From contig NZ_JAQSVC010000007.1 of assembly GCF_029603165.1 (NCBI RefSeq), positions 1 to 64,000 of the forward strand: a stretch of DNA of 64,000 nt, read 5' to 3'. The translations under genes were made by a program, and so were the position numbers. The notes under the pieces are model-generated. The model searched no databases. It saw nothing but the letters and a program-made list of their open reading frames with translations, and was not told the DNA's origin. The DNA is from Galbibacter pacificus. GTDB taxonomy: Bacteria > Bacteroidota > Bacteroidia > Flavobacteriales > Flavobacteriaceae. Position 1 is the stretch's first letter. Every line of letters begins with the position of its first letter. This document shows, piece by piece, positions 1 to 64,000 of the stretch.

Positions 1-84
1 AATTGGTATTCATACGTCTGGTTATCAGACTATAATTTACGCTAAATACAGGATAAAAACAAGCAAATGCTCCTGTATATTCAA

Positions 85-115
85 TAAAAAAGCTGGCCCG
101 GTTATGAGACAGCTT
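85..115 (-). terminator. Rho-independent terminator after the truncated tRNA-Leu copy
   Basis: Read on the minus strand, AAGCTG and CAGCTT form a stem around a 14-base loop, followed by a run of six U from the A-run at 85-90. It lies just past the 3' end of the tRNA-Leu fragment at 123-181, where a tRNA terminator belongs. Bases 1-84 hold only a small GTCTG/CAGAC hairpin (16-30) and no recognisable gene. Confidence 0.7.
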
Positions 116-122
116 CTTTTTC

Positions 123-181
123 GTGCGGGTGAAAGGACTCGAACCTTCACACCTTGTGGCACTAGATCCTAAGTCTAGCGT
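123..181 (-). repeat. att-type direct repeat: 3' part of tRNA-Leu(UAG)
   Basis: These 59 bases match the 3' part of the intact tRNA-Leu at 30959-31040 (anticodon stem-loop, variable arm, T arm, acceptor 3' strand, discriminator) in the same orientation, with mismatches only at 157, 163 and 177. Positions 163 and 177 pair in the anticodon stem, and the change is compensatory (U-A here, C-G in the intact gene). Similarity stops at 182, so the D arm and 5' acceptor strand are absent. This is the scar left when an element integrates into the 3' half of a tRNA gene. It marks the left border of the island. Confidence 0.85.
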
Positions 182-278
182 ATATTCGCACAAAGAAATC
201 TAAATTACCTGATATATAATTAGTTACATTTTTATTAATCTGCTATAAATATATTTAATAGCATAAAAAATTGATAAA

Positions 279-366
279 TGTTGTACCTATGTTGTACCCG
301 AAAAATCCAAGAAAACATGTATCTTTAGGATGTTATTTGAGTAAATATTTACACAAATGTTGTACC
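279..366 (+). repeat. Three direct repeats TGTTGTACC, candidate integrase arm sites
   Basis: TGTTGTACC occurs at 279-287, 290-298 and 358-366, between the att copy and the integrase start. The first two are 11 bp apart, one helical turn. A fourth copy in the same orientation lies at 30912-30920 next to the other att site. Short direct repeats flanking both cores are what arm-type binding sites of tyrosine recombinases look like. No protein-binding evidence exists in the sequence itself. Confidence 0.5.
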
Positions 367-394
367 TGATTTGGCTTTCGCAAACAGGTAAGCA

Positions 395-1086
395 ATGGCA
401 GCAAGCATACAAATTATTCTTAGAAAAAGACCTAACAGTGAAGGTCTTTATCCGCTTGCCATCAGAATAACTAAGGATCGCCATTCTACATACAAGTACC
501 TTGGTCATTATATCGATATTGAGGACTGGGATGATAAAAATAAACTTGTCAAAGAATCACATTATAATTCAGAAAAACTTAATGAACTTATTCAAATTAA
601 ACTAAACGAAGCCCAAAAGAGGATGGTTTCTTTGCAAGCTAAGGATAGGGATGCAACTGCATTTTTTATAAAAAAAGAAATATATAAGCCATCAAAAAAA
701 TCTAATTTTTTTTGATCTTGCCAAGGAGCATCTTGATGAATTAGAGGCATATAATAAGCACAACCGACATTCTAGTGATTCAGCTTATATTGGGTATATC
801 TATAAGTTTAATAGGTCAAGACAGTTATCATTTAAAGAAATAGATGAAAGATTTTTAAATAAACTGAAAATCTATTTAATTCAAGAGCATTCTCTTTGTT
901 TAGTATCCATCATGAATGTTTTTGTGCTTGTTAGGATGCTTTATAATAAGGCTATCAAAGCAAGGATTGTTAAAAAGAAACTATATCCATTTGGCAGTGA
1001 TAAAATTAGAATCAAATTTCCTGAAACTGAAAAGGTCGGTTTAGATATTGATGAAATTCAAAGAATTGAATCCTTGGACAACTTAA
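395..1086 (+). pseudogene. Tyrosine-type integrase, frameshifted and lacking its catalytic domain
   Basis: The first 106 codons encode the N-terminal arm-binding domain typical of Bacteroidota integrases (IILRKRPNSEGLYPLAIRI, then a YLG..ID..DWD segment). The frame breaks in a run of eight T at 706-713, where TGA follows. One base more or less restores a frame running through a SAM-like core-binding domain to about 1083 (LDIDEIQRIESLDNL). The sequence then switches to an unrelated IS21-like fragment, so the catalytic R...HxxR...Y domain is missing. About 230 of a usual 400 residues survive. The T-run frameshift alone could be a sequencing error; the missing C-terminal half is not explained that way. 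It lies beside the left att copy, as expected of the island's own integrase. Confidence 0.8.
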
Positions 1087-1090
1087 CATA

Positions 1091-1196
1091 TGGAGAAACT
1101 CATACGGTGACAAGCTTTTTATTGATTATAAAGGAAAGAAACTATCCATTGTCAATAAACAAACAGGGGAAATTAAAGAAGTTGAATTTTTTAAAA
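1091..1196 (+). pseudogene. Remnant of an IS21-family IstA transposase
   Basis: In the frame that begins TCA at 1100 the sequence reads SYGDKLFIDYKGKKLSIV followed by NKQTGEIKEVEFF. This is the start of the DDE domain of Bacteroidota IstA proteins, where a GEK/GDK-(x)-F-(V/I)-D-(x)-GKKL-(x)-(I/V)-V pattern is usual and the D is catalytic. Only about 35 codons remain, and there is no start codon or IstB partner. It begins where the integrase loses its catalytic half, so an IS21 insertion followed by deletion probably destroyed the integrase. The assignment is by pattern recall. Confidence 0.55.
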
Positions 1197-1202
1197 ACAT
1201 CC

Positions 1203-2492
1203 CTAAAAATTCTCATTCAATCTTAAAAATAAACCTTTGGTGCCATAACTTCCCCAACCATAATCAATCCCGATATTGGTTCTGGCTTTTTGGCTAATAT
1301 TAAAACGAAGCCCTAAACCGCCGCCTGGTTCTATATATTCAAACAAATCAATACCATTGCTTTTGCCACTAGCTGTGGTGGCATTGGCGTATAAAACCAG
1401 TCCTAAAAGTTTCGGGTTCTTTTTAGAGGCATAAAGGTGCTTTCTGTATTCTACGCCGGTAAACATTAAATGATTTCCTCTAAAGCGTCCTTGCGCATAA
1501 GGTTCACCTGTTTTAGAATATTGGTCCCATCCTATTGCTGGAAGGTTCATATATGGCAAATCCCCGGATACAGTAAAATTACCAACCATCCATAAGGCTA
1601 GAATATTATTGTTGTCTGGGGTGAAATTGAAATAGTCGCGGTATTCTATCCAGAGTTGCGACGAGCTTTGGTCACTGCCTAAAAACTCTGGATTTATTTT
1701 GTATTGTACCATGGCGTAACGACCTTGATACGGGTTGTTGATGTTGTCTCTGGTGTCGTAAACCCCGTTTAAAGACAATCCTACCAAGGTACTTTTGTCT
1801 TGTTTAAAACCATAGCGCTCGTTATACGCATAATATGGGGTGATTACTGGAGTGTCTGCCTCCAGATCTAATAATTGATCTTTTATATTTCTAAAGAAAT
1901 CTAAATGTAGACCAAGACCAGCATAAAACGGCGAATCGTTTATTTGCCTTAGATAGGTTTCGTAAAATCTGAAAAATGAGAACTCCATCATATCGGTTTC
2001 CGAAGTGCCTTCAATAGAGCTATCGTCAAAACCAAAATTATTGCTAGCCATTCGTGCTGATTGTGGTCCTGTACCCAAGCCCCAAGTAGGCTGCGATGAG
2101 TTTAAGTACCGCCAATCACCTAATAAAATATATTTGTTGTCTTCACCATATATGGTCGATTTTAAGGTGATAATGGTTTGCTTTTTGGTAGTATGCGCCA
2201 AACCGAGTAAGGCATTCGATATCTTGGTGGTTTCGGGTTCTCCCAAAAAGCCACTTACCGAAGCGCCTACACCATAAATAAAACCAAACGCAGGATTGGC
2301 ACCTATAACTGGTACGGGTGAAAAGTAAACGGTTCCTTTAGTGGGAGGTTCTTGTTTTTTTAGTTTTTTGGCTTCCTTTTTAGCTTGTTTACGTTGCTTA
2401 TTACTTGCAATGGTATCGTTTTGAGCTAGAGCCGAAAAGGATAGCATCATGATAATAATGCAACTGTAAATGATTTTAATATGATGTGTCAT
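1203..2492 (-). CDS. BamA/TamA-like outer-membrane beta-barrel protein
   Basis: The 429-residue protein starts with a signal peptide ending near ALAQ (residue 23), then a Lys-rich segment (about 30-50). The rest is alternating aromatic and polar strands with Gly-rich turns, ending in Phe. The order of motifs (YFSPVPVIGANPAFGFIYG early, YDTRDNINNPYQGRY midway, a GLGLRFNIS strand near the end) resembles the surface-antigen/BamA-TamA barrel without POTRA domains. It lies in the outer membrane; its substrate is not evident. It is last in the minus-strand cluster with a neuromedin-U-like protein, sulfatases and DUF1254 proteins, so a transport role for that module is possible. Its 3' end abuts the integrase debris. 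Confidence 0.7.
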   Translation of the reverse strand: MTHHIKIIYSCIIIMMLSFSALAQNDTIASNKQRKQAKKEAKKLKKQEPPTKGTVYFSPVPVIGANPAFGFIYGVGASVSGFLGEPETTKISNALLGLAHTTKKQTIITLKSTIYGEDNKYILLGDWRYLNSSQPTWGLGTGPQSARMASNNFGFDDSSIEGTSETDMMEFSFFRFYETYLRQINDSPFYAGLGLHLDFFRNIKDQLLDLEADTPVITPYYAYNERYGFKQDKSTLVGLSLNGVYDTRDNINNPYQGRYAMVQYKINPEFLGSDQSSSQLWIEYRDYFNFTPDNNNILALWMVGNFTVSGDLPYMNLPAIGWDQYSKTGEPYAQGRFRGNHLMFTGVEYRKHLYASKKNPKLLGLVLYANATTASGKSNGIDLFEYIEPGGGLGLRFNISQKARTNIGIDYGWGSYGTKGLFLRLNENF

Positions 2493-2513
2493 AAAACGTT
2501 GTGGTTAATGTGA

Positions 2514-3364
2514 TTAATTAAAAATAATTTGTAACTGAAACACCGATTCCCAAGTACCAACAATATCGGGTCTTACGGTGTTATAAAACAGTTGGGCTGC
2601 GGCACAATAAATAATTTAGATTCTTCTATTTTAAAGGTTTTTCCAGCACCCCCACCAAGAGAGAGTAACAATTGGTCGCCACTTTCGGCCAGCCAATTGT
2701 TAACGATCGTGGCATTACTTTCTAAAAACCAGCCTTTAGCTAAATTGTAATAGGTGAAATATTGAAAGTTAAAGGAATTTACTTTGTTTGTACCTTCACC
2801 CCCTAACGACCAATAATTTTGAATGACAAAACCATCCGAAAACGTGTCGCCACCATGGTTGAATAATACGGAAGTCCCCATGCTCACACGGTTGCTCCCT
2901 AAAATGGGCTCGGTACGCGTGGGTAATTGAATGGCAGGTCCCACACCCCAACTAATGTTGCCCTTTTTCTCGATGGAAGTAAAGAACCCATTAAATAAAA
3001 TATTATCCAAACCACCTGCATGCGCTCTACCGCTTTCTTGAGTGGGCGTAGGATAAATAGGTACATGGCTAGACGAATTAGTGGACGAAATAGATTGGAA
3101 CGAAATAATGGTATAGGTAATCAATTTCAGATTTTCACCTAATCGAAATGGCCAAACCGGCTGAATGGAAAAGGACTGCGCCATACCGCCATCAATAGGC
3201 AATAACACTTCCTGCAAATAAATACTGCGTAAACCAGCTATAGGGTCTTGACGTTTTCTGGCCATGTCTTCTACAAAAAGTTGTTCTAGAGCTTCAGTCT
3301 GCGAATAAGCGTCCATACAAAATAAACAAATACACAAGCACAAGAATAGATAAAACTGCTTCAT
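2514..3364 (-). pseudogene. Neuromedin-U-like secreted/outer-membrane protein, frameshifted near its C-terminus
   Basis: The best start is the ATG at 3362-3364, giving MKQFYLFLCLCICLFCMDAYSQ, a clear signal peptide; an upstream ATG at 3400 adds an unlikely leader. The body has the beta-rich composition of proteins database-labelled neuromedin U (a misnomer), probably a barrel. The uninterrupted frame ends at 2573 with an odd tail after ..LFIVPQ. Another frame continues without a break through QLFYNTVRPDIVGTWESVF to a stop at 2514, which reads like the natural C-terminal strands. A single-base frameshift near 2585-2600 would explain it. It is either a mild pseudogene or a sequence error. Confidence 0.6.
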
Positions 3365-3497
3365 AAAGTTTAAATTTAAAACGCTGCAAATGGTTTTCAA
3401 GACAGTGTTTGTATGTGAAATTAATTAATGATCTGTCTAATACGGCCCTTACAATAGTTTGCTATTATTTTCTTAGTAATTTCACCAAAATATTTGT

Positions 3498-5867
3498 TTA
3501 CATGTTTATATACTTAATCGAAGTCTCTCCAATGGTTCCGTTGAAAGAAAAAGGAGCTTCCTTATGGTAGTCTAGTGAGACAGGCGAGTCGCGGTCTGTT
3601 CCAATATCGAAGGTGGCATTACTAGTAAAATGCAAAGACATTCCGTTAGGAACTCGTCCAGAGGCAACTTCTTTACCATCTACACGAATAACCACATCTA
3701 TAGGGCCTCCAATTTTGTCTATAAGCTTAGATTCTATAGATATTTTCTTTTGTCCAGGTTTGATGGTTTTAGATTGTATTTTGGTTCTTCTTACCATAAA
3801 CAAATTAAATTCGTAGTGCAGTTGATTGTCTTTAAAGAAGCAAGTAACTCCACCGCCCATTCCTGCTAAGGCGTACAATACGCCATTGGCATTTTCTGGC
3901 ACATCAACTTCCATTTCAACTAAACTACTTACTTTATCAAGTTTCGGTGCTGTTGATTCAGGCATGTTGGATATAGGGTGGTTAAAAACCCACTCAGTTC
4001 TATTTGGTGCAGGGGCATCTTCTGGGTGATAAAGTGCCGTAGACCATAGGCCTCCACCAATAGGTAGATTTTTATTTTTAGCAGATTCGGTTAGAAAAAG
4101 GGCTTTCATTTCTTCTAATTTTTCTGGGTATTGGGCAGACACATCGTTGGCTTGCGACCAGTCTTCATCTATATGGTACAACTCCCAGGTATCTGTTAGG
4201 GGCGACCATTCTTTAATGCCTTTTGGAATTCCACCAACCCATGGGGTGCGTGGTCCTGGAGCAGAAGCAAACCAGCCTTCATGATAAATGCCTCTGCTGG
4301 CCATGATATCGAAAAATTGAGTGGATCTACGCCCCTTTGCTTTTGTATCGTTAAACGAATAGGCTAAGCTTATGCCATCCATAGCGTCTTGGGTAAATCC
4401 ATTAACCACGTTAGGATGTTGTATATCTAAAAGTTCATAAACAGTAGGGGCAATATCAATACAATGATGAAATTGCGAGTGAGGTTTACCGTCTGGTTTA
4501 ATCGATTTAGGCCATGATACTGCAAGCGGATTACGAGTGCCTCCAAAATAAGCACCCTGTAGCTTGGTGCCTTGGTATGGAGTGCTTCCGGCCCAGGCCC
4601 ATCCAGCGTGGTACATATTGTCTGTTAATGCGGAGCCTAAAACATCTAAGCCTCCTATGTCATTCAACGCAGAGATATGTTCTGAAATTTTAGTAGGAAT
4701 ACCATTTTGTGCTAATTGTTCGCTTATGGTTCCGTATAAGCCTTCTGAGGAAGAACCGTTATCGCCCCAGATATAAAAAATAATGGTGTTATCCAGTTCT
4801 CCTGCAGCTTCTATTTCATCTAGAATACGTCCCGCTTGTGTATCTGCATGTTCTGTAAACCCAGCAAAAACTTCCATTAAACGACGTTGAAAGGGTTTTT
4901 CATTTTCTGGGATGGATTCCCAAGAGGCCATTGTTTCCGCTCTTGGAGTTAGTTTTGCGTTTTCTGAAACCCAGCCAAGTTTCTTCTGGTTTTCAAAAAC
5001 ACGTTTTCTGTATGCATCCCATCCATCATCAAATTTGCCTTTGTATTTATCGGCCCATTCTTTCATGACTTGGTGTGGCCCGTGGGAGGCACCTGGTGCC
5101 CAATAAACAAACCAAGGTTTATCTGGTGCATAGGCTTTTTGTTCCCTAAGCCATGTAATGGCATCGTCTGCAATATCCTCAGATAAGTGGTAATGGTCGT
5201 TGCCACCAGAGGTTTCGGGGTGGTCCACAAACGTTGTGTTTCGCACCATGGTAGGCTCAAATTGAGAGGCCTCCCCAGCTAGAAAACCATAAAAATACTC
5301 AAAGCCATAGCCCGTTGGCCAATAGTCGAAAGGACCTTTTGAGGTAATTTGATCTTCTGGGGTATTATGCCATTTACCAAAAGCTGCCGTGTTATAACCG
5401 TAAGCTTTGAGTACTTCTGCCATAGTAGCTGATGTTTTTGGGATAATACCGCTAAATCCATCAAAGTCGTTTGCAATGGCCGAAATTTGTCCGTTGCCTA
5501 CCCGTGTATGGTTTCGGCCTGTAAGAATTGCAGCTCGGGTAGGGGAGCACATGGCCGTGGTGTGGAAACGGTTATAGGAAATGCCATTTTCAGCCACTCT
5601 ATCGAGTGTTGGGGTATGAATTTCACCTCCGTAGGTGGTTGGAAAACCGTTACCTACATCGTCAATTAAAATAACTAAAATATTAGGTGCATCATCTGGT
5701 AACCTTTTTGGGTCTTCCCGTTTTTGATAACTGGAAGTTTCTATGGTAACCCCTGGTTTAGAAGCCGACGGTGTGGGCGGAAACGGTAAAACATCTTGTG
5801 CATTTGCACTAAAGGCAAAAATCAAAAATATGAGGGGGAATAATAGTTTATTATATTTTAGGTACAT
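3498..5867 (-). CDS. Secreted arylsulfatase, long class (789 aa)
   Basis: This is a type I sulfatase (alkaline-phosphatase superfamily) that hydrolyses sulfate esters. The signal peptide ends near SANAQ (residue 24). Metal-binding residues lie in LVILIDDVGNG (about 63-73). The activation motif CSPTRAAILTGR begins at Cys107, which a formylglycine-generating enzyme would convert to formylglycine; no such maturase is in this window. The length matches the roughly 780-residue bacterial arylsulfatase class with an extra C-terminal beta domain (about 640-789) rather than the 500-550-residue class. The substrate cannot be read from the sequence. A terminator-like hairpin at 6038-6065 separates it from the gene before it, so it probably has its own promoter in 5868-6037. 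Confidence 0.9.
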   Translation of the reverse strand: MYLKYNKLLFPLIFLIFAFSANAQDVLPFPPTPSASKPGVTIETSSYQKREDPKRLPDDAPNILVILIDDVGNGFPTTYGGEIHTPTLDRVAENGISYNRFHTTAMCSPTRAAILTGRNHTRVGNGQISAIANDFDGFSGIIPKTSATMAEVLKAYGYNTAAFGKWHNTPEDQITSKGPFDYWPTGYGFEYFYGFLAGEASQFEPTMVRNTTFVDHPETSGGNDHYHLSEDIADDAITWLREQKAYAPDKPWFVYWAPGASHGPHQVMKEWADKYKGKFDDGWDAYRKRVFENQKKLGWVSENAKLTPRAETMASWESIPENEKPFQRRLMEVFAGFTEHADTQAGRILDEIEAAGELDNTIIFYIWGDNGSSSEGLYGTISEQLAQNGIPTKISEHISALNDIGGLDVLGSALTDNMYHAGWAWAGSTPYQGTKLQGAYFGGTRNPLAVSWPKSIKPDGKPHSQFHHCIDIAPTVYELLDIQHPNVVNGFTQDAMDGISLAYSFNDTKAKGRRSTQFFDIMASRGIYHEGWFASAPGPRTPWVGGIPKGIKEWSPLTDTWELYHIDEDWSQANDVSAQYPEKLEEMKALFLTESAKNKNLPIGGGLWSTALYHPEDAPAPNRTEWVFNHPISNMPESTAPKLDKVSSLVEMEVDVPENANGVLYALAGMGGGVTCFFKDNQLHYEFNLFMVRRTKIQSKTIKPGQKKISIESKLIDKIGGPIDVVIRVDGKEVASGRVPNGMSLHFTSNATFDIGTDRDSPVSLDYHKEAPFSFNGTIGETSIKYINM

Positions 5868-6037
5868 GATTAATAGTTTTAATTATTAATATTATGGTTA
5901 TAACTAGAACGTTTTTGTGGTTTTTTAAGTTTTAAGAAAGGAATTGATTGATGGTTCCTTTTTATAAATAATGTTAATCTTGTCCGAATCATGATGGCCA
6001 TTCCTGTGAATAATAGATTCCAATCATAAATAATAAA

Positions 6038-6065
6038 ACCTCTAAAGTTATAGAAACTAAGAGGT
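6038..6065 (-). terminator. Terminator downstream of the 488-aa DUF1254 gene
   Basis: On the minus strand ACCTCTTAGTTT and AACTTTAGAGGT form a hairpin with a short loop, followed by TTTTATTATTT. It lies 17 bases past the stop codon at 6082 and before the sulfatase gene. The CTTTAGA in its right arm is part of the stem and lacks the repeat and spacing of the island's regulatory sites. Confidence 0.6.
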
Positions 6066-6081
6066 CTATTAATATATTAAG

Positions 6082-7548
6082 TTACCTCACGTTCTTTGTT
6101 TGTGGCGGAGTCCAAGTGCCTTCGTAAATGGCTTTTTTAGGACCATAAGCTCTAATATAAAGTGAATACACGCCTTCTTTAGGCGATGGTAACCAGTTGT
6201 TTTTCAATCTGCCTTTTGGAGCATTTGGCTGTACATAAATGGTTAAACTACCATCGGGATTATACACTAAATCTTTGTTTTTAGTCCCTAAAGAATAGCG
6301 GTCTATCTCGTTAGGATAAAAGAAATGTTGTTCGTTATAAAGAGTTAAAGACCAAAATCCATTAACAGGGGGTGTTTCCCCTTTTTTAAAAGTCACTTCA
6401 TAATTGTTACCTCCCGTTAAGCGACCAGCGCTTGAATCGAAATCATTTCCAAAATACATGGTCTCGAATGGAATGTTTGAAAACATATTTCCCTTAGCTG
6501 TTGCCGTACGTTGAAAATAGCCAAATCCAAATTCGGCTGCATTCTTTTGCGTGCGCCATCCGTTTCCGGCTTCAACTCCATTGTTTCTAAATTCGAACAT
6601 AGGTTGAATGATTTCCTTTTCGGTTTCTACAGCAACATCAACTAAGGCTTGTTGTAATTCTGGATTGTCTTTGGCAGCATCCAAAATTTGCTTGATCCAA
6701 GCATACATCGCTTCCTCTCCTGGTAGTGCTGGTACTTCTTCCATCACCTCTGGTAGTTGCTCAAAGAATGTTTCTGGTACCACCCATGCGGTCTCGCCTT
6801 TACTTCCAGCATTCGGGTCTGGAATGGTTTTCGCTTCGGTCCAATTAATTGTTTTCATTTTACCTGTGTATTCGCTAGCAGGATACTGGACAATTTGGTT
6901 AATCAGGGGTTGGATGTCTTTTTTGTCCTGTTTGGTATCATCCATAAATACACGTGGAAAAATAGCTCCTATGTTGGTTGGCGATTGATAGACAGCTTCT
7001 ACACCTGCTGGTTTTTCACCAGACCAATCCGGTCCAACAAACATATAAAACCCAGGTTTGGTGTTGTACATACTTCCTACTGTAGCAAAGGAATTACTGC
7101 GTTGGTCAACAATTTGATACACCCAAAAGCGATCGTCAAAATCAGGGATTTGAATAATAACAGCTGGGTCTTTTTTAAAGTTTAAAAAACCTAGTCCATA
7201 AACCACGTCTTGATTCGGACTGGTAATAAAACGTTGTTCTGGCGCCAGATAATCGTGCAGCATGGTATTTTGGTTGCTAGGTGCAACGGGTAGCACGCCA
7301 CCCATATAACCACGAAATGGCGCTTTACCACCAATTTGTGCTTCTCGGTTGTGCATGTTTACCAAAGGCCATCCCCATAAATAAGCCATCTTACCAATGG
7401 CTTTGACGTATTCTTTAGAAAGTGGCGCACCTGGTATTGGTGCTTGGACTTCGCTTGCTTGGGTGGGTTGTGGCACTTGTCCACTATGTTGGGCAAAGCT
7501 GCTTATGGTTCCTGCCAAGAGGAAAATAGATAACATAGATGTTTTCAT
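6082..7548 (-). CDS. Secreted DUF1254/DUF1214 domain protein
   Basis: The 488-residue protein has a signal peptide (MKTSMLSIFLLAGTISSFAQ). An N-terminal DUF1254 domain follows (about 45-170; YLWGWPLVNMHNRE and a SPNQDVVYGLGFLNF segment). A C-terminal DUF1214 domain covers about 370-480 (FWSLTLYNEQHFFYPN, then SLTIYVQPNAP and NWLPSP). This two-domain arrangement is widespread but no biochemical activity is established. It is probably periplasmic. It sits between two arylsulfatases and next to a second DUF1254/1214 protein, so a part in handling the sulfated substrate is likely but unproven. A 9-bp perfect inverted repeat lies in its leader (7570-7602). Confidence 0.85.
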   Translation of the reverse strand: MKTSMLSIFLLAGTISSFAQHSGQVPQPTQASEVQAPIPGAPLSKEYVKAIGKMAYLWGWPLVNMHNREAQIGGKAPFRGYMGGVLPVAPSNQNTMLHDYLAPEQRFITSPNQDVVYGLGFLNFKKDPAVIIQIPDFDDRFWVYQIVDQRSNSFATVGSMYNTKPGFYMFVGPDWSGEKPAGVEAVYQSPTNIGAIFPRVFMDDTKQDKKDIQPLINQIVQYPASEYTGKMKTINWTEAKTIPDPNAGSKGETAWVVPETFFEQLPEVMEEVPALPGEEAMYAWIKQILDAAKDNPELQQALVDVAVETEKEIIQPMFEFRNNGVEAGNGWRTQKNAAEFGFGYFQRTATAKGNMFSNIPFETMYFGNDFDSSAGRLTGGNNYEVTFKKGETPPVNGFWSLTLYNEQHFFYPNEIDRYSLGTKNKDLVYNPDGSLTIYVQPNAPKGRLKNNWLPSPKEGVYSLYIRAYGPKKAIYEGTWTPPQTKNVR

Positions 7549-7569
7549 GAGAGTGATGATGTGTTTGTT

Positions 7570-7602
7570 TAGATCTTCAAGAGTTTGAAAACCATGAAGA
7601 TC
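7570..7602. promoter_or_regulatory. Perfect 9-bp inverted repeat in the leader of the DUF1254 gene
   Basis: AGATCTTCA (7570-7578) and TGAAGATCT (7594-7602) are perfect inverted complements around a 15-base spacer. They lie 22 bases upstream of the ATG at 7546-7548 on the minus strand and just past the stop of the preceding gene (7627). No U-run follows, so it is not a standard terminator. An operator or an mRNA structure limiting downstream expression are both possible. Confidence 0.4.
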
Positions 7603-7626
7603 TATGATTAATTAATAGCTTTTAGG

Positions 7627-8724
7627 TTATTGAACGACTTCTATCTTTACATTGTTCTTGTCAAGATTATGTACATAATCTATAACTTGCTCTGGAGTAT
7701 CTGGTACGTAAAGACGGATAACCATAGTCCAATTATCCACTGTGTCTAAATTGTTTTTTTGATCTGGACAGTTAAAATAAAAAGTAATCGAACCATCGGT
7801 ATCCTTTTCGGCATTTCTATCTCTTAAGGCATAGTTTTCTGTGGCTATCCAACCTCTCATATCATAAACTGTAACCGACATAAATCCACCTTTGTCGTAT
7901 TGTAAAGGCGGTTTTGGTAGTGTAATTTTAGAGCATACACTACTCTTCTTGGCTTCGCCTTCCGGCATTATTTTGGGCCAGTAAATGGCGTGTTCTTTGG
8001 GTAAACCAGCCCATCCGCCTGCCGCAGCAATAGTGTAATCTTCTTGGCTAACTACATCAGGAGTTCCGAAGGCTTTCCAAGATCTCACCTTGGGGCCTTG
8101 GTACAATAAAGAGTCCCGAACTCTGTCTAATGACGCTTTATCAAACCCTTTTGGTGTGTAGGGTTTGTTGGATTTTGCTTTAATGATGTAAGCGTCTTGG
8201 TGTTTGTGCGCATCGGTATAACCCGCTTCGTTTTCGGGGCGGACTTCGGTACGGGTGTTTAGCCATACATAGTTGCCTTTAGTAAGCATGTCTGATGTTA
8301 TGTGTAAACTATCGCCAGGGTAGAGTACAGCAAAGGTGTATTGATTTTCATCAAAAACCTGTATTACCGAATATTTATCCCACTCCGGATTTATAAGTGT
8401 TGCGCCTTCGGAGCAATCTACTACGGCATGACTATATAAACAGTCTTGATTTTCGCGAATGACTACTTGGGTTTTAATGTCGGAATATTCGCGGTGATGG
8501 TTAAAGGTGTTTACAGGCACTTCTTTCATTAAATCTGAAAAATAATGGTCGGTTTCGGCCTCGACAAAGTTTTTGGTGGTTACTATAATATTATCAGGCT
8601 CTGTTGGTTTTTCTTCCTTCTCAGAAACAGTCTCCTTATTATTTTTTTTGTTATTGTTGGCACAACTTACAGTAAGAAGTAATACTGCAACAATCATAGC
8701 AAAAAAATGAATTTTTGTTCTCAT
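7627..8724 (-). CDS. DUF1254/DUF1214 lipoprotein
   Basis: The 365-residue protein has a lipobox (LLLTVSC, Cys about 21) followed by an Asn/Lys/Glu-rich linker, so it should be a membrane-anchored lipoprotein. The N-terminal domain is a short DUF1254-like region. The C-terminal part (about 265-360) shows DUF1214 features: GGFMSVTVYDMRGWIATENY, a D-G-S-I-T-F-Y strand and NWTMVIRLY. It is shorter than, and diverged from, its 488-residue neighbour 78 bases downstream, with which it may be co-transcribed. Its function is unknown; the gene context ties it to the arylsulfatases. Confidence 0.75.
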   Translation of the reverse strand: MRTKIHFFAMIVAVLLLTVSCANNNKKNNKETVSEKEEKPTEPDNIIVTTKNFVEAETDHYFSDLMKEVPVNTFNHHREYSDIKTQVVIRENQDCLYSHAVVDCSEGATLINPEWDKYSVIQVFDENQYTFAVLYPGDSLHITSDMLTKGNYVWLNTRTEVRPENEAGYTDAHKHQDAYIIKAKSNKPYTPKGFDKASLDRVRDSLLYQGPKVRSWKAFGTPDVVSQEDYTIAAAGGWAGLPKEHAIYWPKIMPEGEAKKSSVCSKITLPKPPLQYDKGGFMSVTVYDMRGWIATENYALRDRNAEKDTDGSITFYFNCPDQKNNLDTVDNWTMVIRLYVPDTPEQVIDYVHNLDKNNVKIEVVQ

Positions 8725-9081
8725 TGTACTCTTAATATGGGTTGATACTATATTTGTTGTAGTGTATGGGGAAAGAAATATAATTTAAAGATATGAAGTA
8801 TTTATAAAAAAATACGATAAACATACATTTATATACAAAAAACAGTTAATTCGATGTTAAAACATTAAAGGTAAAACTTATTTATGATGATTATTTTAAA
8901 ACTATAGCAGGCTAAAACTACTATCTTTGAGTATATCCAAATTTTGATAAATGGAAAATCTTGTATACAATAAATGAATGGTTAATTCCAGATTAATATA
9001 TGAAAATAACAATTTTATAATTAAAGTATGATTGATTAACAATCACTTAATTTATCAGTTGCAAAAAACTAATTTATTTTA

Positions 9082-9111
9082 TTGGTTTATTCAAAAAACT
9101 CATTATGTTTG
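9082..9111 (+). promoter_or_regulatory. Consensus Bacteroidota promoter
   Basis: TTG at 9082-9084, a 19-base spacer and TATGTTTG at 9104-9111 match the phylum's -33 TTG / -7 TAnnTTTG consensus. It points away from the sulfatase cluster and leads only into the short reading frame at 9133. The rest of the gap 8725-9318 is very AT-rich with no other gene seen. Confidence 0.6.
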
Positions 9112-9132
9112 CACCGCTTTACAGATAAAGCA

Positions 9133-9201
9133 ATGCAAAAGGAAAGTTCTTTATTAGATGAGTTACTTATTCGGTTATCTGAACATTTAAAATTAGGATA
9201 A
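9133..9201 (+). CDS. Short reading frame behind a strong promoter, possibly a truncated gene
   Basis: A 22-codon frame (MQKESSLLDELLIRLSEHLKLG) starts 21 bases after the TATGTTTG box. After the stop, another frame stays open for about 35 codons (containing LGLGRLPPRYFSNI), so this may be the 5' end of a frameshifted, truncated gene rather than a small protein. I do not recognise either part. It lies between the divergently ending sulfatase genes and shares no strand with them. Confidence 0.3.
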   Translation: MQKESSLLDELLIRLSEHLKLG

Positions 9202-9318
9202 CTCATTGATTTTAAGCAATATGATGTTGGGTTTAGGCAGGTTGCCACCCAGATATTTTTCTAATATAATAAGTACTTTCCACGAAATATTAATGGTTGA
9301 AATACCTTAAACGGAACT

Positions 9319-10875
9319 TTATTTTCCTTCTTGTCCAGCGGTTAAAGATTTCATTACTTCATCTAAATTAAAAGAAGCCGGTCTTTGTCTTGGAGGATAC
9401 TTTTCGAATGTTTTAATCATTTCCGCGGCGATTGCTTGAGAAGCTCCTCCAGCAAATTGCACAATACCCTCCATCCACTCGTAATAACTATTTGCGTTGT
9501 GCTGGGCTCTTTCAAAAGGATCCATGCGTAGATCAAATACCAAAGGTATTCGTAATTGCACAAATGGATACATCCAAACACCAAACTTAGATGATTGTTG
9601 TTCCATAAATACTAACTTCCATCTATCATAACGCATAGCGACAAGTTGCCCATCATCGTTCCAGTAATAAAACTCTCTTCTTGGCCAATTTGTAGCTCCA
9701 TATTGATTTTTAGACTCCTGTTTTTCGTCTGTAAGGAAAGGCAATAAGTTGTATCCGTCTAAATGGACATTGTAGGTTCTGTTTACTCCTTTATAACCAT
9801 TTAATAGCTCTTGCTTAATGTTTGGTTTTCCAGCTGCGGCCATTAAAGTTGGAACCCAATCATTCCCAGCTACTATTTGATTGACTACCTTTCCAGCTTT
9901 GATTTTCCCCGGCCATTTTATAATACAAGGAACGCGATAGCCCCCTTCCCAGTTAGTGTTTTTCTCTCCTCTAAAAGGTGTAATACCGCCATCGGGCCAC
10001 ATATTAAAATGCGGACCATTATCAGTCGTATAAATCACAATGGTATTATCATCTACGCCTAAATCTTCCAACTTTTTTAAGATTTGTCCTACTTGATCAT
10101 CGTGCTGTACCATTCCATCAGCATATTCATTCAAACCAGTTTTTCCATCATATTTTTCAGGAACATGGGTTACATAATGCATACGTGTAGTATTAAACCA
10201 AACAAAAAATGGTTTATCTGCTTGAACCGATTTATCCATGAATTTTTCTGCAGCATCTAAAAACTCCTGATCTACAGTTTCCATTCTTTTCTTTGTTAAT
10301 GGCCCTGTATCTTCTACTTTCCCATCTGCAGTACTGTGGATAACTCCTCTTGGACCAAATTTCTTTCTAAACTCAGGGTTCATGGGATAGTTGGGATTCT
10401 CTGGGGCTTCTTCTGCATTTAAATGATAAAGGTTCCCATAAAACTCATCAAATCCGTGATTGGTCGGTAAAAATTCATCCAAATCCCCTAAATGATTTTT
10501 GCCAAATTGACCGGTAGCATATCCAAGAGGTTTTAATAACTCAGCTAAGGTTGGATCTTCTGGTTGAATCCCTAATGTAGATCCTGGTATCCCTACTTTA
10601 GTCATTCCTGTACGAACAGGCATTTGACCTGTAATTAAAGCGGCACGACCTGCCGTACAGCTTTGCTCTGCATAATAATCTGTAAAAATAGCTCCTTCAT
10701 TGGCTAGTTTATCAATATTTGGAGTTGTATACCCCATCATACCGCGATTATTATAGCTTAAGTTCCAATAACCAATATCATCCCCCATAATGATAAGAAT
10801 ATTTGGTCTGTCTTGCCCAATTATAAAATTGAATAAAAATAATGCAACAGGTAAAAGCATAAATTTGTTTCTCAT
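9319..10875 (-). CDS. Secreted arylsulfatase, about 520-aa class
   Basis: The 518-residue type I sulfatase has a signal peptide (to about residue 20, ..FNFIIGQ) and the N-terminal metal site NILIIMGDDIGYWN. Its activation motif is C-T-A-G-R with Cys73, a C-x-A-x-R variant of the usual C-x-P-x-R, followed by AALITGQ. Later landmarks are GKNHLGDLDEF (Lys/His), a TTDNGPHFNMWPDGG metal segment and TPFRGEKNTNWEGG near 305. It is first in the minus-strand cluster and belongs to a different size class from the other sulfatase at 3498-5867, so the two probably cut different sulfate esters. A formylglycine-generating enzyme must be supplied from elsewhere. Confidence 0.9.
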   Translation of the reverse strand: MRNKFMLLPVALFLFNFIIGQDRPNILIIMGDDIGYWNLSYNNRGMMGYTTPNIDKLANEGAIFTDYYAEQSCTAGRAALITGQMPVRTGMTKVGIPGSTLGIQPEDPTLAELLKPLGYATGQFGKNHLGDLDEFLPTNHGFDEFYGNLYHLNAEEAPENPNYPMNPEFRKKFGPRGVIHSTADGKVEDTGPLTKKRMETVDQEFLDAAEKFMDKSVQADKPFFVWFNTTRMHYVTHVPEKYDGKTGLNEYADGMVQHDDQVGQILKKLEDLGVDDNTIVIYTTDNGPHFNMWPDGGITPFRGEKNTNWEGGYRVPCIIKWPGKIKAGKVVNQIVAGNDWVPTLMAAAGKPNIKQELLNGYKGVNRTYNVHLDGYNLLPFLTDEKQESKNQYGATNWPRREFYYWNDDGQLVAMRYDRWKLVFMEQQSSKFGVWMYPFVQLRIPLVFDLRMDPFERAQHNANSYYEWMEGIVQFAGGASQAIAAEMIKTFEKYPPRQRPASFNLDEVMKSLTAGQEGK

Positions 10876-11008
10876 GATACATATTTTATTGATGAAAATA
10901 AAACAGTAGGAGGGGGAAGGGAATTAATCCATTGTAAATGTAATTATATAATAGATTATCTAAATATAATATTTTTAACGATTACATAAAAATATTATAC
11001 TTTTTGTG

Positions 11009-11605
11009 TCAGTCATTGTCTCCAATAAACTTCTCCGACAATAAAGGAGGGAAGCTTGTCTGAGATATGATAGGGGAAGGCATAAGCGATAATAATGATA
11101 GTAAATATTTATTAATTCCGTTGTGCATTTTAAATAATGCTAATTTTATATTATTGAGATTTCTATTAAATAGGAACTTGTTGATATATTGTACAGCCGT
11201 AAAAGCGGTTATTTTGAACAATACGCTGGTTTTGAGCCTTTAAAAGCTTTAGCGTAATTATGCCTTATTATAAAATAAATTTAGCTACACTTGTGTTGAT
11301 AGATAACCTTTGCCTGGAAATATATGGTTTTCCTCTTTACATATCTTTGACCAGGTACTCCGTGATAACTTAAAGACTTCCAAAGGCATGCTATCAAGCA
11401 AAAAATAGTCTTCAAGCTCATTAAAACAAGAAGTTAATTTTAACCGTATTTCATTTAGGTTGTCCGCTAATCTTCGTCTTCTTCTATTATATACGCTACG
11501 CTTTATCCTTGTCGATAGTTTCTCGGAAAGTTTTCTGGACAGGTCATTTTCACTGTCTATGCCCATATACTCAGCAGTTAGGCTTAGACCATGGGATTCC
11601 ACCAC
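11009..11605 (-). pseudogene. IS982-family transposase with the catalytic middle deleted
   Basis: On the minus strand, 11285-11605 encodes the N-terminal part of an IS982 transposase (LTAEYMGIDSENDLSRKL, RRRRLADNLNEIRLKL, FNELEDYFLLDSMPLEVFKL). Reading on at 11221-11150 gives the extreme C-terminus (FKITAFTAVQYINKFLFNRN, then LNNIKLALF). Only about 60 bases join them, so the 100 or more residues with the remaining catalytic carboxylates are gone. Neither terminal repeat was clearly found. It is a dead remnant between the sulfatase block and the envelope block and may mark the join of two cargo segments. The longer frame down to 11009 is probably not native sequence. Confidence 0.75.
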
Positions 11606-11863
11606 TTAGGGTTGGTTCTCGGTTTTGATACTTTAAAAGTTGTTCTTTTGATATTTTTCTTAATACTTTCAATATTCTTTCGTAATTTGCATTTAAGTTA
11701 TTTGTTATTAATGTTTTACAGCTAAAACAAATTACTGATTATCAGTAAGGTGAACAACTTTTCTCTTTTAATTCATAATGCACGACGGGTTAATCCTATT
11801 ATAAAGTCAAGGTCGGCCATATGATGAAACAGGTATGATTTCAGCAAAAATGTATCGATTAAA

Positions 11864-12643
11864 ATGAAAAAAATTAAAAAGTTCCTTGTTTCCTTTGCAG
11901 CTTTGATTCTTGTTTTATCAATAGTATATTTTTCACCTGTAGATAGGAATAATTTTAAGACCCGGCATTTTACCTTTATATATAGTGACAAAATCGATAA
12001 GGAATTAATCCTTAAACTTTCAGGTGCATTAGAGGATAATTATGTACGCGTTAGCACTGATTTAAAAACAAAACCTTATCATAATATTGAAGTTTATATT
12101 TACGATCAAAGATGGAGATATGTCAAAGCTACCGGGAATTGGAATGCATCAGGTAATATAGAAGGTGTCTCGAAACTTCACTTTATTAAAAAAGCTTGGG
12201 GTGAGAATGATGAACAAAAAGTGGCAGTCCATGAATTTGCCCATGCGGTAACATTAAAATTGCTCATAGATCAAGAAACCCTCCCCATGGATTCAAATGT
12301 GTTTGATAAGAAATTTTCCTCTTTTCCCATATGGCTTTGGGAGGCGATAAGTGTATATGAAGCGCAACAATTTGTCGACCCGAGCACCTTGTCATATATG
12401 GATATGGAACATTACCCGTCTCTCCCAGAACTCGACAAGCGGTTAAAAGGAGGGAAAATTTATAGTTGCGGTTATACTATTATTGAATATATCCTATTTA
12501 AATATGGCCGTGACGGTTTTATTCGCCTTATTAAAAATTATGGGGATCTAGAAGCTACTTATCATATAACAGATAATCAATTTTCAAAGGACTGGCATGA
12601 ATTTTTGATCCAAAAATATATAAAAAGTAAGTACCCGATTTAA
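11864..12643 (+). CDS. Gluzincin-type zinc metallopeptidase (peptidase MA-like)
   Basis: The 259-residue protein has an N-terminal hydrophobic segment (about 5-25: FLVSFAALILVLSIVYF), which is either an uncleaved anchor or a signal peptide. The active-site helix VAVHEFAHAV gives HExxH with His123, Glu124 and His127. A downstream W-L-W-E-A-I-S-V-Y-E segment (Glu160) is the third zinc ligand as in M1-like gluzincins. The protein is short, resembling peptidase-MA-like domain proteins, and probably acts in the periplasm. The substrate is unknown. The next gene, a CPBP protease, starts five bases after its stop, so the two are likely co-transcribed. Confidence 0.8.
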   Translation: MKKIKKFLVSFAALILVLSIVYFSPVDRNNFKTRHFTFIYSDKIDKELILKLSGALEDNYVRVSTDLKTKPYHNIEVYIYDQRWRYVKATGNWNASGNIEGVSKLHFIKKAWGENDEQKVAVHEFAHAVTLKLLIDQETLPMDSNVFDKKFSSFPIWLWEAISVYEAQQFVDPSTLSYMDMEHYPSLPELDKRLKGGKIYSCGYTIIEYILFKYGRDGFIRLIKNYGDLEATYHITDNQFSKDWHEFLIQKYIKSKYPI

Positions 12644-12648
12644 ACTGT

Positions 12649-13299
12649 ATGAAAACAAAAATAAAGAAAGGCTTACTGGATCTCCTGACAATACTGTTCG
12701 TTGTTTTATTTCCCCATTATGTCCCGCTCCCTTTTTATTCGTACGCCATTATCTGTTGGGTAACTGTATGGTGGGTATTGCACAGGCAAAATAAATCATT
12801 AAGGGATTTAGGGTTGATAAAAAATGGGGTCACTGTAAAAGTGCTCCTTGCCGGGACGGTTTCGGCCTTAATTTGGGTAGCATTCATGAGGTGGGCTTAT
12901 CTTCCAGTGGTACGGTATTTTTTTATTGTTCCCGAGTATACGGAGTATAATTTTATTCAGGACCATATATTTACTTTTGTACTTATAACCGTTGCGGCCT
13001 GGATAATAGGTGGTTTTTATGAAGAAATTATTTTTAGGGGGTATATCCAAACAACCATTGAAAATTGGCTTGGAGTAAGGAACTCATTTTGGTTCTCCGG
13101 TCTTATAACAAGCGTGATATTTGGATTATACCATTGGCAACAGGGATTTTTAGGTGTTATGGCCGCAGCCTTGGGGGGCCTATTCTGGACCTGTTTGTTG
13201 AAAAGGTTTGGAAGGAACCTTTGGTACCCCATTTTCTCCCATGCCATTTTTGATACCATTACTTTGACATTGATTTATCTAGGCCTGTTCAATGCATGA
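12649..13299 (+). CDS. CPBP-family intramembrane metalloprotease
   Basis: This 216-residue polytopic protein of the CPBP/Abi (CAAX-protease-like) family has about five or six hydrophobic segments. Motif 1 is EEIIFR with Glu125, Glu126 and Arg130. Motif 2 is FGLYHW with a His. Motif 3 is HAIFDT with His and Asp near the C-terminus. These are the glutamate-activated metalloprotease residues of the family. Bacterial members serve in bacteriocin immunity, peptide maturation or unknown roles; nothing here selects one. It follows the gluzincin by five bases. Its codons are more GC-rich than the pump operon at 14.4 kb, suggesting the envelope block is a mosaic. Confidence 0.85.
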   Translation: MKTKIKKGLLDLLTILFVVLFPHYVPLPFYSYAIICWVTVWWVLHRQNKSLRDLGLIKNGVTVKVLLAGTVSALIWVAFMRWAYLPVVRYFFIVPEYTEYNFIQDHIFTFVLITVAAWIIGGFYEEIIFRGYIQTTIENWLGVRNSFWFSGLITSVIFGLYHWQQGFLGVMAAALGGLFWTCLLKRFGRNLWYPIFSHAIFDTITLTLIYLGLFNA

Positions 13300-13381
13300 A
13301 AATTAGTTTGGTAGGGCTGTCTTTGGCGTCCCTTCCAAGGGCACTTTATAAATAAATGAACCTTCCAAAAGGATTTATGTT

Positions 13382-13416
13382 CTTTAAATCAACTTTAGAA
13401 TTCAAAAATACATTTG
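13382..13416 (+). promoter_or_regulatory. Island regulon promoter 1 (PAP2 no. 1)
   Basis: CTTTA at 13382 and CTTTAGA at 13393 are 11 bp apart. Nine bases after the second half-site comes a perfect -7 box, TACATTTG (13409-13416). No TTG lies at the -33 distance; the repeat occupies that place, as expected for an activator-dependent promoter. In the leader, GGTACCC occurs twice (13430 and 13454). Confidence 0.65.
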
Positions 13417-13474
13417 GCAAAACTAAACAGGTACCCGGCTAATTTAATAATGCGGTACCCATTATGCCATGCCC

Positions 13475-14260
13475 ATGAATGTACATTTCGTTAAAACAAA
13501 GAGGGGTGTAACTTTTTTAATCCTTTTATTGTCCTTTGCCTGCTTTGGCCAAAAAAGAGCAGACAAGGATTCCATAAATATTAAAGGCCCTACCAATATA
13601 CGGTTTCAGTATAAATCATTGATCGTGCCTTCCGTTTTGATAGGTTATGGCCTTTTGGCGACGGAGAGCCATACACTTATAGACTTCAACGGAGAAATCA
13701 AAGAAGAGGTAAATGAGCATATCGATGAGAAGTTTACCATGGACGATATCTCTCAATATGCTCCTGCCCTGGCGGTATATGGACTTAATATGGCGGATAT
13801 TAAGGGTAGGAATACCTTAAGGGACAGGACCGTTATATTGGGGACTGCTTATTTGATAATGGGATCGAGTGTTACCGGCTTAAAGGCCATTACCAGGGTA
13901 GAGCGGCCCGATGGTACTTCGAGGAACTCTTTTCCTTCGGGGCATACGGCTACGGCCTTTATGGGAGCGGAATTTTTATATCAAGAATATAAGGACGTTT
14001 CCGTTTGGTATGGTATGGCTGGGTATGCCGTGGCGGTAGGGACTGGCTTTTTTAGGATTTATAACGACAGGCATTGGTTCAGCGATGTTGTCGCTGGGGC
14101 CGGGATCGGGATTCTAAGTACCAAGATTGCATATTGGGTCCATCCGTTTATCAATAAAAAGTTATTTCCCAATCATGTGAAAGAACCGAAGTATGAGAAG
14201 GCATTTGCCTCTTTTTATAACGGCAGGGAAGCCGGGGTCGGTGCAGTTATCCGGTTTTGA
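13475..14260 (+). CDS. PAP2-family membrane-associated phosphatase, no. 1
   Basis: With the ATG at 13475 (MNVHFVKTKRG; an ATG two codons upstream is also possible) the protein has 261 residues and a signal-peptide-like start ending near CFGQ. The acid-phosphatase motifs are complete: K-A-I-T-R-V-E-R-P, PSGH (Pro154-His157), and later FFRIYNDRHWFSDVVAG carrying the Arg, His and Asp of motif 3. Family members remove phosphate from lipid substrates such as phosphatidate, undecaprenyl diphosphate or lipid A on the outer face of a membrane. Site 1 of the island regulon lies upstream. A second, different PAP2 gene with the same type of site is at 27725. Confidence 0.85.
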   Translation: MNVHFVKTKRGVTFLILLLSFACFGQKRADKDSINIKGPTNIRFQYKSLIVPSVLIGYGLLATESHTLIDFNGEIKEEVNEHIDEKFTMDDISQYAPALAVYGLNMADIKGRNTLRDRTVILGTAYLIMGSSVTGLKAITRVERPDGTSRNSFPSGHTATAFMGAEFLYQEYKDVSVWYGMAGYAVAVGTGFFRIYNDRHWFSDVVAGAGIGILSTKIAYWVHPFINKKLFPNHVKEPKYEKAFASFYNGREAGVGAVIRF

Positions 14261-14317
14261 TAATAGGAATGCCAACCATTTTCCAGGACCTGCCTATTAA
14301 AACCCCAATGGCAACAT

Positions 14318-14352
14318 CTTTAAAATAACTTTAGAATTGCTAAATATATTTG
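14318..14352 (+). promoter_or_regulatory. Island regulon promoter 2 (efflux/two-component operon)
   Basis: CTTTA at 14318 and CTTTAGA at 14329 (11-bp period), then nine bases, then a perfect TATATTTG at 14345-14352. The start codon follows 21 bases later. The operon it drives includes the response regulator gene, so the site implies autoregulation. Confidence 0.65.
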
Positions 14353-14373
14353 TTCATTCTATAATGTAAATTT

Positions 14374-15654
14374 GTGCGTACTATTCTTTTTTATAGCTTT
14401 CTGTTTTTGTTTGCTAGTTCTATAATGGGACAAGAGCAAAAGAACCTTAAATATTTTATTAATCAAGCGGAGGAGCATTTACCAAATGTAAAGGAAATTG
14501 AAAACCTCAAACGAATCGGGGAGTTGCAATATGAGATTATCAAGGCTCAACATAATGCATTTCAGGTGAATGCAACCACAGATGTGTTGGTAGCCCCTTA
14601 TTTTAATAATAATGGAAAGTTCATTGACATTACTACAAGCCCCTCTAATAGTGCTTATGGTTATGATGCAGGCATTACAAATGGAGGGCTTTATTCTGTA
14701 CAGGTTAATATTACCAAAAACTTATTTAATAAAAAATTGGTAGACGGACTTTTATTGCAAAGTAAACTAACCAATGAAGGGATATTGTTATCATCGAGTG
14801 CTATGGTGCATACTTTAATAAAAAATATTACTGATACATATATCCTAGCTTATCAACAACAATTAAAAATTGAATTTACCAAAGAGATTCTAGCGGCACT
14901 AACACAAAGACTTGATGTGGTTGAGATATTAGTGAAAAACGGAATTCTTTCCAATAGTGACTATTTATTGTTAAAACTTGACATAGATTCAAAAGGTATT
15001 GAACAGAAGCAAAACAGGATAGCTTTCAATACTACTATAATTCAACTATTTTCCTTGTGTGGAATTTCAGCTAAAAAAACAGAAAGTTTACTCCCTCCCA
15101 TCTTGGATTACAAAGAAGCTCCAAAAACTTTCTTTTACCTTAAAAAGTATCGAAATGATAGTTTACAACTCAAGTCTGATGAACAGGTTTTATTAAATCA
15201 GTATAAACCAAGTTTATCGCTTTATGGAAATACTGGAGTTAATGCAGTGGAGCTGTCGCATATTGATCATAGAATTGGAGCTAGCGTTGGCTTACATCTT
15301 GCCATTCCTATTTATGATGGGAAAAGGCGTAAATATATGTTGGATCAAAATAAATTAAAAAGAGAGAACCTAGAAGGGTATAGAAAAAATGATGCTGTTA
15401 AATTAAATAATGATTTAATGGCTTTGGATAATCAAGTGATTGCCTTGCAGAATCAAATTACCTTGCTTAACAAACAATTGGATCAGTATGCCCATATCCA
15501 AGAAATCTATAAAGAAAAGTTCGTGCAGGGACAGGTTTCTATTGTTGATTATTTAAATGTTATTCAGAGTTATAAATCGAACATGTATACCAAATTACAA
15601 GCACAAACAAATTTATGGCTTTTAAAAAGTCAGTTTAACTATACAAATTGGTAA
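14374..15654 (+). CDS. TolC-family outer-membrane efflux protein
   Basis: The 426-residue protein starts with GTG (the nearby ATG at 14363 is followed at once by a stop). Its signal peptide is MRTILFYSFLFLFASSIMGQ. The long alpha-helical repeats of OEP/TolC proteins follow (for example LKRIGELQYEIIKAQHNAFQ and ALQNQITLLNKQLDQY). The C-terminal helix FVQGQVSIVDYLNVIQSY matches the conserved G-x-x-x-x-x-D-(Y/L)-L signature of the family. It would form the outer-membrane channel for the adaptor and RND pump encoded directly downstream (two-base gap). It is first in the operon behind regulon promoter 2. Confidence 0.9.
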   Translation: MRTILFYSFLFLFASSIMGQEQKNLKYFINQAEEHLPNVKEIENLKRIGELQYEIIKAQHNAFQVNATTDVLVAPYFNNNGKFIDITTSPSNSAYGYDAGITNGGLYSVQVNITKNLFNKKLVDGLLLQSKLTNEGILLSSSAMVHTLIKNITDTYILAYQQQLKIEFTKEILAALTQRLDVVEILVKNGILSNSDYLLLKLDIDSKGIEQKQNRIAFNTTIIQLFSLCGISAKKTESLLPPILDYKEAPKTFFYLKKYRNDSLQLKSDEQVLLNQYKPSLSLYGNTGVNAVELSHIDHRIGASVGLHLAIPIYDGKRRKYMLDQNKLKRENLEGYRKNDAVKLNNDLMALDNQVIALQNQITLLNKQLDQYAHIQEIYKEKFVQGQVSIVDYLNVIQSYKSNMYTKLQAQTNLWLLKSQFNYTNW

Positions 15655-15656
15655 TT

Positions 15657-16580
15657 ATGAAGATAGATATCTCAAAATTATATTTGGTATCCATTTTTTT
15701 GATAATAGCGATTGGATGCAATACACCTCCTGTAGATCAAAATAGAACCAAGGCCTTTGTTAGGGTACAAACGGCAACGGTAAATAAAGGAACTATAGAT
15801 CAATATCGTTTATTTAATGGGGTTACCAAATATCAACGCAAGGAAGATATCCGAGCCAATGTTACGGGTTATATTTCTACAATCAATTTTGAAGTTGGAA
15901 ATTCTATTCGTAGAGGGCAGGTTTTATGCTATATAAGAACAAAAGAACAACAAGCCCTTGGAGCTGCAATAAGGATAGATAGTACACTGGCTAAACTTAC
16001 CATTCCCATGGCAATAAAGAGCGAGGCAACCGGTGTTGTTTCCGTTATAAATTATAATGAGAATAGTTTTGTTTCAGAAGGGGATATTATAGCCACCGTT
16101 ATACAACCTAATTCTTTGACAATACAAGTAAGCATTCCTTTTGATCAAAGTAAAGAAATTATAAAAGAAATGCCTTGTGAAATTGTTTTAAAAGATACCA
16201 CTATCAATGCTAAAATTAGTCAACAATTACCCATAATTGATCCTTTGACCCAAAACCAACAATTTTTAATTGAAATGCCAAAGATTATTTTACCAGAGAA
16301 CTTAAAAGTGCAGATTCGGATGTTGGAAAAAATTGCTGAGAATGCGATGGTACTTCCCCGATCTGTCATACAGACTAATGAACTACAAACTAAGTTTTGG
16401 GTTATGAAAGTTTTAAATGATTCTTTAGCTGTAAATATTAACGTAATACCACTAATGCAAAATGATTCTTTAGTTCAAGTAAGATCAACTTTGCTAGATT
16501 ATAAAGATACTATTATTACTAAGGGAGCATATCAATTACAAGATTCCACTGTTGTCCGCATTGAAAACCCTGCACCGTGA
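15657..16580 (+). CDS. RND efflux periplasmic adaptor lipoprotein
   Basis: With the ATG at 15657 the protein has 307 residues. A lipobox (IIAIGC) near residue 21 makes it a lipoprotein. A barrel-sandwich (biotinyl-like) half-motif VTGYISTINFEVGNSIRRGQ is followed by a second lipoyl half (ATGVVSVINYNENSFVSEGD). The intervening coiled-coil hairpin is almost absent, which makes this a short adaptor. A beta-barrel and a membrane-proximal domain follow. It would bridge the TolC-like channel and the pump. Its stop overlaps the GTG start of the pump by four bases. Confidence 0.85.
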   Translation: MKIDISKLYLVSIFLIIAIGCNTPPVDQNRTKAFVRVQTATVNKGTIDQYRLFNGVTKYQRKEDIRANVTGYISTINFEVGNSIRRGQVLCYIRTKEQQALGAAIRIDSTLAKLTIPMAIKSEATGVVSVINYNENSFVSEGDIIATVIQPNSLTIQVSIPFDQSKEIIKEMPCEIVLKDTTINAKISQQLPIIDPLTQNQQFLIEMPKIILPENLKVQIRMLEKIAENAMVLPRSVIQTNELQTKFWVMKVLNDSLAVNINVIPLMQNDSLVQVRSTLLDYKDTIITKGAYQLQDSTVVRIENPAP

Positions 16581-19500
16581 ATATAAATTTCGTAAAATAC
16601 AAATATCCCTTTTTGTTTTTAGCAATACTATTGCTAGCTGGTGGCTTTATTTCTTATCAAAAATTGCAAACGGGATTGTTTCCAGATATCACTTTTCCAA
16701 AGATTAAAGTGATTGCTGATGCTGGGCAACAACCAGTGGATAAAATGATGACTGCGGTTACCATTCCTCTAGAAAATGTATTGAGGCGAACAGAAGGATT
16801 ACAATACATTCGGAGTACCACCTCTCGAGGAAGTTGTGAGATTTCCGTATATCTAGATTGGGATACTGATATTAATACAGCCAAAGCCCAAATAGAATCC
16901 TATATTAATCAATCACAGGCAAATATTCTTCCGAACACCAATTTTTTAGTGGAAAAAATGAACCCTTCTATATTGCCAGTCATGGGGTATTCCTTAGAGG
17001 GAGATAATTACTCCTTAGTTGATTTAAAAAAAATAGCTAAATATCAAGTAAAACCATATTTATCTAGTACAGAAGGAGTTGCTGATGTTGTCGTGGTTGG
17101 AGGAAAGGAAAAAGAGTATCAGGTGGTATTGAATCCTATGAAGTTCAATGAGTTGGGGATAGGCATTTCTTCCGTTAAAGATGCTATTATCAATGCTAAT
17201 ATTCTTCAATCTAATGGGTATATAGAGGACCATAATCGTATGTATTTAACACTTATTGATAATGCCATAACTCAAAAATCCGATTTGGAAAACATCCCAA
17301 TAGTTAATACTTCTACTGGATTTATTCGCTTAAAAGATATTGCTACAATTGAGATTAGAGAGGTAAAAGAATATGTTAGAATATTAGCTAATGGGAAAAA
17401 CACACCCCTTATTGCCGTAGTAAAGCAACCTACAGCCAATTTAATGGAGGTTTCCGTTGAAATAGAGAAGAAAATTGATGAATTGGCAAACATCTTACCC
17501 AAAGGAGTTTATCTAAAACCTTACTATAAGCAAGCCGATTTTGTTGGCAAAAGCATCAGGAGCATTAAAGATGTTCTATGGATAGGACTTTTATTGGCGC
17601 TGTCTGTGGTAATTTTATTTTTAAGATCAGTTTCAGCTAGTTTATTGGTACTTCTTACCATTCCTATATCTTTATCACTTACTTTGATGGGTTTGGAGGT
17701 TTTGGGATATTCATTTAATATAATGACCCTTGGTGCCATTGCTGCTGCCATTGGACTTATGATTGATGATGTGGTAATCGTGATAGAACAGATACATAAA
17801 ATTCGGGAGGAATATCTTGAAGAATCTATAGGATTGATTGTCCATAAAAGTATTCACTATTTATTTCCAGCAATGATAGGGTCATCCCTTAGCACCTTGG
17901 TCATATTCATTCCATTTATTCTTATGACAGGAGTTGCTGGGGCATATTTCAAAGTAATGGCCTTTACTATGATTATAGCGCTCGTAGCATCCTTTGTTGT
18001 TTCATGGCTGATATTACCCGCTTTGGCAATTTTTTTATCTAATAGACCTCATAAAAAGAAAATAAATATACAAAGAACCAAATGGGTTCATTTTATTTTA
18101 AAGCGCCCGTTTCTTGGTGTGTCATTTGTTATATTATGTGTTTTAATTTTATTGGTTATTCCTTCTAGATTAACTACGGGTTTTTTACCTGATATGGATG
18201 AAGGGAGTATCGTGTTGGATTTCAATAGTCCACCCGGTACTACCTTAAAGGAAACCAACCGTATGCTTGCAGAAGTTAATCATATATTGAATAATCAAGA
18301 AGAAGTGGAAGCGTACTCTGCTCGTATAGGAACTCAAATGGGCTTTTTTATTACGGAACCAAACCGAGGGGATTACCTTATTAAATTAAAGGATTCTAAA
18401 AGTAAAAATACTACAGCAGTAGCTGATGAAATAAGACAAAAATTAGAGAAATCAGTTCCGCAGCTTACGGTAGATTTTGGTCAGGTTATTGGAGATATGT
18501 TGGGTGATTTGATGAGCTCTGTACAACCGATAGAAATTAAAGTATTTGGATCGGATGTGAAAATACTTCAAACACTTTCAAAACAAATTGCTGCTGAGAT
18601 GGAGCAAGTAGAAGGAACTGTGGATGTAAATGATGGAGTAATTGTTGCTGGCCCCACACTCTCGATAATACCAAATACCTATGCCCTTTCTCAATTGGGA
18701 CTTACGGTAAATGACTTACAAATACAATTGCAAACACAAATAGAGGGAATAGTGGTAAGTACAATATATGAAAACGAACAAGTAGTGCCGATTCGTTTGG
18801 TATATCCCAATGTTAAAAATTTAAGTATTGAAAATATCAGAACTACAAAAATAATTTTACCAAATGGATCACCAATAGCTATTGATAAAGTAGCTAACAT
18901 AACCTTAGAAAAAGGGGTGGCTGAGATTAATAGGGAAAATCAAAAATCAATGGGCGTGATTACTGCGCGATTAGATCAGCGTGATCTAGGGTCTGCCATA
19001 GTGGATATCAAGGATCGGATTGCCCAAAAAATCAGTATGCCACAAGGATATCATTTGGCTTATGGGGGTGCTTATATAGAGCAACAAAGAGCATTTCAGG
19101 AATTGTTATTAATTTTAATGAGTGCTATTCTATTAGTTTTTATGATTATTCTCTGTTTGTTTCGAAAACTTAGTATTGCTATTATGATACTCATTATAGG
19201 GGTGCTCGGAGTTGCAGGCTCTTTGATAAGCCTCTATATTACAGGAACTCCTTTAAATGTTGGTAGTTATACAGGGATTATTATGATTGTAGGGATTTTA
19301 GGGGAAAACAGCATTTTTACCTATTTGCAGTTTTTAGAAACAGATTCTAGGTGGACTGCTTTGAAAAGAATTGAATATGCTATTGCTGAAAGATTACGAC
19401 CAAAGTTAATGACAACTACAGCTGCAATGATGGCTTTGATTCCTTTGGCACTTGGCATCGGAACAGGAGCACAATTACATCAACCATTGGCAATTGCAGT

Positions 19501-19588
19501 TATTGGAGGATTATTATTTGCATTGCCACTTTTATTAGTGGTATTACCCACGATGCTTGAATATATTGAAAAAAAGCGAAATCAATAG
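16577..19588 (+). CDS. RND-family efflux transporter
   Basis: The 1003-residue inner-membrane proton-driven pump has the two-fold RND layout: TM1 near residue 10, a large periplasmic loop, TM2-6 (about 330-480), a second loop and TM8-12 (about 840-995). Asp397-Asp398 in GLMIDDVVIVIEQ of TM4 are the proton-relay carboxylates, in the style of hydrophobic/amphiphile pumps (GLxxDDA) rather than the metal-pump signature. At 1003 residues it is slightly shorter than AcrB. The GTG start overlaps the adaptor's stop. The response regulator gene follows after 42 bases. The substrate is unknown; a bile-salt, antimicrobial-peptide or lipid-like substrate would suit the context. Confidence 0.9.
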   Translation: MNINFVKYKYPFLFLAILLLAGGFISYQKLQTGLFPDITFPKIKVIADAGQQPVDKMMTAVTIPLENVLRRTEGLQYIRSTTSRGSCEISVYLDWDTDINTAKAQIESYINQSQANILPNTNFLVEKMNPSILPVMGYSLEGDNYSLVDLKKIAKYQVKPYLSSTEGVADVVVVGGKEKEYQVVLNPMKFNELGIGISSVKDAIINANILQSNGYIEDHNRMYLTLIDNAITQKSDLENIPIVNTSTGFIRLKDIATIEIREVKEYVRILANGKNTPLIAVVKQPTANLMEVSVEIEKKIDELANILPKGVYLKPYYKQADFVGKSIRSIKDVLWIGLLLALSVVILFLRSVSASLLVLLTIPISLSLTLMGLEVLGYSFNIMTLGAIAAAIGLMIDDVVIVIEQIHKIREEYLEESIGLIVHKSIHYLFPAMIGSSLSTLVIFIPFILMTGVAGAYFKVMAFTMIIALVASFVVSWLILPALAIFLSNRPHKKKINIQRTKWVHFILKRPFLGVSFVILCVLILLVIPSRLTTGFLPDMDEGSIVLDFNSPPGTTLKETNRMLAEVNHILNNQEEVEAYSARIGTQMGFFITEPNRGDYLIKLKDSKSKNTTAVADEIRQKLEKSVPQLTVDFGQVIGDMLGDLMSSVQPIEIKVFGSDVKILQTLSKQIAAEMEQVEGTVDVNDGVIVAGPTLSIIPNTYALSQLGLTVNDLQIQLQTQIEGIVVSTIYENEQVVPIRLVYPNVKNLSIENIRTTKIILPNGSPIAIDKVANITLEKGVAEINRENQKSMGVITARLDQRDLGSAIVDIKDRIAQKISMPQGYHLAYGGAYIEQQRAFQELLLILMSAILLVFMIILCLFRKLSIAIMILIIGVLGVAGSLISLYITGTPLNVGSYTGIIMIVGILGENSIFTYLQFLETDSRWTALKRIEYAIAERLRPKLMTTTAAMMALIPLALGIGTGAQLHQPLAIAVIGGLLFALPLLLVVLPTMLEYIEKKRNQ

Positions 19589-19630
19589 GCAGAGTATTAA
19601 TTTTTAAAATGAAAAACTAATTTTAAGGCT

Positions 19631-20308
19631 ATGAAAATATTAATTGCAGAGGACGAATTTTCTTTACAGCAGTCTATTGCTATTTACCTTGAAAAGGAAG
19701 GCAATGTATGTGAAGTGGCGTCCGATTTTAATGAAGCGTCTTATAAGATATCATTATATGATTATGATATTGTAATACTAGATCTCAATTTATTGACAGG
19801 GAGTGGAATTGATATCTTAAAGCAATTGAAGAAGAAGCAGGGTGCTAATACCGCGGTTATTATTATATCCGCAAACAATTCCTTGGATGATAAATTGGAA
19901 GGTTTGGATCTCGGAGCAGATGATTATTTAACCAAGCCATTTCATTTGGCAGAGCTTAATTCCCGGGTGAAGGCAATCTTAAGAAGGCAAATGTTTGGAG
20001 GAGGTGCTATTGTTGTTTTTAATGAGATTAAAATAGACACTGATGGACATGTGGTTACTGTGGGAGAAAAAGAAATTGTACTCACAAAAAAGGAATATGA
20101 TTTGTTACTTTTTTTTGTTACCAATAAAAATAGGGTACTATCCAAGGAAATTATAGCAGAACATCTTTGGGGAGATAATAGTGATTTAATTGATAATTTT
20201 GATTTTATTTATGTGCATGTCAATAATTTAAGGAAAAAACTCACGAAAGAAGGTGCAAAATATATTAAAACAGCTTATGGTAGTGGTTATAAATTCATAG
20301 AAGATTAA
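19631..20308 (+). CDS. OmpR/PhoB-family response regulator of the island
   Basis: The 225-residue protein has a receiver domain (1-120) with the acidic pocket EDE at 7-9, phosphoacceptor Asp51 (IVILDLNLL) and Lys102 (LTKPF). A winged-helix DNA-binding domain follows (130-225; VLTKKEYDLLLFFVTN, DNFDFIYVHVNNLRKKL, TAYGSGYKF). It is co-transcribed behind the pump and abuts the kinase gene with no gap. OmpR-type regulators bind direct repeats with about 11-bp period as head-to-tail dimers. The six CTTTA-N6-CTTTAGA sites in this island have exactly that period, so it is the best candidate for their binding protein. QseB, PmrA and CusR are the nearest styles by layout. Confidence 0.9.
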   Translation: MKILIAEDEFSLQQSIAIYLEKEGNVCEVASDFNEASYKISLYDYDIVILDLNLLTGSGIDILKQLKKKQGANTAVIIISANNSLDDKLEGLDLGADDYLTKPFHLAELNSRVKAILRRQMFGGGAIVVFNEIKIDTDGHVVTVGEKEIVLTKKEYDLLLFFVTNKNRVLSKEIIAEHLWGDNSDLIDNFDFIYVHVNNLRKKLTKEGAKYIKTAYGSGYKFIED

Positions 20309-21565
20309 ATGAAAAAAAGGAGTAAAAAGATCGGCCTGATACAAAAGACTTCCAGTATTTTTATAATAGTGAGCTTACTGTTAATGTCTTTGAGTTCAAT
20401 TGCGCTATATTTCTATGTACGAAATATTTTAGAGGCTGAAATTGAAGAGGAGTTGTATTCCACAACCGCTAGGATTGAAAGCATACTAGAGGCGGGTAAA
20501 AATCCATATTCATTGCCGCCAGTGGTAGAGGTAGGCACTTCCAAAGAACTCCTTCCTGATATATTGAAAGACACCTTGATCTATGATCCCTCACAAGATG
20601 AAATAGAACTATTTAGAGAGCTATCAAGTTTTAAGAGAATCAACAATATTAATTATAAAATATCAGTAAGGGATCTTGTAGTAGAATCTGAAAATATATT
20701 AATCGCCATAATCATTTCCTATTTATTAATCATTATAGTTGTTTTTGTAGTGTTGTATTACTTCAATAAAGTGGGGAATTCCTATTTATGGAAACCATTT
20801 TTTAATACGCTAGAACAAATAAAACAGTTTTCTCTTACCGCCAAGGAACCCATAGTATTGTCAAGTTCTAATATTAGAGAGTTCAGTGAACTGAACACCC
20901 AAGTAAAAATACTTACTGATAAAGTAAGGGCAGATTATAACAATCTAAAGCAATTTACAGAGGATGTTTCCCATGAATTACAAACTCCCTTGGCCATCAT
21001 GCAGGTTAAAATAGAGAGTGTTATAAATGACGCACCATTAAGCAACCAACAATATGACCAGTTGACATCCATTCAAAAAGATATTAAGCGAGTAACTCAA
21101 ATGAATAAGGGATTAACACTGCTTACAAAAATAGAGAACAATCAATTTATAAACCCAAAGCAAGTTTCATTGACTTCTATCGTAGAGGAGAATATTGCTA
21201 ATTTTAAAGAGATATTCCAACAAGATATTCAGTTCGTAAATGAAAATGAGCTTTTGGTGACTATGGATTACCATTTGGCAGAAATTCTTTGTAATAATTT
21301 AATTTCCAATGCTATAAAGCATCATATAGGTAGTGGGGATATTGTTATTGAAATTTCTAACAAGAGTTTATCTGTTAGTAATAAGGGGGAGAAACCAATT
21401 TTACATGTGGATCAGATATTCAATCGTTTTTATAAAGAAAATGAGAGTGTGAAATCTACTGGTTTGGGGCTTGCCATTGCAAAGAAAATTTGCGATATGT
21501 ATAATTTCAAACTTACATATTCATTCGACAAAGGAAGCCATATATTTTTGGTTCAATTTTCATGA
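20309..21565 (+). CDS. Sensor histidine kinase of the island
   Basis: The 418-residue protein has TM1 (about 14-37), a short extracytoplasmic sensor of about 95 residues, TM2 (about 130-155, AIIISYLLIIIVVFVVLYYF), and a HisKA domain with phosphoacceptor His222 in FTEDVSHELQTPLAI. The HATPase domain has an N box (LCNNLISNAIKHH) and a G box (STGLGLAIAK near 385). The last part of the ATP-binding domain is rather short. It starts on the base after the response regulator's stop codon, so the pair is cognate. The small sensor loop resembles envelope-stress and cation/peptide sensors, but no known ligand motif is seen. Confidence 0.9.
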   Translation: MKKRSKKIGLIQKTSSIFIIVSLLLMSLSSIALYFYVRNILEAEIEEELYSTTARIESILEAGKNPYSLPPVVEVGTSKELLPDILKDTLIYDPSQDEIELFRELSSFKRINNINYKISVRDLVVESENILIAIIISYLLIIIVVFVVLYYFNKVGNSYLWKPFFNTLEQIKQFSLTAKEPIVLSSSNIREFSELNTQVKILTDKVRADYNNLKQFTEDVSHELQTPLAIMQVKIESVINDAPLSNQQYDQLTSIQKDIKRVTQMNKGLTLLTKIENNQFINPKQVSLTSIVEENIANFKEIFQQDIQFVNENELLVTMDYHLAEILCNNLISNAIKHHIGSGDIVIEISNKSLSVSNKGEKPILHVDQIFNRFYKENESVKSTGLGLAIAKKICDMYNFKLTYSFDKGSHIFLVQFS

Positions 21566-21610
21566 GTAAATTACTAGCTGTACCCCACTAATTAATAATT
21601 TAATTTTCCA

Positions 21611-21645
21611 CTTTAAACCATCTTTAGATTTACTTTTTAGTTTTA
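21611..21645 (+). promoter_or_regulatory. Island regulon promoter 3 (barrel receptor)
   Basis: CTTTA at 21611 and CTTTAGA at 21622 (11-bp period), nine bases, then TAGTTTTA at 21638-21645, which fits TAnnTTTG except the last base. CTTTTTAG at 21633 extends the 11-bp periodicity. The ATG at 21663 follows 17 bases later. It separates the kinase gene from the receptor gene, giving the receptor its own promoter. Confidence 0.6.
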
Positions 21646-21662
21646 TTCAAAATTCGAATATA

Positions 21663-24086
21663 ATGGATAAATTAAAGGTACGATTATTGTCTTCCTTTTT
21701 GGCAATATTTGGTGTTTGCGAAGCTCAGGAAAAAATAACAGTTTCCGGAAAAGTTAAGGATAGTCAGACCAATGAAGTTTTACCTTATACATCCGTAACA
21801 GTAAATAAAGAAACTTCTGGAGCGTTTGTAATAGGAACAATAACAGATGAAGCGGGTGATTTTATGCTAGAAGGATTACCTTTGGGCAATTATAGTATAA
21901 ACATTTCTTTTGTAGGTTATCAGCAATCGCAACGGAAGATTTATGCAAGTGGGATAAATACTACTTTTACTCTAGGTGTAATTCCACTGAATCCAACATC
22001 CGAAGCTTTGGAAGCAGTGGAAGTATCGGTAAAAAGAGAAGTGACTAATGCTGCATTAAGTAAAAAAAGTTTTTCACTTACCGATAATATAGCTAATTCC
22101 GGTGGCTCGGTATTGGAAGCTATGAAATCAATGCCTGGTGTTACTTTTGATCAAGAAGGAAAAGTGTTGTTGAGAGGAAGCGATAAGGTCACTGTGCTTA
22201 TAGATGGAAAACAGTCCAGTTTAACTGGTTTTGGAAACCAAAAAGGATTGGGAAACATTCCAGTTTCAAATATTGATAGGATTGAGATTATTAATAATCC
22301 TTCGGCTAAGTATGATGCGAATGGTTTAGCAGGTATTATTAATATTATTTATAAAGAAGAGCAAGAAAGAGGTGTTAATGGAACCATAGGGCTTTCATCT
22401 GGAATAGGAGCATTCTCTATACGTAAGGGGGATCTCCCAACCGATCTTGGTTCTTATTATATGAATCCAAAATTAATCCCAAGTATAGATTTTAATTACA
22501 GAACTAAAAAGTTTAATTACTTTGTTCAGTCAGAAATTATCATTCAAGAAGCACTTCCCAATAATGAGTTTACAACTAGATTGTATAGTGACGGAAGTGA
22601 AATTGCATCCCAAGTTCCAGAAAATAGAAAACAGTTTAGGGCCATCTTAAAAGGAGGCGTTGATTGGAATTTAGATGAGAATAATAGGTTTACTTTTTCA
22701 GCGATGTACGATAGAGAAAAGCATATCGATACCTCTCAAGTCGCTTTTATTAACTTAGCTTCCAGTCAAAGAGAGCGATATTATAACTGGAAGGAAGAAG
22801 AGATAACAAGTAATATTAATGTGGTTGCAGATTATGAACATTCATTTGAAGAACCTGGGCAAACCTTTAATGCAAACCTACAATATACAAGAGGTTTGGA
22901 GGATGAAAGATATTTTTTGAACGATAGTTCTTCCATTCGCATAGGGAGGGATGTTACACATATTAAAGCGGTTGAACACACATTAGGTTTGTCAGCAAAT
23001 TATGCACAGGCATTGGCAGCAGGGAAGTTGGAGGTTGGTACCAAAGTTAGAGTTCGCCGTCTCCCTGTTGATTATTCTGTTGAAAGAGGAGATAATTCAA
23101 TTATTTACGAAGGACTTGGAGATTATTCCGATTGGGGAGAGAATCTCTTTGCAGGATATGCAAACTTTGTCTATGAAAGAGCACATTTTGAAATAGAAGC
23201 AGGTTTAAGAGCGGAGTATACCCAGGTTTTTTATACCCTTGATCCTGCAAATATTTACTACGATTCCAATGATGATTATGACTATTTTAAATTTTTTCCA
23301 AGTATACGATATACTCAAAAACTCAACCAAAATAATAATTTGTCGTTTTTTTATAATCGTCGAATTGATCGTCCTGGAGAAGCAGAACTCAGAATTTTTC
23401 CAAAATATGATGATCCTGAACTCTTAAAGGTAGGAAATCCCTATTTACGTCCTCAATACACAGAAGCCATAGAATTGGCACATAAATTTTCATGGAATAC
23501 GGGTTCTTTGTTTTCCGCTTTATACCATAAAAAGATAACCGATGAATATCGAAGGATCTATAGTGTTGATAATTCAAATCCAACGTATGACATTATCAAT
23601 AGAATATATCAAAATACAGGAAGGACATTGTCAAGCGGCATAGAGATACTATTTAATCAGGATATTTCTTCTTATTGGGAATTGGGCCTGAGTGCAAATT
23701 TTTTCAATAATAAGATAGCAGCCTATACTGGAACTGTCTTGTTTCCCTATGAAAGACCTTTTTATATAGAAGAGTCTAATGCAAATGCAACTATTTTAAA
23801 ACTAACCAATGAATTTCGGTTACCTTGGGAATTGCAATTTCAGGTGCTAGGGCTTTATTATTCACCAAAGAATATACCACAAGGAAAAGAGCTTTCTCGT
23901 TCTTCAATAGATATTGGTGTGAAGAAATTAGTTTGGAATAAAAAAGGAGAGATTGCTTTTTCAATGAGTGATTTATTTAATAATTATGGAATTCGACAAG
24001 AAATAAATGAAAGTGATTTTACTGCTTTATATCAGAATTATTACGAGACACAAATAGCGAGAGTCTCTTTCAAATATAAGTTTTAG
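21663..24086 (+). CDS. TonB-type outer-membrane receptor (OMP beta-barrel family 3)
   Basis: The 807-residue protein has a signal peptide (to about residue 20), a CarboxypepD-regulatory-like domain (about 23-100; ITVSGKVKDSQTNEVLPYTS), and a plug domain (about 135-225). The plug reads LEAMKSMPGVTFDQEGKVLL and VLIDGKQSS, then IDRIEIINNPSAKYDANG. A long C-terminal barrel follows, with RPGEAELR..P in mid-barrel. The layout matches the outer-membrane beta-barrel family (PF14905) rather than nutrient-type SusC. Such barrels often sit beside two-component systems in this phylum, with unknown cargo. It follows the kinase by 97 bases and carries its own regulon site, so it probably takes part in the same stress response. 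Confidence 0.85.
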   Translation: MDKLKVRLLSSFLAIFGVCEAQEKITVSGKVKDSQTNEVLPYTSVTVNKETSGAFVIGTITDEAGDFMLEGLPLGNYSINISFVGYQQSQRKIYASGINTTFTLGVIPLNPTSEALEAVEVSVKREVTNAALSKKSFSLTDNIANSGGSVLEAMKSMPGVTFDQEGKVLLRGSDKVTVLIDGKQSSLTGFGNQKGLGNIPVSNIDRIEIINNPSAKYDANGLAGIINIIYKEEQERGVNGTIGLSSGIGAFSIRKGDLPTDLGSYYMNPKLIPSIDFNYRTKKFNYFVQSEIIIQEALPNNEFTTRLYSDGSEIASQVPENRKQFRAILKGGVDWNLDENNRFTFSAMYDREKHIDTSQVAFINLASSQRERYYNWKEEEITSNINVVADYEHSFEEPGQTFNANLQYTRGLEDERYFLNDSSSIRIGRDVTHIKAVEHTLGLSANYAQALAAGKLEVGTKVRVRRLPVDYSVERGDNSIIYEGLGDYSDWGENLFAGYANFVYERAHFEIEAGLRAEYTQVFYTLDPANIYYDSNDDYDYFKFFPSIRYTQKLNQNNNLSFFYNRRIDRPGEAELRIFPKYDDPELLKVGNPYLRPQYTEAIELAHKFSWNTGSLFSALYHKKITDEYRRIYSVDNSNPTYDIINRIYQNTGRTLSSGIEILFNQDISSYWELGLSANFFNNKIAAYTGTVLFPYERPFYIEESNANATILKLTNEFRLPWELQFQVLGLYYSPKNIPQGKELSRSSIDIGVKKLVWNKKGEIAFSMSDLFNNYGIRQEINESDFTALYQNYYETQIARVSFKYKF

Positions 24087-24089
24087 AAG

Positions 24090-24124
24090 CTTAAACATTT
24101 CTTTAGAATTGGTGATTAACTTTA
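24090..24124 (+). promoter_or_regulatory. Island regulon promoter 4 (PepSY-like gene)
   Basis: CTTTAGA at 24101 is preceded 11 bp upstream by a degenerate half-site CTTAA (24090). Nine bases after CTTTAGA comes TAACTTTA (24117-24124), a TAnnTTTG box with a changed last base. The ATG is at 24153. The first half-site is the weakest of the six sites, but the spacing to the -7 box is identical. Confidence 0.5.
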
Positions 24125-24152
24125 GTGTTATTAACTAAAAAAATAATACAAA

Positions 24153-24605
24153 ATGAAAGTATTAAATTTATTGTTTATGGGGGTCTTAATTACAGGGCTC
24201 AGTGCCTTTGGATATAAAAAAGAGGTTCCAGAAAAAGTGGAAGAAGCTTTTAATAAAAAATTCCCAGAAGCTAAGGGTGTACATTGGGATCAGGAATCTG
24301 ATCATGAATGGGAAGCAGAATTTAAATGGGACGGTCATCGCTATTCAGCTAATTTTATGGACGATGGAACCTGGAAGGAAACTGAACATGAAATTAAGTT
24401 TAAAGAATTACCAGAGAGGGTTCGAATTTCCTTATTCCAGAAGTTCCAGGATTATAAAATCAAAGAGCAGGAAATTTCGGAAACATCTAATGGAACTCTG
24501 TATGAATGTGAAATAAAAAAAGGAAAATCAAAACTAGAAGTGGCCTTTGATGAAAAAGGAGAACTTATGAAAAAAGAAGTGTTAACGGAAGAAGAAGAAG
24601 ATTAG
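24153..24605 (+). CDS. Periplasmic PepSY-like (DUF2874-type) protein
   Basis: The 150-residue protein has a signal peptide (to about residue 19, ..ITGLSAFG). Two tandem PepSY-like repeats follow: KVEEAFNKKFPEAKGVHWDQ with WEAEFKWDGHRYSANFMDDG, then RISLFQKFQDYKIKEQEI with YECEIKKGKSKLEVAFDEKG. The tail is very acidic (EEEED). Small secreted proteins of this type are common beside two-component systems in Bacteroidota and are thought to bind or modulate envelope components; no activity is proven. It has its own regulon site, and a strong terminator follows at 24631-24668. Confidence 0.8.
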   Translation: MKVLNLLFMGVLITGLSAFGYKKEVPEKVEEAFNKKFPEAKGVHWDQESDHEWEAEFKWDGHRYSANFMDDGTWKETEHEIKFKELPERVRISLFQKFQDYKIKEQEISETSNGTLYECEIKKGKSKLEVAFDEKGELMKKEVLTEEEED

Positions 24606-24630
24606 GTTTTGTTTTTTTTCGATTTAGTAT

Positions 24631-24668
24631 AAAGGGATTTGAATTTGTTTTCAAATCCCCTTTTTTTT
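24631..24668 (+). terminator. Strong rho-independent terminator
   Basis: GGGATTTGAA (24634-24643) pairs with TTCAAATCCC around a short loop, preceded by an A-run and followed by eight T. It ends the PepSY-like transcript, so the phosphotransferase gene downstream depends on its own promoter. Confidence 0.85.
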
Positions 24669-24686
24669 AAATCAATGCAATCGCAT

Positions 24687-24721
24687 CTTTAATTTTCCTT
24701 TAGATTCTGATGATAATTTTA
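24687..24721 (+). promoter_or_regulatory. Island regulon promoter 5 (phosphotransferase / lipid kinase)
   Basis: CTTTA at 24687 and CTTTAGA at 24698 (11-bp period), nine bases, then TAATTTTA (24714-24721). The ATG at 24750 is 28 bases on. The site begins 18 bases past a strong terminator, so it is the only visible source of transcription for the two overlapping genes downstream. Confidence 0.6.
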
Positions 24722-24749
24722 CCACTTGAATTTTGATAGAGTTATTTAT

Positions 24750-26732
24750 ATGTGGTACAAGTTATCCCCTAAGCGTTTTGAATTATTGAAGGTTTTTGTT
24801 CTTTTCTTTGTAGGCCTTTCATCTGTTGTAAGATTAATCTTTTTATTGTGGAACCTAAGTGAGGTTGACGTCGATTTCTTTGATATACTACGAATTTTTA
24901 TGACAGGTCTATTTTTTGACCTGGGAACAATTTCGTTTTTTACCATCCCTTATCTGCTGTATTTAATGATAATGCCTAATAAATGGGTAGGGAGCTTATT
25001 TGACCGAATAGCTACCTATACTGGTTTTACCATAGGAATATTAGTGCTCTATTTTTCTTTTTTTGCAGAAATTACATTCTGGGATGAATTCCATAGAAGA
25101 TTTAACTTTATCGCGGTAGATTACTTAATCTATACCTATGAAGTAGTTCGAAATATAAATGAGTCCTATCCCTTGCCAATTTTAATTTCTAGTATCTTGT
25201 TGTTGACTGTTGGTACCATATATTTAATATATAAGTGCAATAGTTTTGAACATGTTTTTAAAGCACAAATATCATTTAAAACGAAAGTATTATTCTCCTT
25301 CCCTTGGGTTGTAATAGCCATTTGCTTTACCATGTTTGTCTCCAATGAAGCTGCTGATTGGTCAGGAAATCGATATAATAATGAACTTTCAAAAGCCGGG
25401 ATTTATTCCTTTTTTGCCGCCTTTAGAAATAATGAGCTTTCGTATACAGAATTTTACAAAACCCTTACCAAAAATGAATCCTATGCTTTAGTAAGTAAAC
25501 AATACGAAGCTTCTGGGGATTTAATTGATCGTGAAAAAAATCCTATATATAGAAATATTCCACCTCATGATACACTTCAACGTGGAATAACCCCGAACGT
25601 TATATTTATTTGTGTAGAGAGTTTAAGTGCCAAATTCTTAGGAGTATTTGGCAATGAAAAGGGGCTTACTCCGAATTTAGATAAACTTTCTAAAGAAGGT
25701 GTTTTATTTTCAAACCTATATGCAACCGGGACTAGAACAGTACGAGGAATGGAAGCTATAACCTTGTCGATACCACCAACACCCGGACGAAGTATTGTCA
25801 AAAGAGAACACAATACAGGTATGTTTACCATCGGTGAAGTATTTAAAAATAAAGGATATTCACGTAATTTTTATTATGGAGGGGATGGTTATTTCGATAA
25901 TATGAATGCCTATTTCAGTGGAAATGATTTTAATATTATAGATAGGGGAAGAGAGTTTTTGATTGGTGATCAAATAAAAACCATTAGAACTAATATTAAT
26001 GATAACGAAGTAAGCTTTGAAAATGCTTGGGGAGTTTGCGATGAAGATATTTTTAATAAAGTTATACAGCAGGCAGATATACAATCTGTTAGCGGAAAAC
26101 CTTTTTTTGATTTTATTATGACCACTTCTAATCACAAACCATATACATATCCAGAAGGTAAAATAGACATTCCATCAGGAAGTGGTAGGGATGGTGCAGT
26201 TAAATATACAGATTACGCAATTGGAAAATTCATTGAAAAAGCTAAATCGAAACCATGGTTTAATAATACCGTTTTTGTAGTCATGAGCGATCACTGTGCT
26301 AGTAGTGCTGGGCGATGGGAACTGGATGTTAAAAACTACCATATTCCTGCCATTATCTATAATTTGCCTAACCAAAGTTCTAAAAAAATAGATAGACTCT
26401 GTTCCCAAATCGATATCTTCCCAACATTATTCGGGTATTTTAATTGGAAATATAACTCAAACTTCTTTGGGCAGGATATAACAAAGAAATCTTCAAATAC
26501 AGCAAGAGCATTTATTGGGAATTATAGAAAATTAGGCCTTTTAAAAGGGAATAATCTTATGATTCTAGGAGATCAAAAGACTGCTAATTTTTATAAATGG
26601 GATAATATCACAAATGGTCTTACAATACAAAGCGTATCCAATGACTATTTAAATCAGACGATTTCTTTTTATCAAACTGCTGATGATTTGTATACAAGTG
26701 GTAAGCTTACTTTAAAAAGTTTAAAAGAATGA
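24750..26732 (+). CDS. MdoB/LtaS-like membrane phosphotransferase (LTA synthase family)
   Basis: With the ATG at 24750 (MWYKLSPKRF; an upstream TTG is less likely) the protein has 660 residues. Five TM helices occupy about 15-210, followed by an extracytoplasmic sulfatase-fold domain. A metal-binding Glu lies near 288 in FICVESLSAKFLG. The expected threonine nucleophile is near 330 in ATGTRTVRGMEA. VMSDHCASS carries the distal Asp-His metal ligands. Family members move a phosphoglycerol or phosphoethanolamine headgroup from a phospholipid to an envelope acceptor and release diacylglycerol. The acceptor is not predictable here. Its last codon overlaps a diacylglycerol-kinase-like gene by four bases, which fits recycling of that by-product. 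It is regulon-controlled (site 5). Confidence 0.85.
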   Translation: MWYKLSPKRFELLKVFVLFFVGLSSVVRLIFLLWNLSEVDVDFFDILRIFMTGLFFDLGTISFFTIPYLLYLMIMPNKWVGSLFDRIATYTGFTIGILVLYFSFFAEITFWDEFHRRFNFIAVDYLIYTYEVVRNINESYPLPILISSILLLTVGTIYLIYKCNSFEHVFKAQISFKTKVLFSFPWVVIAICFTMFVSNEAADWSGNRYNNELSKAGIYSFFAAFRNNELSYTEFYKTLTKNESYALVSKQYEASGDLIDREKNPIYRNIPPHDTLQRGITPNVIFICVESLSAKFLGVFGNEKGLTPNLDKLSKEGVLFSNLYATGTRTVRGMEAITLSIPPTPGRSIVKREHNTGMFTIGEVFKNKGYSRNFYYGGDGYFDNMNAYFSGNDFNIIDRGREFLIGDQIKTIRTNINDNEVSFENAWGVCDEDIFNKVIQQADIQSVSGKPFFDFIMTTSNHKPYTYPEGKIDIPSGSGRDGAVKYTDYAIGKFIEKAKSKPWFNNTVFVVMSDHCASSAGRWELDVKNYHIPAIIYNLPNQSSKKIDRLCSQIDIFPTLFGYFNWKYNSNFFGQDITKKSSNTARAFIGNYRKLGLLKGNNLMILGDQKTANFYKWDNITNGLTIQSVSNDYLNQTISFYQTADDLYTSGKLTLKSLKE

Positions 26733-27610
26733 AAAATATTCATTTCATTGTAAATCCAATAGCTGGAAAAGGGAATAAAAATATTGATCAAAAGCTTTTG
26801 GATGGCTATTTTCCAAAAGCGCTCTATATATTAGTAATTAAGTATACAAAATATAAAGGTGAGGCTGTTGTGCTAACTCAAGAATCTGTTAGTCAAGGAG
26901 CAGATATTATTGTTGCATGCGGTGGTGATGGAACCATAAATGAAGTAGCTTCTGTTTTAGTGAATTCTCAATGTATCTTAGGAATAATACCAATTGGTTC
27001 AGGTAATGGACTAGCTTCTCATTTGAATATTCCTAAAAATATTGAAAAAGCCCTCATGATCATTAAGCATCAAGTTACCAACAAAATTGATGTGGGTATC
27101 TGTAATGGTAATTATTTTTTTAGTAATACAGGTTTTGGGTTTGATGCCAAGGTAATACGAAACTATGAAGGCTTTAATGGACGTACCCTTAAGAGTTATT
27201 TAAAAGCTTGTGCTGTTACTTTTTTTAATGATAAAAAGGATGATTCTCTGGTTGTAACCATTAACGGGACAAAAATGTATAAAGACCCATTTTTAATTTT
27301 TGCTTCCAACTCCAATGAACTAGGGTATAATTTTAGTCTTACCCCAAAGGCATCATTAAAAGATGGCCTTTTGGATGTGCTTATAATCCCAAAAATGCAA
27401 AAACTACAGTTGGTATGGTTTGGGATAATGTTGATTTTCAAAAGACATCTAAGTATAAAGGGAGTGGTTAGTTATCAAACAAATAAGCTGGACATAATAA
27501 GAAATAAAGGGAAGTACCTTGAATCTCAAATGGATGGAGAATATAAAATTTTAGAAGAAATAAAGGTATCCATCGAATTATTAAAAGACTCAATTATAGT
27601 GATTAATTAA
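26729..27610 (+). CDS. Diacylglycerol-kinase-like lipid kinase (DagK/YegS/LCB5 fold)
   Basis: The 293-residue cytosolic lipid kinase opens with IHFIVNPIAGKGN, the first nucleotide-binding motif of the DAGK catalytic domain. The signature CGGDGTINEVASVL follows at about 71-84, then PIGSGNGLASHL (about 90-101). The C-terminal beta-sandwich (about 120-290) includes FSNTGFGFDAKV and KDGLLDVLIIPK. It phosphorylates a lipid hydroxyl, most simply diacylglycerol to phosphatidate, using ATP. The ATGA overlap with the phosphotransferase suggests translational coupling: the transferase would make diacylglycerol and this enzyme would return it to phospholipid synthesis. That pairing is known in Gram-positive LtaS/DgkB biology. 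Sphingoid-base or other lipid substrates remain possible. Confidence 0.85.
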   Translation: MKNIHFIVNPIAGKGNKNIDQKLLDGYFPKALYILVIKYTKYKGEAVVLTQESVSQGADIIVACGGDGTINEVASVLVNSQCILGIIPIGSGNGLASHLNIPKNIEKALMIIKHQVTNKIDVGICNGNYFFSNTGFGFDAKVIRNYEGFNGRTLKSYLKACAVTFFNDKKDDSLVVTINGTKMYKDPFLIFASNSNELGYNFSLTPKASLKDGLLDVLIIPKMQKLQLVWFGIMLIFKRHLSIKGVVSYQTNKLDIIRNKGKYLESQMDGEYKILEEIKVSIELLKDSIIVIN

Positions 27611-27617
27611 GTGTATT

Positions 27618-27660
27618 CTTTAAAACTTTAGAATTTCTTTAGAATCGTGATTTACTTTTG
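27618..27660 (+). promoter_or_regulatory. Island regulon promoter 6 (PAP2 no. 2)
   Basis: Three half-sites: CTTTA at 27618, CTTTA at 27626 and CTTTAGA at 27637. The last two are 11 bp apart. Nine bases follow, then a perfect TACTTTTG at 27653-27660. The ATG at 27725 is 64 bases on. It is the richest of the six sites. Confidence 0.65.
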
Positions 27661-27724
27661 GATACTTAATCCTAAAATAAGCATGCCTATTATATTAAAA
27701 TTACTTAACTGATAGCATTACCTC

Positions 27725-28309
27725 ATGTATTATCTTTTTAATTCTACTACCAAAATCTTCTATTTTAAAATTCAGAAGTGTTTTATATTTTTTATCTATT
27801 TTGCTTGCTTTTGGAATTTGAGATTGTATTCACAAGAAAAAGCGATTGAAACTTCAGGAGATATTCTTTTGTATGCGATGCCAGCTATTTCATTGGGATC
27901 AACCCTTATCATAGGTGATAAACAAGGGTCTTGGCAGTTCTTAAAAGGTTTAGCCGTAAATGAAGCTATGACTTTTGGATTAAAACTAGCTATTACTAAA
28001 CCACGACCCAATGAAGCTAATAATAATTCTTTTCCATCAGGGCATACCTCCACGACATTTCAGAGTGCGGCTTTTATTCAAAAAAGATATGGTTGGAAGT
28101 ATGGAATACCCGCATATACTTTAGCTGCGTTCACAGGATATAGTAGAATCTATGCAGATCAGCATGATATATTAGATGTCTTGGTGGGAGCGGCAATAGG
28201 TGTTGGTAGTAGTTATTTATTTACGAATGAATATCGAAAGGAGCGTATGGAAATTACATTTACATCCAATCGAGATAATATATTACTGGGATTTAATTAT
28301 AAGTTCTGA
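27725..28309 (+). CDS. PAP2-family phosphatase, no. 2
   Basis: The 194-residue protein has an unusually long N-terminus before a hydrophobic stretch (FIFFIYFACFWNL) and a YSQ cleavage-like site (about 37). The acid-phosphatase motifs are KLAITKPRP, PSGH (Pro104-His107), and YSRIYADQHDILDVLVG with the Arg, His and Asp of motif 3. It is shorter than PAP2 no. 1 and not a close duplicate. Its motif 1 has K-x6-RP like lipid phosphatases. It would dephosphorylate a lipid phosphate at the membrane surface. Regulon site 6 lies upstream. It is the last intact cargo gene before the IS cluster. Confidence 0.85.
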   Translation: MYYLFNSTTKIFYFKIQKCFIFFIYFACFWNLRLYSQEKAIETSGDILLYAMPAISLGSTLIIGDKQGSWQFLKGLAVNEAMTFGLKLAITKPRPNEANNNSFPSGHTSTTFQSAAFIQKRYGWKYGIPAYTLAAFTGYSRIYADQHDILDVLVGAAIGVGSSYLFTNEYRKERMEITFTSNRDNILLGFNYKF

Positions 28310-28403
28310 CACCAATTTTCATTTGTAAATGAGATGTTTTTAATTTATCACTTGTGCCTTTTTAGCAATAAATTGTAGGTGGGCTATTGACCTCCTCCCA
28401 TAT

Positions 28404-29303
28404 TTAGGTACTGGTCATAACTAGAGAATCTGGGCTATTTTCATTGATTTCAATGTACTCATTGGGTGACATGTCACCCAATGAGCTGTGTGGTCTAAAC
28501 CCGTTATAGTCTTCCCTCCAAATATCGAACTTTTCTTGAGCATCTTCCCAAGAGAAGAACCAGTTTGTATTTAAACATTCATCTCTGAAAGATCCATTGA
28601 AGCTTTCTATAAATGGATTATCAGTAGGTTTTCCGGGTCTTGAGAAGTATAATTCAACATTGTTTTCATAAGCCCATTTATCCAATACTTTACTGATAAA
28701 TTCACTTCTATTATCTACTTTTATGCGTTTAGAATAAACTCTTGCACTAGTAACTAAATTATCCATCACCCCAACAACATCACTTCCTTTAAGGGATTTT
28801 CCTGCATATATAGCTAAACATTTACGACTATAATTATCTACTACAGTTAAGGCCCTGAAACGGCTTCCGTCGTAGAGTTGATCTGTCACAAAATCCATAC
28901 TCCAGCACTCATGTAAACTAGAGGCATTACCAAGAGCAGGCTGTCTATGGGCTGCACACCGACTTCTTTTAGGTCTCTTAGATCTGAGGTTTAAACCTTC
29001 TTCGCAATACACTCTATAAACGCGTTTATGATTATCCATAAAGCCTTCCCGGCGAAGCAAGATATAGATCCTCCAAAACCCATAGCGTACCCGTGTTGCT
29101 GCTATTTCTTTCATTCTCATACGCAGCAATTCATCTCCACGTTCTTTGGGTGTATAATAAAAAACGCTTTTGTGCAGCAATATTAGGCGTACACAACGGT
29201 TGATGGAAATATTATATTCCATACGAATATTGCTGACCATCTCCCGTTTTCGAGACGGCCTCAGAACTTTTTTTAAGTACGTCCTGAAGAATCTGCTTGT
29301 CAA
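28404..29303 (-). CDS. IS3-family transposase OrfB (DDE domain)
   Basis: The 299-residue frame carries the helix-turn-helix-21 region (RVRYGFWRIYILLRREGF) and the rve integrase core. Its catalytic residues are Asp in CWSMDFVTD, Asp in KVDNRSEF (normally DNGPEF; the G-P pair is changed to R-S) and Glu in NPFIESFNGSFRDECLN. It is normally made as an OrfAB fusion by -1 frameshifting. The first residues overlap orfA and are not a natural start. The substitution next to the second catalytic Asp may lower activity, but the triad is intact. The sequence resembles the IS407/IS2 side of the family; subgroup is uncertain. Confidence 0.85.
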   Translation of the reverse strand: MTSRFFRTYLKKVLRPSRKREMVSNIRMEYNISINRCVRLILLHKSVFYYTPKERGDELLRMRMKEIAATRVRYGFWRIYILLRREGFMDNHKRVYRVYCEEGLNLRSKRPKRSRCAAHRQPALGNASSLHECWSMDFVTDQLYDGSRFRALTVVDNYSRKCLAIYAGKSLKGSDVVGVMDNLVTSARVYSKRIKVDNRSEFISKVLDKWAYENNVELYFSRPGKPTDNPFIESFNGSFRDECLNTNWFFSWEDAQEKFDIWREDYNGFRPHSSLGDMSPNEYIEINENSPDSLVMTST

Positions 29304-29526
29304 GACTTAAATCAGCTACAAGCTTTTTAAGCTGCGCATTCTCCTCCTCCAAGTTTTTAAGCCTTCTCAGTTCAGAGACACCCAGACCACCGTATTTTTT
29401 CTTCCAATTGTAAAAGGTAGCCTCGCTGATTCCCATCTTGCGACAGACCTCAGAAAGACGTGTTCCAGTCTCAACCTGTTTTATCGCAAATACAATCTGC
29501 GACTCGGTATATTTTGATCGTTTCAT
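29212..29526 (-). CDS. IS3-family transposase OrfA with a -1 slippery site
   Basis: Starting at the ATG at 29524-29526 (MKRSKYTESQIVFAIKQ) it encodes 104 residues. A helix-turn-helix (SEVCRKMGISEATFYNWKKK) is followed by a leucine-zipper-like coiled coil (LRRLKNLEEENAQLKKLVAD). A run of seven A followed by G (minus strand, 29274-29267) near the end of the frame is an A-AAA-AAG slippery heptamer, placed where orfB's frame is entered. That supports programmed -1 frameshifting to make the OrfAB transposase. Confidence 0.85.
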   Translation of the reverse strand: MKRSKYTESQIVFAIKQVETGTRLSEVCRKMGISEATFYNWKKKYGGLGVSELRRLKNLEEENAQLKKLVADLSLDKQILQDVLKKSSEAVSKTGDGQQYSYGI

Positions 29527-29610
29527 AAGCAAATAATTTATTTAAAGTTAAATATTTATTTGCCAGAAATACTCTAGTTTTTATCAGTCTGATTTAATGG
29601 GAGGAGGTCA

Positions 29611-30354
29611 CATATTTCGATGTACTCAAAAACAGCGGTTTTAGCCTGCTCTATAGTTTTAAAATCATCATCATAAACAAGCTCTACCTTTAATGTTTTA
29701 AAGAAGGATTCAGCAACTGAATTATCCCAACAATTTCCCTTTCTACTCATAGATTGAGTTACCAAAGGATTGGATTTAATAAAAGTTCTAAATGTTTTTG
29801 AGGCGTATTGTATCCCACGATCTGAGTGAAATATTAAATCCATGTTTATAATACGCTTGCTTATAGCCATTTTCCAGGCTGGAATAATAGTTTGATCGGT
29901 ATGTAAACTTACTTGTACTTAATGACCAACCTATTACCTGCCTGTCAAACAAATCAATAATTGTGGTTAGGTATAACCACCCTTGATTGGTTTGGATATA
30001 GGTAATATCGCTAACCCAAGCTTCATTTAATCTACTGGGATTAAAGTTTCTGTTCAATAAATTTCTGCAAACCGGATAACTGTGATTTGAATCGGTGGGA
30101 GCTTTAAATTTTCTTTTGTGTTTGCTTACCCAATTATTAGCCCTCATAATTTTAGCTACTCTAAACCTGGATATACAGTAGCCTTTACGTTTAAGTTTTT
30201 CTGCTATTCGTGTAGAGCCATATCGTTTTTTGCTCTGGTCAAATTCCGTTTTAATCAAATCCGTAAATAGGCTAAGTTCCAATCTTCGTTTTGAGGGTCC
30301 AGCCGTATACCATCTATAAAAACTACTCCTACTGACTTTAAATACCTTGCACAT
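29611..30354 (-). pseudogene. IS3-family OrfB pseudogene (frameshift and 3' truncation)
   Basis: The upstream frame (30354 to about 29905) reads MCKVFKVSRSSFYRWY, KRYGSTRIAEKLKRKGY and NEAWVSDITYIQTNQGW, covering HTH_21 and the first catalytic Asp. A frameshift in a short AAGTAAGTTTA stretch moves the frame. The second part reads HTDQTIIPAWKMA, HSDRGIQYAS (second Asp) and SVAESFFKTLKVEL (Glu), and stops making IS3 sense at EYIEI, exactly where the other IS begins (29610). The usual ending with a YN..R.HSALG motif is lost. Confidence 0.8.
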
Positions 30355-30420
30355 CCTCTTGGGTAGGATATAAATGTTTATAGCTGGCTATAAATCCATA
30401 GATTTAGCTTACGCTGATTT

Positions 30421-30705
30421 TCAATTCCCATCGCTCTTGGAGAAGATGTGCACGGCCTTTTTTAATATCTCAAGTTCAAGTTCCTTTTCTCTAAGAGCTT
30501 TGCGCAGTCTTTTAACCTCTAATGTGTCATCAGGCACTGCTTTTTCTGGCTTAGGAGATATTGTTGTTCTGGCTGCCTTTCGCCATTTATAAATCCTTTG
30601 GACTTCTAAACCCAACTCGTCTGCTAATTCTTTTATATTCTCTCGTTGGTAACTTAACCGAACTGCTTGCTCCTTTAATTCAGGACTGTAATATCGTTTT
30701 TTCAT
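30421..30705 (-). CDS. IS3-family OrfA (IS150-like)
   Basis: The 94-residue protein reads MKKRYYSPELKEQAVRLSY, then a helix-turn-helix (KELADELGLEVQRIYKWRKA) and a Leu/Glu-rich coiled coil (VKRLRKALREKELELEILKK) ending HIFSKSD. This is a complete OrfA of the IS150-like group. It lies 66 bases before the broken orfB. With no functional partner it is probably inert, or acts only as a DNA-binding repressor. Confidence 0.75.
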   Translation of the reverse strand: MKKRYYSPELKEQAVRLSYQRENIKELADELGLEVQRIYKWRKAARTTISPKPEKAVPDDTLEVKRLRKALREKELELEILKKAVHIFSKSDGN

Positions 30706-30911
30706 GTTTCTAAGATATTTGTTTTATAACAAACAGTCTTAAATTTTATGTCCGAGTAAAAGTAGCAACTCCACGTTACCAACGAGAGGAGGTTAATCCA
30801 ACGTATTTTTGATAATCTGAGGTATTTGACTAATAATTAATGGAAGAATGACAAAAGTAAAATGGTAGCAGAAAGCTGGAAATAAAATTAGAAAGCTGAA
30901 AATCGGTGATT

Positions 30912-30920
30912 TGTTGTACC
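30912..30920 (+). repeat. Fourth copy of TGTTGTACC near the right att site
   Basis: An exact TGTTGTACC, same orientation as the three copies at 279-366, 39 bases from the tRNA-Leu 3' end and on the island side. Its presence at both island ends supports a role in recombination. Confidence 0.45.
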
Positions 30921-30923
30921 CAA

Positions 30924-30957
30924 ATAAAAAAAGCTCCCAAAAATTTGAGAGCTTTTT
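30924..30957 (-). terminator. Terminator of tRNA-Leu
   Basis: On the minus strand AAAAAGCTC pairs with GAGCTTTTT (30949-30957 with 30926-30934) around a 14-base loop and is followed by U-rich sequence. It sits directly after the tRNA 3' end. It differs in sequence from the terminator at 85-115, as expected if one came with the element. Confidence 0.8.
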
Positions 30958-30958
30958 G

Positions 30959-31040
30959 TGCGGGTGAAAGGACTCGAACCTTCACACCTTGCGGCACCAG
31001 ATCCTAAGTCTGGCGTGTCTACCAATTCCACCACACCCGC
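30959..31040 (-). tRNA. tRNA-Leu(UAG)
   Basis: The minus strand folds as a class II tRNA. The acceptor stem is GCGGGUG/CACCCGC with discriminator A (30959). A D arm with GGTAGAC, and the anticodon stem CCAGA/UCUGG with loop CUUAGGA, give anticodon UAG. A variable arm (TGCCGCAAGGTG) and a T arm with GGTTCGAGTCC complete it. No CCA is encoded. The 3' part is duplicated at 123-181, so this gene is the integration target that the element rebuilt. Composition changes right after it. Confidence 0.95.
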
Positions 31041-31211
31041 ATTTTATATTTTTATGAACTTTTTTGGCTTAATTACTAAGTCCAATCTGTCTGTCAATTC
31101 CCCGCCTGTACCATAAAGGGCACGTATTATACCCGCGACGAATTTGTGGGTGCAAATATAATTCAATTTTTGAATATTCAAACTTTATAATCAAAAAAAC
31201 TTCTTTTTTTG

Positions 31212-31219
31212 TACATTTG
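31212..31219 (+). promoter_or_regulatory. -7 box for the M20 dipeptidase
   Basis: TACATTTG lies 20 bases before the ATG at 31240 and matches TAnnTTTG. No TTG occurs at the normal -33 spacing. The remaining 31041-31211 shows no gene. Confidence 0.5.
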
Positions 31220-31239
31220 ATTTTACAACAAAATACTTC

Positions 31240-32628
31240 ATGGAAAATATAAAGTCGTATATCGATACGCACAGGGATCGATTCATATCAGAACTTATAG
31301 AATTATTAAAAATGCCATCGGTTAGTGCCGATCCAGCTTTCTCCCAAGACGTCCTTAATACTGCCGATGCCGTTAAAAATGCACTGGAAAGGGCAGGTTG
31401 CGATCATGTCGAGATTTGCGAAACTCCCGGATATCCAATTGTCTATGGAGAAAAGATAATAGATAAAACACTTCCCACGGTTTTGGTATATGGCCATTAT
31501 GATGTACAGCCACCAGATCCCATAGATTTATGGGAATCGCCTCCTTTTGAACCAATAATAAAAGAAACCGAACTGCATCCCGAAGGAGCTATTTTTGCAC
31601 GAGGTGCCTGTGACGACAAAGGGCAAATGTACATGCATGTAAAAGCCTTGGAATACATGACGCAAACAGGAAACCTTCCCTGTAACGTGAAATTTATGAT
31701 TGAAGGAGAAGAAGAAGTGGGGTCCGAAAGCCTGGAATGGTTTATTATCAACAGCCGGGAAAAGCTGTCCAACGATGTTATCCTGATTTCCGATACCGGA
31801 ATGATAGCCAAAGACGTCCCGTCCATTACCACAGGCTTGCGCGGCTTAAGTTATGTTGAAGTAGAAGTAATAGGCCCCAACCGTGATTTGCACAGCGGCT
31901 TGTACGGCGGTGCGGTGGCCAACCCCATTAACGTGCTCAATAAAATGATAGCCACATTGCACGACGAAAACAACCATATTACCATTCCCGGTTTTTACGA
32001 TAAAGTAGATGAACTTTCTGTAGAAGAGCGCGCCGAAATGGAAAAGGCACCTTTCTCATTGGAAGATTATAAAAAAGCATTGGCCATAAACGATGTGTAT
32101 GGCGAAAAAGACTATACCACCAACGAGCGTAGCAGCATCCGCCCGACACTGGATGTAAATGGAATATGGGGCGGTTATATTGGCGAAGGTGCCAAAACGA
32201 TAATTGCCAGCAAGGCATCGGCCAAAATATCCATGCGGTTGGTACCGCACCAAGATTGGCGGGAAATAACCGATCTGTTTCAGGCATATTTTGAAAGCTT
32301 GGCACCGGCAGGGGTAAAAGTTATTGTAAAACCCCACCACGGCGGGCATCCATATGTCACGCCTATAGACAGCACAGGGTACCAGGCGGCAAGCAGGGCA
32401 TACGAGGAAACCTTTGGCAAAACGCCCATCCCGCAACGTAGCGGTGGGAGTATCCCTATTGTTTCTCTGTTTGAAAAGGAATTGAAAAGCAAGACTATAT
32501 TAATGGGCTTTGGCCTCAATAGCGATGCCATACATTCGCCCAACGAGCATTACGGCATATGGAATTATTTAAAAGGCATTGAGACCATACCATATTTTTA
32601 TAAATACTTTACCGAATTGAGCAGGTAA
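31240..32628 (+). CDS. M20-family dipeptidase
   Basis: This 462-residue cytosolic metallopeptidase of the M20/M25/M40 clan cleaves dipeptides using two zinc ions. Metal ligands and catalytic residues are visible in order: VYGHYDVQPPD (His, Asp; about 86-96), GACDDKGQM (bridging Asp), MIEGEEEVGSESLEW (catalytic Glu-Glu) and ISDTGM. A dimerisation/lid domain (about 190-350) and a C-terminal His (HSPNEHYG) follow. Length and motifs match full-length bacterial dipeptidases. It is the first core gene after the island, is more GC-rich than the island, and starts a run of three peptidase genes. Confidence 0.9.
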   Translation: MENIKSYIDTHRDRFISELIELLKMPSVSADPAFSQDVLNTADAVKNALERAGCDHVEICETPGYPIVYGEKIIDKTLPTVLVYGHYDVQPPDPIDLWESPPFEPIIKETELHPEGAIFARGACDDKGQMYMHVKALEYMTQTGNLPCNVKFMIEGEEEVGSESLEWFIINSREKLSNDVILISDTGMIAKDVPSITTGLRGLSYVEVEVIGPNRDLHSGLYGGAVANPINVLNKMIATLHDENNHITIPGFYDKVDELSVEERAEMEKAPFSLEDYKKALAINDVYGEKDYTTNERSSIRPTLDVNGIWGGYIGEGAKTIIASKASAKISMRLVPHQDWREITDLFQAYFESLAPAGVKVIVKPHHGGHPYVTPIDSTGYQAASRAYEETFGKTPIPQRSGGSIPIVSLFEKELKSKTILMGFGLNSDAIHSPNEHYGIWNYLKGIETIPYFYKYFTELSR

Positions 32629-32660
32629 AGTATTCTGAAAAAACAAAAACTACCCTATGG

Positions 32661-32843
32661 CCTGCAAGGTTTTTTTCAATCTTGCAGGAGTGTGCATATA
32701 TAATATTGCCGAGACATAAAAAGCGATCCGTTTACGAAAAAATATAAATCAGTTCTTATTTCGTGGATTAGTACAGCAATGGGGGATTTGCCAGTTTACT
32801 GGCAAAAAAGCCAGAGCAGTGCATGGGAAAGCCAGAGCAGTGC
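32661..32843 (+). other. Non-coding gap with stem-loop, palindrome and 16-bp tandem repeat
   Basis: The space 32629-33003 holds no gene. CCTGCAAG/CTTGCAGG (32661-32688) forms a stem-loop whose T-run lies in the loop. TTGCCAGTTTACTGGCAA (32788-32805) is a nearly uninterrupted palindrome. Just after it AAAGCCAGAGCAGTGC occurs twice, at 32807 and 32828, 21 bp (two helical turns) apart. The cluster lies about 160 bases upstream of the aminopeptidase gene and may be an operator or the remains of a repeat element. Confidence 0.45.
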
Positions 32844-33003
32844 TCATTACCCCGGTATAAATAAATTATTTCCCTTAGCTTCTTATAAAACTACAAATAT
32901 TAACCGGAAATGATACTAAATTAACCTTAACACCTTAAATTGTTGCGAAACCCCCGTATTATTGTCAAATTTGAAAGATTTTATTCCCATAAACCATAAA
33001 TCT

Positions 33004-34392
33004 ATGTTTTCACAAGAAGTTTATATAGCCAGAAGGGCAACATTAAAGTCCAATTTAAAAAAAGGTGTCTTGCTTTTTCCTGGAAACGGGGAAAGCGGGA
33101 TGAACTGCAAGGACAATTGGTACCCCTTCCGCCAGGACAGTACTTTTTTATACTACACGGGCATTAATATTCCCGATGTTTATTTTGTAATTGATATTGA
33201 AAACGATGAAGAAATCCTTTTTGGCAACAACCCGACACCCGAAGAAATAGTTTGGATCGGTGCCGTAACACCATTGGAAGAATTGGCCGCAAAGGCTGGC
33301 ATAAAAACGGTAAGACCGTTAAAGGAGTTGGCTTCATATGTCCAGAAGGCCCAACAACGGGAGGCCGTTCATTATTTGCCGCCATACCGCCCTGCAACGG
33401 TTGTCCAGATATGCCAATTCTTGAATATCCCGGTTTCCGAAGTAGAAAAAAAATGCTCGGTTCCCTTTATCAAGGCCGTGGTGGCCCAGCGTGAAATAAA
33501 AGAGGCCATTGAGGTAGAGCAGATCCATAAAGCGGTAAATACAACCGCTGCCATGCATACCTATGCCATGCAAAATGCCGTGGCCGGTAAAACCGAAAAG
33601 GAAATTGCAGGCGATTTACAGGCCATAGCCATTGGTGGTGGCGGGAACATTTCGTTTCCCATCATCCTTACAACCAACGGGCAGTATTTGCACAACCATG
33701 CCACCGAAAATAAAATTAAAAACGGCAATTTGGTATTGTGCGATTGCGGTGCAGAAACCAGCATGGGCTATGCGGGCGACATGACGCGCACATTCCCCTC
33801 GGCAGCGCGTTTTACCGATCTGCAAAAAGAAGTATACAACATCGTGCTGTATGCGCACAACTCGGCCATAGAAACATTAGAGCCGGGCGTGCGCTTTAAG
33901 GACGTGCATTTATTGGCGGCATCCAAATTGGTAGAAGGATTAAAAGGAATGGGGCTCATGAAGGGAAATACAGACGAAGCCGTACATGCCGGGGCACATA
34001 CCTTGTTTTTTCAATGCGGTCTGGGGCATATGATGGGCCTTGACGTGCACGATATGGAAAACCTTGGCGAACCCTATGTAGGCTATACCGATAGCTTGGA
34101 AAAAAGTACGGTATTTGGCTTAAAGTCGCTGCGGTTGGGAAAAGAACTGCAAGAAGGCTTTGTAATTACGGTAGAGCCCGGTATATATTTCAATCCGTTT
34201 TTAATTGATGCCTGGAAAGCCCAAAATAAATATGCCGATTTTGTGAATTATGCTGCCGTTGAAAAATTTAAGGATTTTGGCGGCATCCGTATTGAAGAAG
34301 ATTTTTTAATAACCAAAAACGGTAGCAAGTTATTGGGCAACCCATTGGCAAAAACCGTCGATGACGTTGAAGCACTCAAAAATGCTATTTAA
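33004..34392 (+). CDS. Xaa-Pro aminopeptidase (M24B)
   Basis: With the ATG at 33004 (MFSQEVYIARR) the protein has 463 residues and fits the family start; a TTG at 32962 would add 14 residues. The N-terminal creatinase/prolidase-like domain (about 1-160; RQDSTFLYYTGI) precedes the pita-bread catalytic domain. Its metal ligands lie in CDCGAETSMGYAGDMTRTFP (two Asp), GHMMGLDVHDMENL (His), VEPGIYF (Glu) and GGIRIEED (Glu). It releases N-terminal residues next to proline. It lies between a dipeptidase and an S9 peptidase on the same strand, a plausible peptide-degradation cluster. Confidence 0.9.
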   Translation: MFSQEVYIARRATLKSNLKKGVLLFPGNGESGMNCKDNWYPFRQDSTFLYYTGINIPDVYFVIDIENDEEILFGNNPTPEEIVWIGAVTPLEELAAKAGIKTVRPLKELASYVQKAQQREAVHYLPPYRPATVVQICQFLNIPVSEVEKKCSVPFIKAVVAQREIKEAIEVEQIHKAVNTTAAMHTYAMQNAVAGKTEKEIAGDLQAIAIGGGGNISFPIILTTNGQYLHNHATENKIKNGNLVLCDCGAETSMGYAGDMTRTFPSAARFTDLQKEVYNIVLYAHNSAIETLEPGVRFKDVHLLAASKLVEGLKGMGLMKGNTDEAVHAGAHTLFFQCGLGHMMGLDVHDMENLGEPYVGYTDSLEKSTVFGLKSLRLGKELQEGFVITVEPGIYFNPFLIDAWKAQNKYADFVNYAAVEKFKDFGGIRIEEDFLITKNGSKLLGNPLAKTVDDVEALKNAI

Positions 34393-34410
34393 TAAACTTA
34401 CTAGATAAAA

Positions 34411-36642
34411 ATGAAAAAAATAAACTGGCTTTTATACTTTTTCCTAACGGTTTGTACCATAGCGCAGGCACAGGAAAAGCTTACATTGGATGCTATTTAT
34501 AATTCTTCGGAATACCGGGGGGATTACCAACGGCCCATTTCGTGGATATCTGGGGGCGATGCCTTTGTAACTATTGAAAAAAACGATGAAGGAGAAGACC
34601 AATTGATAAAATATATCAGTAAAAACAATAAAAAAGAGGTGTTTGTTGCTGCGGAAGCATTAACTTCTACAGAAACGTCAAAAGCGTTGCCTATTGAAGA
34701 TTTTACCCTTTCTGAAGACGAGAGCAAAGTATTGATATTTACAAATTCCAGCAGGGTATGGAGGTCTAATACAAAAGGCGATTATTGGGTATACGATTTT
34801 GATACCCAAAAGTTGCAACAAATAGGGAAGAAATTTCCGTCATCGTCGCTTATGTTCGCCAAATTTTCAAACGATAATAAGTACGTTGCCTATGTACACG
34901 ATTTTAATATTTACAAAGAAGATTTTAATACCGGAGAAATTACACAATTTACTACCGATGGTACCAAAGATATTATTAACGGTACATTTGATTGGGTGTA
35001 TGAAGAGGAATTTGGTATGCGCGACGGTTTCTCATGGAGCCCCGATGCAAAACACATTGCCTTTTGGCAGTTGGATGCATCAAAAATCGGGACTTTTTAC
35101 ATGATTAACAATACCGATTCCATTTACTCAAAGCCAATTCCTGTTCAATATCCAAAAGTAGGGCAAGATCCATCGAGTGCTAAAGTGGCGGTGGTAAATA
35201 CTTCCTCTAAAAAAATAGACTGGATAGCCATTCCGGGAGATCCGGTGCAACATTACCTTCCCGGAATGCAATGGGTAGACAACGATTTATTGTTGATTCA
35301 GCAAATAAACAGAAAACAAAACCAACTAAATATCTACACCTACCGTCCGTCTACAAATTCGGTCAAAAAAATCTATACCGAAACAGAAGACACGTGGGTG
35401 GATATTGGGTATCCAGATGTGTCGTCCAACCAGTGGGGCGGAAATACATTGTTGCTTACCGGTAACAACACTGCCTTTTTGCGCATGACAGAAACCGACG
35501 GATGGCGGCATGTTTATAAAGTTGATGTTAAAACCGGAGAAAAAGTAGTATTGACGCCTGGCGAGTACGATGTGGCATCGTTTTATGGCGTTTCAAAGAA
35601 AGAGTTGTTTTTTAGTGCCTCGCCCGACAATCCTACGCAACGGTATTTGTATAGTGTTCCGTTAAACGGAAAAGGGACTTTAAAAAGGTTGACTCCCGAA
35701 TTGTACAGTGGGATTAACACTTATAATATTGCCCCAAATGGCAAATATGCCATTCATAATCATACAGATATTAATACGCCAAGGACCACGCGCTTGATTA
35801 GCCTGCTAAACCATAACACCATTATAACCTTGGTGTCTAATGAGCGGCTAAAACAAAAACTGGGCAATTTGGAAATGCCCGTCACCGAATTTTTTACGGT
35901 AACCACTTCCGAAGGAATTGAAATTGACGGACGTATAACAAAGCCTGCCAATTTTGATGCGTCTAAAAAATACCCCGTAGTGTTTAATGTATATGGCGAG
36001 CCTTGGGGGCAAATGGCAACCGATAGCTGGATTGGTTTGTACGATATGTTTTTGGCACAACAGGGTTTTGTGTTAATAAAAATGGACAACCGTGGAACGC
36101 CTTCTTTAAAGGGCAGTAATTGGCGTAAGTCGATTTACAGAAAAGTAGGGGTTGTAAACACCAAAGACCAAGCATTGGCCGCAAAAGAAGTTTTAAAATG
36201 GAATTTTGTAGATACAGACCGCATATCAGTATGGGGCTGGAGCGGTGGCGGCTCCATGACATTGAATTTAATGTTTAGATATCCGGAAGTTTATAAAACC
36301 GGTATTGCCGTTGCTGCGGTTGCCAACCAGTTGTTTTACGATAATGTTTATCAAGAAAGGTATATGGGGTTGCCGCAAGAGAATAAGGAAGACTTTATAG
36401 AAGGATCGCCCGTAACTTATGCAAAAAACTTGGAAGGGAATTTATTGGTAGTCCATGGCACTGGAGACGATAATGTACATTACCAAAACACCGAATATTT
36501 AATAAATGAATTGATACGGCAGAACAAACAGTTTGATTTAATGGTGTACCCCAACCGTTCGCATGGTATTTACGAAGGGCAGAACACATCACGGCATTTG
36601 TATACGCTCATTACTAATTATCTATTGGAGCATAACAAGTAA
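34411..36642 (+). CDS. Secreted S9B dipeptidyl-peptidase IV-like enzyme
   Basis: The 743-residue protein has a signal peptide (to about AQAQ, residue 21). A DPP IV N-terminal beta-propeller (about 80-440; the D-W-V-Y-E-E-E-F loop supplies the substrate-binding Glu pair) precedes an alpha/beta hydrolase domain (about 480-743). The catalytic triad is Ser611 (GWSGGGS), Asp686 (HGTGDDNVH) and His718 (NRSHGIY). It removes X-Pro/Ala dipeptides from peptides in the periplasm. It starts 18 bases after the aminopeptidase gene and is probably co-transcribed. A terminator follows at 36672-36699. Confidence 0.92.
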   Translation: MKKINWLLYFFLTVCTIAQAQEKLTLDAIYNSSEYRGDYQRPISWISGGDAFVTIEKNDEGEDQLIKYISKNNKKEVFVAAEALTSTETSKALPIEDFTLSEDESKVLIFTNSSRVWRSNTKGDYWVYDFDTQKLQQIGKKFPSSSLMFAKFSNDNKYVAYVHDFNIYKEDFNTGEITQFTTDGTKDIINGTFDWVYEEEFGMRDGFSWSPDAKHIAFWQLDASKIGTFYMINNTDSIYSKPIPVQYPKVGQDPSSAKVAVVNTSSKKIDWIAIPGDPVQHYLPGMQWVDNDLLLIQQINRKQNQLNIYTYRPSTNSVKKIYTETEDTWVDIGYPDVSSNQWGGNTLLLTGNNTAFLRMTETDGWRHVYKVDVKTGEKVVLTPGEYDVASFYGVSKKELFFSASPDNPTQRYLYSVPLNGKGTLKRLTPELYSGINTYNIAPNGKYAIHNHTDINTPRTTRLISLLNHNTIITLVSNERLKQKLGNLEMPVTEFFTVTTSEGIEIDGRITKPANFDASKKYPVVFNVYGEPWGQMATDSWIGLYDMFLAQQGFVLIKMDNRGTPSLKGSNWRKSIYRKVGVVNTKDQALAAKEVLKWNFVDTDRISVWGWSGGGSMTLNLMFRYPEVYKTGIAVAAVANQLFYDNVYQERYMGLPQENKEDFIEGSPVTYAKNLEGNLLVVHGTGDDNVHYQNTEYLINELIRQNKQFDLMVYPNRSHGIYEGQNTSRHLYTLITNYLLEHNK

Positions 36643-36671
36643 GTTTTAAATATAAACATTGTTTTTACGAT

Positions 36672-36699
36672 AAAACCGGGGCAAATGCCTCGGTTTTTT
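36672..36699 (+). terminator. Terminator of the peptidase cluster
   Basis: AAACCGGGGC (36673-36682) pairs, with G-U wobble, with GCCTCGGTTT (36687-36696) around an AAAT loop, followed by a T-run. It lies 30 bases past the S9 peptidase stop. Confidence 0.85.
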
Positions 36700-36754
36700 A
36701 TGGAATAGTATTTGATTGTACTATGGCTATTGACTAATTATACCATAAAAAATC

Positions 36755-37165
36755 ATGAAAATTACATATAGAATCTTATATGTGCTCTTTTTAATAATAG
36801 CTTGTAATGGAGCATTGGCACAATCAACAACAAAACATCAGTCTGTATTATATATAAATGTCATTATTAATTATGAAGGTAAAATAAAGATCAAGGATAA
36901 TGTTTTAAACTTGAACGAAGTTCAAGTCTATACCCGCAATTATGTAAGACAACAACCTGCTTTTAAATATAATGGGGTTGTATATAGGGTTTATGCAGAT
37001 GAAGATTTAGAATTAGGGACGATAATGGATTTAGAGCAAGAATTGCAAAAAGCCTTTGAAGGAAAAAGAGAACGCTATTTATTGAATACGAAAACGGTTA
37101 CATTGGACGAGCCCGATCTGTGGAATAAATTGAAAACACTGGAAATCAAAGCTGTAAAAGATTAA
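36755..37165 (+). CDS. Secreted protein of unknown function
   Basis: The 136-residue protein has a signal peptide (MKITYRILYVLFLIIACNGALAQ). After that come about 110 residues of mixed alpha/beta sequence: LYINVIINYEGKIKIKD, then VYRVYADEDLELGTIMDLEQE. The rhythm (strand, Gly turn, IKI strand, D-x-x-L-x-x-G-x-I-M-D-x-x-x-x) vaguely recalls ExbD/TolR periplasmic domains, but there is no N-terminal TM anchor with the conserved Asp, so I do not assign it. It stands alone between a terminator and the DUF4407 gene 72 bases downstream. Confidence 0.7.
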   Translation: MKITYRILYVLFLIIACNGALAQSTTKHQSVLYINVIINYEGKIKIKDNVLNLNEVQVYTRNYVRQQPAFKYNGVVYRVYADEDLELGTIMDLEQELQKAFEGKRERYLLNTKTVTLDEPDLWNKLKTLEIKAVKD

Positions 37166-37237
37166 TTATGATAAAAAATGTAAGATTTTTATAGTTTAGG
37201 CGTTATATGGAGTATCAATCTTAAACCTAATTATGTT

Positions 37238-38338
37238 ATGATGAAAAAATTTTTCTGGATGTGTTCGGGCGCCGATACCGATATTCTTGAACAATGTTCC
37301 AAAGCCGAACAGATAAAACAGGCCGGAATTGGAGGCACCGTATTTTTTACGGCCGTAATGGCAACCATTGCAGCATCGTATGCATTGTATACGGTTTTCG
37401 ATTCTATATGGACGTCCATTTTCTTTGGTTTGGTTTGGGGGCTACTTATTTTTAACCTGGACCGTTTTATTGTTTCAACCATTAAAAAGAAAGACGATTT
37501 TAAAAGCGAGCTATTGCAGGCTTTACCAAGAATTGTTCTGGCCATTATCATTGCTGTTGTAATTGCAAAACCACTTGAGTTGAAAATATTCCAAAAGGAG
37601 ATTGACCAGGTGTTATTGGAAGAAAAAAACCAAATGACGCTCGATAACAAGGAGCAATTGGCACTTCAGTACACGCCACAAATGGAGGAACTTTCAACCG
37701 AAATTAATGGTTTGAAGAATGAAATATCCCAAAAAGAAAACGAAGTGAACAGTTTATACAATACTTATATAGCCGAAGCCGAAGGCAGGGAAGGTACCTT
37801 AAAAATTGGGAAGGGCCCTGTTTATAAAGAAAAAAGGGAAAAACACGATACAGCCCTTGCAGAACTCGATGAATTGAGGGATAAAAACAATAACAAAATA
37901 GCAGTTAAGGAAGCCGAAATTGCCTCGTTGCAAGAGGGGTATTTAAAAAAAGTAGAGAACACCCAACCAACCATTGATGGTTTCGATGGGCTTATGGCAC
38001 GTGTCAATGCATTGGATAAATTGCCGTGGCTGCCTTCGTTTTTTATTTTTCTATTGTTTTTGGCTATAGAAACGGCACCAATAATATCCAAGCTTTTGGC
38101 ACCCAAGGGCGAATACGATATCAAGCTGGAAGATGCAGAAAGCACCGTTAAAAATTGGGTGGAACAAAAAGAATATCAGCGCAAGCAACAATTGGCAACC
38201 GATGCCATGATTAATGATAAAGTGTATGAAGATTTAGCCGCCGATGATGAACTATATCAGTACAAAAGAAAAACAGCGCGAGAGGTTTTGCAACTTCAGG
38301 CCGATGCATTTTATAAACAGCAAAAACAGAATTTGTAG
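37238..38338 (+). CDS. DUF4407 membrane protein
   Basis: The 366-residue protein has the DUF4407 layout. An N-terminal segment with three TM helices comes first (about 30-115), with CSGAD near the start and NLDRFIVSTIKKKDDF after TM2. A long coiled-coil region follows (about 130-245, Glu/Lys-rich, LSTEINGLKNEISQKENEVN), then a fourth TM helix (about 265-285, FFIFLLFLAIETAPI). A charged cytoplasmic tail ends the protein. The function is unknown. The ATG at 37241 (one codon in) is an equally good start. The adjacent pseudogene runs the opposite way and ends ten bases from this stop. Confidence 0.85.
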   Translation: MMKKFFWMCSGADTDILEQCSKAEQIKQAGIGGTVFFTAVMATIAASYALYTVFDSIWTSIFFGLVWGLLIFNLDRFIVSTIKKKDDFKSELLQALPRIVLAIIIAVVIAKPLELKIFQKEIDQVLLEEKNQMTLDNKEQLALQYTPQMEELSTEINGLKNEISQKENEVNSLYNTYIAEAEGREGTLKIGKGPVYKEKREKHDTALAELDELRDKNNNKIAVKEAEIASLQEGYLKKVENTQPTIDGFDGLMARVNALDKLPWLPSFFIFLLFLAIETAPIISKLLAPKGEYDIKLEDAESTVKNWVEQKEYQRKQQLATDAMINDKVYEDLAADDELYQYKRKTAREVLQLQADAFYKQQKQNL

Positions 38339-38347
38339 TATAGATAG

Positions 38348-40287
38348 TTATTCTTCTGGCCTAATTGGGAAAGGGGCTACAACGGTATAGCCATGCCTTT
38401 TTGGCGTAAAGGAAATGTTTCCGTCGATTTTGTTAAATATTTTGGTCAAACTTTGCTGTCCAATGCCATTGCTTTGGGCCGTGAATTTCGATTTTATCTT
38501 TTTATGGCCATCGTCCCGGAGCTTAATATAGCAAGTGTTGTGCTTAATGGTGATATGGATGTCCAGGTTTTTTGCATTGGCGTGTTTAATGGTGTTGGAA
38601 ATACTTTCTTTTATTAAATGGTAAATGACCCTCTGTTCTTCCTTGTTAAAGGAGTTTATATTATGCTCTTTTACATCGGTGCTCATGGTAACGGTAATAT
38701 GCAACAAACCTACTTCGTCAAACTGGTGCTGTAGCCCTTCCAGGTATTCTACAATATTTAAGTGGCGGTCTTCTTTTTCTCCATTGATAAGGCTGTGAGC
38801 AAAATTTCTGGAATCGCGGTATATAGTGTCCCATTCTTCGATGATTGAAGAAAACCGTTGCTTGGAACTTTCTGTAGTGGCGTTCTTTTTATAATCGGGT
38901 GTAAGGTATTTTACTGCCATAATATTGCTCAATAAATCGTTGTGTATTTTTTCCCTATTTCTTTTCTGTTGTCTGTAATTTTCCTGTCAACATCTTTTAG
39001 CGAATCTTCAAGCAACCGTATCCGTTAGTTGTGTTTTTCTTCATTTATTAAATTTTTAATTCTGTTCTGCTTTGCCCTCAATATAGTTATTCCAATTAGC
39101 AACAAAATTAAAATAGTGCTCAAGGAGTACAGTAAAAGGTCCCTGTTCCTTTTTTCGCTTAGCTTGTTCTTAAGGGTAACGATTTCCAGTTCTTTTTTAT
39201 GAAGATTGTAATCCCTGTCTGCAATAGCTATTTCGCCTTGGTGTTTGTATACCTCTTTGGTAATAGCGGCATCATGAATTTCTTCCAGGACCTTGTTGGC
39301 ATTTGCATAATCTTCATCTTTTTTCAACCTTTTATAAAGTTTTTTGGCAATAAACTCCTTGTAGATATTATCTGTAGGTTCTATTGACAGGTTGTTTAAA
39401 AGAAAGGAAAGGGCTTCGTCTTCTTTATTTTTTTCCATTTTAAGCTACGCGGCCAATACTTTTTTAGAATAGTCCAACCGGATGTAAAAACTATCAAAAA
39501 GCCCTGTTGGGTTTACCTTTTCAAGCTCTTTTTGGGCGGTTTCAAAGTTATTTTCAAAATAGGCGATGTATCCTTTTCTTAAGTGATATAAAAAAGACCA
39601 TAGATTTTCTTTTTGAAAAGTGTCCGGATATTTTGCAAGCATCTTGTCAAGATGGTTTTTTGCATCGATGAGGTGTTTTTTGTCCTGATCCCCCATGTAC
39701 TCAAAAAGCGAAATTTCAATAAGGTTGCTGGGGATATACCTGTTTAAGAATTCCTGAAATTCTTTAGTAGAATAAACCGAAGCAATGGAATAAACTTCAT
39801 CTTGGATTTCAATACATTTGTCAAATTGAAACGTTTTAAAATATGCCCGCGACAATGCAAGGTATGTGCTCGGGAGGTAGCCCAGGTCTTTATATTGATT
39901 TTTTCCCCACCAAGGTGTTGACAATAATTATGCCCGGGATATAATTGTTTACTTCAATATAATTTGTGGCTATGAGCACCTCTAATGTAAATAATTTGTA
40001 GTTGTTGCCCTCTGGAAATTTATGGACATATTTTTTTAAGGAATCCCCAGTCATTGTGTTTCGTTAAGTTGACTATAATGATGGTTAAAATTCTAGAGCA
40101 TCAATATAAAATAGCTTTGCAGGCGATCTCTTTCCTTTAACGTGGTAACGTTCCTTTTTAAAACTTCAAGCAAAGAATCCTTTTCCCTATTATATTCAGG
40201 CAATATCAAAGAAGTACTGGCAATAACATATGTAAGCTCATTTAGGTCGAAATTGGTATAATCAACCGGCTTAATAGAATCTGCCAT
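38348..40287 (-). pseudogene. Decayed TPR-containing sensor histidine kinase (NarX-like)
   Basis: Pieces of one gene read in order on the minus strand. A helical TPR-like N-terminus runs from 40287 and more TPR follows at 39924-39445. A helical linker plus TM helix lies at 39438-39025 (LLLYSLSTILILLLIGITIL), and a HATPase domain at 38932-38348 (IYHLIKESISNTIKHA). The breaks are a frameshift near 39905, an in-frame TAG at 39445-39447, a stop at 39025 and a frameshift near 38960. In the HisKA_3-like helix KIHNDLLSNIM the position of the phosphoacceptor His is Leu. The kinase is therefore dead in several ways. No response regulator gene of the NarL type is next to it. Confidence 0.8.
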
Positions 40288-40500
40288 TGCGTTATAAATT
40301 CTTTACTAATGCCATGCTGTGTATAACATAATTGTATAGTAAAGAAGAGAGAACTTGGTATTGAAAATTTCCTCAACATGTTTTTTATTAAAATTACTTG
40401 GGGGGAAATAAAAGGGAAATGCTATGCTTTCTTGATATTAGAATATGAAGTTACAAAAATAAACTATAATACTAATTATTTTGAAAAAAATTATAGTATC

Positions 40501-41385
40501 ATGGCAACCACGCTTCATGCTATTGAATACCAAAACGATAAAGCATGTAAAACTTGTTTCTCACAGATTAATAAAATATTTTTGCCGAAAAATTCCATGA
40601 TACAGTCTGTAAAGAATACAATTAATGCAGAACGCCGTGCATTACTAACCCATGAACTATATGGTAAAATACAAACGCCACAAGAATTACAATTGTTCCT
40701 TAAGCACCATGTATTTGCAGTTTGGGACTTTATGTCCTTACTAAAAGCGCTCCAAAACTCATTAACATGCACAACACTGCCGTGGAAACCTGTTGGAGCA
40801 CCACAAACAAGATACCTTATTAACGAAATTGTATTGGGTGAAGAAACCGATGTAGACAAGCAGGGTAATTATAAAAGTCATTACGAAATGTACCTTGAGG
40901 CAATGGAGGCTTGTGATGCCCCAACAGATGAAATAGAAAGTTTTGTGAACTCCATAGCCGGTATGGAAACAATTTTGCAGACAATTGACAAAGCCGACCT
41001 TAACGCTTCGATAAAAGAATTTTTAACCTTCACCTTCAAGCTCATCGCAGAAGGAAAGCCACATAAAATAGCCGCCGCGTTTACTTTTGGCAGGGAAGAT
41101 TTAATACCAGAAATGTTTACGGCAATTTTAAAAAGCATGCAAAAGGACTTCCCGGAACTTATGCTTGAAAAATTAATTTACTATTTCGATCGACATATAG
41201 AAGTAGATGGCGATACCCATGGCCCACTTGCCCATAAAATGATCGAAGAACTATGCGGAAACGATTCAGAAAAATGGAACGAGGTAACACAGGTTGCCAA
41301 AACAGCGTTGCTTAAACGAATTGTTCTTTGGGAAGGGATAGAAAAGGAAATTTCGCTCTTGCAAAAAGTAGCACCTATTAAATAG
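40501..41385 (+). CDS. DUF3050 protein, heme-oxygenase-like fold
   Basis: The core matches DUF3050: LTHELYGKIQTPQELQLFLK, HHVFAVWDFMSLLKALQ, LINEIVLGEETD, FTFGREDLIPEMF, and YYFDRHIEVDGDTHGPLA. This all-helical, heme-oxygenase-like family has conserved His and Glu residues but no proven activity. The start is uncertain: ATG at 40501 gives 294 residues. The family usually begins close to MIQSVKNTI (ATG at 40597), and a TTG-N20-TATTTTTG promoter-like pair (40553-40583) sits just before that codon. A third ATG at 40378 gives an unlikely AT-rich leader. Confidence 0.8.
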   Translation: MATTLHAIEYQNDKACKTCFSQINKIFLPKNSMIQSVKNTINAERRALLTHELYGKIQTPQELQLFLKHHVFAVWDFMSLLKALQNSLTCTTLPWKPVGAPQTRYLINEIVLGEETDVDKQGNYKSHYEMYLEAMEACDAPTDEIESFVNSIAGMETILQTIDKADLNASIKEFLTFTFKLIAEGKPHKIAAAFTFGREDLIPEMFTAILKSMQKDFPELMLEKLIYYFDRHIEVDGDTHGPLAHKMIEELCGNDSEKWNEVTQVAKTALLKRIVLWEGIEKEISLLQKVAPIK

Positions 41386-41479
41386 GGATAACGCTTTTTA
41401 TTATGTAGAAAGTTTATTTCCTTTTGAGGGGCACGCCATTAAATGGTAAATATTGAAATTAAATATTTATTTTTAAGGC

Positions 41480-42376
41480 ATGTCTACACACCAACGTTTT
41501 GATAAGGCTTTTAAAAACGCAAAGATTGTCGAGTTCGACGATACTTCAAAATATATACTTTTTAGCGATTGCCACCGGGGTGACAATAGTTTTGCCGATG
41601 ATTTTGCAAACAATAGAAATACTTATTTTCATGCGTTAAAACAATACTACAACGAAGGCTTTACCTATTGCGAATTGGGCGATGGAAACGAATTGTGGGA
41701 AAACCTTCACTTTAACAGTCTTTTCGAATCGCATAAAAATGTTTTTTTATTGCTAAAACATTTTCACGATGCCAATAGGCTGTACTTGCTTTATGGTAAT
41801 CACGATATGGTTTATCAAGATAAAAAAACAATAAAAAAACATTACGATACTTGGTTGGACCCAAATTTAGGCGAGAAAGTGCCGTTCATGCCCGGACTGG
41901 AATACCACGAGGCAATTATCCTTCAGCATAAAAAAACAAAACAACAAATATTTTTGGCGCATGGGCACCAGGCCGATTGGCGTAACCATACCTTTTGGAG
42001 GTGGAACCGTTTTATGGTAAGGGTGTTATGGAGGTCGCTACAGGTTGTTGGAATTTCCGATCCCACCAGCCCCGCAAAAAACAATACCGAACTTATAAAA
42101 ATAGAACGCCGTACAAAAAAATGGATAGCCGACAGGAAGAATCAGTTTACCATTACCGGGCATACGCACCGCCCACGGTTTCCAGAACCAAAAGATATTG
42201 CCTATTTTAACGATGGCAGTTGTGTACACCCAAGAAGCATTACGGGAATTGAAATTCAAAATGGGGAAATAGCACTTATAAAATGGTATGTAGACACTAC
42301 CGACGATGGCTTTTTGCAAATTGTAAGGGCCGTTTTGGAAGGCCCAAAAAAAATAATAGACTATAAAACAACCTAA
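41480..42376 (+). CDS. Calcineurin-like metallophosphoesterase
   Basis: The 298-residue protein has the complete metallophosphoesterase motif set: FSDCHRGDN (Asp, His), ELGDGNELW (Asp), YGNHDMVY (Asn-His-Asp), LAHGHQAD (His) and ITGHTHRPRF (His-Thr-His). No signal peptide or TM helix is present, so it is cytosolic or peripheral. A basic/aromatic insert between the last motifs (WRWNRFMVRVLWRSLQ) could touch membranes, as in lipid-A-precursor hydrolases, but no such substrate can be assigned. The next gene starts two bases after its stop, so it heads the operon 41480-45181. Confidence 0.85.
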   Translation: MSTHQRFDKAFKNAKIVEFDDTSKYILFSDCHRGDNSFADDFANNRNTYFHALKQYYNEGFTYCELGDGNELWENLHFNSLFESHKNVFLLLKHFHDANRLYLLYGNHDMVYQDKKTIKKHYDTWLDPNLGEKVPFMPGLEYHEAIILQHKKTKQQIFLAHGHQADWRNHTFWRWNRFMVRVLWRSLQVVGISDPTSPAKNNTELIKIERRTKKWIADRKNQFTITGHTHRPRFPEPKDIAYFNDGSCVHPRSITGIEIQNGEIALIKWYVDTTDDGFLQIVRAVLEGPKKIIDYKTT

Positions 42377-42378
42377 AA

Positions 42379-44475
42379 ATGAAGAAGTTTTCCTTTTTGT
42401 TTATGTTGTTAATGTTCTTGTCGTGCGCCAAAGAAGAAAATGGACCATCAACATACAAATGGAACGATTATTTGGGAGGTTCCGATAGAAATCATTATAC
42501 AGATCTATCTCAAATTACGCCCCAAAACGTAAACCGGCTAAAAATTGTATGGTCGCATAAATTGAGGGACAGCGGTCAGATGCAAATGAACCCGATAATT
42601 GAAAACGGCCTTGTTTATGGCGTTACAGCAAAAGTTCAGGCTTTTGCCTTGAATGCTGTAACCGGGGAAGAAGTCTGGAAGTTTGGCGACACGTTAAAAG
42701 CATGGCATAGTACCAGTCGCGGAGTGGCCTATTGGGAAGAAAAAAACGATAAGCGTATTTTGTATACCGTAGGCCCATATCTATATGCCTTAAATGCCAT
42801 TTCGGGAAAGCCTATATCAACATTCGGGAAAAATGGCAGGGTAGACTTGCACCTTGGGCTACCCAAATCTGCACAGAAAAAATTTATAATATCCAATACA
42901 CCGGGGACTGTTTTTAAGGATTTAATTATTATGCCGGTACGCCTATCGGAAGGGGCGGATGCGGCCCCGGGCGATATTCGGGCTTTTAATGTAAAAACAG
43001 GTGCTCTGGAATGGACATTCCATACCATTCCTTATCCAAATGAAGAAGGATACAATACATGGCAAAACAAAGAAGCTTATACAAACAAGATGATTGGCGG
43101 CGCAAACAATTGGGCAGGAATGGCCGTAGATACAAAGCAGGAAATTATTTACGTACCTACAGGTTCTGCGGCCCCCGATTTTTATGGCGGCAACAGGGAG
43201 GGGCAAAATTTATATGCCAATTGTTTATTGGCGCTCAATGCCAGCACAGGAAAACTTTTATGGCATTATCAATTTACGCACCATGATATTTGGGACCGCG
43301 ATTTGCCGGCGCCGCCCAATTTAATAGAAGTTAAACGCAATGGAAAGGTTGTTAAAGCCGTTGCCCAAGTAACCAAGCAAGGCTATGTGTTTGTTTTCAA
43401 CAGAATTACCGGAAAACCTTTGTTCGATATAGATGAAGTACCTGTTCCCGCTTCAACATTAAATGGAGAAGAAGCATGGAAAACACAGCCCATTCCCAAA
43501 TTACCCAAGCCATTTGCACGGCAGAGCAGCGATTTAACAGAAGCCGATATTAGTCCGTTTGCAGGAAATAAGGAAGCTTTAAAAAAGAGGTTCAATACTT
43601 TTAACAAAGAAATATATGCCCCTCCGGGATTGAGTCCCGTTTTATTGTTGCCCGGTTATGATGGCGGTGCCGAGTGGGGCGGGGCGGGAGCCGATGCTAA
43701 AAACGGAATTTTATATGTGAATGCAAATGAAATGCCTTGGATATTACAAATGGAAGAAACACAAGAAATTTCTTCCGGAACTAGTATTGATGGCTCTGGT
43801 CTTTACAAAATGTATTGTGCCACGTGTCATCAAAAAGATATGGGCGGATTGCCGGAGAGCGGGTATCCATCGTTGAAAGGCCTTTCGGATAGGCTAACAG
43901 AAGAAAATGTGCTCGATTTGATAAATTCGGGAAAAGGAATGATGCCCGGATTTCCACAGCTATCCAAGGACGAGAGGGAGGCAATTTTAGCATATATTTA
44001 TAAAGGGCAAAAGAAAGAAGTTGAGAATAATTACGTAAATTTAAAATATAAACCCCCGTATAAGCATACGGGATATAACAAGTTTTTAGACAGCAATGGG
44101 TTACCGGCAATTGCCCCTCCATGGGGAACATTGTCTGCCATTGATTTAAATTCGGGAAAGTACCTTTGGCAAGTACCATTGGGGGTTACAGAAAGTTTAG
44201 GCAATAAACGAACGGGCACCGAAAATTATGGGGGTCCCATTATTACCGAAAACGGACTTTTGTTTATTGCGGCTACTAAAGATGGATATTTTAGAGCTTT
44301 TAACAGAAATAATGGTAACTTGCTCTGGGAAACAAAACTTCCGGCGGCATCTTTTGCCACACCTTCAACGTATATAATTGAAGGAAAACAATATATTGTA
44401 TTGGCTTGTGGAGGCGAAAAATTAGGGACCCCAAAAGGGAACCAGATAATTGCCTTTGCATTAGAAAATGAATAA
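42379..44475 (+). CDS. PQQ-dependent dehydrogenase lipoprotein with an inserted cytochrome c domain
   Basis: The 698-residue protein has a lipobox (MFLSC, Cys about 16). The start matches quinoprotein dehydrogenases (YLGGSDRNHYTDLSQITPQN). Repeated W motifs of an eight-bladed PQQ propeller follow (ALNAVTGEEVWKFGD, AFNVKTGALEWTFHT, ALNASTGKLLWHY, AIDLNSGKYLWQV, AFNRNNGNLLWET). A cytochrome c domain with CATCH (Cys about 480) and a downstream PGFPQLS Met region sits inside the propeller (about 465-555) instead of at an end. It would oxidise a sugar or alcohol in the periplasm and pass electrons to the heme. PQQ synthesis genes are not in this window. Confidence 0.88.
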   Translation: MKKFSFLFMLLMFLSCAKEENGPSTYKWNDYLGGSDRNHYTDLSQITPQNVNRLKIVWSHKLRDSGQMQMNPIIENGLVYGVTAKVQAFALNAVTGEEVWKFGDTLKAWHSTSRGVAYWEEKNDKRILYTVGPYLYALNAISGKPISTFGKNGRVDLHLGLPKSAQKKFIISNTPGTVFKDLIIMPVRLSEGADAAPGDIRAFNVKTGALEWTFHTIPYPNEEGYNTWQNKEAYTNKMIGGANNWAGMAVDTKQEIIYVPTGSAAPDFYGGNREGQNLYANCLLALNASTGKLLWHYQFTHHDIWDRDLPAPPNLIEVKRNGKVVKAVAQVTKQGYVFVFNRITGKPLFDIDEVPVPASTLNGEEAWKTQPIPKLPKPFARQSSDLTEADISPFAGNKEALKKRFNTFNKEIYAPPGLSPVLLLPGYDGGAEWGGAGADAKNGILYVNANEMPWILQMEETQEISSGTSIDGSGLYKMYCATCHQKDMGGLPESGYPSLKGLSDRLTEENVLDLINSGKGMMPGFPQLSKDEREAILAYIYKGQKKEVENNYVNLKYKPPYKHTGYNKFLDSNGLPAIAPPWGTLSAIDLNSGKYLWQVPLGVTESLGNKRTGTENYGGPIITENGLLFIAATKDGYFRAFNRNNGNLLWETKLPAASFATPSTYIIEGKQYIVLACGGEKLGTPKGNQIIAFALENE

Positions 44476-44476
44476 T

Positions 44477-45181
44477 ATGAAGAAAATTATACTTTTTTTA
44501 GCAGTTATTACTTTTGTAGGATGTACAACACAAAAAAAAGTTGTACAAACAACTACTCCAGCTACCCCAACGTTTAAATATTTGGCCTTGGGCGACAGTT
44601 ATACCATAGGCGAAAGTGTATGCGAAAGCTGTAGTTTTCCTATTCAGTTGTTAGAAAAAATAGCAAATGAAGAAAAGGAGAAGGTTGCTTTACAGATTAT
44701 AGCTAAAACCGGTTGGACTACTTCAGATTTGATTAAAGGAATAAAAGACTCCTTGCCACAAGGCAACCAAGACTTGGTTACGTTGTTAATTGGAGTGAAC
44801 AATCAATACCAAGGGAAGGATTTTTCGTTGTACCAAGAAGATTTTCCGGCACTTTTAACCAAGGCCGTTCAATTGGCGGGAGGCGATACTAACCGTGTAA
44901 TTGTAATTTCAATACCCGATTATGCGTACACCCCTTATGGACAGAAAAAACCAGATCCCAAAAAAATATCAACCGAAATAGATCAATACAACGCTTTTGC
45001 AAAAAAAATAGTTGAAGCCAACGGGGTTTCGTTTGTAAATATTACCAACATCAGTAGGGAAGGGCTTAATAATCCTGCTTTAATCGCTTCAGATGGTTTG
45101 CACCCTTCTAAAGAATGTTATAGCAGTTTTGTTTCTCAAATATTGTTTGAGGTGAAAAAGAAAAATATATTGAGCAAATAA
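44477..45181 (+). CDS. SGNH/GDSL hydrolase lipoprotein
   Basis: With the ATG at 44477 (MKKIILFLAVITFVGC) the protein has 234 residues and a lipobox ending at Cys16; an ATG nine bases earlier overlaps the previous gene. SGNH blocks are ALGDSYTIGE (Ser41), GWTTSDL with the oxyanion Gly, LIGVNNQY (Asn) and SDGLHPS (Asp, His). It should hydrolyse esters, probably acyl or acetyl groups, in the periplasm. It is the third gene of the run with the metallophosphoesterase and the PQQ dehydrogenase. Confidence 0.88.
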   Translation: MKKIILFLAVITFVGCTTQKKVVQTTTPATPTFKYLALGDSYTIGESVCESCSFPIQLLEKIANEEKEKVALQIIAKTGWTTSDLIKGIKDSLPQGNQDLVTLLIGVNNQYQGKDFSLYQEDFPALLTKAVQLAGGDTNRVIVISIPDYAYTPYGQKKPDPKKISTEIDQYNAFAKKIVEANGVSFVNITNISREGLNNPALIASDGLHPSKECYSSFVSQILFEVKKKNILSK

Positions 45182-45183
45182 AA

Positions 45184-45513
45184 TTATATTTCGGGGGCCA
45201 ATTCAACTTCAAGTCCGTCAAGATCTTCGGTCATTTGTATCTGGCAACCAAGGCGACTATTATCTTTTACATTAAATGCCTCCGCAAGCATTAAATCTTC
45301 GTCATAGCTCATTTCGGGCAATACATGGTCTGACGTTACATAACATTGGCAAGAAGCACACATGGCCATGCCTCCGCAAACACCGATGGTACCTTCGGGG
45401 GCCAGCTCGTACGAACGTACAATTTCCATAAGGTTCATGGCCATATCTGTTGGGGCCTGTACTTCGTGTACGTTACCTTCTCTATCTTTTATCTTAATGG
45501 TTATATCAGACAT
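45184..45513 (-). CDS. Adrenodoxin-type 2Fe-2S ferredoxin
   Basis: The 109-residue protein has cluster ligands Cys46, Cys52, Cys55 and Cys90 in a C-x5-C-x2-C-x34-C arrangement (GVCGGMAMCASCQC; RLGCQI). That is the spacing of vertebrate-type/adrenodoxin-like ferredoxins. The surface is very acidic (DEDLMLAEAF, EDLDG), as needed for docking to a reductase. A ferredoxin-NADP reductase gene lies 185 bases upstream on the same strand, the likely electron donor. It converges with the SGNH hydrolase gene, with only two bases between stops. Confidence 0.92.
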   Translation of the reverse strand: MSDITIKIKDREGNVHEVQAPTDMAMNLMEIVRSYELAPEGTIGVCGGMAMCASCQCYVTSDHVLPEMSYDEDLMLAEAFNVKDNSRLGCQIQMTEDLDGLEVELAPEI

Positions 45514-45698
45514 TCGTTAAAATTTTGAGCGACAAAAATAAATAAAAGTTTTTATCAGTCTACTAATTTAGTAGGGAATTGTTGTTAAAACTTCTTTTTG
45601 AGAAATAAATTTTTTGGTAACGGCATGTAAAATTAGTAACCAGTATATAAGGGCTGTTTAAAATTTGGAATGCTATACCTGATTTATGGAATAATGGC

Positions 45699-46751
45699 TT
45701 ATTTAATAGATTTCACAACTGCTTTTTCTGCCTCTTTCCTGCTTCCGTCAAAACCGTCAACTCCACTTACGGTTGTGTACTTCATTACATATTTTTTATC
45801 AGGAAAAATACGTTTGTAGGCACTTTGGCACATTAAGGTAGCTTCATGGAACCCGCAAAGGATTAATTTTAACTTTCCGGGATAAGTATTTACGTCGCCA
45901 ATAGCATAAATTCCGGGAATATTGGTTTGGTAGTCCAAAGTATTATCTACTTTAATCGCATTTTTTTCAATTTCCAGTCCCCAATTGGCAATAGGACCTA
46001 ATTTTGGCGAAAGCCCAAATAAGGGGATAAAGTGATCCAGTTCCAGATTGAATTCTTCACCTTCTTGTTTTATGGTAATGCTTTCTAATTTTCCGTTGCC
46101 TTGGAGCGCAGTTACTTCGGCAGGTGTAATTAAGTTTATTTTGCCTGTTTTCTTTAGGGATTCTACTTTTTCTACCGAATCCAATGCCCCTCTAAACTCA
46201 TTTCTTCTATGGATGAGTGTAACTTCATTGGCAACATCGGCCAGAAAAATACTCCAGTCCAAAGCAGAGTCGCCACCGCCGGCAATGGCTACTTTTTTGT
46301 TTCTGTACAACTCAGGGTCTCGAATAATGTATTCAATGCCATTGTCTTCAAAATTGGTTATATTATCCAGCTGTGGTTTTCTGGGTTCAAAGCTCCCCAG
46401 GCCACCTGCAATGGCAACAACGGGCGCATGGTGTTTGGTACCTCTGTTGGTGGTAACAATAAAAGAACCGTCATTTTGTTTTTCAATGGTTTCGGCACGT
46501 TCGCCCAAAGTAAATCCTGGCTCGAAGGGTTCAATTTGCTTCATAAGGTTAGCTACGAGGTCGCCTGCCAATACTTCTGGATATGCTGGAATATCATAAA
46601 TAGGCTTTTTGGGATATATTTCGGCACATTGTCCACCGGGTTGTGGAAGTGCATCAATAAGATGGCATTTTAATTTTAACAATCCGGCTTCGAAAACAGA
46701 AAAAAGTCCTGTTGGTCCGGCACCTATTATAAGAATATCTGTTTTAATCAT
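45699..46751 (-). CDS. Thioredoxin-reductase-like ferredoxin-NADP+ reductase
   Basis: The 350-residue flavoprotein has an N-terminal FAD Rossmann motif (DILIIGAGPTGLFSVFEAG), an NADPH motif in the middle (VAIAGGGDSALDWSIFL) and a C-terminal FAD segment (PGIYAIGDVNTYPGK). The CxxC of true thioredoxin reductases is missing. That, with the C-terminal extension, matches the YumC-type ferredoxin-NADP reductase. It would reduce the ferredoxin encoded next to it. The NifU-like and Mrp genes lie just upstream on the same strand. The gap 45514-45698 has no gene. Confidence 0.9.
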   Translation of the reverse strand: MIKTDILIIGAGPTGLFSVFEAGLLKLKCHLIDALPQPGGQCAEIYPKKPIYDIPAYPEVLAGDLVANLMKQIEPFEPGFTLGERAETIEKQNDGSFIVTTNRGTKHHAPVVAIAGGLGSFEPRKPQLDNITNFEDNGIEYIIRDPELYRNKKVAIAGGGDSALDWSIFLADVANEVTLIHRRNEFRGALDSVEKVESLKKTGKINLITPAEVTALQGNGKLESITIKQEGEEFNLELDHFIPLFGLSPKLGPIANWGLEIEKNAIKVDNTLDYQTNIPGIYAIGDVNTYPGKLKLILCGFHEATLMCQSAYKRIFPDKKYVMKYTTVSGVDGFDGSRKEAEKAVVKSIK

Positions 46752-46919
46752 TGAAAAATAATTTTTAAAAGAGTTTACTGCCTTTCTCTTTTTTATAAAA
46801 TATTATTTTGGGCAAGATTATTATCTTGTCCACTATTATTTACGGGCATTTATCAAGATTTTCCCCACGTCTTTTAAGTTGGGTGTTGGGGTGGTAAAAA
46901 CCTGTTAAGTGCACCCTAA

Positions 46920-47159
46920 TTAATCTATGTTGATAACCTGTTCTATTTGCGGAGCATACTTTTTAATGGTCATTTCCACACCACTTTTTAGTGTCATTTG
47001 GTTAACACTACAGCCAACACATGCTCCTTCAAGCTTTACTTTTACAAGTTTGTCGTTATCGATGGAAACAAGGCTTATGTTGCCACCGTCGCTTTCAAGA
47101 AAAGGCCTGATTTCTTCAAGCGCTTTCTCTACGTTTAATTTAACTTCTTCCGACGTCAT
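46920..47159 (-). CDS. NifU-like C-terminal domain protein (Fe-S carrier)
   Basis: The 79-residue protein is a stand-alone NifU C-terminal domain: EKALEEIRPFLESDGGNISL, then LEGACVGCSVNQMTL with Cys47 and Cys50, which hold a transferable Fe-S cluster. It ends KKYAPQIEQVINID. It lies 13 bases after the Mrp gene and is surely co-transcribed. Together they form an Fe-S carrier pair ahead of the ferredoxin and reductase genes. Confidence 0.92.
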   Translation of the reverse strand: MTSEEVKLNVEKALEEIRPFLESDGGNISLVSIDNDKLVKVKLEGACVGCSVNQMTLKSGVEMTIKKYAPQIEQVINID

Positions 47160-47172
47160 TTTTTTATAATTA

Positions 47173-48300
47173 TTATTTTTTTACCGCTGCGCAACCCGCC
47201 ATTGTTGTTATTTTAATGGCTTCGGTTGGAGGCAGGCTTTTGTTGCGGTTTACTACCTCTTGCACTATGTTTTTGGTGAGCTCCTTAAAGGCACCTTCAA
47301 GTGGGGTATTGTCTTGTAGTGCTGCAGGACGCCCAACGTCTCCTGCTTCCCGAATGCTCTGCACCAATGGGATCTCGCCTAAAAAGGGCACTTTCAGGTC
47401 GTTAGACAGGTTTTTGGCCCCTTCCTTACCAAAGATATAATATTTGTTGTTTGGTAATTCTTCGGGCGTAAAATACGCCATATTTTCCACGATGCCCAAC
47501 ACGGGAACGTTAATGCTCTCCTGTTGGAACATGGCAACTCCTTTTTTTGCATCGGCCAGGGCTACATTTTGCGGAGTGCTTACCACAACGGCACCGGTAA
47601 TTGGGAGCGCTTGCATAATACTTAGGTGAATATCTCCGGTTCCTGGTGGGAGGTCTAAAAGCAAAAAGTCCAGTTCGCCCCAAGCAGCGTCAAAAATCAT
47701 TTGATTGAGTGCTTTGGAGGCCATGGGCCCTCTCCAGATTACCGCTTGGTTTGGTTGGGTAAAAAAACCGATTGAAAGTATTTTTACACCATAACTTTCA
47801 ATAGGTTTCATTTTCGACTTTCCATTTACGTTGATGGCCAACGGTTTTTCGTTTTCCACATCAAACATAATCGGGGCCGAGGGACCGTATATATCTGCAT
47901 CCAACAAACCTACATTAAAACCCATTTTGGCAAGGGTTACCGCCAAATTTGAGGTAACGGTAGATTTACCTACACCGCCTTTTCCCGATGCAACGGCAAT
48001 AATATTTTTTATGCCCGGGATTGCTTTTCCTTTTATTTGAGGTTTTTCTGGTGCTTCAACTTTAATGTTCACTTTAACTTTTGCCTTTTGGTAAACTTTA
48101 TCATGAACGGTCTTTAATATTTCAATCTCCGTTTTCTTTTTGGCTTGAAGGCTTGGGTTGCCAATGGTAATATCTACAACTACTTCATCTCCAAAGGTCA
48201 TTACATTGGTAACGGCCCCACTTTCAATCATGTTCTTTCCTTCCCCAGGCACAGAAATCGTTTCGAGTGCCCGTAACACTTCTTTTTTATCTATTTTCAT
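47173..48300 (-). CDS. Mrp/ApbC-family Fe-S carrier ATPase
   Basis: The 375-residue protein has an N-terminal MIP18/DUF59 domain (about 1-85) and a P-loop ATPase domain. The deviant Walker A is SGKGGVGKST (105-114), Walker B/switch is LLDADIYGPS, and GLLDLPPGTGDIHLSI follows. It loads Fe-S clusters onto targets. The CxxC usual near residue 270-280 of proteobacterial Mrp is replaced by YFTPEELPNNKYY, and the only Cys near the end is in MAGCAAVKK. That ending is common to Bacteroidota homologues as far as I recall. It heads the minus-strand Fe-S operon. Confidence 0.9.
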   Translation of the reverse strand: MKIDKKEVLRALETISVPGEGKNMIESGAVTNVMTFGDEVVVDITIGNPSLQAKKKTEIEILKTVHDKVYQKAKVKVNIKVEAPEKPQIKGKAIPGIKNIIAVASGKGGVGKSTVTSNLAVTLAKMGFNVGLLDADIYGPSAPIMFDVENEKPLAINVNGKSKMKPIESYGVKILSIGFFTQPNQAVIWRGPMASKALNQMIFDAAWGELDFLLLDLPPGTGDIHLSIMQALPITGAVVVSTPQNVALADAKKGVAMFQQESINVPVLGIVENMAYFTPEELPNNKYYIFGKEGAKNLSNDLKVPFLGEIPLVQSIREAGDVGRPAALQDNTPLEGAFKELTKNIVQEVVNRNKSLPPTEAIKITTMAGCAAVKK

Positions 48301-48396
48301 GTATTCTTCTTGTGCAATTCTTTTTTAAACTCATTCTAAATTACAAAGATACGTATTAAAAGTTAGAAGTTAAATAGATGTTGAATTATAGCGTTG

Positions 48397-48428
48397 AAAG
48401 TTTGTAAAGTTGAAAAGTTTGTAAAGTT
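48397..48428 (+). repeat. Short tandem repeat upstream of the Mrp operon
   Basis: AAAGTTTGTAAAGTT occurs at 48397 and 48414 (17-bp period). Similar TTGTAAAGTTAAG sequence recurs near 49794. The gap 48301-48667 contains this repeat, the 65-bp repeat copy at 48449 and the toxin-antitoxin promoter, and no gene. Confidence 0.5.
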
Positions 48429-48448
48429 ATATGATGAAGGATGAGTTA

Positions 48449-48513
48449 ATTAAAGAGTTAAAGGAAGAAAAAAGTTAAAGTTTTGCATTTTGATGTTTGT
48501 GATGCTGGATTTT
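48449..48513 (+). repeat. 65-bp direct repeat, left of the toxin-antitoxin pair
   Basis: It begins ATTAAAGAGTTAAAGGA and ends GATGCTGGATTTT. It matches 49360-49423 with one single-base indel and one T/C change. The two copies bracket the antitoxin and toxin genes in the same orientation. Confidence 0.85.
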
Positions 48514-48646
48514 AATTTTTTGAAGATGAAGAAGTTTAATGTAAACTTATTTTTACTGATTAAAATTTCCTCTGTAAGTTTTTTAATCTTTTGAACAATG
48601 TTTTATGCATGATACGAATCGACGGAGAAATATTATTAATTTTAAC

Positions 48647-48654
48647 TAAATTTG
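48647..48654 (+). promoter_or_regulatory. -7 box of the toxin-antitoxin operon
   Basis: TAAATTTG lies 13 bases before the antitoxin ATG (48668), with GGGAG between. The 5' leader would be only a few bases long. Confidence 0.5.
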
Positions 48655-48667
48655 AAAAAAGGGAGTT

Positions 48668-48898
48668 ATGAAAACGGCAATACAAATAGATATAACTTTT
48701 GAGCAAATTTTAGAATTGGTAAAAAAGTTACCTACAAAACAAAAAATAAAACTTACAGAAGAACTCGAAAAAGAGGGGGTGAAAACCAAATTGTCTAAAT
48801 TGCTTGATAAATTTAAAACTGATGAACTTAGTATAGAATCTATTAATGACGAAGTAGAAGCGGTAAGACAAAAATTATATGGCAAGCAAAAGCATTAA
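48668..48898 (+). CDS. Antitoxin of a PIN-domain toxin-antitoxin pair
   Basis: The 76-residue protein is mostly helical and charged (FEQILELVKKLPTKQKIKL, EKEGVKTKLSKLLDKF), ending with a toxin-binding-like tail (EVEAVRQKLYGKQKH). The opening TAIQIDITFEQI resembles small antitoxins preceding COG1569 PIN toxins in this phylum. No clear ribbon-helix-helix is visible. Its 3' end overlaps the toxin gene by 20 bases, the usual coupled order antitoxin-toxin. Confidence 0.8.
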   Translation: MKTAIQIDITFEQILELVKKLPTKQKIKLTEELEKEGVKTKLSKLLDKFKTDELSIESINDEVEAVRQKLYGKQKH

Positions 48899-49307
48899 GG
48901 TAATTTTTGACACCAACGTATGGATAAGTTTTCTTATTGGTAAACGGCTAACAATTATAAAGGAATATATAGTTGATGGACGAATAATAATTATTACTAC
49001 TGAGCAATTATTAATTGAAATAAAGGAGGTTACAAGACGCAAGAAACTTAAAAAATATTTTTCTCAAAAGAACGTAGAAGAGTTAATCCAACTACTTGAA
49101 ATAATTGCAATAGAAGTTCCTGTTACACCAACTCATGCCATAAGTAGAGATCCAAAAGATAATTTCCTGTTAGATTTAATAGATTTCTCAAAAGCAGATT
49201 ATTTAGTTACAGGAGATAAAGATTTATTAGAACACAATCCCTTTAGAACTGCCAAAATAGTTAACCCTTCAGATTTTGAAAAAATACTTAAAAAAATTAA
49301 AAACTAG
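48879..49307 (+). CDS. PIN-domain toxin (putative ribonuclease)
   Basis: The 142-residue PIN-fold protein of the COG1569 type has acidic active-site residues in VIFDTNVWIS (first Asp), a Glu near ITTEQLLIEI, SRDPKDNFLLDL (Asp) and VTGDKDLLEH (Asp). VapC-type toxins cut RNA with these Mg2+-binding carboxylates; the target here is unknown. It overlaps the antitoxin gene. The pair is flanked by 65-bp direct repeats, suggesting it moved as a cassette. Confidence 0.88.
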   Translation: MASKSIKVIFDTNVWISFLIGKRLTIIKEYIVDGRIIIITTEQLLIEIKEVTRRKKLKKYFSQKNVEELIQLLEIIAIEVPVTPTHAISRDPKDNFLLDLIDFSKADYLVTGDKDLLEHNPFRTAKIVNPSDFEKILKKIKN

Positions 49308-49359
49308 ATAATTGTTGAGCAGATTCATTATAAACTTTAATGAGTTAAAGACAAAATTG

Positions 49360-49423
49360 ATTAAAGAGTTAAAGGAGAAAAAAGTTAAAGTTTTGCATTT
49401 TGATGTCTGTGATGCTGGATTTT
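49360..49423 (+). repeat. 65-bp direct repeat, right of the toxin-antitoxin pair
   Basis: The second copy of the repeat at 48449-48513 (one base shorter, one substitution), 53 bases past the toxin stop codon. Confidence 0.85.
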
Positions 49424-49445
49424 CAAGCCTTAAACACAAAAATAC

Positions 49446-49775
49446 CTAAAGCTCTTTTGCCGGATCCCAAAAATAGTTTTCAAAATTTTGTATTTGATTG
49501 TCTTTTACTGGAATACCTTCGCTTTCCAACAATTGCTGCATTAAATTAGTGCCTTGAAAATGGTGTTTTCCGGTAAGGATTCCCTTTTGGTTAACAACCC
49601 TATGTGCAGGAACATCGGCTTTTAGGCCACTGCCGTTCATGGCCCAGCCCACCATACGTGCACTTCGGGCGGCACCCAGATATTTGGCAATGGCACCATA
49701 GGAAGTTACTTTTCCATAGGGGATTAACCGGGCAACATCGTATACGCGTTCAAAAAAGTTTTGGTTGTCTTTCAT
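49446..49775 (-). CDS. Alkyltransferase-like (ATL) DNA-binding protein
   Basis: The 109-residue protein is the DNA-binding domain of O6-alkylguanine-DNA alkyltransferase: FERVYDVARLIPYGKVTSYG, AIAKYLGAARSARMVGWAMN. The active-site P-C-H-R is P-A-H-R here (Ala57), so it cannot take up an alkyl group. ATL proteins flip and bind O6-alkylguanine and hand it to nucleotide excision repair. Length and the missing N-terminal domain fit ATL rather than a damaged Ogt. It is the third minus-strand gene after TrmB and LysE, 90 bases from the latter. Confidence 0.9.
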   Translation of the reverse strand: MKDNQNFFERVYDVARLIPYGKVTSYGAIAKYLGAARSARMVGWAMNGSGLKADVPAHRVVNQKGILTGKHHFQGTNLMQQLLESEGIPVKDNQIQNFENYFWDPAKEL

Positions 49776-49865
49776 GGTTGGAATGCTGTAGGATTGTAAA
49801 GTTAAGTGAAAAAGAACCGAAAAATGAAAATTATTATAAGCTTCTTTATTGGGAGAATAACCGGT

Positions 49866-50513
49866 TTACGCTTCCATATAAAACAACCTGATAAGGGTGA
49901 TAATAAGTAACAAAGCCATTAAAGCACTGATGATATAATCGGAATAACGGGAAAAAGTATCGGTTCGGTCTTCCAGTTTATCAAAATAAAAAACATACAT
50001 ATATAGCATGGCAAAGGTGCCCATACCGGCTGCTATTACAAAAACAAGAATGTCCCATAATTGAAATTTAATCCATCCGGAAACGTTCCAAGCGGCATTG
50101 AGGCCACAAAAATAGGCTATTGGCAATACATTTAGGGCAGCGATTAGCATCCCTTTTAAAAAAATATTGATCCTTTTGTTTTCAATATTTACCTGCCTTA
50201 CTTTTTTCGTGCTTTTGTTTTTCTTGGCCATGATAAAAAAATAAATGGCAAAAAAGGCAAAGACAGCCAGTGCAATTTTAAGGAGGATGTCTATTACAAA
50301 CGGGTTGTTGTATAGGTATTTTGAGATAAGCACGCCAATATATGCCTGTAGCGACACAATAAGCGAGGCGCCAATGGCAAATATTATTCCGTTGGTCTTT
50401 CCCCGTTGGGCACTTGTCTTTGCGGCCGTTATATTTACAAGCCCAGGGAAAACAATGGCCATGAGCGATGCAGAAAAGGTAGCAAAGAAAAGAATGATTA
50501 AATGTGGCATCAA
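49866..50513 (-). CDS. LysE-family translocator
   Basis: The 215-residue membrane protein has six hydrophobic segments. The first reads IILFFATFSASLMAIVFPGLVNI, with the PG of the LysE/RhtB signature, followed by AKTSAQRGKTNGIIFAIGAS. Members export amino acids or small metabolites by proton exchange; the substrate is unknown. Its ATG overlaps the stop of trmB by four bases, so translation is coupled. Confidence 0.85.
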   Translation of the reverse strand: MMPHLIILFFATFSASLMAIVFPGLVNITAAKTSAQRGKTNGIIFAIGASLIVSLQAYIGVLISKYLYNNPFVIDILLKIALAVFAFFAIYFFIMAKKNKSTKKVRQVNIENKRINIFLKGMLIAALNVLPIAYFCGLNAAWNVSGWIKFQLWDILVFVIAAGMGTFAMLYMYVFYFDKLEDRTDTFSRYSDYIISALMALLLIITLIRLFYMEA

Positions 50514-51184
50514 TTAGGTTTAAACTTTATATAAGTAATAGGTTTTCCTACCTCAAGATACTGATTTTCGTAGAAAGTTTGTATAGAAGTTACTTCTTCT
50601 GGACTCCCTTCGTTTTTATATACGTTATGATTTGCATAAAGAACCTCGTATTTTAAGCCGTGGAGCAGGCCCAATGTATAACCGTGCATAAATTCGCTAT
50701 CGGTTTTTAAATGGACTACCCCATCTTTGGTAAGGATGTGGTTATATCGCTTTAGAAAGTCAAGATTTGTGAGCCGGTGTTTGGTTCGCTTGTATTTTAT
50801 TTGGGGGTCGGGAAAAGTAATCCAGATTTCATCAACTTCGTTTTCATTAAAGATATATTCAATAAGCTCTATTTGAGACCTTACAAAAGCAACGTTTGGG
50901 AGGTTTTCTTCAACGGCTGTTTTTGCGCCCCGCCAAAAACGAGCCCCTTTTATATCGATGCCTATAAAATTTTTGTTCGGGTTTTTTTTGGCAAGAGCTA
51001 CGGTATATTCGCCTTTTCCACAGCCCAATTCCAGTACAATGGGGTTGTCGTTATTAAAAAACGTTTCGTTCCATTTACCTTTTAATAAAAATTCTCCATA
51101 AACAAGATCCTCTCTTTTTGGTTGTAATACGTTTGGAAATGTCTCGTTCTCTTTGAAGCGTTTCAGTTTATTTTTACTCCCCAC
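50510..51184 (-). CDS. trmB: tRNA (guanine-N7)-methyltransferase
   Basis: The 224-residue cytosolic enzyme makes m7G46 in tRNA from S-adenosylmethionine. The SAM-binding motif I is VLELGCGKGEYTVALA, followed by FIGIDIKGARFWRGA and the family's IWITFPDPQIKYKR signature (D-P-W/Q-x-K-x-x-H/R type). The ending YLEVGKPITYIKFKP matches Bacteroidota TrmB. Its gene is first of a minus-strand pair with LysE and faces the glycosyltransferase gene across a 70-base gap. Confidence 0.93.
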   Translation of the reverse strand: MGSKNKLKRFKENETFPNVLQPKREDLVYGEFLLKGKWNETFFNNDNPIVLELGCGKGEYTVALAKKNPNKNFIGIDIKGARFWRGAKTAVEENLPNVAFVRSQIELIEYIFNENEVDEIWITFPDPQIKYKRTKHRLTNLDFLKRYNHILTKDGVVHLKTDSEFMHGYTLGLLHGLKYEVLYANHNVYKNEGSPEEVTSIQTFYENQYLEVGKPITYIKFKPN

Positions 51185-51254
51185 AACAATTATTTAATTA
51201 AAAGGCAAAATTAAGGAAATCTTTCTTAGTTGAAAATAGACTTCATTTGTAGTT

Positions 51255-52406
51255 ATGATTAAAAGTCGACAGCCCAAGGGCGAGCCAAACCGTAAAGGCA
51301 TTTCAGGTAAGCAGAAATCAGCAATCCAGATAGATAACGAGATATCTCCGGCAAGGAAAAAAATTCTCGTGGCCCCATTAAACTGGGGTTTGGGGCATGC
51401 CACGCGGTGCATTCCTATAATAAAAAGCTTGCTTGAAAATAATTTTGAGCCCATAATCGCTTCGGACGGGGATGCATTGAACTTACTTAAAAAAGAATTT
51501 CCGGCCCTTACTTTTGTTGAAATGCCTTCGTATAAAATTAAATATTCTGAAAAGGCAAAATACTTCAAACTTAAAATGCTTTGGGATTCGCCCAAAATCC
51601 TAAAAGCAATGAAAAAGGAACACCAACAAACAAAGCATTTGGTGAAAGCCTATAATTTATGTGGGATAATTTCGGATAACCGTTTGGGGGTATATTCAAA
51701 AAAAGTTCCTTGTGTTTTTATTACACATCAGTTAAACGTATTAACGGGCAATACCACGTGGGTTAGTTCTAAGGTACATCAAAAAATAATTGACCGATAT
51801 AACCAATGTTGGGTCCCCGATGTTGAAGGCGAGCCTAATTTAAGCGGAAAGCTTGGACATTTGCAATGTAAAAACGAAAAAATAAAATACATCGGGGCTT
51901 TAAGCCGACTTGAAAAAAAAGATACGGCAAAAAAATACCGTTTAATGGTAATTATCTCCGGGCCCGAGCCACAGCGGACCCTGTTAGAAAAGCATTTACT
52001 TGTTGAAACCGAGCGTTTTTCGGGAGCTGTTCTTTTTATAAAAGGAAAAATAGAAAAGGAACAGCAGGTAACCCAGCAAAAAAATACAACCATCTATAAT
52101 TATATGAATTCTGCTCAATTGGAAAATGCCTTTAACGAAAGTGAACTGGTACTTTCCCGTTCTGGCTACACCACCGTTTTGGATTTGGCTAAATTGGGGA
52201 AAAGGGCATTTTTTATACCCACGCCCGGGCAATACGAGCAAGAATATCTGGCCGAAAGGCTTCAGCAAGAAAACTTGGTTCCCTATTGCAATCAGGACGA
52301 GTTTGCAATAGAAATGCTGGAAAGAACAAAAAATTATAAAGGTTTAAGTGAAATAGCATCAAATTTCGACATTAGCGGCTTTTTGAGTCTTTTCGAGGGT
52401 AAATGA
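51255..52406 (+). CDS. MurG-like glycosyltransferase (GT-B fold)
   Basis: The 383-residue protein begins with a Lys/Arg-rich leader (to about 30), then KKILVAPLNWGLGHATRCIPII, the Gly-rich loop of the GT-B N-domain with a donor/acceptor His. The C-domain (about 230-370) has an EPQRTLLEK stretch and a donor-site LVLSRSGYTTVLDLAKLGK followed by PTPGQYEQEYLAERL, which corresponds to the family-28 glycosyltransferase C-terminal motif. It probably transfers a sugar in envelope or capsule assembly. The start may be ATG 51255 or further in. Its last 48 bases overlap, antisense, the end of the PhoR-like kinase gene. Confidence 0.8.
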   Translation: MIKSRQPKGEPNRKGISGKQKSAIQIDNEISPARKKILVAPLNWGLGHATRCIPIIKSLLENNFEPIIASDGDALNLLKKEFPALTFVEMPSYKIKYSEKAKYFKLKMLWDSPKILKAMKKEHQQTKHLVKAYNLCGIISDNRLGVYSKKVPCVFITHQLNVLTGNTTWVSSKVHQKIIDRYNQCWVPDVEGEPNLSGKLGHLQCKNEKIKYIGALSRLEKKDTAKKYRLMVIISGPEPQRTLLEKHLLVETERFSGAVLFIKGKIEKEQQVTQQKNTTIYNYMNSAQLENAFNESELVLSRSGYTTVLDLAKLGKRAFFIPTPGQYEQEYLAERLQQENLVPYCNQDEFAIEMLERTKNYKGLSEIASNFDISGFLSLFEGK

Positions 52407-53420
52407 AAACTCCGATCCTACCCCGAAAACACTTTCTACATATATTTTTTCCTTGTGTGCTTCAATAATGTGCTTTACAATGGAGAGACCAAGGCCCGAG
52501 CCGCCTTCTTTTCGACTCCCGCTTTTGTCTACGCGGTAAAAGCGTTCGAACAGCCTAGGGATATTTTGTTTTTCTATGCCTTCGCCATTATCGGTAACCC
52601 TAACAATTACTTTGTTTTTAATAAGATTTTCAATGCTTATTTCGGTGGTTCCGCCTTCTTTGCCGTATTTTATAGAGTTTACAATTAAATTGGTAAGCAC
52701 CTGCTGTATACGTTCCCTGTCGGCATGCACCAAGGTAGGTTCTTTATAATCTTGATCGAAAGTAAGGGTGATTTTCTTTTTATTGGCTTTCATTTCCATT
52801 AAATCAAACACCCCCTGTACCAGCTCTATAATGTCAAAATCTTCATAATCCAGATGAAGGTCGCCCGTTTCCAATTTGGTAATCATGTCCAGGTCGCGCA
52901 CAATATAAATTAGGCGCTCTACGCCCTTACTTGCCCTGCTGAGGTATTTTTTTCTAATGGTTTTATCGTTCATGGCGCCATCCAGCAAGGTCAATATATA
53001 GCCCTGCACGGTAAAAAGAGGGGTTTTAAGCTCGTGCGAAACATTTCCCAAAAACTCTTTTCGGTAAACTTCGCGTACTTTCAAGGTCTCTATTTCCAGC
53101 TTTTTGTTATTGGCAAATTTTTCTATTTCTTCGGTTAAAGTACGCATATCGGTAGTTACTGGCTGATCTTGAAACGAAGTAGATTCCAGTAGCGAAACGT
53201 CGTCATATATTTTTTTTACCCTTTTATAGATGAAGTTTTCAACACGGTATTGAATGATAAAAAATGAAAATGCAAAAATAGCGCCTATGAATATAAAGAT
53301 GTAGAGCGGAGAATTCAACTCAAAATAAAAGAATACGCACAGGGCAATGGTGGCACAAAGTGTAACCATGCCAGATGATCTAAGAGCAAATCGATACGAT
53401 TTTTTTAGTTTGGTTTTCAA
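52359..53420 (-). CDS. PhoR-like sensor histidine kinase
   Basis: The 353-residue kinase has two close TM helices (about 18-33 and 40-56) with almost no periplasmic loop, as in phosphate-sensing PhoR-like kinases that sense through partners. A linker (60-118) precedes HisKA with His129 (FLGNVSHELKTPLF). The HATPase domain has an N box (VLTNLIVNSIKYG) and G boxes (VTDNGEGIEKQNIPRLF; EGGSGLGLSIVKH). No PAS domain is evident. It follows the response regulator gene by 77 bases on the same strand. Regulation of the adjacent receptor genes is suggested by the repeat array at 54359. Confidence 0.88.
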   Translation of the reverse strand: MKTKLKKSYRFALRSSGMVTLCATIALCVFFYFELNSPLYIFIFIGAIFAFSFFIIQYRVENFIYKRVKKIYDDVSLLESTSFQDQPVTTDMRTLTEEIEKFANNKKLEIETLKVREVYRKEFLGNVSHELKTPLFTVQGYILTLLDGAMNDKTIRKKYLSRASKGVERLIYIVRDLDMITKLETGDLHLDYEDFDIIELVQGVFDLMEMKANKKKITLTFDQDYKEPTLVHADRERIQQVLTNLIVNSIKYGKEGGTTEISIENLIKNKVIVRVTDNGEGIEKQNIPRLFERFYRVDKSGSRKEGGSGLGLSIVKHIIEAHKEKIYVESVFGVGSEFSFTLEKTQKAANVEI

Positions 53421-53497
53421 TTGGCCTAATTTGAGCTGGTAAAATTACAATAATTCCAACAACCAGCTTTGTAGCATTTAAAATAGGAGAAAAGGGG

Positions 53498-54184
53498 TTA
53501 AAGTACAAATTTATAACCTACACCTTTAACGGTCTTAAAGTGATCGTCCCCAATTTTTTCGCGTAATTTCCTAATATGTACATCAATGGTCCTCCCGCCA
53601 ACAATAACTTCGTTGCCCCATACCTTATCCAAAATCTCGTCGCGTTTAAAAACTTTGCCGGGCCTGCTTGCCAAAAGCGATAACAGTTCGAATTCCTTTC
53701 TGGGCAGGATAATTTCGTTACCGGCCTGCACAATTTTGTATTCGTCGCGGTTAATGGTAATGTTGCCAACCTTTACAATGCTTTCTACAGGTTCTTCCTC
53801 ATCTTTCAAGCGTCTTAGCAAGGCTTTTACTTTACTGATAAGCACTTTGGGCTTAATGGGTTTTGTAATATAGTCATCGGCACCTGCATCAAACCCGGCA
53901 ACTTGAGAATAGTCTTCGCCGCGTGCCGTTAAAAAGGTAATAATGGTTTCCTTGAGGTCGGGCGATTTTCTTATTTGCTCGCAGGTTTCAATTCCGTCCA
54001 TTTCGGGCATCATTACATCGAGAATAATAAGGTGCGGTTTTTCTTTTTTTGCTTTGGCAATTGCTTCAATGCCATTTTTGGCAGTAGAAACATTGTATCC
54101 TTCCGAAGATAGGTTGTAACCAACAATTTCCAATATATCCGGTTCGTCGTCTACTAACAGAATTTTGATGTCTCTCTTTTTCAT
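53498..54184 (-). CDS. PhoB-like response regulator
   Basis: The 228-residue OmpR/PhoB-type regulator has a receiver with DDE at 12-14, phosphoacceptor Asp56 (LIILDVMMPEMDG), a conserved Thr/Ser and Lys (DDYITKP). A winged-helix domain follows (130-228): PRKEFELLSLLASRPGKVF, GGRTIDVHIRKLREKIG and TVKGVGYKF. It is divergent from the TonB receptor gene at 54457. The 272-base space between holds five TAACAT-like units at 11-bp spacing, which is PhoB-like operator geometry. Confidence 0.9.
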   Translation of the reverse strand: MKKRDIKILLVDDEPDILEIVGYNLSSEGYNVSTAKNGIEAIAKAKKEKPHLIILDVMMPEMDGIETCEQIRKSPDLKETIITFLTARGEDYSQVAGFDAGADDYITKPIKPKVLISKVKALLRRLKDEEEPVESIVKVGNITINRDEYKIVQAGNEIILPRKEFELLSLLASRPGKVFKRDEILDKVWGNEVIVGGRTIDVHIRKLREKIGDDHFKTVKGVGYKFVL

Positions 54185-54358
54185 TTTGAGATAAAGTTTG
54201 GTTTTTGTCTTTCTGCAAAGACGTTAAAATGTGCTTTTGTTTTGAAATTGTGTAACACTAAGATTAATAATTAGTTATGCTTTTGTGTTTTTGCTTTCAA
54301 AGGTCAAAAGTAAAGATAATATTAAAAAATAAAAGCACTTAACATTCATTTAATATCA

Positions 54359-54410
54359 TAACATAAATGTAACATACGTCTTACTCATGTTTAACATGTG
54401 GATAACTTCG
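54359..54410 (+). promoter_or_regulatory. Pho-box-like array of 11-bp direct repeats
   Basis: Units starting at 54359, 54370, 54381, 54392 and 54403 read TAACAT, TAACAT, TTACTC, TAACAT and TAACTT, every 11 bp. A further TAACAT at 54340 is out of phase. PhoB-type regulators bind 11-bp direct repeats of a TGTCA/TAACA-like core. The array precedes an imperfect -7 box TTTATTTG (54428-54435) and the receptor start at 54457. The rest of 54185-54358 is AT-rich without a gene. Confidence 0.6.
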
Positions 54411-54456
54411 CTTTTACATATGGCTCGTTTATTTGCATCGGAATTAAAATCAAAAA

Positions 54457-57171
54457 ATGAGACATTTATTTACAGTTTTATTACTGTTTGCCGGCGCGGT
54501 ACTATATGCGCAGGAAACTACAGGTTCAGTTATCGGTGTAATTACCGATAAGGAAATGAATAACGATCCGTTGCCATTTGCCAATGTGCAAATAAAAGGA
54601 TCTACAAAAGGCACAACCACCGATATGGACGGGTTGTATGAAATAAGTGGCGTGGAGCCCGGAACATATACCATAGTAATAAGTTTTGTAGGGTACGAAA
54701 CATTGGAAGTACCGAATATTTCGGTGCAGGCCGGTAAAGTAACCGAATTGAATACCGCTTTAGGAGCAGGAAGAGTTAGTTTAGATGAAGTAGTGGTGAC
54801 CACTACCGCCCGCAGAGATTCGGAGACAGCTTTGTTATTAGACCAGAAAAAAGCGGTGGAGATAAAAACTTCTATTGGCGCACAAGAGCTTACCAGAAAA
54901 GGGGTAAGTGATGCAGAAGGAGCAGTTACCAAAATTTCTGGAGTAAGTAAACAGGAAGGAGTTAAAAATATTTTTGTTCGAGGATTGGGAGATCGGTATA
55001 ACTCTACTACTATGAACGGGTTGCCTTTGCCTTCAGATGATCCAGAATATAAAAATATATCACTAGATATATTTTCTTCAAATATTGTGGAAAGTATAGA
55101 TGTTAATAAAACTTTTAGTACAGGACTATATGGAGATATAGGGGGGGCTAATGTTAATATATCATCTAAAACATTGGCTGTTGGTCAAGAATTGATACTT
55201 GGTGTAAAAACAGGGATTAATACAAATACAGTATCTAAAGATTACCTAACAATTGATGGAACTAATTTCTTGGGCTACAAAAAGAGTATGAAAACCCCAA
55301 TTACAGATATTGATACATATGATTTTCAAAATTCATTAAATCCAAATAGTCAAAATTTGCAAATAGATAATGGGTTGTCTTTAGGAGCTGGGAAGAAATT
55401 TATGATAGGTGATTCAAATGCGTTAAGTATGTATGTGTATGGATCTGCTAATGGAGATTACAATTATAGAAAAGGAAACATAAAACAAGCAAACGCTCAA
55501 GGCTTTATAGGGAAAGATTTAAATTATGATCAATATAATTATGCCATTTCTAAAATAGCCATGGGGAATTTCAAGTATCTATTTGGAGACAGTAATAGTG
55601 TTTCTTATAATACTTTATTGATAGATACTGATAATCAAAGTTTATCAGAATATGATGGTAAAAGTGTAGGAGTTTATGATGAAGATGATACAAGTATAGG
55701 AACTACTTTTATTAGGAGGCAACAGGTTAACAACACTACTCTATATGTAAATCAATTGCTATCGGAATTAAGCTTTAATAAATTTAATGTTAGTATTGGA
55801 GGTTCATACAATACAACAACTGCATACGAACCAGATAGAAGAACAAACACTTTTATTCATGATGTTCAACAAGACACATACTATACTGCAACAGGGACAT
55901 CAGCATATAACAATAGGTATTATTCCGAATTGGATGAAAAAGATTTAGCAGGAAATCTCGTTTTAGGATACAAACTTGGAGAATTTGATAATGAAACCAA
56001 TAATAGAATAGAAGTTGGGGTCAATTATAGGAATAACAAGAGAGATTTTAATGCATATCAGTATAATCACAATTTTGATTCTCAAATTGAAATTGAAAAA
56101 GATAACCCAGATGCTATTTTTAATCAAGAAAATCTCGATAATGGGGTATTCAATATTATCCCAATAGACCAATATTATAGTGGCGAGCGAACAACAGTGG
56201 CAGCTTTGGTTAATTTTATATACGATTTGTCTCCTTCAACTACCTTAAATATAGGGGTTAGGGGGGAAAGTATACAACAAGAAGTAGAATGGAACACAAC
56301 AGTTTCTTCCAGTGAATTTAGTGATGCCGGAACTATTGACCATAATTATTTATTACCCTCTGTAAATTTAAGATATAAATTAAGCGATAAAAATATTTTT
56401 AGGATTGCTGCAAGTAAAACATATATTTTGCCACAATACAAAGAAGTAGCCCCTTTCTTATATGAAGATGTTAATTTTTCAAGTCAGGGTAATCCAGATT
56501 TAAAAGCTTCAGACGTATACAATTTTGACTTAAAATGGGACTATTATTTCTCTAACGAAGAAATAGTATCCCTAACAGGGTTCTATAAGTATATAAAGAA
56601 CCCCATCAATAGGGTTTATGTAGCTTCTGCAGCGTATGTTCTTTCATATATAAATCCAGGAGATAAAGCAAATGTGGCCGGAATTGAAGCTGAGTTGAAA
56701 AAGAAAATTTTTAATGTTGAAAGCGAAGAATCTACATCCTCATTATTTTATGGATTAAATGCTTCGTATTTGTACTCAATACAAGACCTTACGGATAAAA
56801 CTGCTGCATTTACCAATACTGAGGACCAATTACAAGGAGCATCTCCTTTTTTGATTAATACTGATCTTACCTACAGAAACAAATCTGAAAAAAATGAATT
56901 TGCGGGATCGGTTGTGTTTAATTATTTCAGTAACAGAATTTACTCTTTAGGATCTCAGAATAATGAAAACATTATGGAGAGAAGTGTTCCTACACTAGAC
57001 TTTGTTTTTAGTAATGAATTTAATGAGAATATTAGCCTGAGCTTAAAATTCCTCAATATTTTAAATCCAAGTTATCAATTAACTCAAGAGATTGAAGGTG
57101 GTGACGATGTCATCATTGGAAATTATAAAAAAGGGATTAATATGTCCCTTGGTCTAACATATAAATTTTAA
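54457..57171 (+). CDS. TonB-dependent outer-membrane receptor
   Basis: The 904-residue receptor has a signal peptide (to about AQ, residue 21), a CarboxypepD-regulatory-like domain (24-110; GVITDKEMNNDPLPFANVQI) and a plug domain (about 135-260; VRGLGDRYNSTTMNGLPLPS, YGDIGGANVNISSK). A barrel follows, ending at LGLTYKF with the terminal aromatic. Composition changes at about base 54,940: the first 160 codons use G/C-rich third positions like the neighbours, while the rest is AT-rich. The partner lipoprotein gene follows after 35 bases. The Pho-like array upstream suggests phosphate-limited induction and a phosphorus-containing ligand, but neither is shown. Confidence 0.9.
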   Translation: MRHLFTVLLLFAGAVLYAQETTGSVIGVITDKEMNNDPLPFANVQIKGSTKGTTTDMDGLYEISGVEPGTYTIVISFVGYETLEVPNISVQAGKVTELNTALGAGRVSLDEVVVTTTARRDSETALLLDQKKAVEIKTSIGAQELTRKGVSDAEGAVTKISGVSKQEGVKNIFVRGLGDRYNSTTMNGLPLPSDDPEYKNISLDIFSSNIVESIDVNKTFSTGLYGDIGGANVNISSKTLAVGQELILGVKTGINTNTVSKDYLTIDGTNFLGYKKSMKTPITDIDTYDFQNSLNPNSQNLQIDNGLSLGAGKKFMIGDSNALSMYVYGSANGDYNYRKGNIKQANAQGFIGKDLNYDQYNYAISKIAMGNFKYLFGDSNSVSYNTLLIDTDNQSLSEYDGKSVGVYDEDDTSIGTTFIRRQQVNNTTLYVNQLLSELSFNKFNVSIGGSYNTTTAYEPDRRTNTFIHDVQQDTYYTATGTSAYNNRYYSELDEKDLAGNLVLGYKLGEFDNETNNRIEVGVNYRNNKRDFNAYQYNHNFDSQIEIEKDNPDAIFNQENLDNGVFNIIPIDQYYSGERTTVAALVNFIYDLSPSTTLNIGVRGESIQQEVEWNTTVSSSEFSDAGTIDHNYLLPSVNLRYKLSDKNIFRIAASKTYILPQYKEVAPFLYEDVNFSSQGNPDLKASDVYNFDLKWDYYFSNEEIVSLTGFYKYIKNPINRVYVASAAYVLSYINPGDKANVAGIEAELKKKIFNVESEESTSSLFYGLNASYLYSIQDLTDKTAAFTNTEDQLQGASPFLINTDLTYRNKSEKNEFAGSVVFNYFSNRIYSLGSQNNENIMERSVPTLDFVFSNEFNENISLSLKFLNILNPSYQLTQEIEGGDDVIIGNYKKGINMSLGLTYKF

Positions 57172-57206
57172 TAATTAAACTATAAATTAGAAAAACAATT
57201 AGAATC

Positions 57207-58406
57207 ATGAAAAATTTGAAAACCTTTTTGAGTATGGCTGCCATCGCAGTTATTTTAGCATCTTGTTCAAGTGATGATGATAATTCAGATAATCCTATTG
57301 AAGAGAAGGATGGGAAAATCACATCTACAACTGATCCCGATTATGACCCGGCAAATCTTCAAGGTGAAGTAGTTGGAGATATTACTTTAGCGGCAAATAC
57401 GGCTTATACTTTAACAGGCTCGTTAAAAGTTACTGAGAATGCTACATTAACTATTGAAGCAGGGACAACAATTACTGCTCATGCAGAGTCTGAAGCAGAT
57501 AGAACTAAATTGTATATTACAATAGCTCCAGGATCCAAAATTATGGCTAATGGTACTGCAACTGCACCAATAACTATTACCTCTGATGATAAAGAAGCGG
57601 GTGCATGGGGAGGTTTATTAATAGCTGGTAATGCACGTCAAAATAAAAATGATGGTGGCACTGCAGTTGCCGAAGTTGGAGATGGATTAACTTACGGAGG
57701 AGATAATGACGAAGATAATTCAGGTGTTATTAAATATATGATTCTAGAATATACAGGATCTGCTATTAATTCAGAATCAGAATTTAATGGATTTACTTTT
57801 TATGCTGTAGGTAATGGCACTACCGTGGAGAATATTGCTGTTATGAGTGGGTCTGATGATGCTTTTGAGTTTTTTGGAGGCACAGTAAACGTAAAAAATG
57901 CATTAGGTGTTAATGTTAAGGATGACATTTTTGACTGGACTGATGGTTGGAGAGGAACTGCAACCAATTTTTATGGACTTAGAGAAGACGGATTCGATTT
58001 ACAGTCTGAAGATCCAAGAGGAATTGAAGCAGATAGTAATGAAAATGATAATGCTGCTGAACCAAGGTCAAATCCAACGTTTAATGGATTGACTATTGTG
58101 AATAAATCTAACTCTATTGCTTTTACAGATGCAATAAAATTGAGAAGAGGGACCGATGTAACTATTACAAATGCCCTTGTATTGTTACCAGGTACTGCTG
58201 GTGCAGAAGATTTTATAGACTTAACCGACGGAAAAGGCCCTGCTAATATGGTGTCTATAAATGTTACTTCTGAAGGGATGACTATTGATGATGTTAAGAA
58301 CGAACAAGATGCTGAAACTCTTGTAGATATTTCTAATATAACTGTTGGTGCTGGAAATACAGGTGCAGATGCTTCAGCCTTTGATTGGGTTGGGATTACT
58401 CTGTAA
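57207..58406 (+). CDS. Receptor-associated surface lipoprotein, right-handed-repeat type
   Basis: The 399-residue lipoprotein has a lipobox (VILASC, Cys about 20) followed by an acidic SSDDDNSDN linker, typical of surface-exported Bacteroidota lipoproteins. The body is beta-rich: LTGSLKVTENATLTIEAGTT, ITITSDDKEAGAWGGLLIAG, YMILEYTGSAI, GVNVKDDIFDWTDGWRGTAT. Repeated short strands and Gly/Asn turns suggest a parallel beta-helix. It is paired with the TonB receptor 35 bases upstream and shares its AT-rich composition. It probably captures the ligand at the cell surface. I do not recognise a characterised homologue. A strong terminator follows. Confidence 0.8.
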   Translation: MKNLKTFLSMAAIAVILASCSSDDDNSDNPIEEKDGKITSTTDPDYDPANLQGEVVGDITLAANTAYTLTGSLKVTENATLTIEAGTTITAHAESEADRTKLYITIAPGSKIMANGTATAPITITSDDKEAGAWGGLLIAGNARQNKNDGGTAVAEVGDGLTYGGDNDEDNSGVIKYMILEYTGSAINSESEFNGFTFYAVGNGTTVENIAVMSGSDDAFEFFGGTVNVKNALGVNVKDDIFDWTDGWRGTATNFYGLREDGFDLQSEDPRGIEADSNENDNAAEPRSNPTFNGLTIVNKSNSIAFTDAIKLRRGTDVTITNALVLLPGTAGAEDFIDLTDGKGPANMVSINVTSEGMTIDDVKNEQDAETLVDISNITVGAGNTGADASAFDWVGITL

Positions 58407-58428
58407 AAGAAATAATATATAATATACA

Positions 58429-58464
58429 ACCCCCGACATGCAGCAGCATCGTCGGGGGTTTTTG
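58429..58464 (+). terminator. Strong terminator after the receptor/lipoprotein operon
   Basis: CCCCCGAC (58430-58437) pairs perfectly with GTCGGGGG (58451-58458), followed by five T. It closes the two-gene operon. Confidence 0.93.
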
Positions 58465-58538
58465 TTCTTCATAAAACTTTTACAATACAACGCCTCAAAA
58501 TTTTTACTTCTATTATCTTTGCCTTGTATTGACAAAGA

Positions 58539-59513
58539 ATGGACACACAGGCAATTTTTAATATAAAAAGCAAAACCGAATTTCATGAAACTGCTTTGCA
58601 AGTTTTTAAATATCAGTATCAAAACAATGCTGTATATCAAGACTTTTGCAACCATTTAAAACGTACGCCCAACAATGTGTTTGCTGTTGAAGGAATCCCT
58701 TTTTTGCCCATTCAGTTTTTTAAATCGCATAGAATAGTTTGCAATGCGAATCCCGAAGAAATTATTTTTACCAGTAGCGGCACCACGGGAAGCACAACCA
58801 GTAAGCATTTTGTAACCAATGTAAAAGTCTATGAAGAGAGCTTCAGAAAGGGTTTTTCTCATTTTTATGGAAGTATTCGGGAATATAGCATTTTGGCATT
58901 GTTGCCAGCCTATTTAGAGCGCAAAGGCTCATCGTTAATTTATATGGTTAACGATATGATTGAACAGTCCAATGCCTCTGAAAGCGGTTTTTATCTCAAT
59001 AACCTTGACGAACTGGCGCAGCAATTATCAACATTGGACAAAATGGGCCGTAAGGTCTTGTTGATAGGTGTTTCTTTTGCACTCCTCGATTTAATAGAAA
59101 AATATCAATTCAATTTAAAAAACACCATTGTTATGGAAACCGGCGGCATGAAAGGGCGTAGAAAAGAAATGATCCGTCAGGAACTTCATGCGTTACTCTG
59201 CAAGGGTTTTGGGGTTGAAGAAATTCATTCAGAATATGGAATGACCGAACTTTTATCGCAAGGGTATTCAAATGGAAAAGGTATTTTTGAATGTCCGCCG
59301 TGGATGAAAATTTTGACACGCGATACAGAAGACCCATTAACCGTTTTAGACGAAGGAAAAACGGGAGGAATCAATGTTATAGACCTTGCAAACATCAATT
59401 CTTGTGCGTTTATAGCTACGCAGGACCTGGGAAGGGTAAAAGATAACAAATACGAAATAATTGGCCGTTTCGATAATTCGGACATTCGCGGATGTAATTT
59501 AATGGTATTGTAA
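58539..59513 (+). CDS. LuxE-like acyl-protein synthetase / acyltransferase
   Basis: The 324-residue protein is an ANL-related adenylate-forming enzyme of the LuxE type. The P-loop-like motif is IIFTSSGTTGSTTSKHF (about 82-98); MYG/TSEYGMTELLSQGYS-like HSEYGMTELLSQGY (about 230) and EIIGRFDNSDIRGCNLMVL end the protein. LuxE activates fatty acids as acyl-AMP and forms an acyl-enzyme; with no luxC or luxD here, the acyl group likely serves lipid or surface-glycan synthesis. It is a stand-alone gene between a terminator and a YHS-domain gene. The substrate is unknown. Confidence 0.82.
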   Translation: MDTQAIFNIKSKTEFHETALQVFKYQYQNNAVYQDFCNHLKRTPNNVFAVEGIPFLPIQFFKSHRIVCNANPEEIIFTSSGTTGSTTSKHFVTNVKVYEESFRKGFSHFYGSIREYSILALLPAYLERKGSSLIYMVNDMIEQSNASESGFYLNNLDELAQQLSTLDKMGRKVLLIGVSFALLDLIEKYQFNLKNTIVMETGGMKGRRKEMIRQELHALLCKGFGVEEIHSEYGMTELLSQGYSNGKGIFECPPWMKILTRDTEDPLTVLDEGKTGGINVIDLANINSCAFIATQDLGRVKDNKYEIIGRFDNSDIRGCNLMVL

Positions 59514-59575
59514 AAATGTTGTTATTTGTGTAATGTTGCGTGCACAAGTACAACTAAGCAGGAAACAAATAGATC

Positions 59576-60022
59576 ATGAAAACACTTCCCGCCATACTTT
59601 TAATATTTACCATGACCGCTGCTTTTGCGCAGTCCATAGATTACAATACCAAAAAAGGGGCCATTGCCGAAGGCTACGACGTAGTTTCTTATTTTGAAGG
59701 GAATCCCACCGAAGGCTCTGCCGATTTTAAAATAGATTACGACCATGTGCTTTTTAAGTTCAGTTCAGAAGAAAATCTAAAGCGTTTTCGGCAAGACCCC
59801 GAAAAATACATACCGCAATACGGCGGATATTGTGCCTATGCCATTGCCAGCGGAAAGAAAGTAAGGATAAACCCCGAAACTTTCGAGATAAGGGACAAGA
59901 AATTATACCTTTTCTATAATGCGCATGGCACCAATACACTCGATTTATGGAAAGAAGAAGGTGCCGAAAAACTTCAAAAAGAAGCAGATAAAAACTGGCA
60001 GAAGATTAAATTTAATAATTAG
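59576..60022 (+). CDS. Secreted YHS-domain protein
   Basis: The 148-residue protein has a signal peptide (to about AFAQ, residue 19) and one YHS domain: IAEGYDVVSYFEGNPTEGS, YDHVLFKFSSEENLKRFRQD, PEKYIPQYGGYCAYAIASGK. The domain's Cys (YCAYA) and aromatic residues are associated with metal binding in other proteins. It lies in the periplasm; function unknown. It is 62 bases after the LuxE-like gene and converges with the propeller lipoprotein gene. Confidence 0.88.
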   Translation: MKTLPAILLIFTMTAAFAQSIDYNTKKGAIAEGYDVVSYFEGNPTEGSADFKIDYDHVLFKFSSEENLKRFRQDPEKYIPQYGGYCAYAIASGKKVRINPETFEIRDKKLYLFYNAHGTNTLDLWKEEGAEKLQKEADKNWQKIKFNN

Positions 60023-60031
60023 CAGGCCAAC

Positions 60032-60892
60032 CTATAAGCGCAAACGGTAGATGTTCCCCCCGAGCTTTCCTGTCTTCTCGTCAGAAATATACAGGGTATC
60101 TTCGTTTATAAAACAAATACCTTCTTTTTGCGAGTCGTAACCAAGGTCTATACGCTTAACGTCCCCGTTAAAAAAATCATCTCCCGTAAAATTGCTCAGC
60201 AACCACACCTTATCATGGCTTAACAAAGCTATTTTCTTTTTGTCGGGACTTATGTCTGCCGCCGTAACCGTACATTTTCTGTCGTGCCCGCAGGTTTTAA
60301 AACTGGAAATATATTGAGCCTCATGTCTTCCCGAAACAGCTGGAACACGATACAACAATGTAGTTCCGTCAAAAGGTTTGGCACGGTTCTTTGTAAAAAT
60401 ATAGAAGTTTCCGTTCCAGAAAAAAAAGGCTTCGGCATCAAAAAGACGATGCTTCTTTTTGGGTGGAAAATTTTTTTGTTCCGGGTAATAAAATTCAATT
60501 TTTTCTGCGGTGGCCTCATCTGCATTTATCATTTCCGGATTAAAAACCTTGTAAATCCTTAAATCTTTTCGCTTATTGTCATTATTACCAAAATCCCCGA
60601 TATATAAATTTCCGTCCCCGTCTTTTGCGAGCTCTTCCCAGTCTTTGTTTTTTGCGTTTTTTAGTTTAATTTCCCTAACAAGCGAGCCCTTATGATCAAA
60701 ACCATAAATATGGTCTTTGTTCCCCGAATCGCCAATGGCCCAAATAAGACCGTGGGGCGAGATAGTTTGTATGCCCGAGTTTTCTTTTAGTATGTCGCCG
60801 GTATTGGCAATTACTGTAAGCTGGCCGTAATCTTGCTGGCATGATAAAAATAAAAAAGATAGCAGGTAGGTATTAAAAAAATGCAATGTCAT
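60032..60892 (-). CDS. Secreted beta-propeller-like lipoprotein
   Basis: The 286-residue protein has a lipobox (LFLSC, Cys about 18). Repeated blade-like units follow (LIWAIGDSGNKDHIYGFDHKG, GNLYIGDFGNNDNKRKDLRIY, NFYIFTKNRAKPFDGTTLLYR, DTLYISDEKTGKLGGNIYRL), each with a strand ending in D-G/N turns. This looks like a five- or six-bladed propeller related to NHL/SdiA-regulated-type proteins. No catalytic residues can be named. A partial GDSGNKD..GDFGNND similarity suggests metal-binding loops. The 3' end is ten bases from the convergent YHS gene. Confidence 0.7.
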   Translation of the reverse strand: MTLHFFNTYLLSFLFLSCQQDYGQLTVIANTGDILKENSGIQTISPHGLIWAIGDSGNKDHIYGFDHKGSLVREIKLKNAKNKDWEELAKDGDGNLYIGDFGNNDNKRKDLRIYKVFNPEMINADEATAEKIEFYYPEQKNFPPKKKHRLFDAEAFFFWNGNFYIFTKNRAKPFDGTTLLYRVPAVSGRHEAQYISSFKTCGHDRKCTVTAADISPDKKKIALLSHDKVWLLSNFTGDDFFNGDVKRIDLGYDSQKEGICFINEDTLYISDEKTGKLGGNIYRLRL

Positions 60893-61091
60893 GGTAATAT
60901 TGTTTATCCCCTGTCGGAAGTGTATTAATTATATAAAAAACGGGATGTACTAATGTGCCCTTCAATTAAATGCACAACACCGACAAATAAGGTTGATGGT
61001 GTTAAAATACGAGTTACTTGGCGAAATAAAAAGCAGAGTTTAATTGAAAAAGCTTAATTTTGATATCAGCTATAAAAAGAAGGACAAACCA

Positions 61092-62111
61092 ATGAAGCAA
61101 AAAATAACGCTAAAAGAAATTTCTAGAAGATTTAATGTTTCCATATCTACGGTTTCAAAAGCATTAAAAGACAGTCCGGAAATAAGTGAGAAAACCAAGG
61201 AGATTATTCAGGCTTTTGCAAAAGAGCATAACTACAAGCCCAATAATATAGCATTAAGTCTAAAAAACCAAAAAACCAAAAACATAGGGATTATCCTTCC
61301 CGAAATAGTACATTATTTTTTCTCGTCGGTCATAACCGGGGTAGAGCGTTTGGCCACCGAAAAAGGGTATAATGTAATTGTGTGCATTTCCAACGAATCT
61401 TTCGATAAAGAGGTCATCAATATGCAAATGCTTGCCAATGGAAGTATAGACGGCTTTATTATGTCGCTCTCAAAAGATACCGAAAAGAAACAGGACTTTC
61501 ACCACATCAACGAAGTAATAAATCAGGGAATGCCGGTGGTAATGATAGACCGCGTTACCGATAAGGTAAATTGCGATAAGGTAATTATAGACGATTTCCA
61601 CGGTGCCTACAGTGCCGTTTCCTATTTAGTTGAAAGTGGCCGTAAAAACATAGCGTTGATAACCATGCCAGATTATATGAGTGTTGGTAAACTACGTACC
61701 GAAGGCTACAAAAAAGCGCTAATCGATGCAGGTATACAGGTAGATGAAGACCTAATTGTAAAAGTTGAAGATTTTTACAGCGGTTTTGAACCTGTTGAAG
61801 AACTGCTAAAAAACCATAACGTCGATGCCGTTTTTGGCGTAACCGAATTTTTTGCGGTCTCAGCCATGAAAATTGCACAAAAAATGGGTAAAACAGCTCC
61901 TAAAGACATTTCGTTTGTCGGCTTTACAGATGGTATCATCTCCATAAGTAGCAGCCCCTCGTTAACCACGGTTAGCCAGCACGGTGAAGAAATAGGTGAG
62001 AAGGCAGCCGATTTATTGATAAAACGGCTGGAAGAAGAAGATTTCGAGCTAAGGCCATACGAGACCGAGATTATCAAATCCAGTCTGGTTAAACGGGAGT
62101 CTACCCAATAA
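61092..62111 (+). CDS. LacI-family transcriptional regulator
   Basis: With the ATG at 61092 (MKQKITLKEISRRFNVS, preceded by AAGAAGGA) the protein has 339 residues; an upstream TTG adds 16 unlikely codons. The HTH and hinge lie at 4-50 (STVSKALKDSPEISEKT, then HNYKPNNIALSLKNQKT). The effector domain is a periplasmic-binding-protein fold: NIGIILPEIVHYFFSSVITG, GIPVVMIDR-like GMPVVMIDRV, FAVSAMKIAQKMGKTAPKD. It would bind a sugar or nucleoside effector and repress carbohydrate genes. None are visible within the window, so its targets probably lie elsewhere. Bases 60893-61091 hold no gene. Confidence 0.9.
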   Translation: MKQKITLKEISRRFNVSISTVSKALKDSPEISEKTKEIIQAFAKEHNYKPNNIALSLKNQKTKNIGIILPEIVHYFFSSVITGVERLATEKGYNVIVCISNESFDKEVINMQMLANGSIDGFIMSLSKDTEKKQDFHHINEVINQGMPVVMIDRVTDKVNCDKVIIDDFHGAYSAVSYLVESGRKNIALITMPDYMSVGKLRTEGYKKALIDAGIQVDEDLIVKVEDFYSGFEPVEELLKNHNVDAVFGVTEFFAVSAMKIAQKMGKTAPKDISFVGFTDGIISISSSPSLTTVSQHGEEIGEKAADLLIKRLEEEDFELRPYETEIIKSSLVKRESTQ

Positions 62112-62152
62112 TGGCAATCTCTCTATAAATTAGAGACAAAAGTTCTTCCCGT

Positions 62153-63052
62153 TCAATCTTCAATAGGTATATATACATCTGTTTTCCATTTTAAGGCATC
62201 TCCACCAAGGTTTGGGTTGTTATTAAAGACCTCTATTACCTTATTGCTTACATTAATGGCGTGGTTATCGGCATAATTATAGAGGGCAAACCAAGCATGT
62301 TGCGTATACATATAATTGCCATGAAAAATGGCCAGCAATGCGGTGTTTTTACTTACTTCTCTTAAAAAAATAGCTTCTGATGGAACGGGTAGTTTTTCTA
62401 TCCCCTTTACGGGAAAACAAAAATCCATGTCAATACTATCGGTAAGCTTGTTATATTCATTAATAACAACCATGGGGTTGCCATCTGGCTGTATATTGTT
62501 TTCAATGATATAATTGCTTAAATAATTATAATTACGCATCATCTGTCCAGCCTTTCCTTCGGGGGTGGTCTTGGCATTTACACAAACACATTGCTTGTTT
62601 GGCATGGTAGCGGTGCCTTCTATTTGTACTTTAAAAGTTGAAATGTTTAAGTCTAGCGTTTTTTTAAAATTGATTAATAGGTCTTTGGTCGTGGCCGTAA
62701 AATCGGTTTTAAAAAAAGGGGCCGTTATCCGGTTGCTTATACTCTTCCCGGGTTGTTTTATGCCAATATTTACTTCGGTAACAGAATCGTTAACACTATT
62801 AATGTCCCAATAAAGCATATAGTTTTTGCCTTTATAGCTTAGCTGCTGTGTAAGGGAAGCATACAAAGTACTGTCTATGGTTTTTGTGGCAATGGCATCG
62901 TTTGTATTGTGCCAATTGGAAATGCTGTAAAGGATACTCCCCGCACTTGTTTTTTCCTTAAAAGTATAAATGTAATCTGACTTTTTAACAAACAGGTACC
63001 AAACAAGAACTGCCAAAAGGAGCAGACCAATAACAAAAAGGATTTTTTTCAT
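62153..63052 (-). CDS. Membrane-anchored SRPBCC plus GyrI-like effector-binding protein
   Basis: The 299-residue protein has a single N-terminal TM anchor (ILFVIGLLLLAVLVWYLF). A START/SRPBCC-like polyketide-cyclase region (about 30-150; LYSISNWHNTNDAI, YMLYWDINSVNDSVTEVNIG) precedes a GyrI-like/AraC-effector-binding domain. That domain (about 155-299) shows GKAGQMMRNYNYLSNYI, DGNPMVVINEYN, MDFCFPV, and a final WKTDVYIPIED. Such fusions bind small amphipathic molecules; no function is established. It is 15 bases past the haloperoxidase-like gene on the same strand. Confidence 0.75.
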   Translation of the reverse strand: MKKILFVIGLLLLAVLVWYLFVKKSDYIYTFKEKTSAGSILYSISNWHNTNDAIATKTIDSTLYASLTQQLSYKGKNYMLYWDINSVNDSVTEVNIGIKQPGKSISNRITAPFFKTDFTATTKDLLINFKKTLDLNISTFKVQIEGTATMPNKQCVCVNAKTTPEGKAGQMMRNYNYLSNYIIENNIQPDGNPMVVINEYNKLTDSIDMDFCFPVKGIEKLPVPSEAIFLREVSKNTALLAIFHGNYMYTQHAWFALYNYADNHAINVSNKVIEVFNNNPNLGGDALKWKTDVYIPIED

Positions 63053-63067
63053 TTAATGTTTCCGGTT

Positions 63068-64000
63068 TTATTTATTTAGGGCAATTTTTTCATTGCTCAT
63101 ATCGCTTAACTTGTTTAATATATACCCTGCCATGTTCCTGCCTTGGTCAATGCCAACCTCAATGGCCGCCCTGTAATGAATACCGCCATACATCCTGCTC
63201 ATTGCAGCTTCATCGGCCGCTTTATTAAAAGAAGGAAAAGATCTTATGGGAATGCCATATGGAGTTTCAGTATCATCGTCAAAAGAAAAATTATCCCCAA
63301 AAATAGAAGTCAGCGTTTTGGCCGCAGCACCAGAAACCACCGAATGTCCACTGGTATACTCGGGAAAAGGCGGCGTTTGTAAAATAGGTTTCCAGTTTTC
63401 GTCTATATACAAGTTGATAACTGTTTCCGGGCGTATTAAATTACTCCTGTATTTTTCGTCCCAACAACTTATAAATCCATCAAAAATGGCAATGGCTGTT
63501 TTGGTATAGGCAAATACCGTTTCGTTAAAGTTGGTTTTCGCTTTTCTACAGGCAATTTTTGTAATGCCTATCCAATGTGCCCCGGGGGTAATTTTTTTGG
63601 TGGCAAACATTAAATGACCTTTGGTAACGGATACATATGGGTTACAGTCCCAAAACTGCGCAATGGCCACACCATCGGAAGTATCGCCTTCTTGGGTTAT
63701 TCTATTTCCAACGTCATACACTTCTTTTGCTTCTTTAAAAAACTTGCTATCCTTATCCAAAGAAAATTCTGGCGGTGGAATAGGTTTAAATTGAGAAGCA
63801 GAATCTATAACCAAGGTCCTTATTTTGTCCCAGTGTGGCTCAATGCCGTCCATATATGCAGGGGGCGTGGGCTGCCACCTAGAGGGGTCGTCCGTATCGA
63901 CCGTAAACTTGGGCATGGTGCGCGTTTGTTTGTAATTGTCTTTATCCATCCATGCTTTCATAAAAGAAACCACATCCATGGCATACTTTTTTGAAGTTTC
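63068..64000 (-). CDS. Vanadium-dependent haloperoxidase/PAP2-type phosphatase, 5' end beyond the window
   Basis: The frame stays open to base 64000 (E-T-S-K-K-Y-A before the first internal Met), so the N-terminus lies outside. The visible 310 residues carry the vanadate/phosphate-binding set: RSNLIRPETVI (Lys/Arg region), PEYTSGHSVVSGAA (PSGH-like), and SRMYGGIHYRAAIEVG (Arg, His). The same residues bind phosphate in acid phosphatases, so haloperoxidase activity cannot be told from phosphatase activity here. Full-length relatives have about 430-450 residues with a lipobox. The downstream membrane-anchored SRPBCC/GyrI gene is probably co-transcribed. Confidence 0.8.
   Translation of the reverse strand, partial: ETSKKYAMDVVSFMKAWMDKDNYKQTRTMPKFTVDTDDPSRWQPTPPAYMDGIEPHWDKIRTLVIDSASQFKPIPPPEFSLDKDSKFFKEAKEVYDVGNRITQEGDTSDGVAIAQFWDCNPYVSVTKGHLMFATKKITPGAHWIGITKIACRKAKTNFNETVFAYTKTAIAIFDGFISCWDEKYRSNLIRPETVINLYIDENWKPILQTPPFPEYTSGHSVVSGAAAKTLTSIFGDNFSFDDDTETPYGIPIRSFPSFNKAADEAAMSRMYGGIHYRAAIEVGIDQGRNMAGYILNKLSDMSNEKIALNK

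Follow-up and report, generated by a model that had tools for sequence, protein, structure and literature searches.

Described systems closest to the locus

PmrA/BasR of Salmonella and Klebsiella is an OmpR/PhoB-family regulator that reads an 11-bp-period direct repeat of CTTAA-like half-sites, and envelope-lipid modification genes are among its targets. The PmrA box is CTTAAG-N5-XTTAAT (PMC3973317). A PmrA dimer lies head-to-tail on the two tandem half-sites, with the sigma-4/-35 position on half-1, and contacts the bases through N188, N196, and R210 (PMC4660055). At PhoB promoters, tandem 11-bp repeats replace the upstream promoter element, and sigma region 4 is contacted (PMC4660055). Modification of lipid A by LpxE and EptA gives polymyxin resistance in Capnocytophaga canimorsus (PMC4730577), and the report on an OmpR-type system of Riemerella does not mention PepSY, efflux, or PAP2 targets (PMC5399024). 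The main text of the Flavobacterium psychrophilum transcription-start atlas gives the flavobacterial sigma-A -7 element as TAnnTTTG, at -12 to -5, and none of the six sigma motifs presented there is of the kind described below (PMC9723704).

The locus analyzed here lies in the window, i.e., the whole 64-kb stretch of Galbibacter pacificus DNA under study. It contains the following genes:

13469..14260, + strand: PAP2 phosphatase no. 1 (Pfam PAP2, 6.6e-17; weak LpxE match, far under the cut-off)
14374..15654, + strand: TolC-type outer-membrane efflux protein (Pfam OEP)
15648..16580, + strand: periplasmic adaptor of the HlyD/RND_mfp type (profile matches)
16577..19588, + strand: RND transporter permease (Pfam ACR_tran, 7.5e-199)
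19631..20308, + strand: OmpR/PhoB-family response regulator, proposed to bind the operator (Pfam Response_reg and Trans_reg_C; alignment, co-occurrence, and tree)
20309..21565, + strand: PorY-family sensor histidine kinase (NCBIfam NF052314, 409 bits; cut-off, 350)
21663..24086, + strand: TonB-dependent-type beta-barrel with a carboxypeptidase-regulatory domain (Pfam OMP_b-brl_3, 9e-74; Plug)
24153..24605, + strand: PepSY-like protein, predicted to be periplasmic (Pfam PF11396, 1.4e-11)
24750..26732, + strand: sulfatase-fold membrane phosphotransferase, MdoB/LtaS-like (Pfam Sulfatase)
26729..27610, + strand: YegS/DgkB-type lipid kinase (Pfam DAGK_cat; TIGR00147, 122 bits, cut-off 119)
27725..28309, + strand: PAP2 phosphatase no. 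2 (Pfam PAP2, 3.2e-13; LpxE, 2.2e-11, under the cut-off)

The locus shares with PmrA/BasR the regulator family, the 11-bp-period repeat, and envelope-lipid genes among the targets. BasR also ranks among the best full-length matches of the window regulator in the PDB, and N196 of PmrA aligns with its invariant N199. However, the half-site here is CTTTAGA rather than CTTAAG, N188 and R210 of PmrA align with D191 and Y216, the kinase belongs to the PorY family, no EptA-type gene is present, and the promoter has a Bacteroidota-type -7 box. The likeness to the PmrA box proposed in the sequence-only reading was thus borne out for the operator layout and the general DNA-binding fold, but not for the base contacts, one in three of which is kept, or for the transferase, which is of the MdoB/LtaS type and not EptA. 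Assignment of the regulator as a PmrA/BasR orthologue was rejected on these contacts and on its equivalog score (160.6 bits, cut-off 330). A PhoB equivalog model was its top NCBIfam match, but PhoB orthology was also rejected (161.7 versus 296 and 158.1 versus 270 bits); the half-site differs from that of PhoB, and the targets include no phosphate-uptake genes. By these comparisons, the regulator is one that would work like PmrA or PhoB while being neither.

The kinase, which scores above the PorY family cut-off, links the locus to PorXY of Porphyromonas gingivalis. PorX does not belong to the OmpR type, whereas the partner encoded next to the kinase here does, and the targets include no type IX secretion genes. 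The combination of a PAP2-type phosphatase with a sulfatase-fold transferase recalls LpxE-EptA of C. canimorsus, a related bacterium; the transferase here, however, resembles phosphoglycerol transferase I/LtaS and matches no EptA model. The earlier reading knew of no description of the motif, and our full-text literature search, whose coverage left out most subscription papers, found none.

Six promoters with one operator-promoter geometry

A pattern match over the 64-kb window showed that six sites have CTTWA-N6-CTTTAGA-N9-TAnnTTT in common:

Site 1, 13382..13416, + strand: operator CTTTAAATCAACTTTAGA, N9, -7 box TACATTTG; 5' of PAP2 no. 1
Site 2, 14318..14352, + strand: operator CTTTAAAATAACTTTAGA, N9, -7 box TATATTTG; 5' of the TolC-adaptor-RND-regulator-kinase operon
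Site 3, 21611..21645, + strand: operator CTTTAAACCATCTTTAGA, N9, -7 box TAGTTTTA; 5' of the TonB-dependent-type barrel gene
Site 4, 24090..24124, + strand: operator CTTAAACATTTCTTTAGA, N9, -7 box TAACTTTA; 5' of the PepSY-like gene
Site 5, 24687..24721, + strand: operator CTTTAATTTTCCTTTAGA, N9, -7 box TAATTTTA; 5' of the phosphotransferase/lipid kinase pair
Site 6, 27626..27660, + strand: operator CTTTAGAATTTCTTTAGA, N9, -7 box TACTTTTG; 5' of PAP2 no. 2

All six CTTTA-N6-CTTTAGA sites of the sequence-only reading were recovered, and the gap of nine bases that it described between CTTTAGA and TAnnTTT(G/A) was exact at each of them. Its statement that a -33 TTG is absent also held, as no site has a TTG 17 to 23 bp 5' of the TA of its -7 box; the operator box occupies that position. 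The first half CTTAA at 24090 was read correctly, but it is not degenerate, as the same variant is an ordinary one found in 14 of 47 sites. Counting from a -7 box at -12 to -5, the operator spans -39 to -22 at the six sites, and the same register predicts leaders of 13 to 60 nt for the six units, with transcription expected to begin near 13421, 14357, 21650, 24129, 24726, and 27665.

The full operator and -7 pattern had exactly six matches in the 4.04-Mb genome, all inside this segment and all on the forward, gene-bearing strand (none on the reverse). As a chance control we used the same pattern read backwards, which gave no match on either strand of the whole genome and six matches across 199 genomes. 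At this rate of about 0.03 per genome, six in one genome would arise by chance with a probability of about 1e-12. Random recurrence genome-wide, which the earlier reading had named as the finding that would speak against it, was therefore not seen; that observation was correct, and the evidence now exceeds what was claimed. When two mismatches were allowed, the full pattern had nine further matches in the same genome against 12 for the control, which is background. The 18-mer operator alone, at up to two mismatches, was not significantly enriched in the window (20 matches versus 14.2 expected), so the strength of the signal resides in the full geometry.

Conservation of geometry and targets in relatives

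We collected 24 stretches from genomes of the regulator clade, in which a search that did not require a -7 box returned 58 boxes. TAnnTTT stood at a spacing of 9 after 41 of these, the sole strongly recurrent spacer. The half-site period was 11 bp in 46 sites, and in nine cases of the box count a third CTTWA lay another 11 bp upstream. Sequence logos confined conservation to the two half-sites, the three bases 3' of the box, and the -7 box, with almost no information in the flanks. Several positions left free in the search were conserved as well, namely, R at position 6 (after CTTWA), W-T-Y just 3' of the box, and the closing R of the -7 box.

The regulator-clade islands contain the same genes in varying order and number. 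Despite this rearrangement, and in other genera, 42 of 47 sites lay directly 5' of target orthologues or the regulator gene: PepSY-like, 11; transferase, 8; TolC-RND operon, 8 (in 7 genomes); barrel, 6; PAP2, 5; and regulator, 4. The regulator gene follows the box directly in G144, G199, and, as a second copy, G201, and in G200 the orthologous PAP2a gene next to the regulator bears the same site. In G119 and G144, some sites (a few) were away from known targets. The PepSY-like promoters often carried three tandem 11-bp half-sites (5 of 11; L067 at 4639 and 4001, L066 at 15142, L076 at 5177, and L185 at 10821), unlike most other targets. Two further peculiarities of the relatives' islands were a pump-operon TolC gene reduced to a 151-codon C-terminal fragment in congener G201 (L183, 8722-9177) and extra envelope-type genes encoding a patatin-like phospholipase and DUF347 proteins (L066, 9691-10452; L064, 12564-13310; L074, 12732-13505).

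Transferase orthologues in six regulator-bearing genomes had a box with 0 to 1 mismatches, whereas all 12 transferase copies in genomes that lack the regulator clade had none (best match, 6 to 9 mismatches), although some of these are 57 to 60% identical to the window protein. Boxless transferases of regulator-bearing genomes lay behind other genes (G133 and G037) or were unlinked copies (G117 and the second copy in G189). The pump operon of G125 retains its box 1.27 Mb from the regulator, which points to a regulator acting in trans. With up to two mismatches allowed, the description of the island as a self-contained regulon holds for its own genome; it does not extend to G125.

Co-occurrence of the regulator and the motif

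Co-occurrence was measured in 199 genomes of the family, with regulator orthologues defined by at least 66% identity. The exact motif was present in 12 of 14 genomes with such a regulator and in 5 of 185 others (Fisher P = 9.3e-14; 9.4e-13 leaving out the window's genome). Both exceptions (G138 and G120) carry near-consensus boxes of the same geometry in the regulator neighborhood, with 1 to 3 mismatches, as do genomes G146 and G025, whose regulator relatives are 59 to 61% identical. Three genomes (G066, G076, and G182) have the motif and no regulator relative at E <= 1e-50; their sites lie inside open reading frames and are therefore consistent with chance matches. Twenty sampled genomes having only regulators below 59% identity contained no exact motif. 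A refined pattern scanned over 396 genomes of the order matched in eight, two of them in another family with single matches each, and the control matched in none.

Co-occurrence, linkage, and conserved targets strongly support the earlier claim that the island's OmpR-type regulator would act on the 11-bp direct-repeat operator, as do the box before the regulator gene in relatives and its absence from orthologous targets in regulator-less genomes. Common descent or the transfer of entire islands could explain part of the association, though the order and spacing of the targets are reshuffled.

The regulator and its paralogue

The regulator has a receiver domain (PF00072, 9.5e-25) followed by a winged helix (Trans_reg_C, PF00486, 6.8e-20). 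All residues for phosphorylation are present (E7, D8, D51, S80, and K102); D51, S80, and K102 were invariant in the alignment and E7 and D8 nearly so. In the regulator tree, the main clade had support of 100/99, and the kinases of relatives passed NF052314 in all six cases tested.

The same genome encodes a 53% identical paralogue on a long tree branch (L091, 8199-8903; C11:805201-805872). Its receiver acidic pair is changed, with A and Y in place of E7 and D8; it is possibly a phosphorylation-independent relative. Another regulator-kinase pair on L091 has two CTTAAGATTnGCTTAAGA-type 11-bp direct repeats beside it, near 12041 and 15588 on the minus strand. These repeats are closer to the classical PmrA box and may serve this second system as its operator.

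Proposed circuit and competing explanations

We are confident that the segment forms the regulon of a single two-component system, which would activate six promoters through the tandem box. The PorY-family membrane kinase would sense an envelope signal and phosphorylate the regulator. The phosphorylated dimer would then bind head-to-tail on the 11-bp-spaced half-sites CTTWARA and CTTTAGA, at about -39 to -22. There it would replace the -33 element and, in the manner of PhoB at PhoB promoters, hold sigma-A RNA polymerase at a fixed distance on the TAnnTTT(R) -7 box. The units activated would be the RND pump operon, the barrel, the PepSY-like protein, the phosphotransferase/lipid kinase pair, and the two PAP2 phosphatases; since the pump operon contains the regulator and kinase genes, positive autoregulation would follow. 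We infer activation, with this positive autoregulation, as the best model from the PhoB/PmrA-type arrangement at the -35 position and the lack of a -33 TTG, and it leaves repression as the main rival. The sequence-only reading had likewise favored autoregulated activation as the simplest model; the box before the regulator gene in relatives adds to its case for autoregulation, which could be of either sign.

Repression would mean that the regulator binds the same boxes and blocks sigma region 4 until a change in phosphorylation releases the promoter. Some OmpR-family regulators activate and also repress, and the operator overlaps the place of the -33 element. We nevertheless consider repression unlikely: a -33 TTG able to support activator-independent transcription is missing from all six promoters, and a rigid 9-bp spacer with a fixed period over many genera is typical of activators that touch polymerase, whereas the position of repressor sites normally varies.

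The motif could also have a different reader, be it some other regulator or an alternative sigma factor, to which the linked OmpR-type regulator would be incidental. OmpR-type regulators are indeed numerous in these genomes (36 first-look candidates in the window's own genome, which also holds the 53% paralogue). Yet the motif specifically follows this clade of regulators and is missing, in its exact form, from the 20 genomes with more distant regulators. An 11-bp direct repeat 9 bp from a -7 box is unlike a -35/-10 pair, and the -7 box is that of ordinary sigma-A, from which motifs SM4 to SM6 in the main text of the F. psychrophilum atlas differ (PMC9723704). A reader other than the linked regulator is thus very improbable.

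An origin of the matches by chance, or as a dispersed repeat in AT-rich DNA, as the unenriched 18-mer might suggest, is hardly credible given six full-pattern matches against none for the control, the expectation of some 0.03 per genome, the retention of the site before the same genes in other genera, and the unconserved flanks, which show that the box is not a repeat element.

Activation of the six promoters by the linked regulator very probably constitutes a genuine, so far undescribed circuit that controls remodeling of the cell surface. Its output, judged from family resemblance, would probably be envelope-lipid remodeling and export under membrane stress. The lipid steps would be phosphoglycerol-type headgroup transfer, recycling of diacylglycerol, and lipid phosphatase activity.

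The phosphotransferase most likely starts at ATG 24750 and not at TTG 24726, as indicated by comparison with orthologues. Its best NCBIfam models were those for phosphoglycerol transferase I and LtaS, all under cut-off (MdoB, 4e-19), and its best PDB match was 3lxq (VP1736; 1.6e-73), LtaS structures being weaker. An EptA/MCR lipid A phosphoethanolamine transferase was considered and dropped, as no EptA model in NCBIfam matched. A phosphatidylglycerol-using transferase and a diacylglycerol kinase would be a logical pair of neighbors, because headgroup transfer, going by LtaS and MdoB biology, should release diacylglycerol.

Distribution and possible mobility of the island

The island has a GC content of 33.1%, against 37 to 38% in its flanks. 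A close regulator orthologue is absent from three of seven congeners, and the neighbors of the island differ among congeners. Directly 3' of PAP2 no. 2 are two integrase-core (rve/HTH_21) transposase genes (28404-30354), the second shortened, which suggest insertion-sequence activity at the island edge. Low GC, patchy presence, differing neighbors, and downstream transposases together suggest that the island is mobile.

Tentatively, and at somewhat less than even chance, the locus may represent an undescribed, family-wide Flavobacteriaceae-type system that is PmrAB-like but built from other parts. In it, a PorY-family kinase and an OmpR-type regulator substituting for the -33 element would control phosphoglycerol-type surface modification and a dedicated RND pump, and the regulon would travel as reshuffled islands. 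Bacteroidota promoters differ from those of Escherichia coli, and to our knowledge few operators of two-component regulators have been defined in Bacteroidota. The clean operator-to--7 geometry, kept in many genera, could serve as a bench system for the way an OmpR/PhoB-type activator engages a Bacteroidota sigma factor. A further prediction from this geometry is a coherent, uncharacterized set of envelope-lipid genes with their regulator in about 7 to 9% of the family's sampled genera.

Within the island, PAP2 no. 1 (13382-14260) stands apart with a GC content of 42.9%, compared to the 33.1% of the rest (14300-28309). Its origin is therefore probably different, despite the same box.
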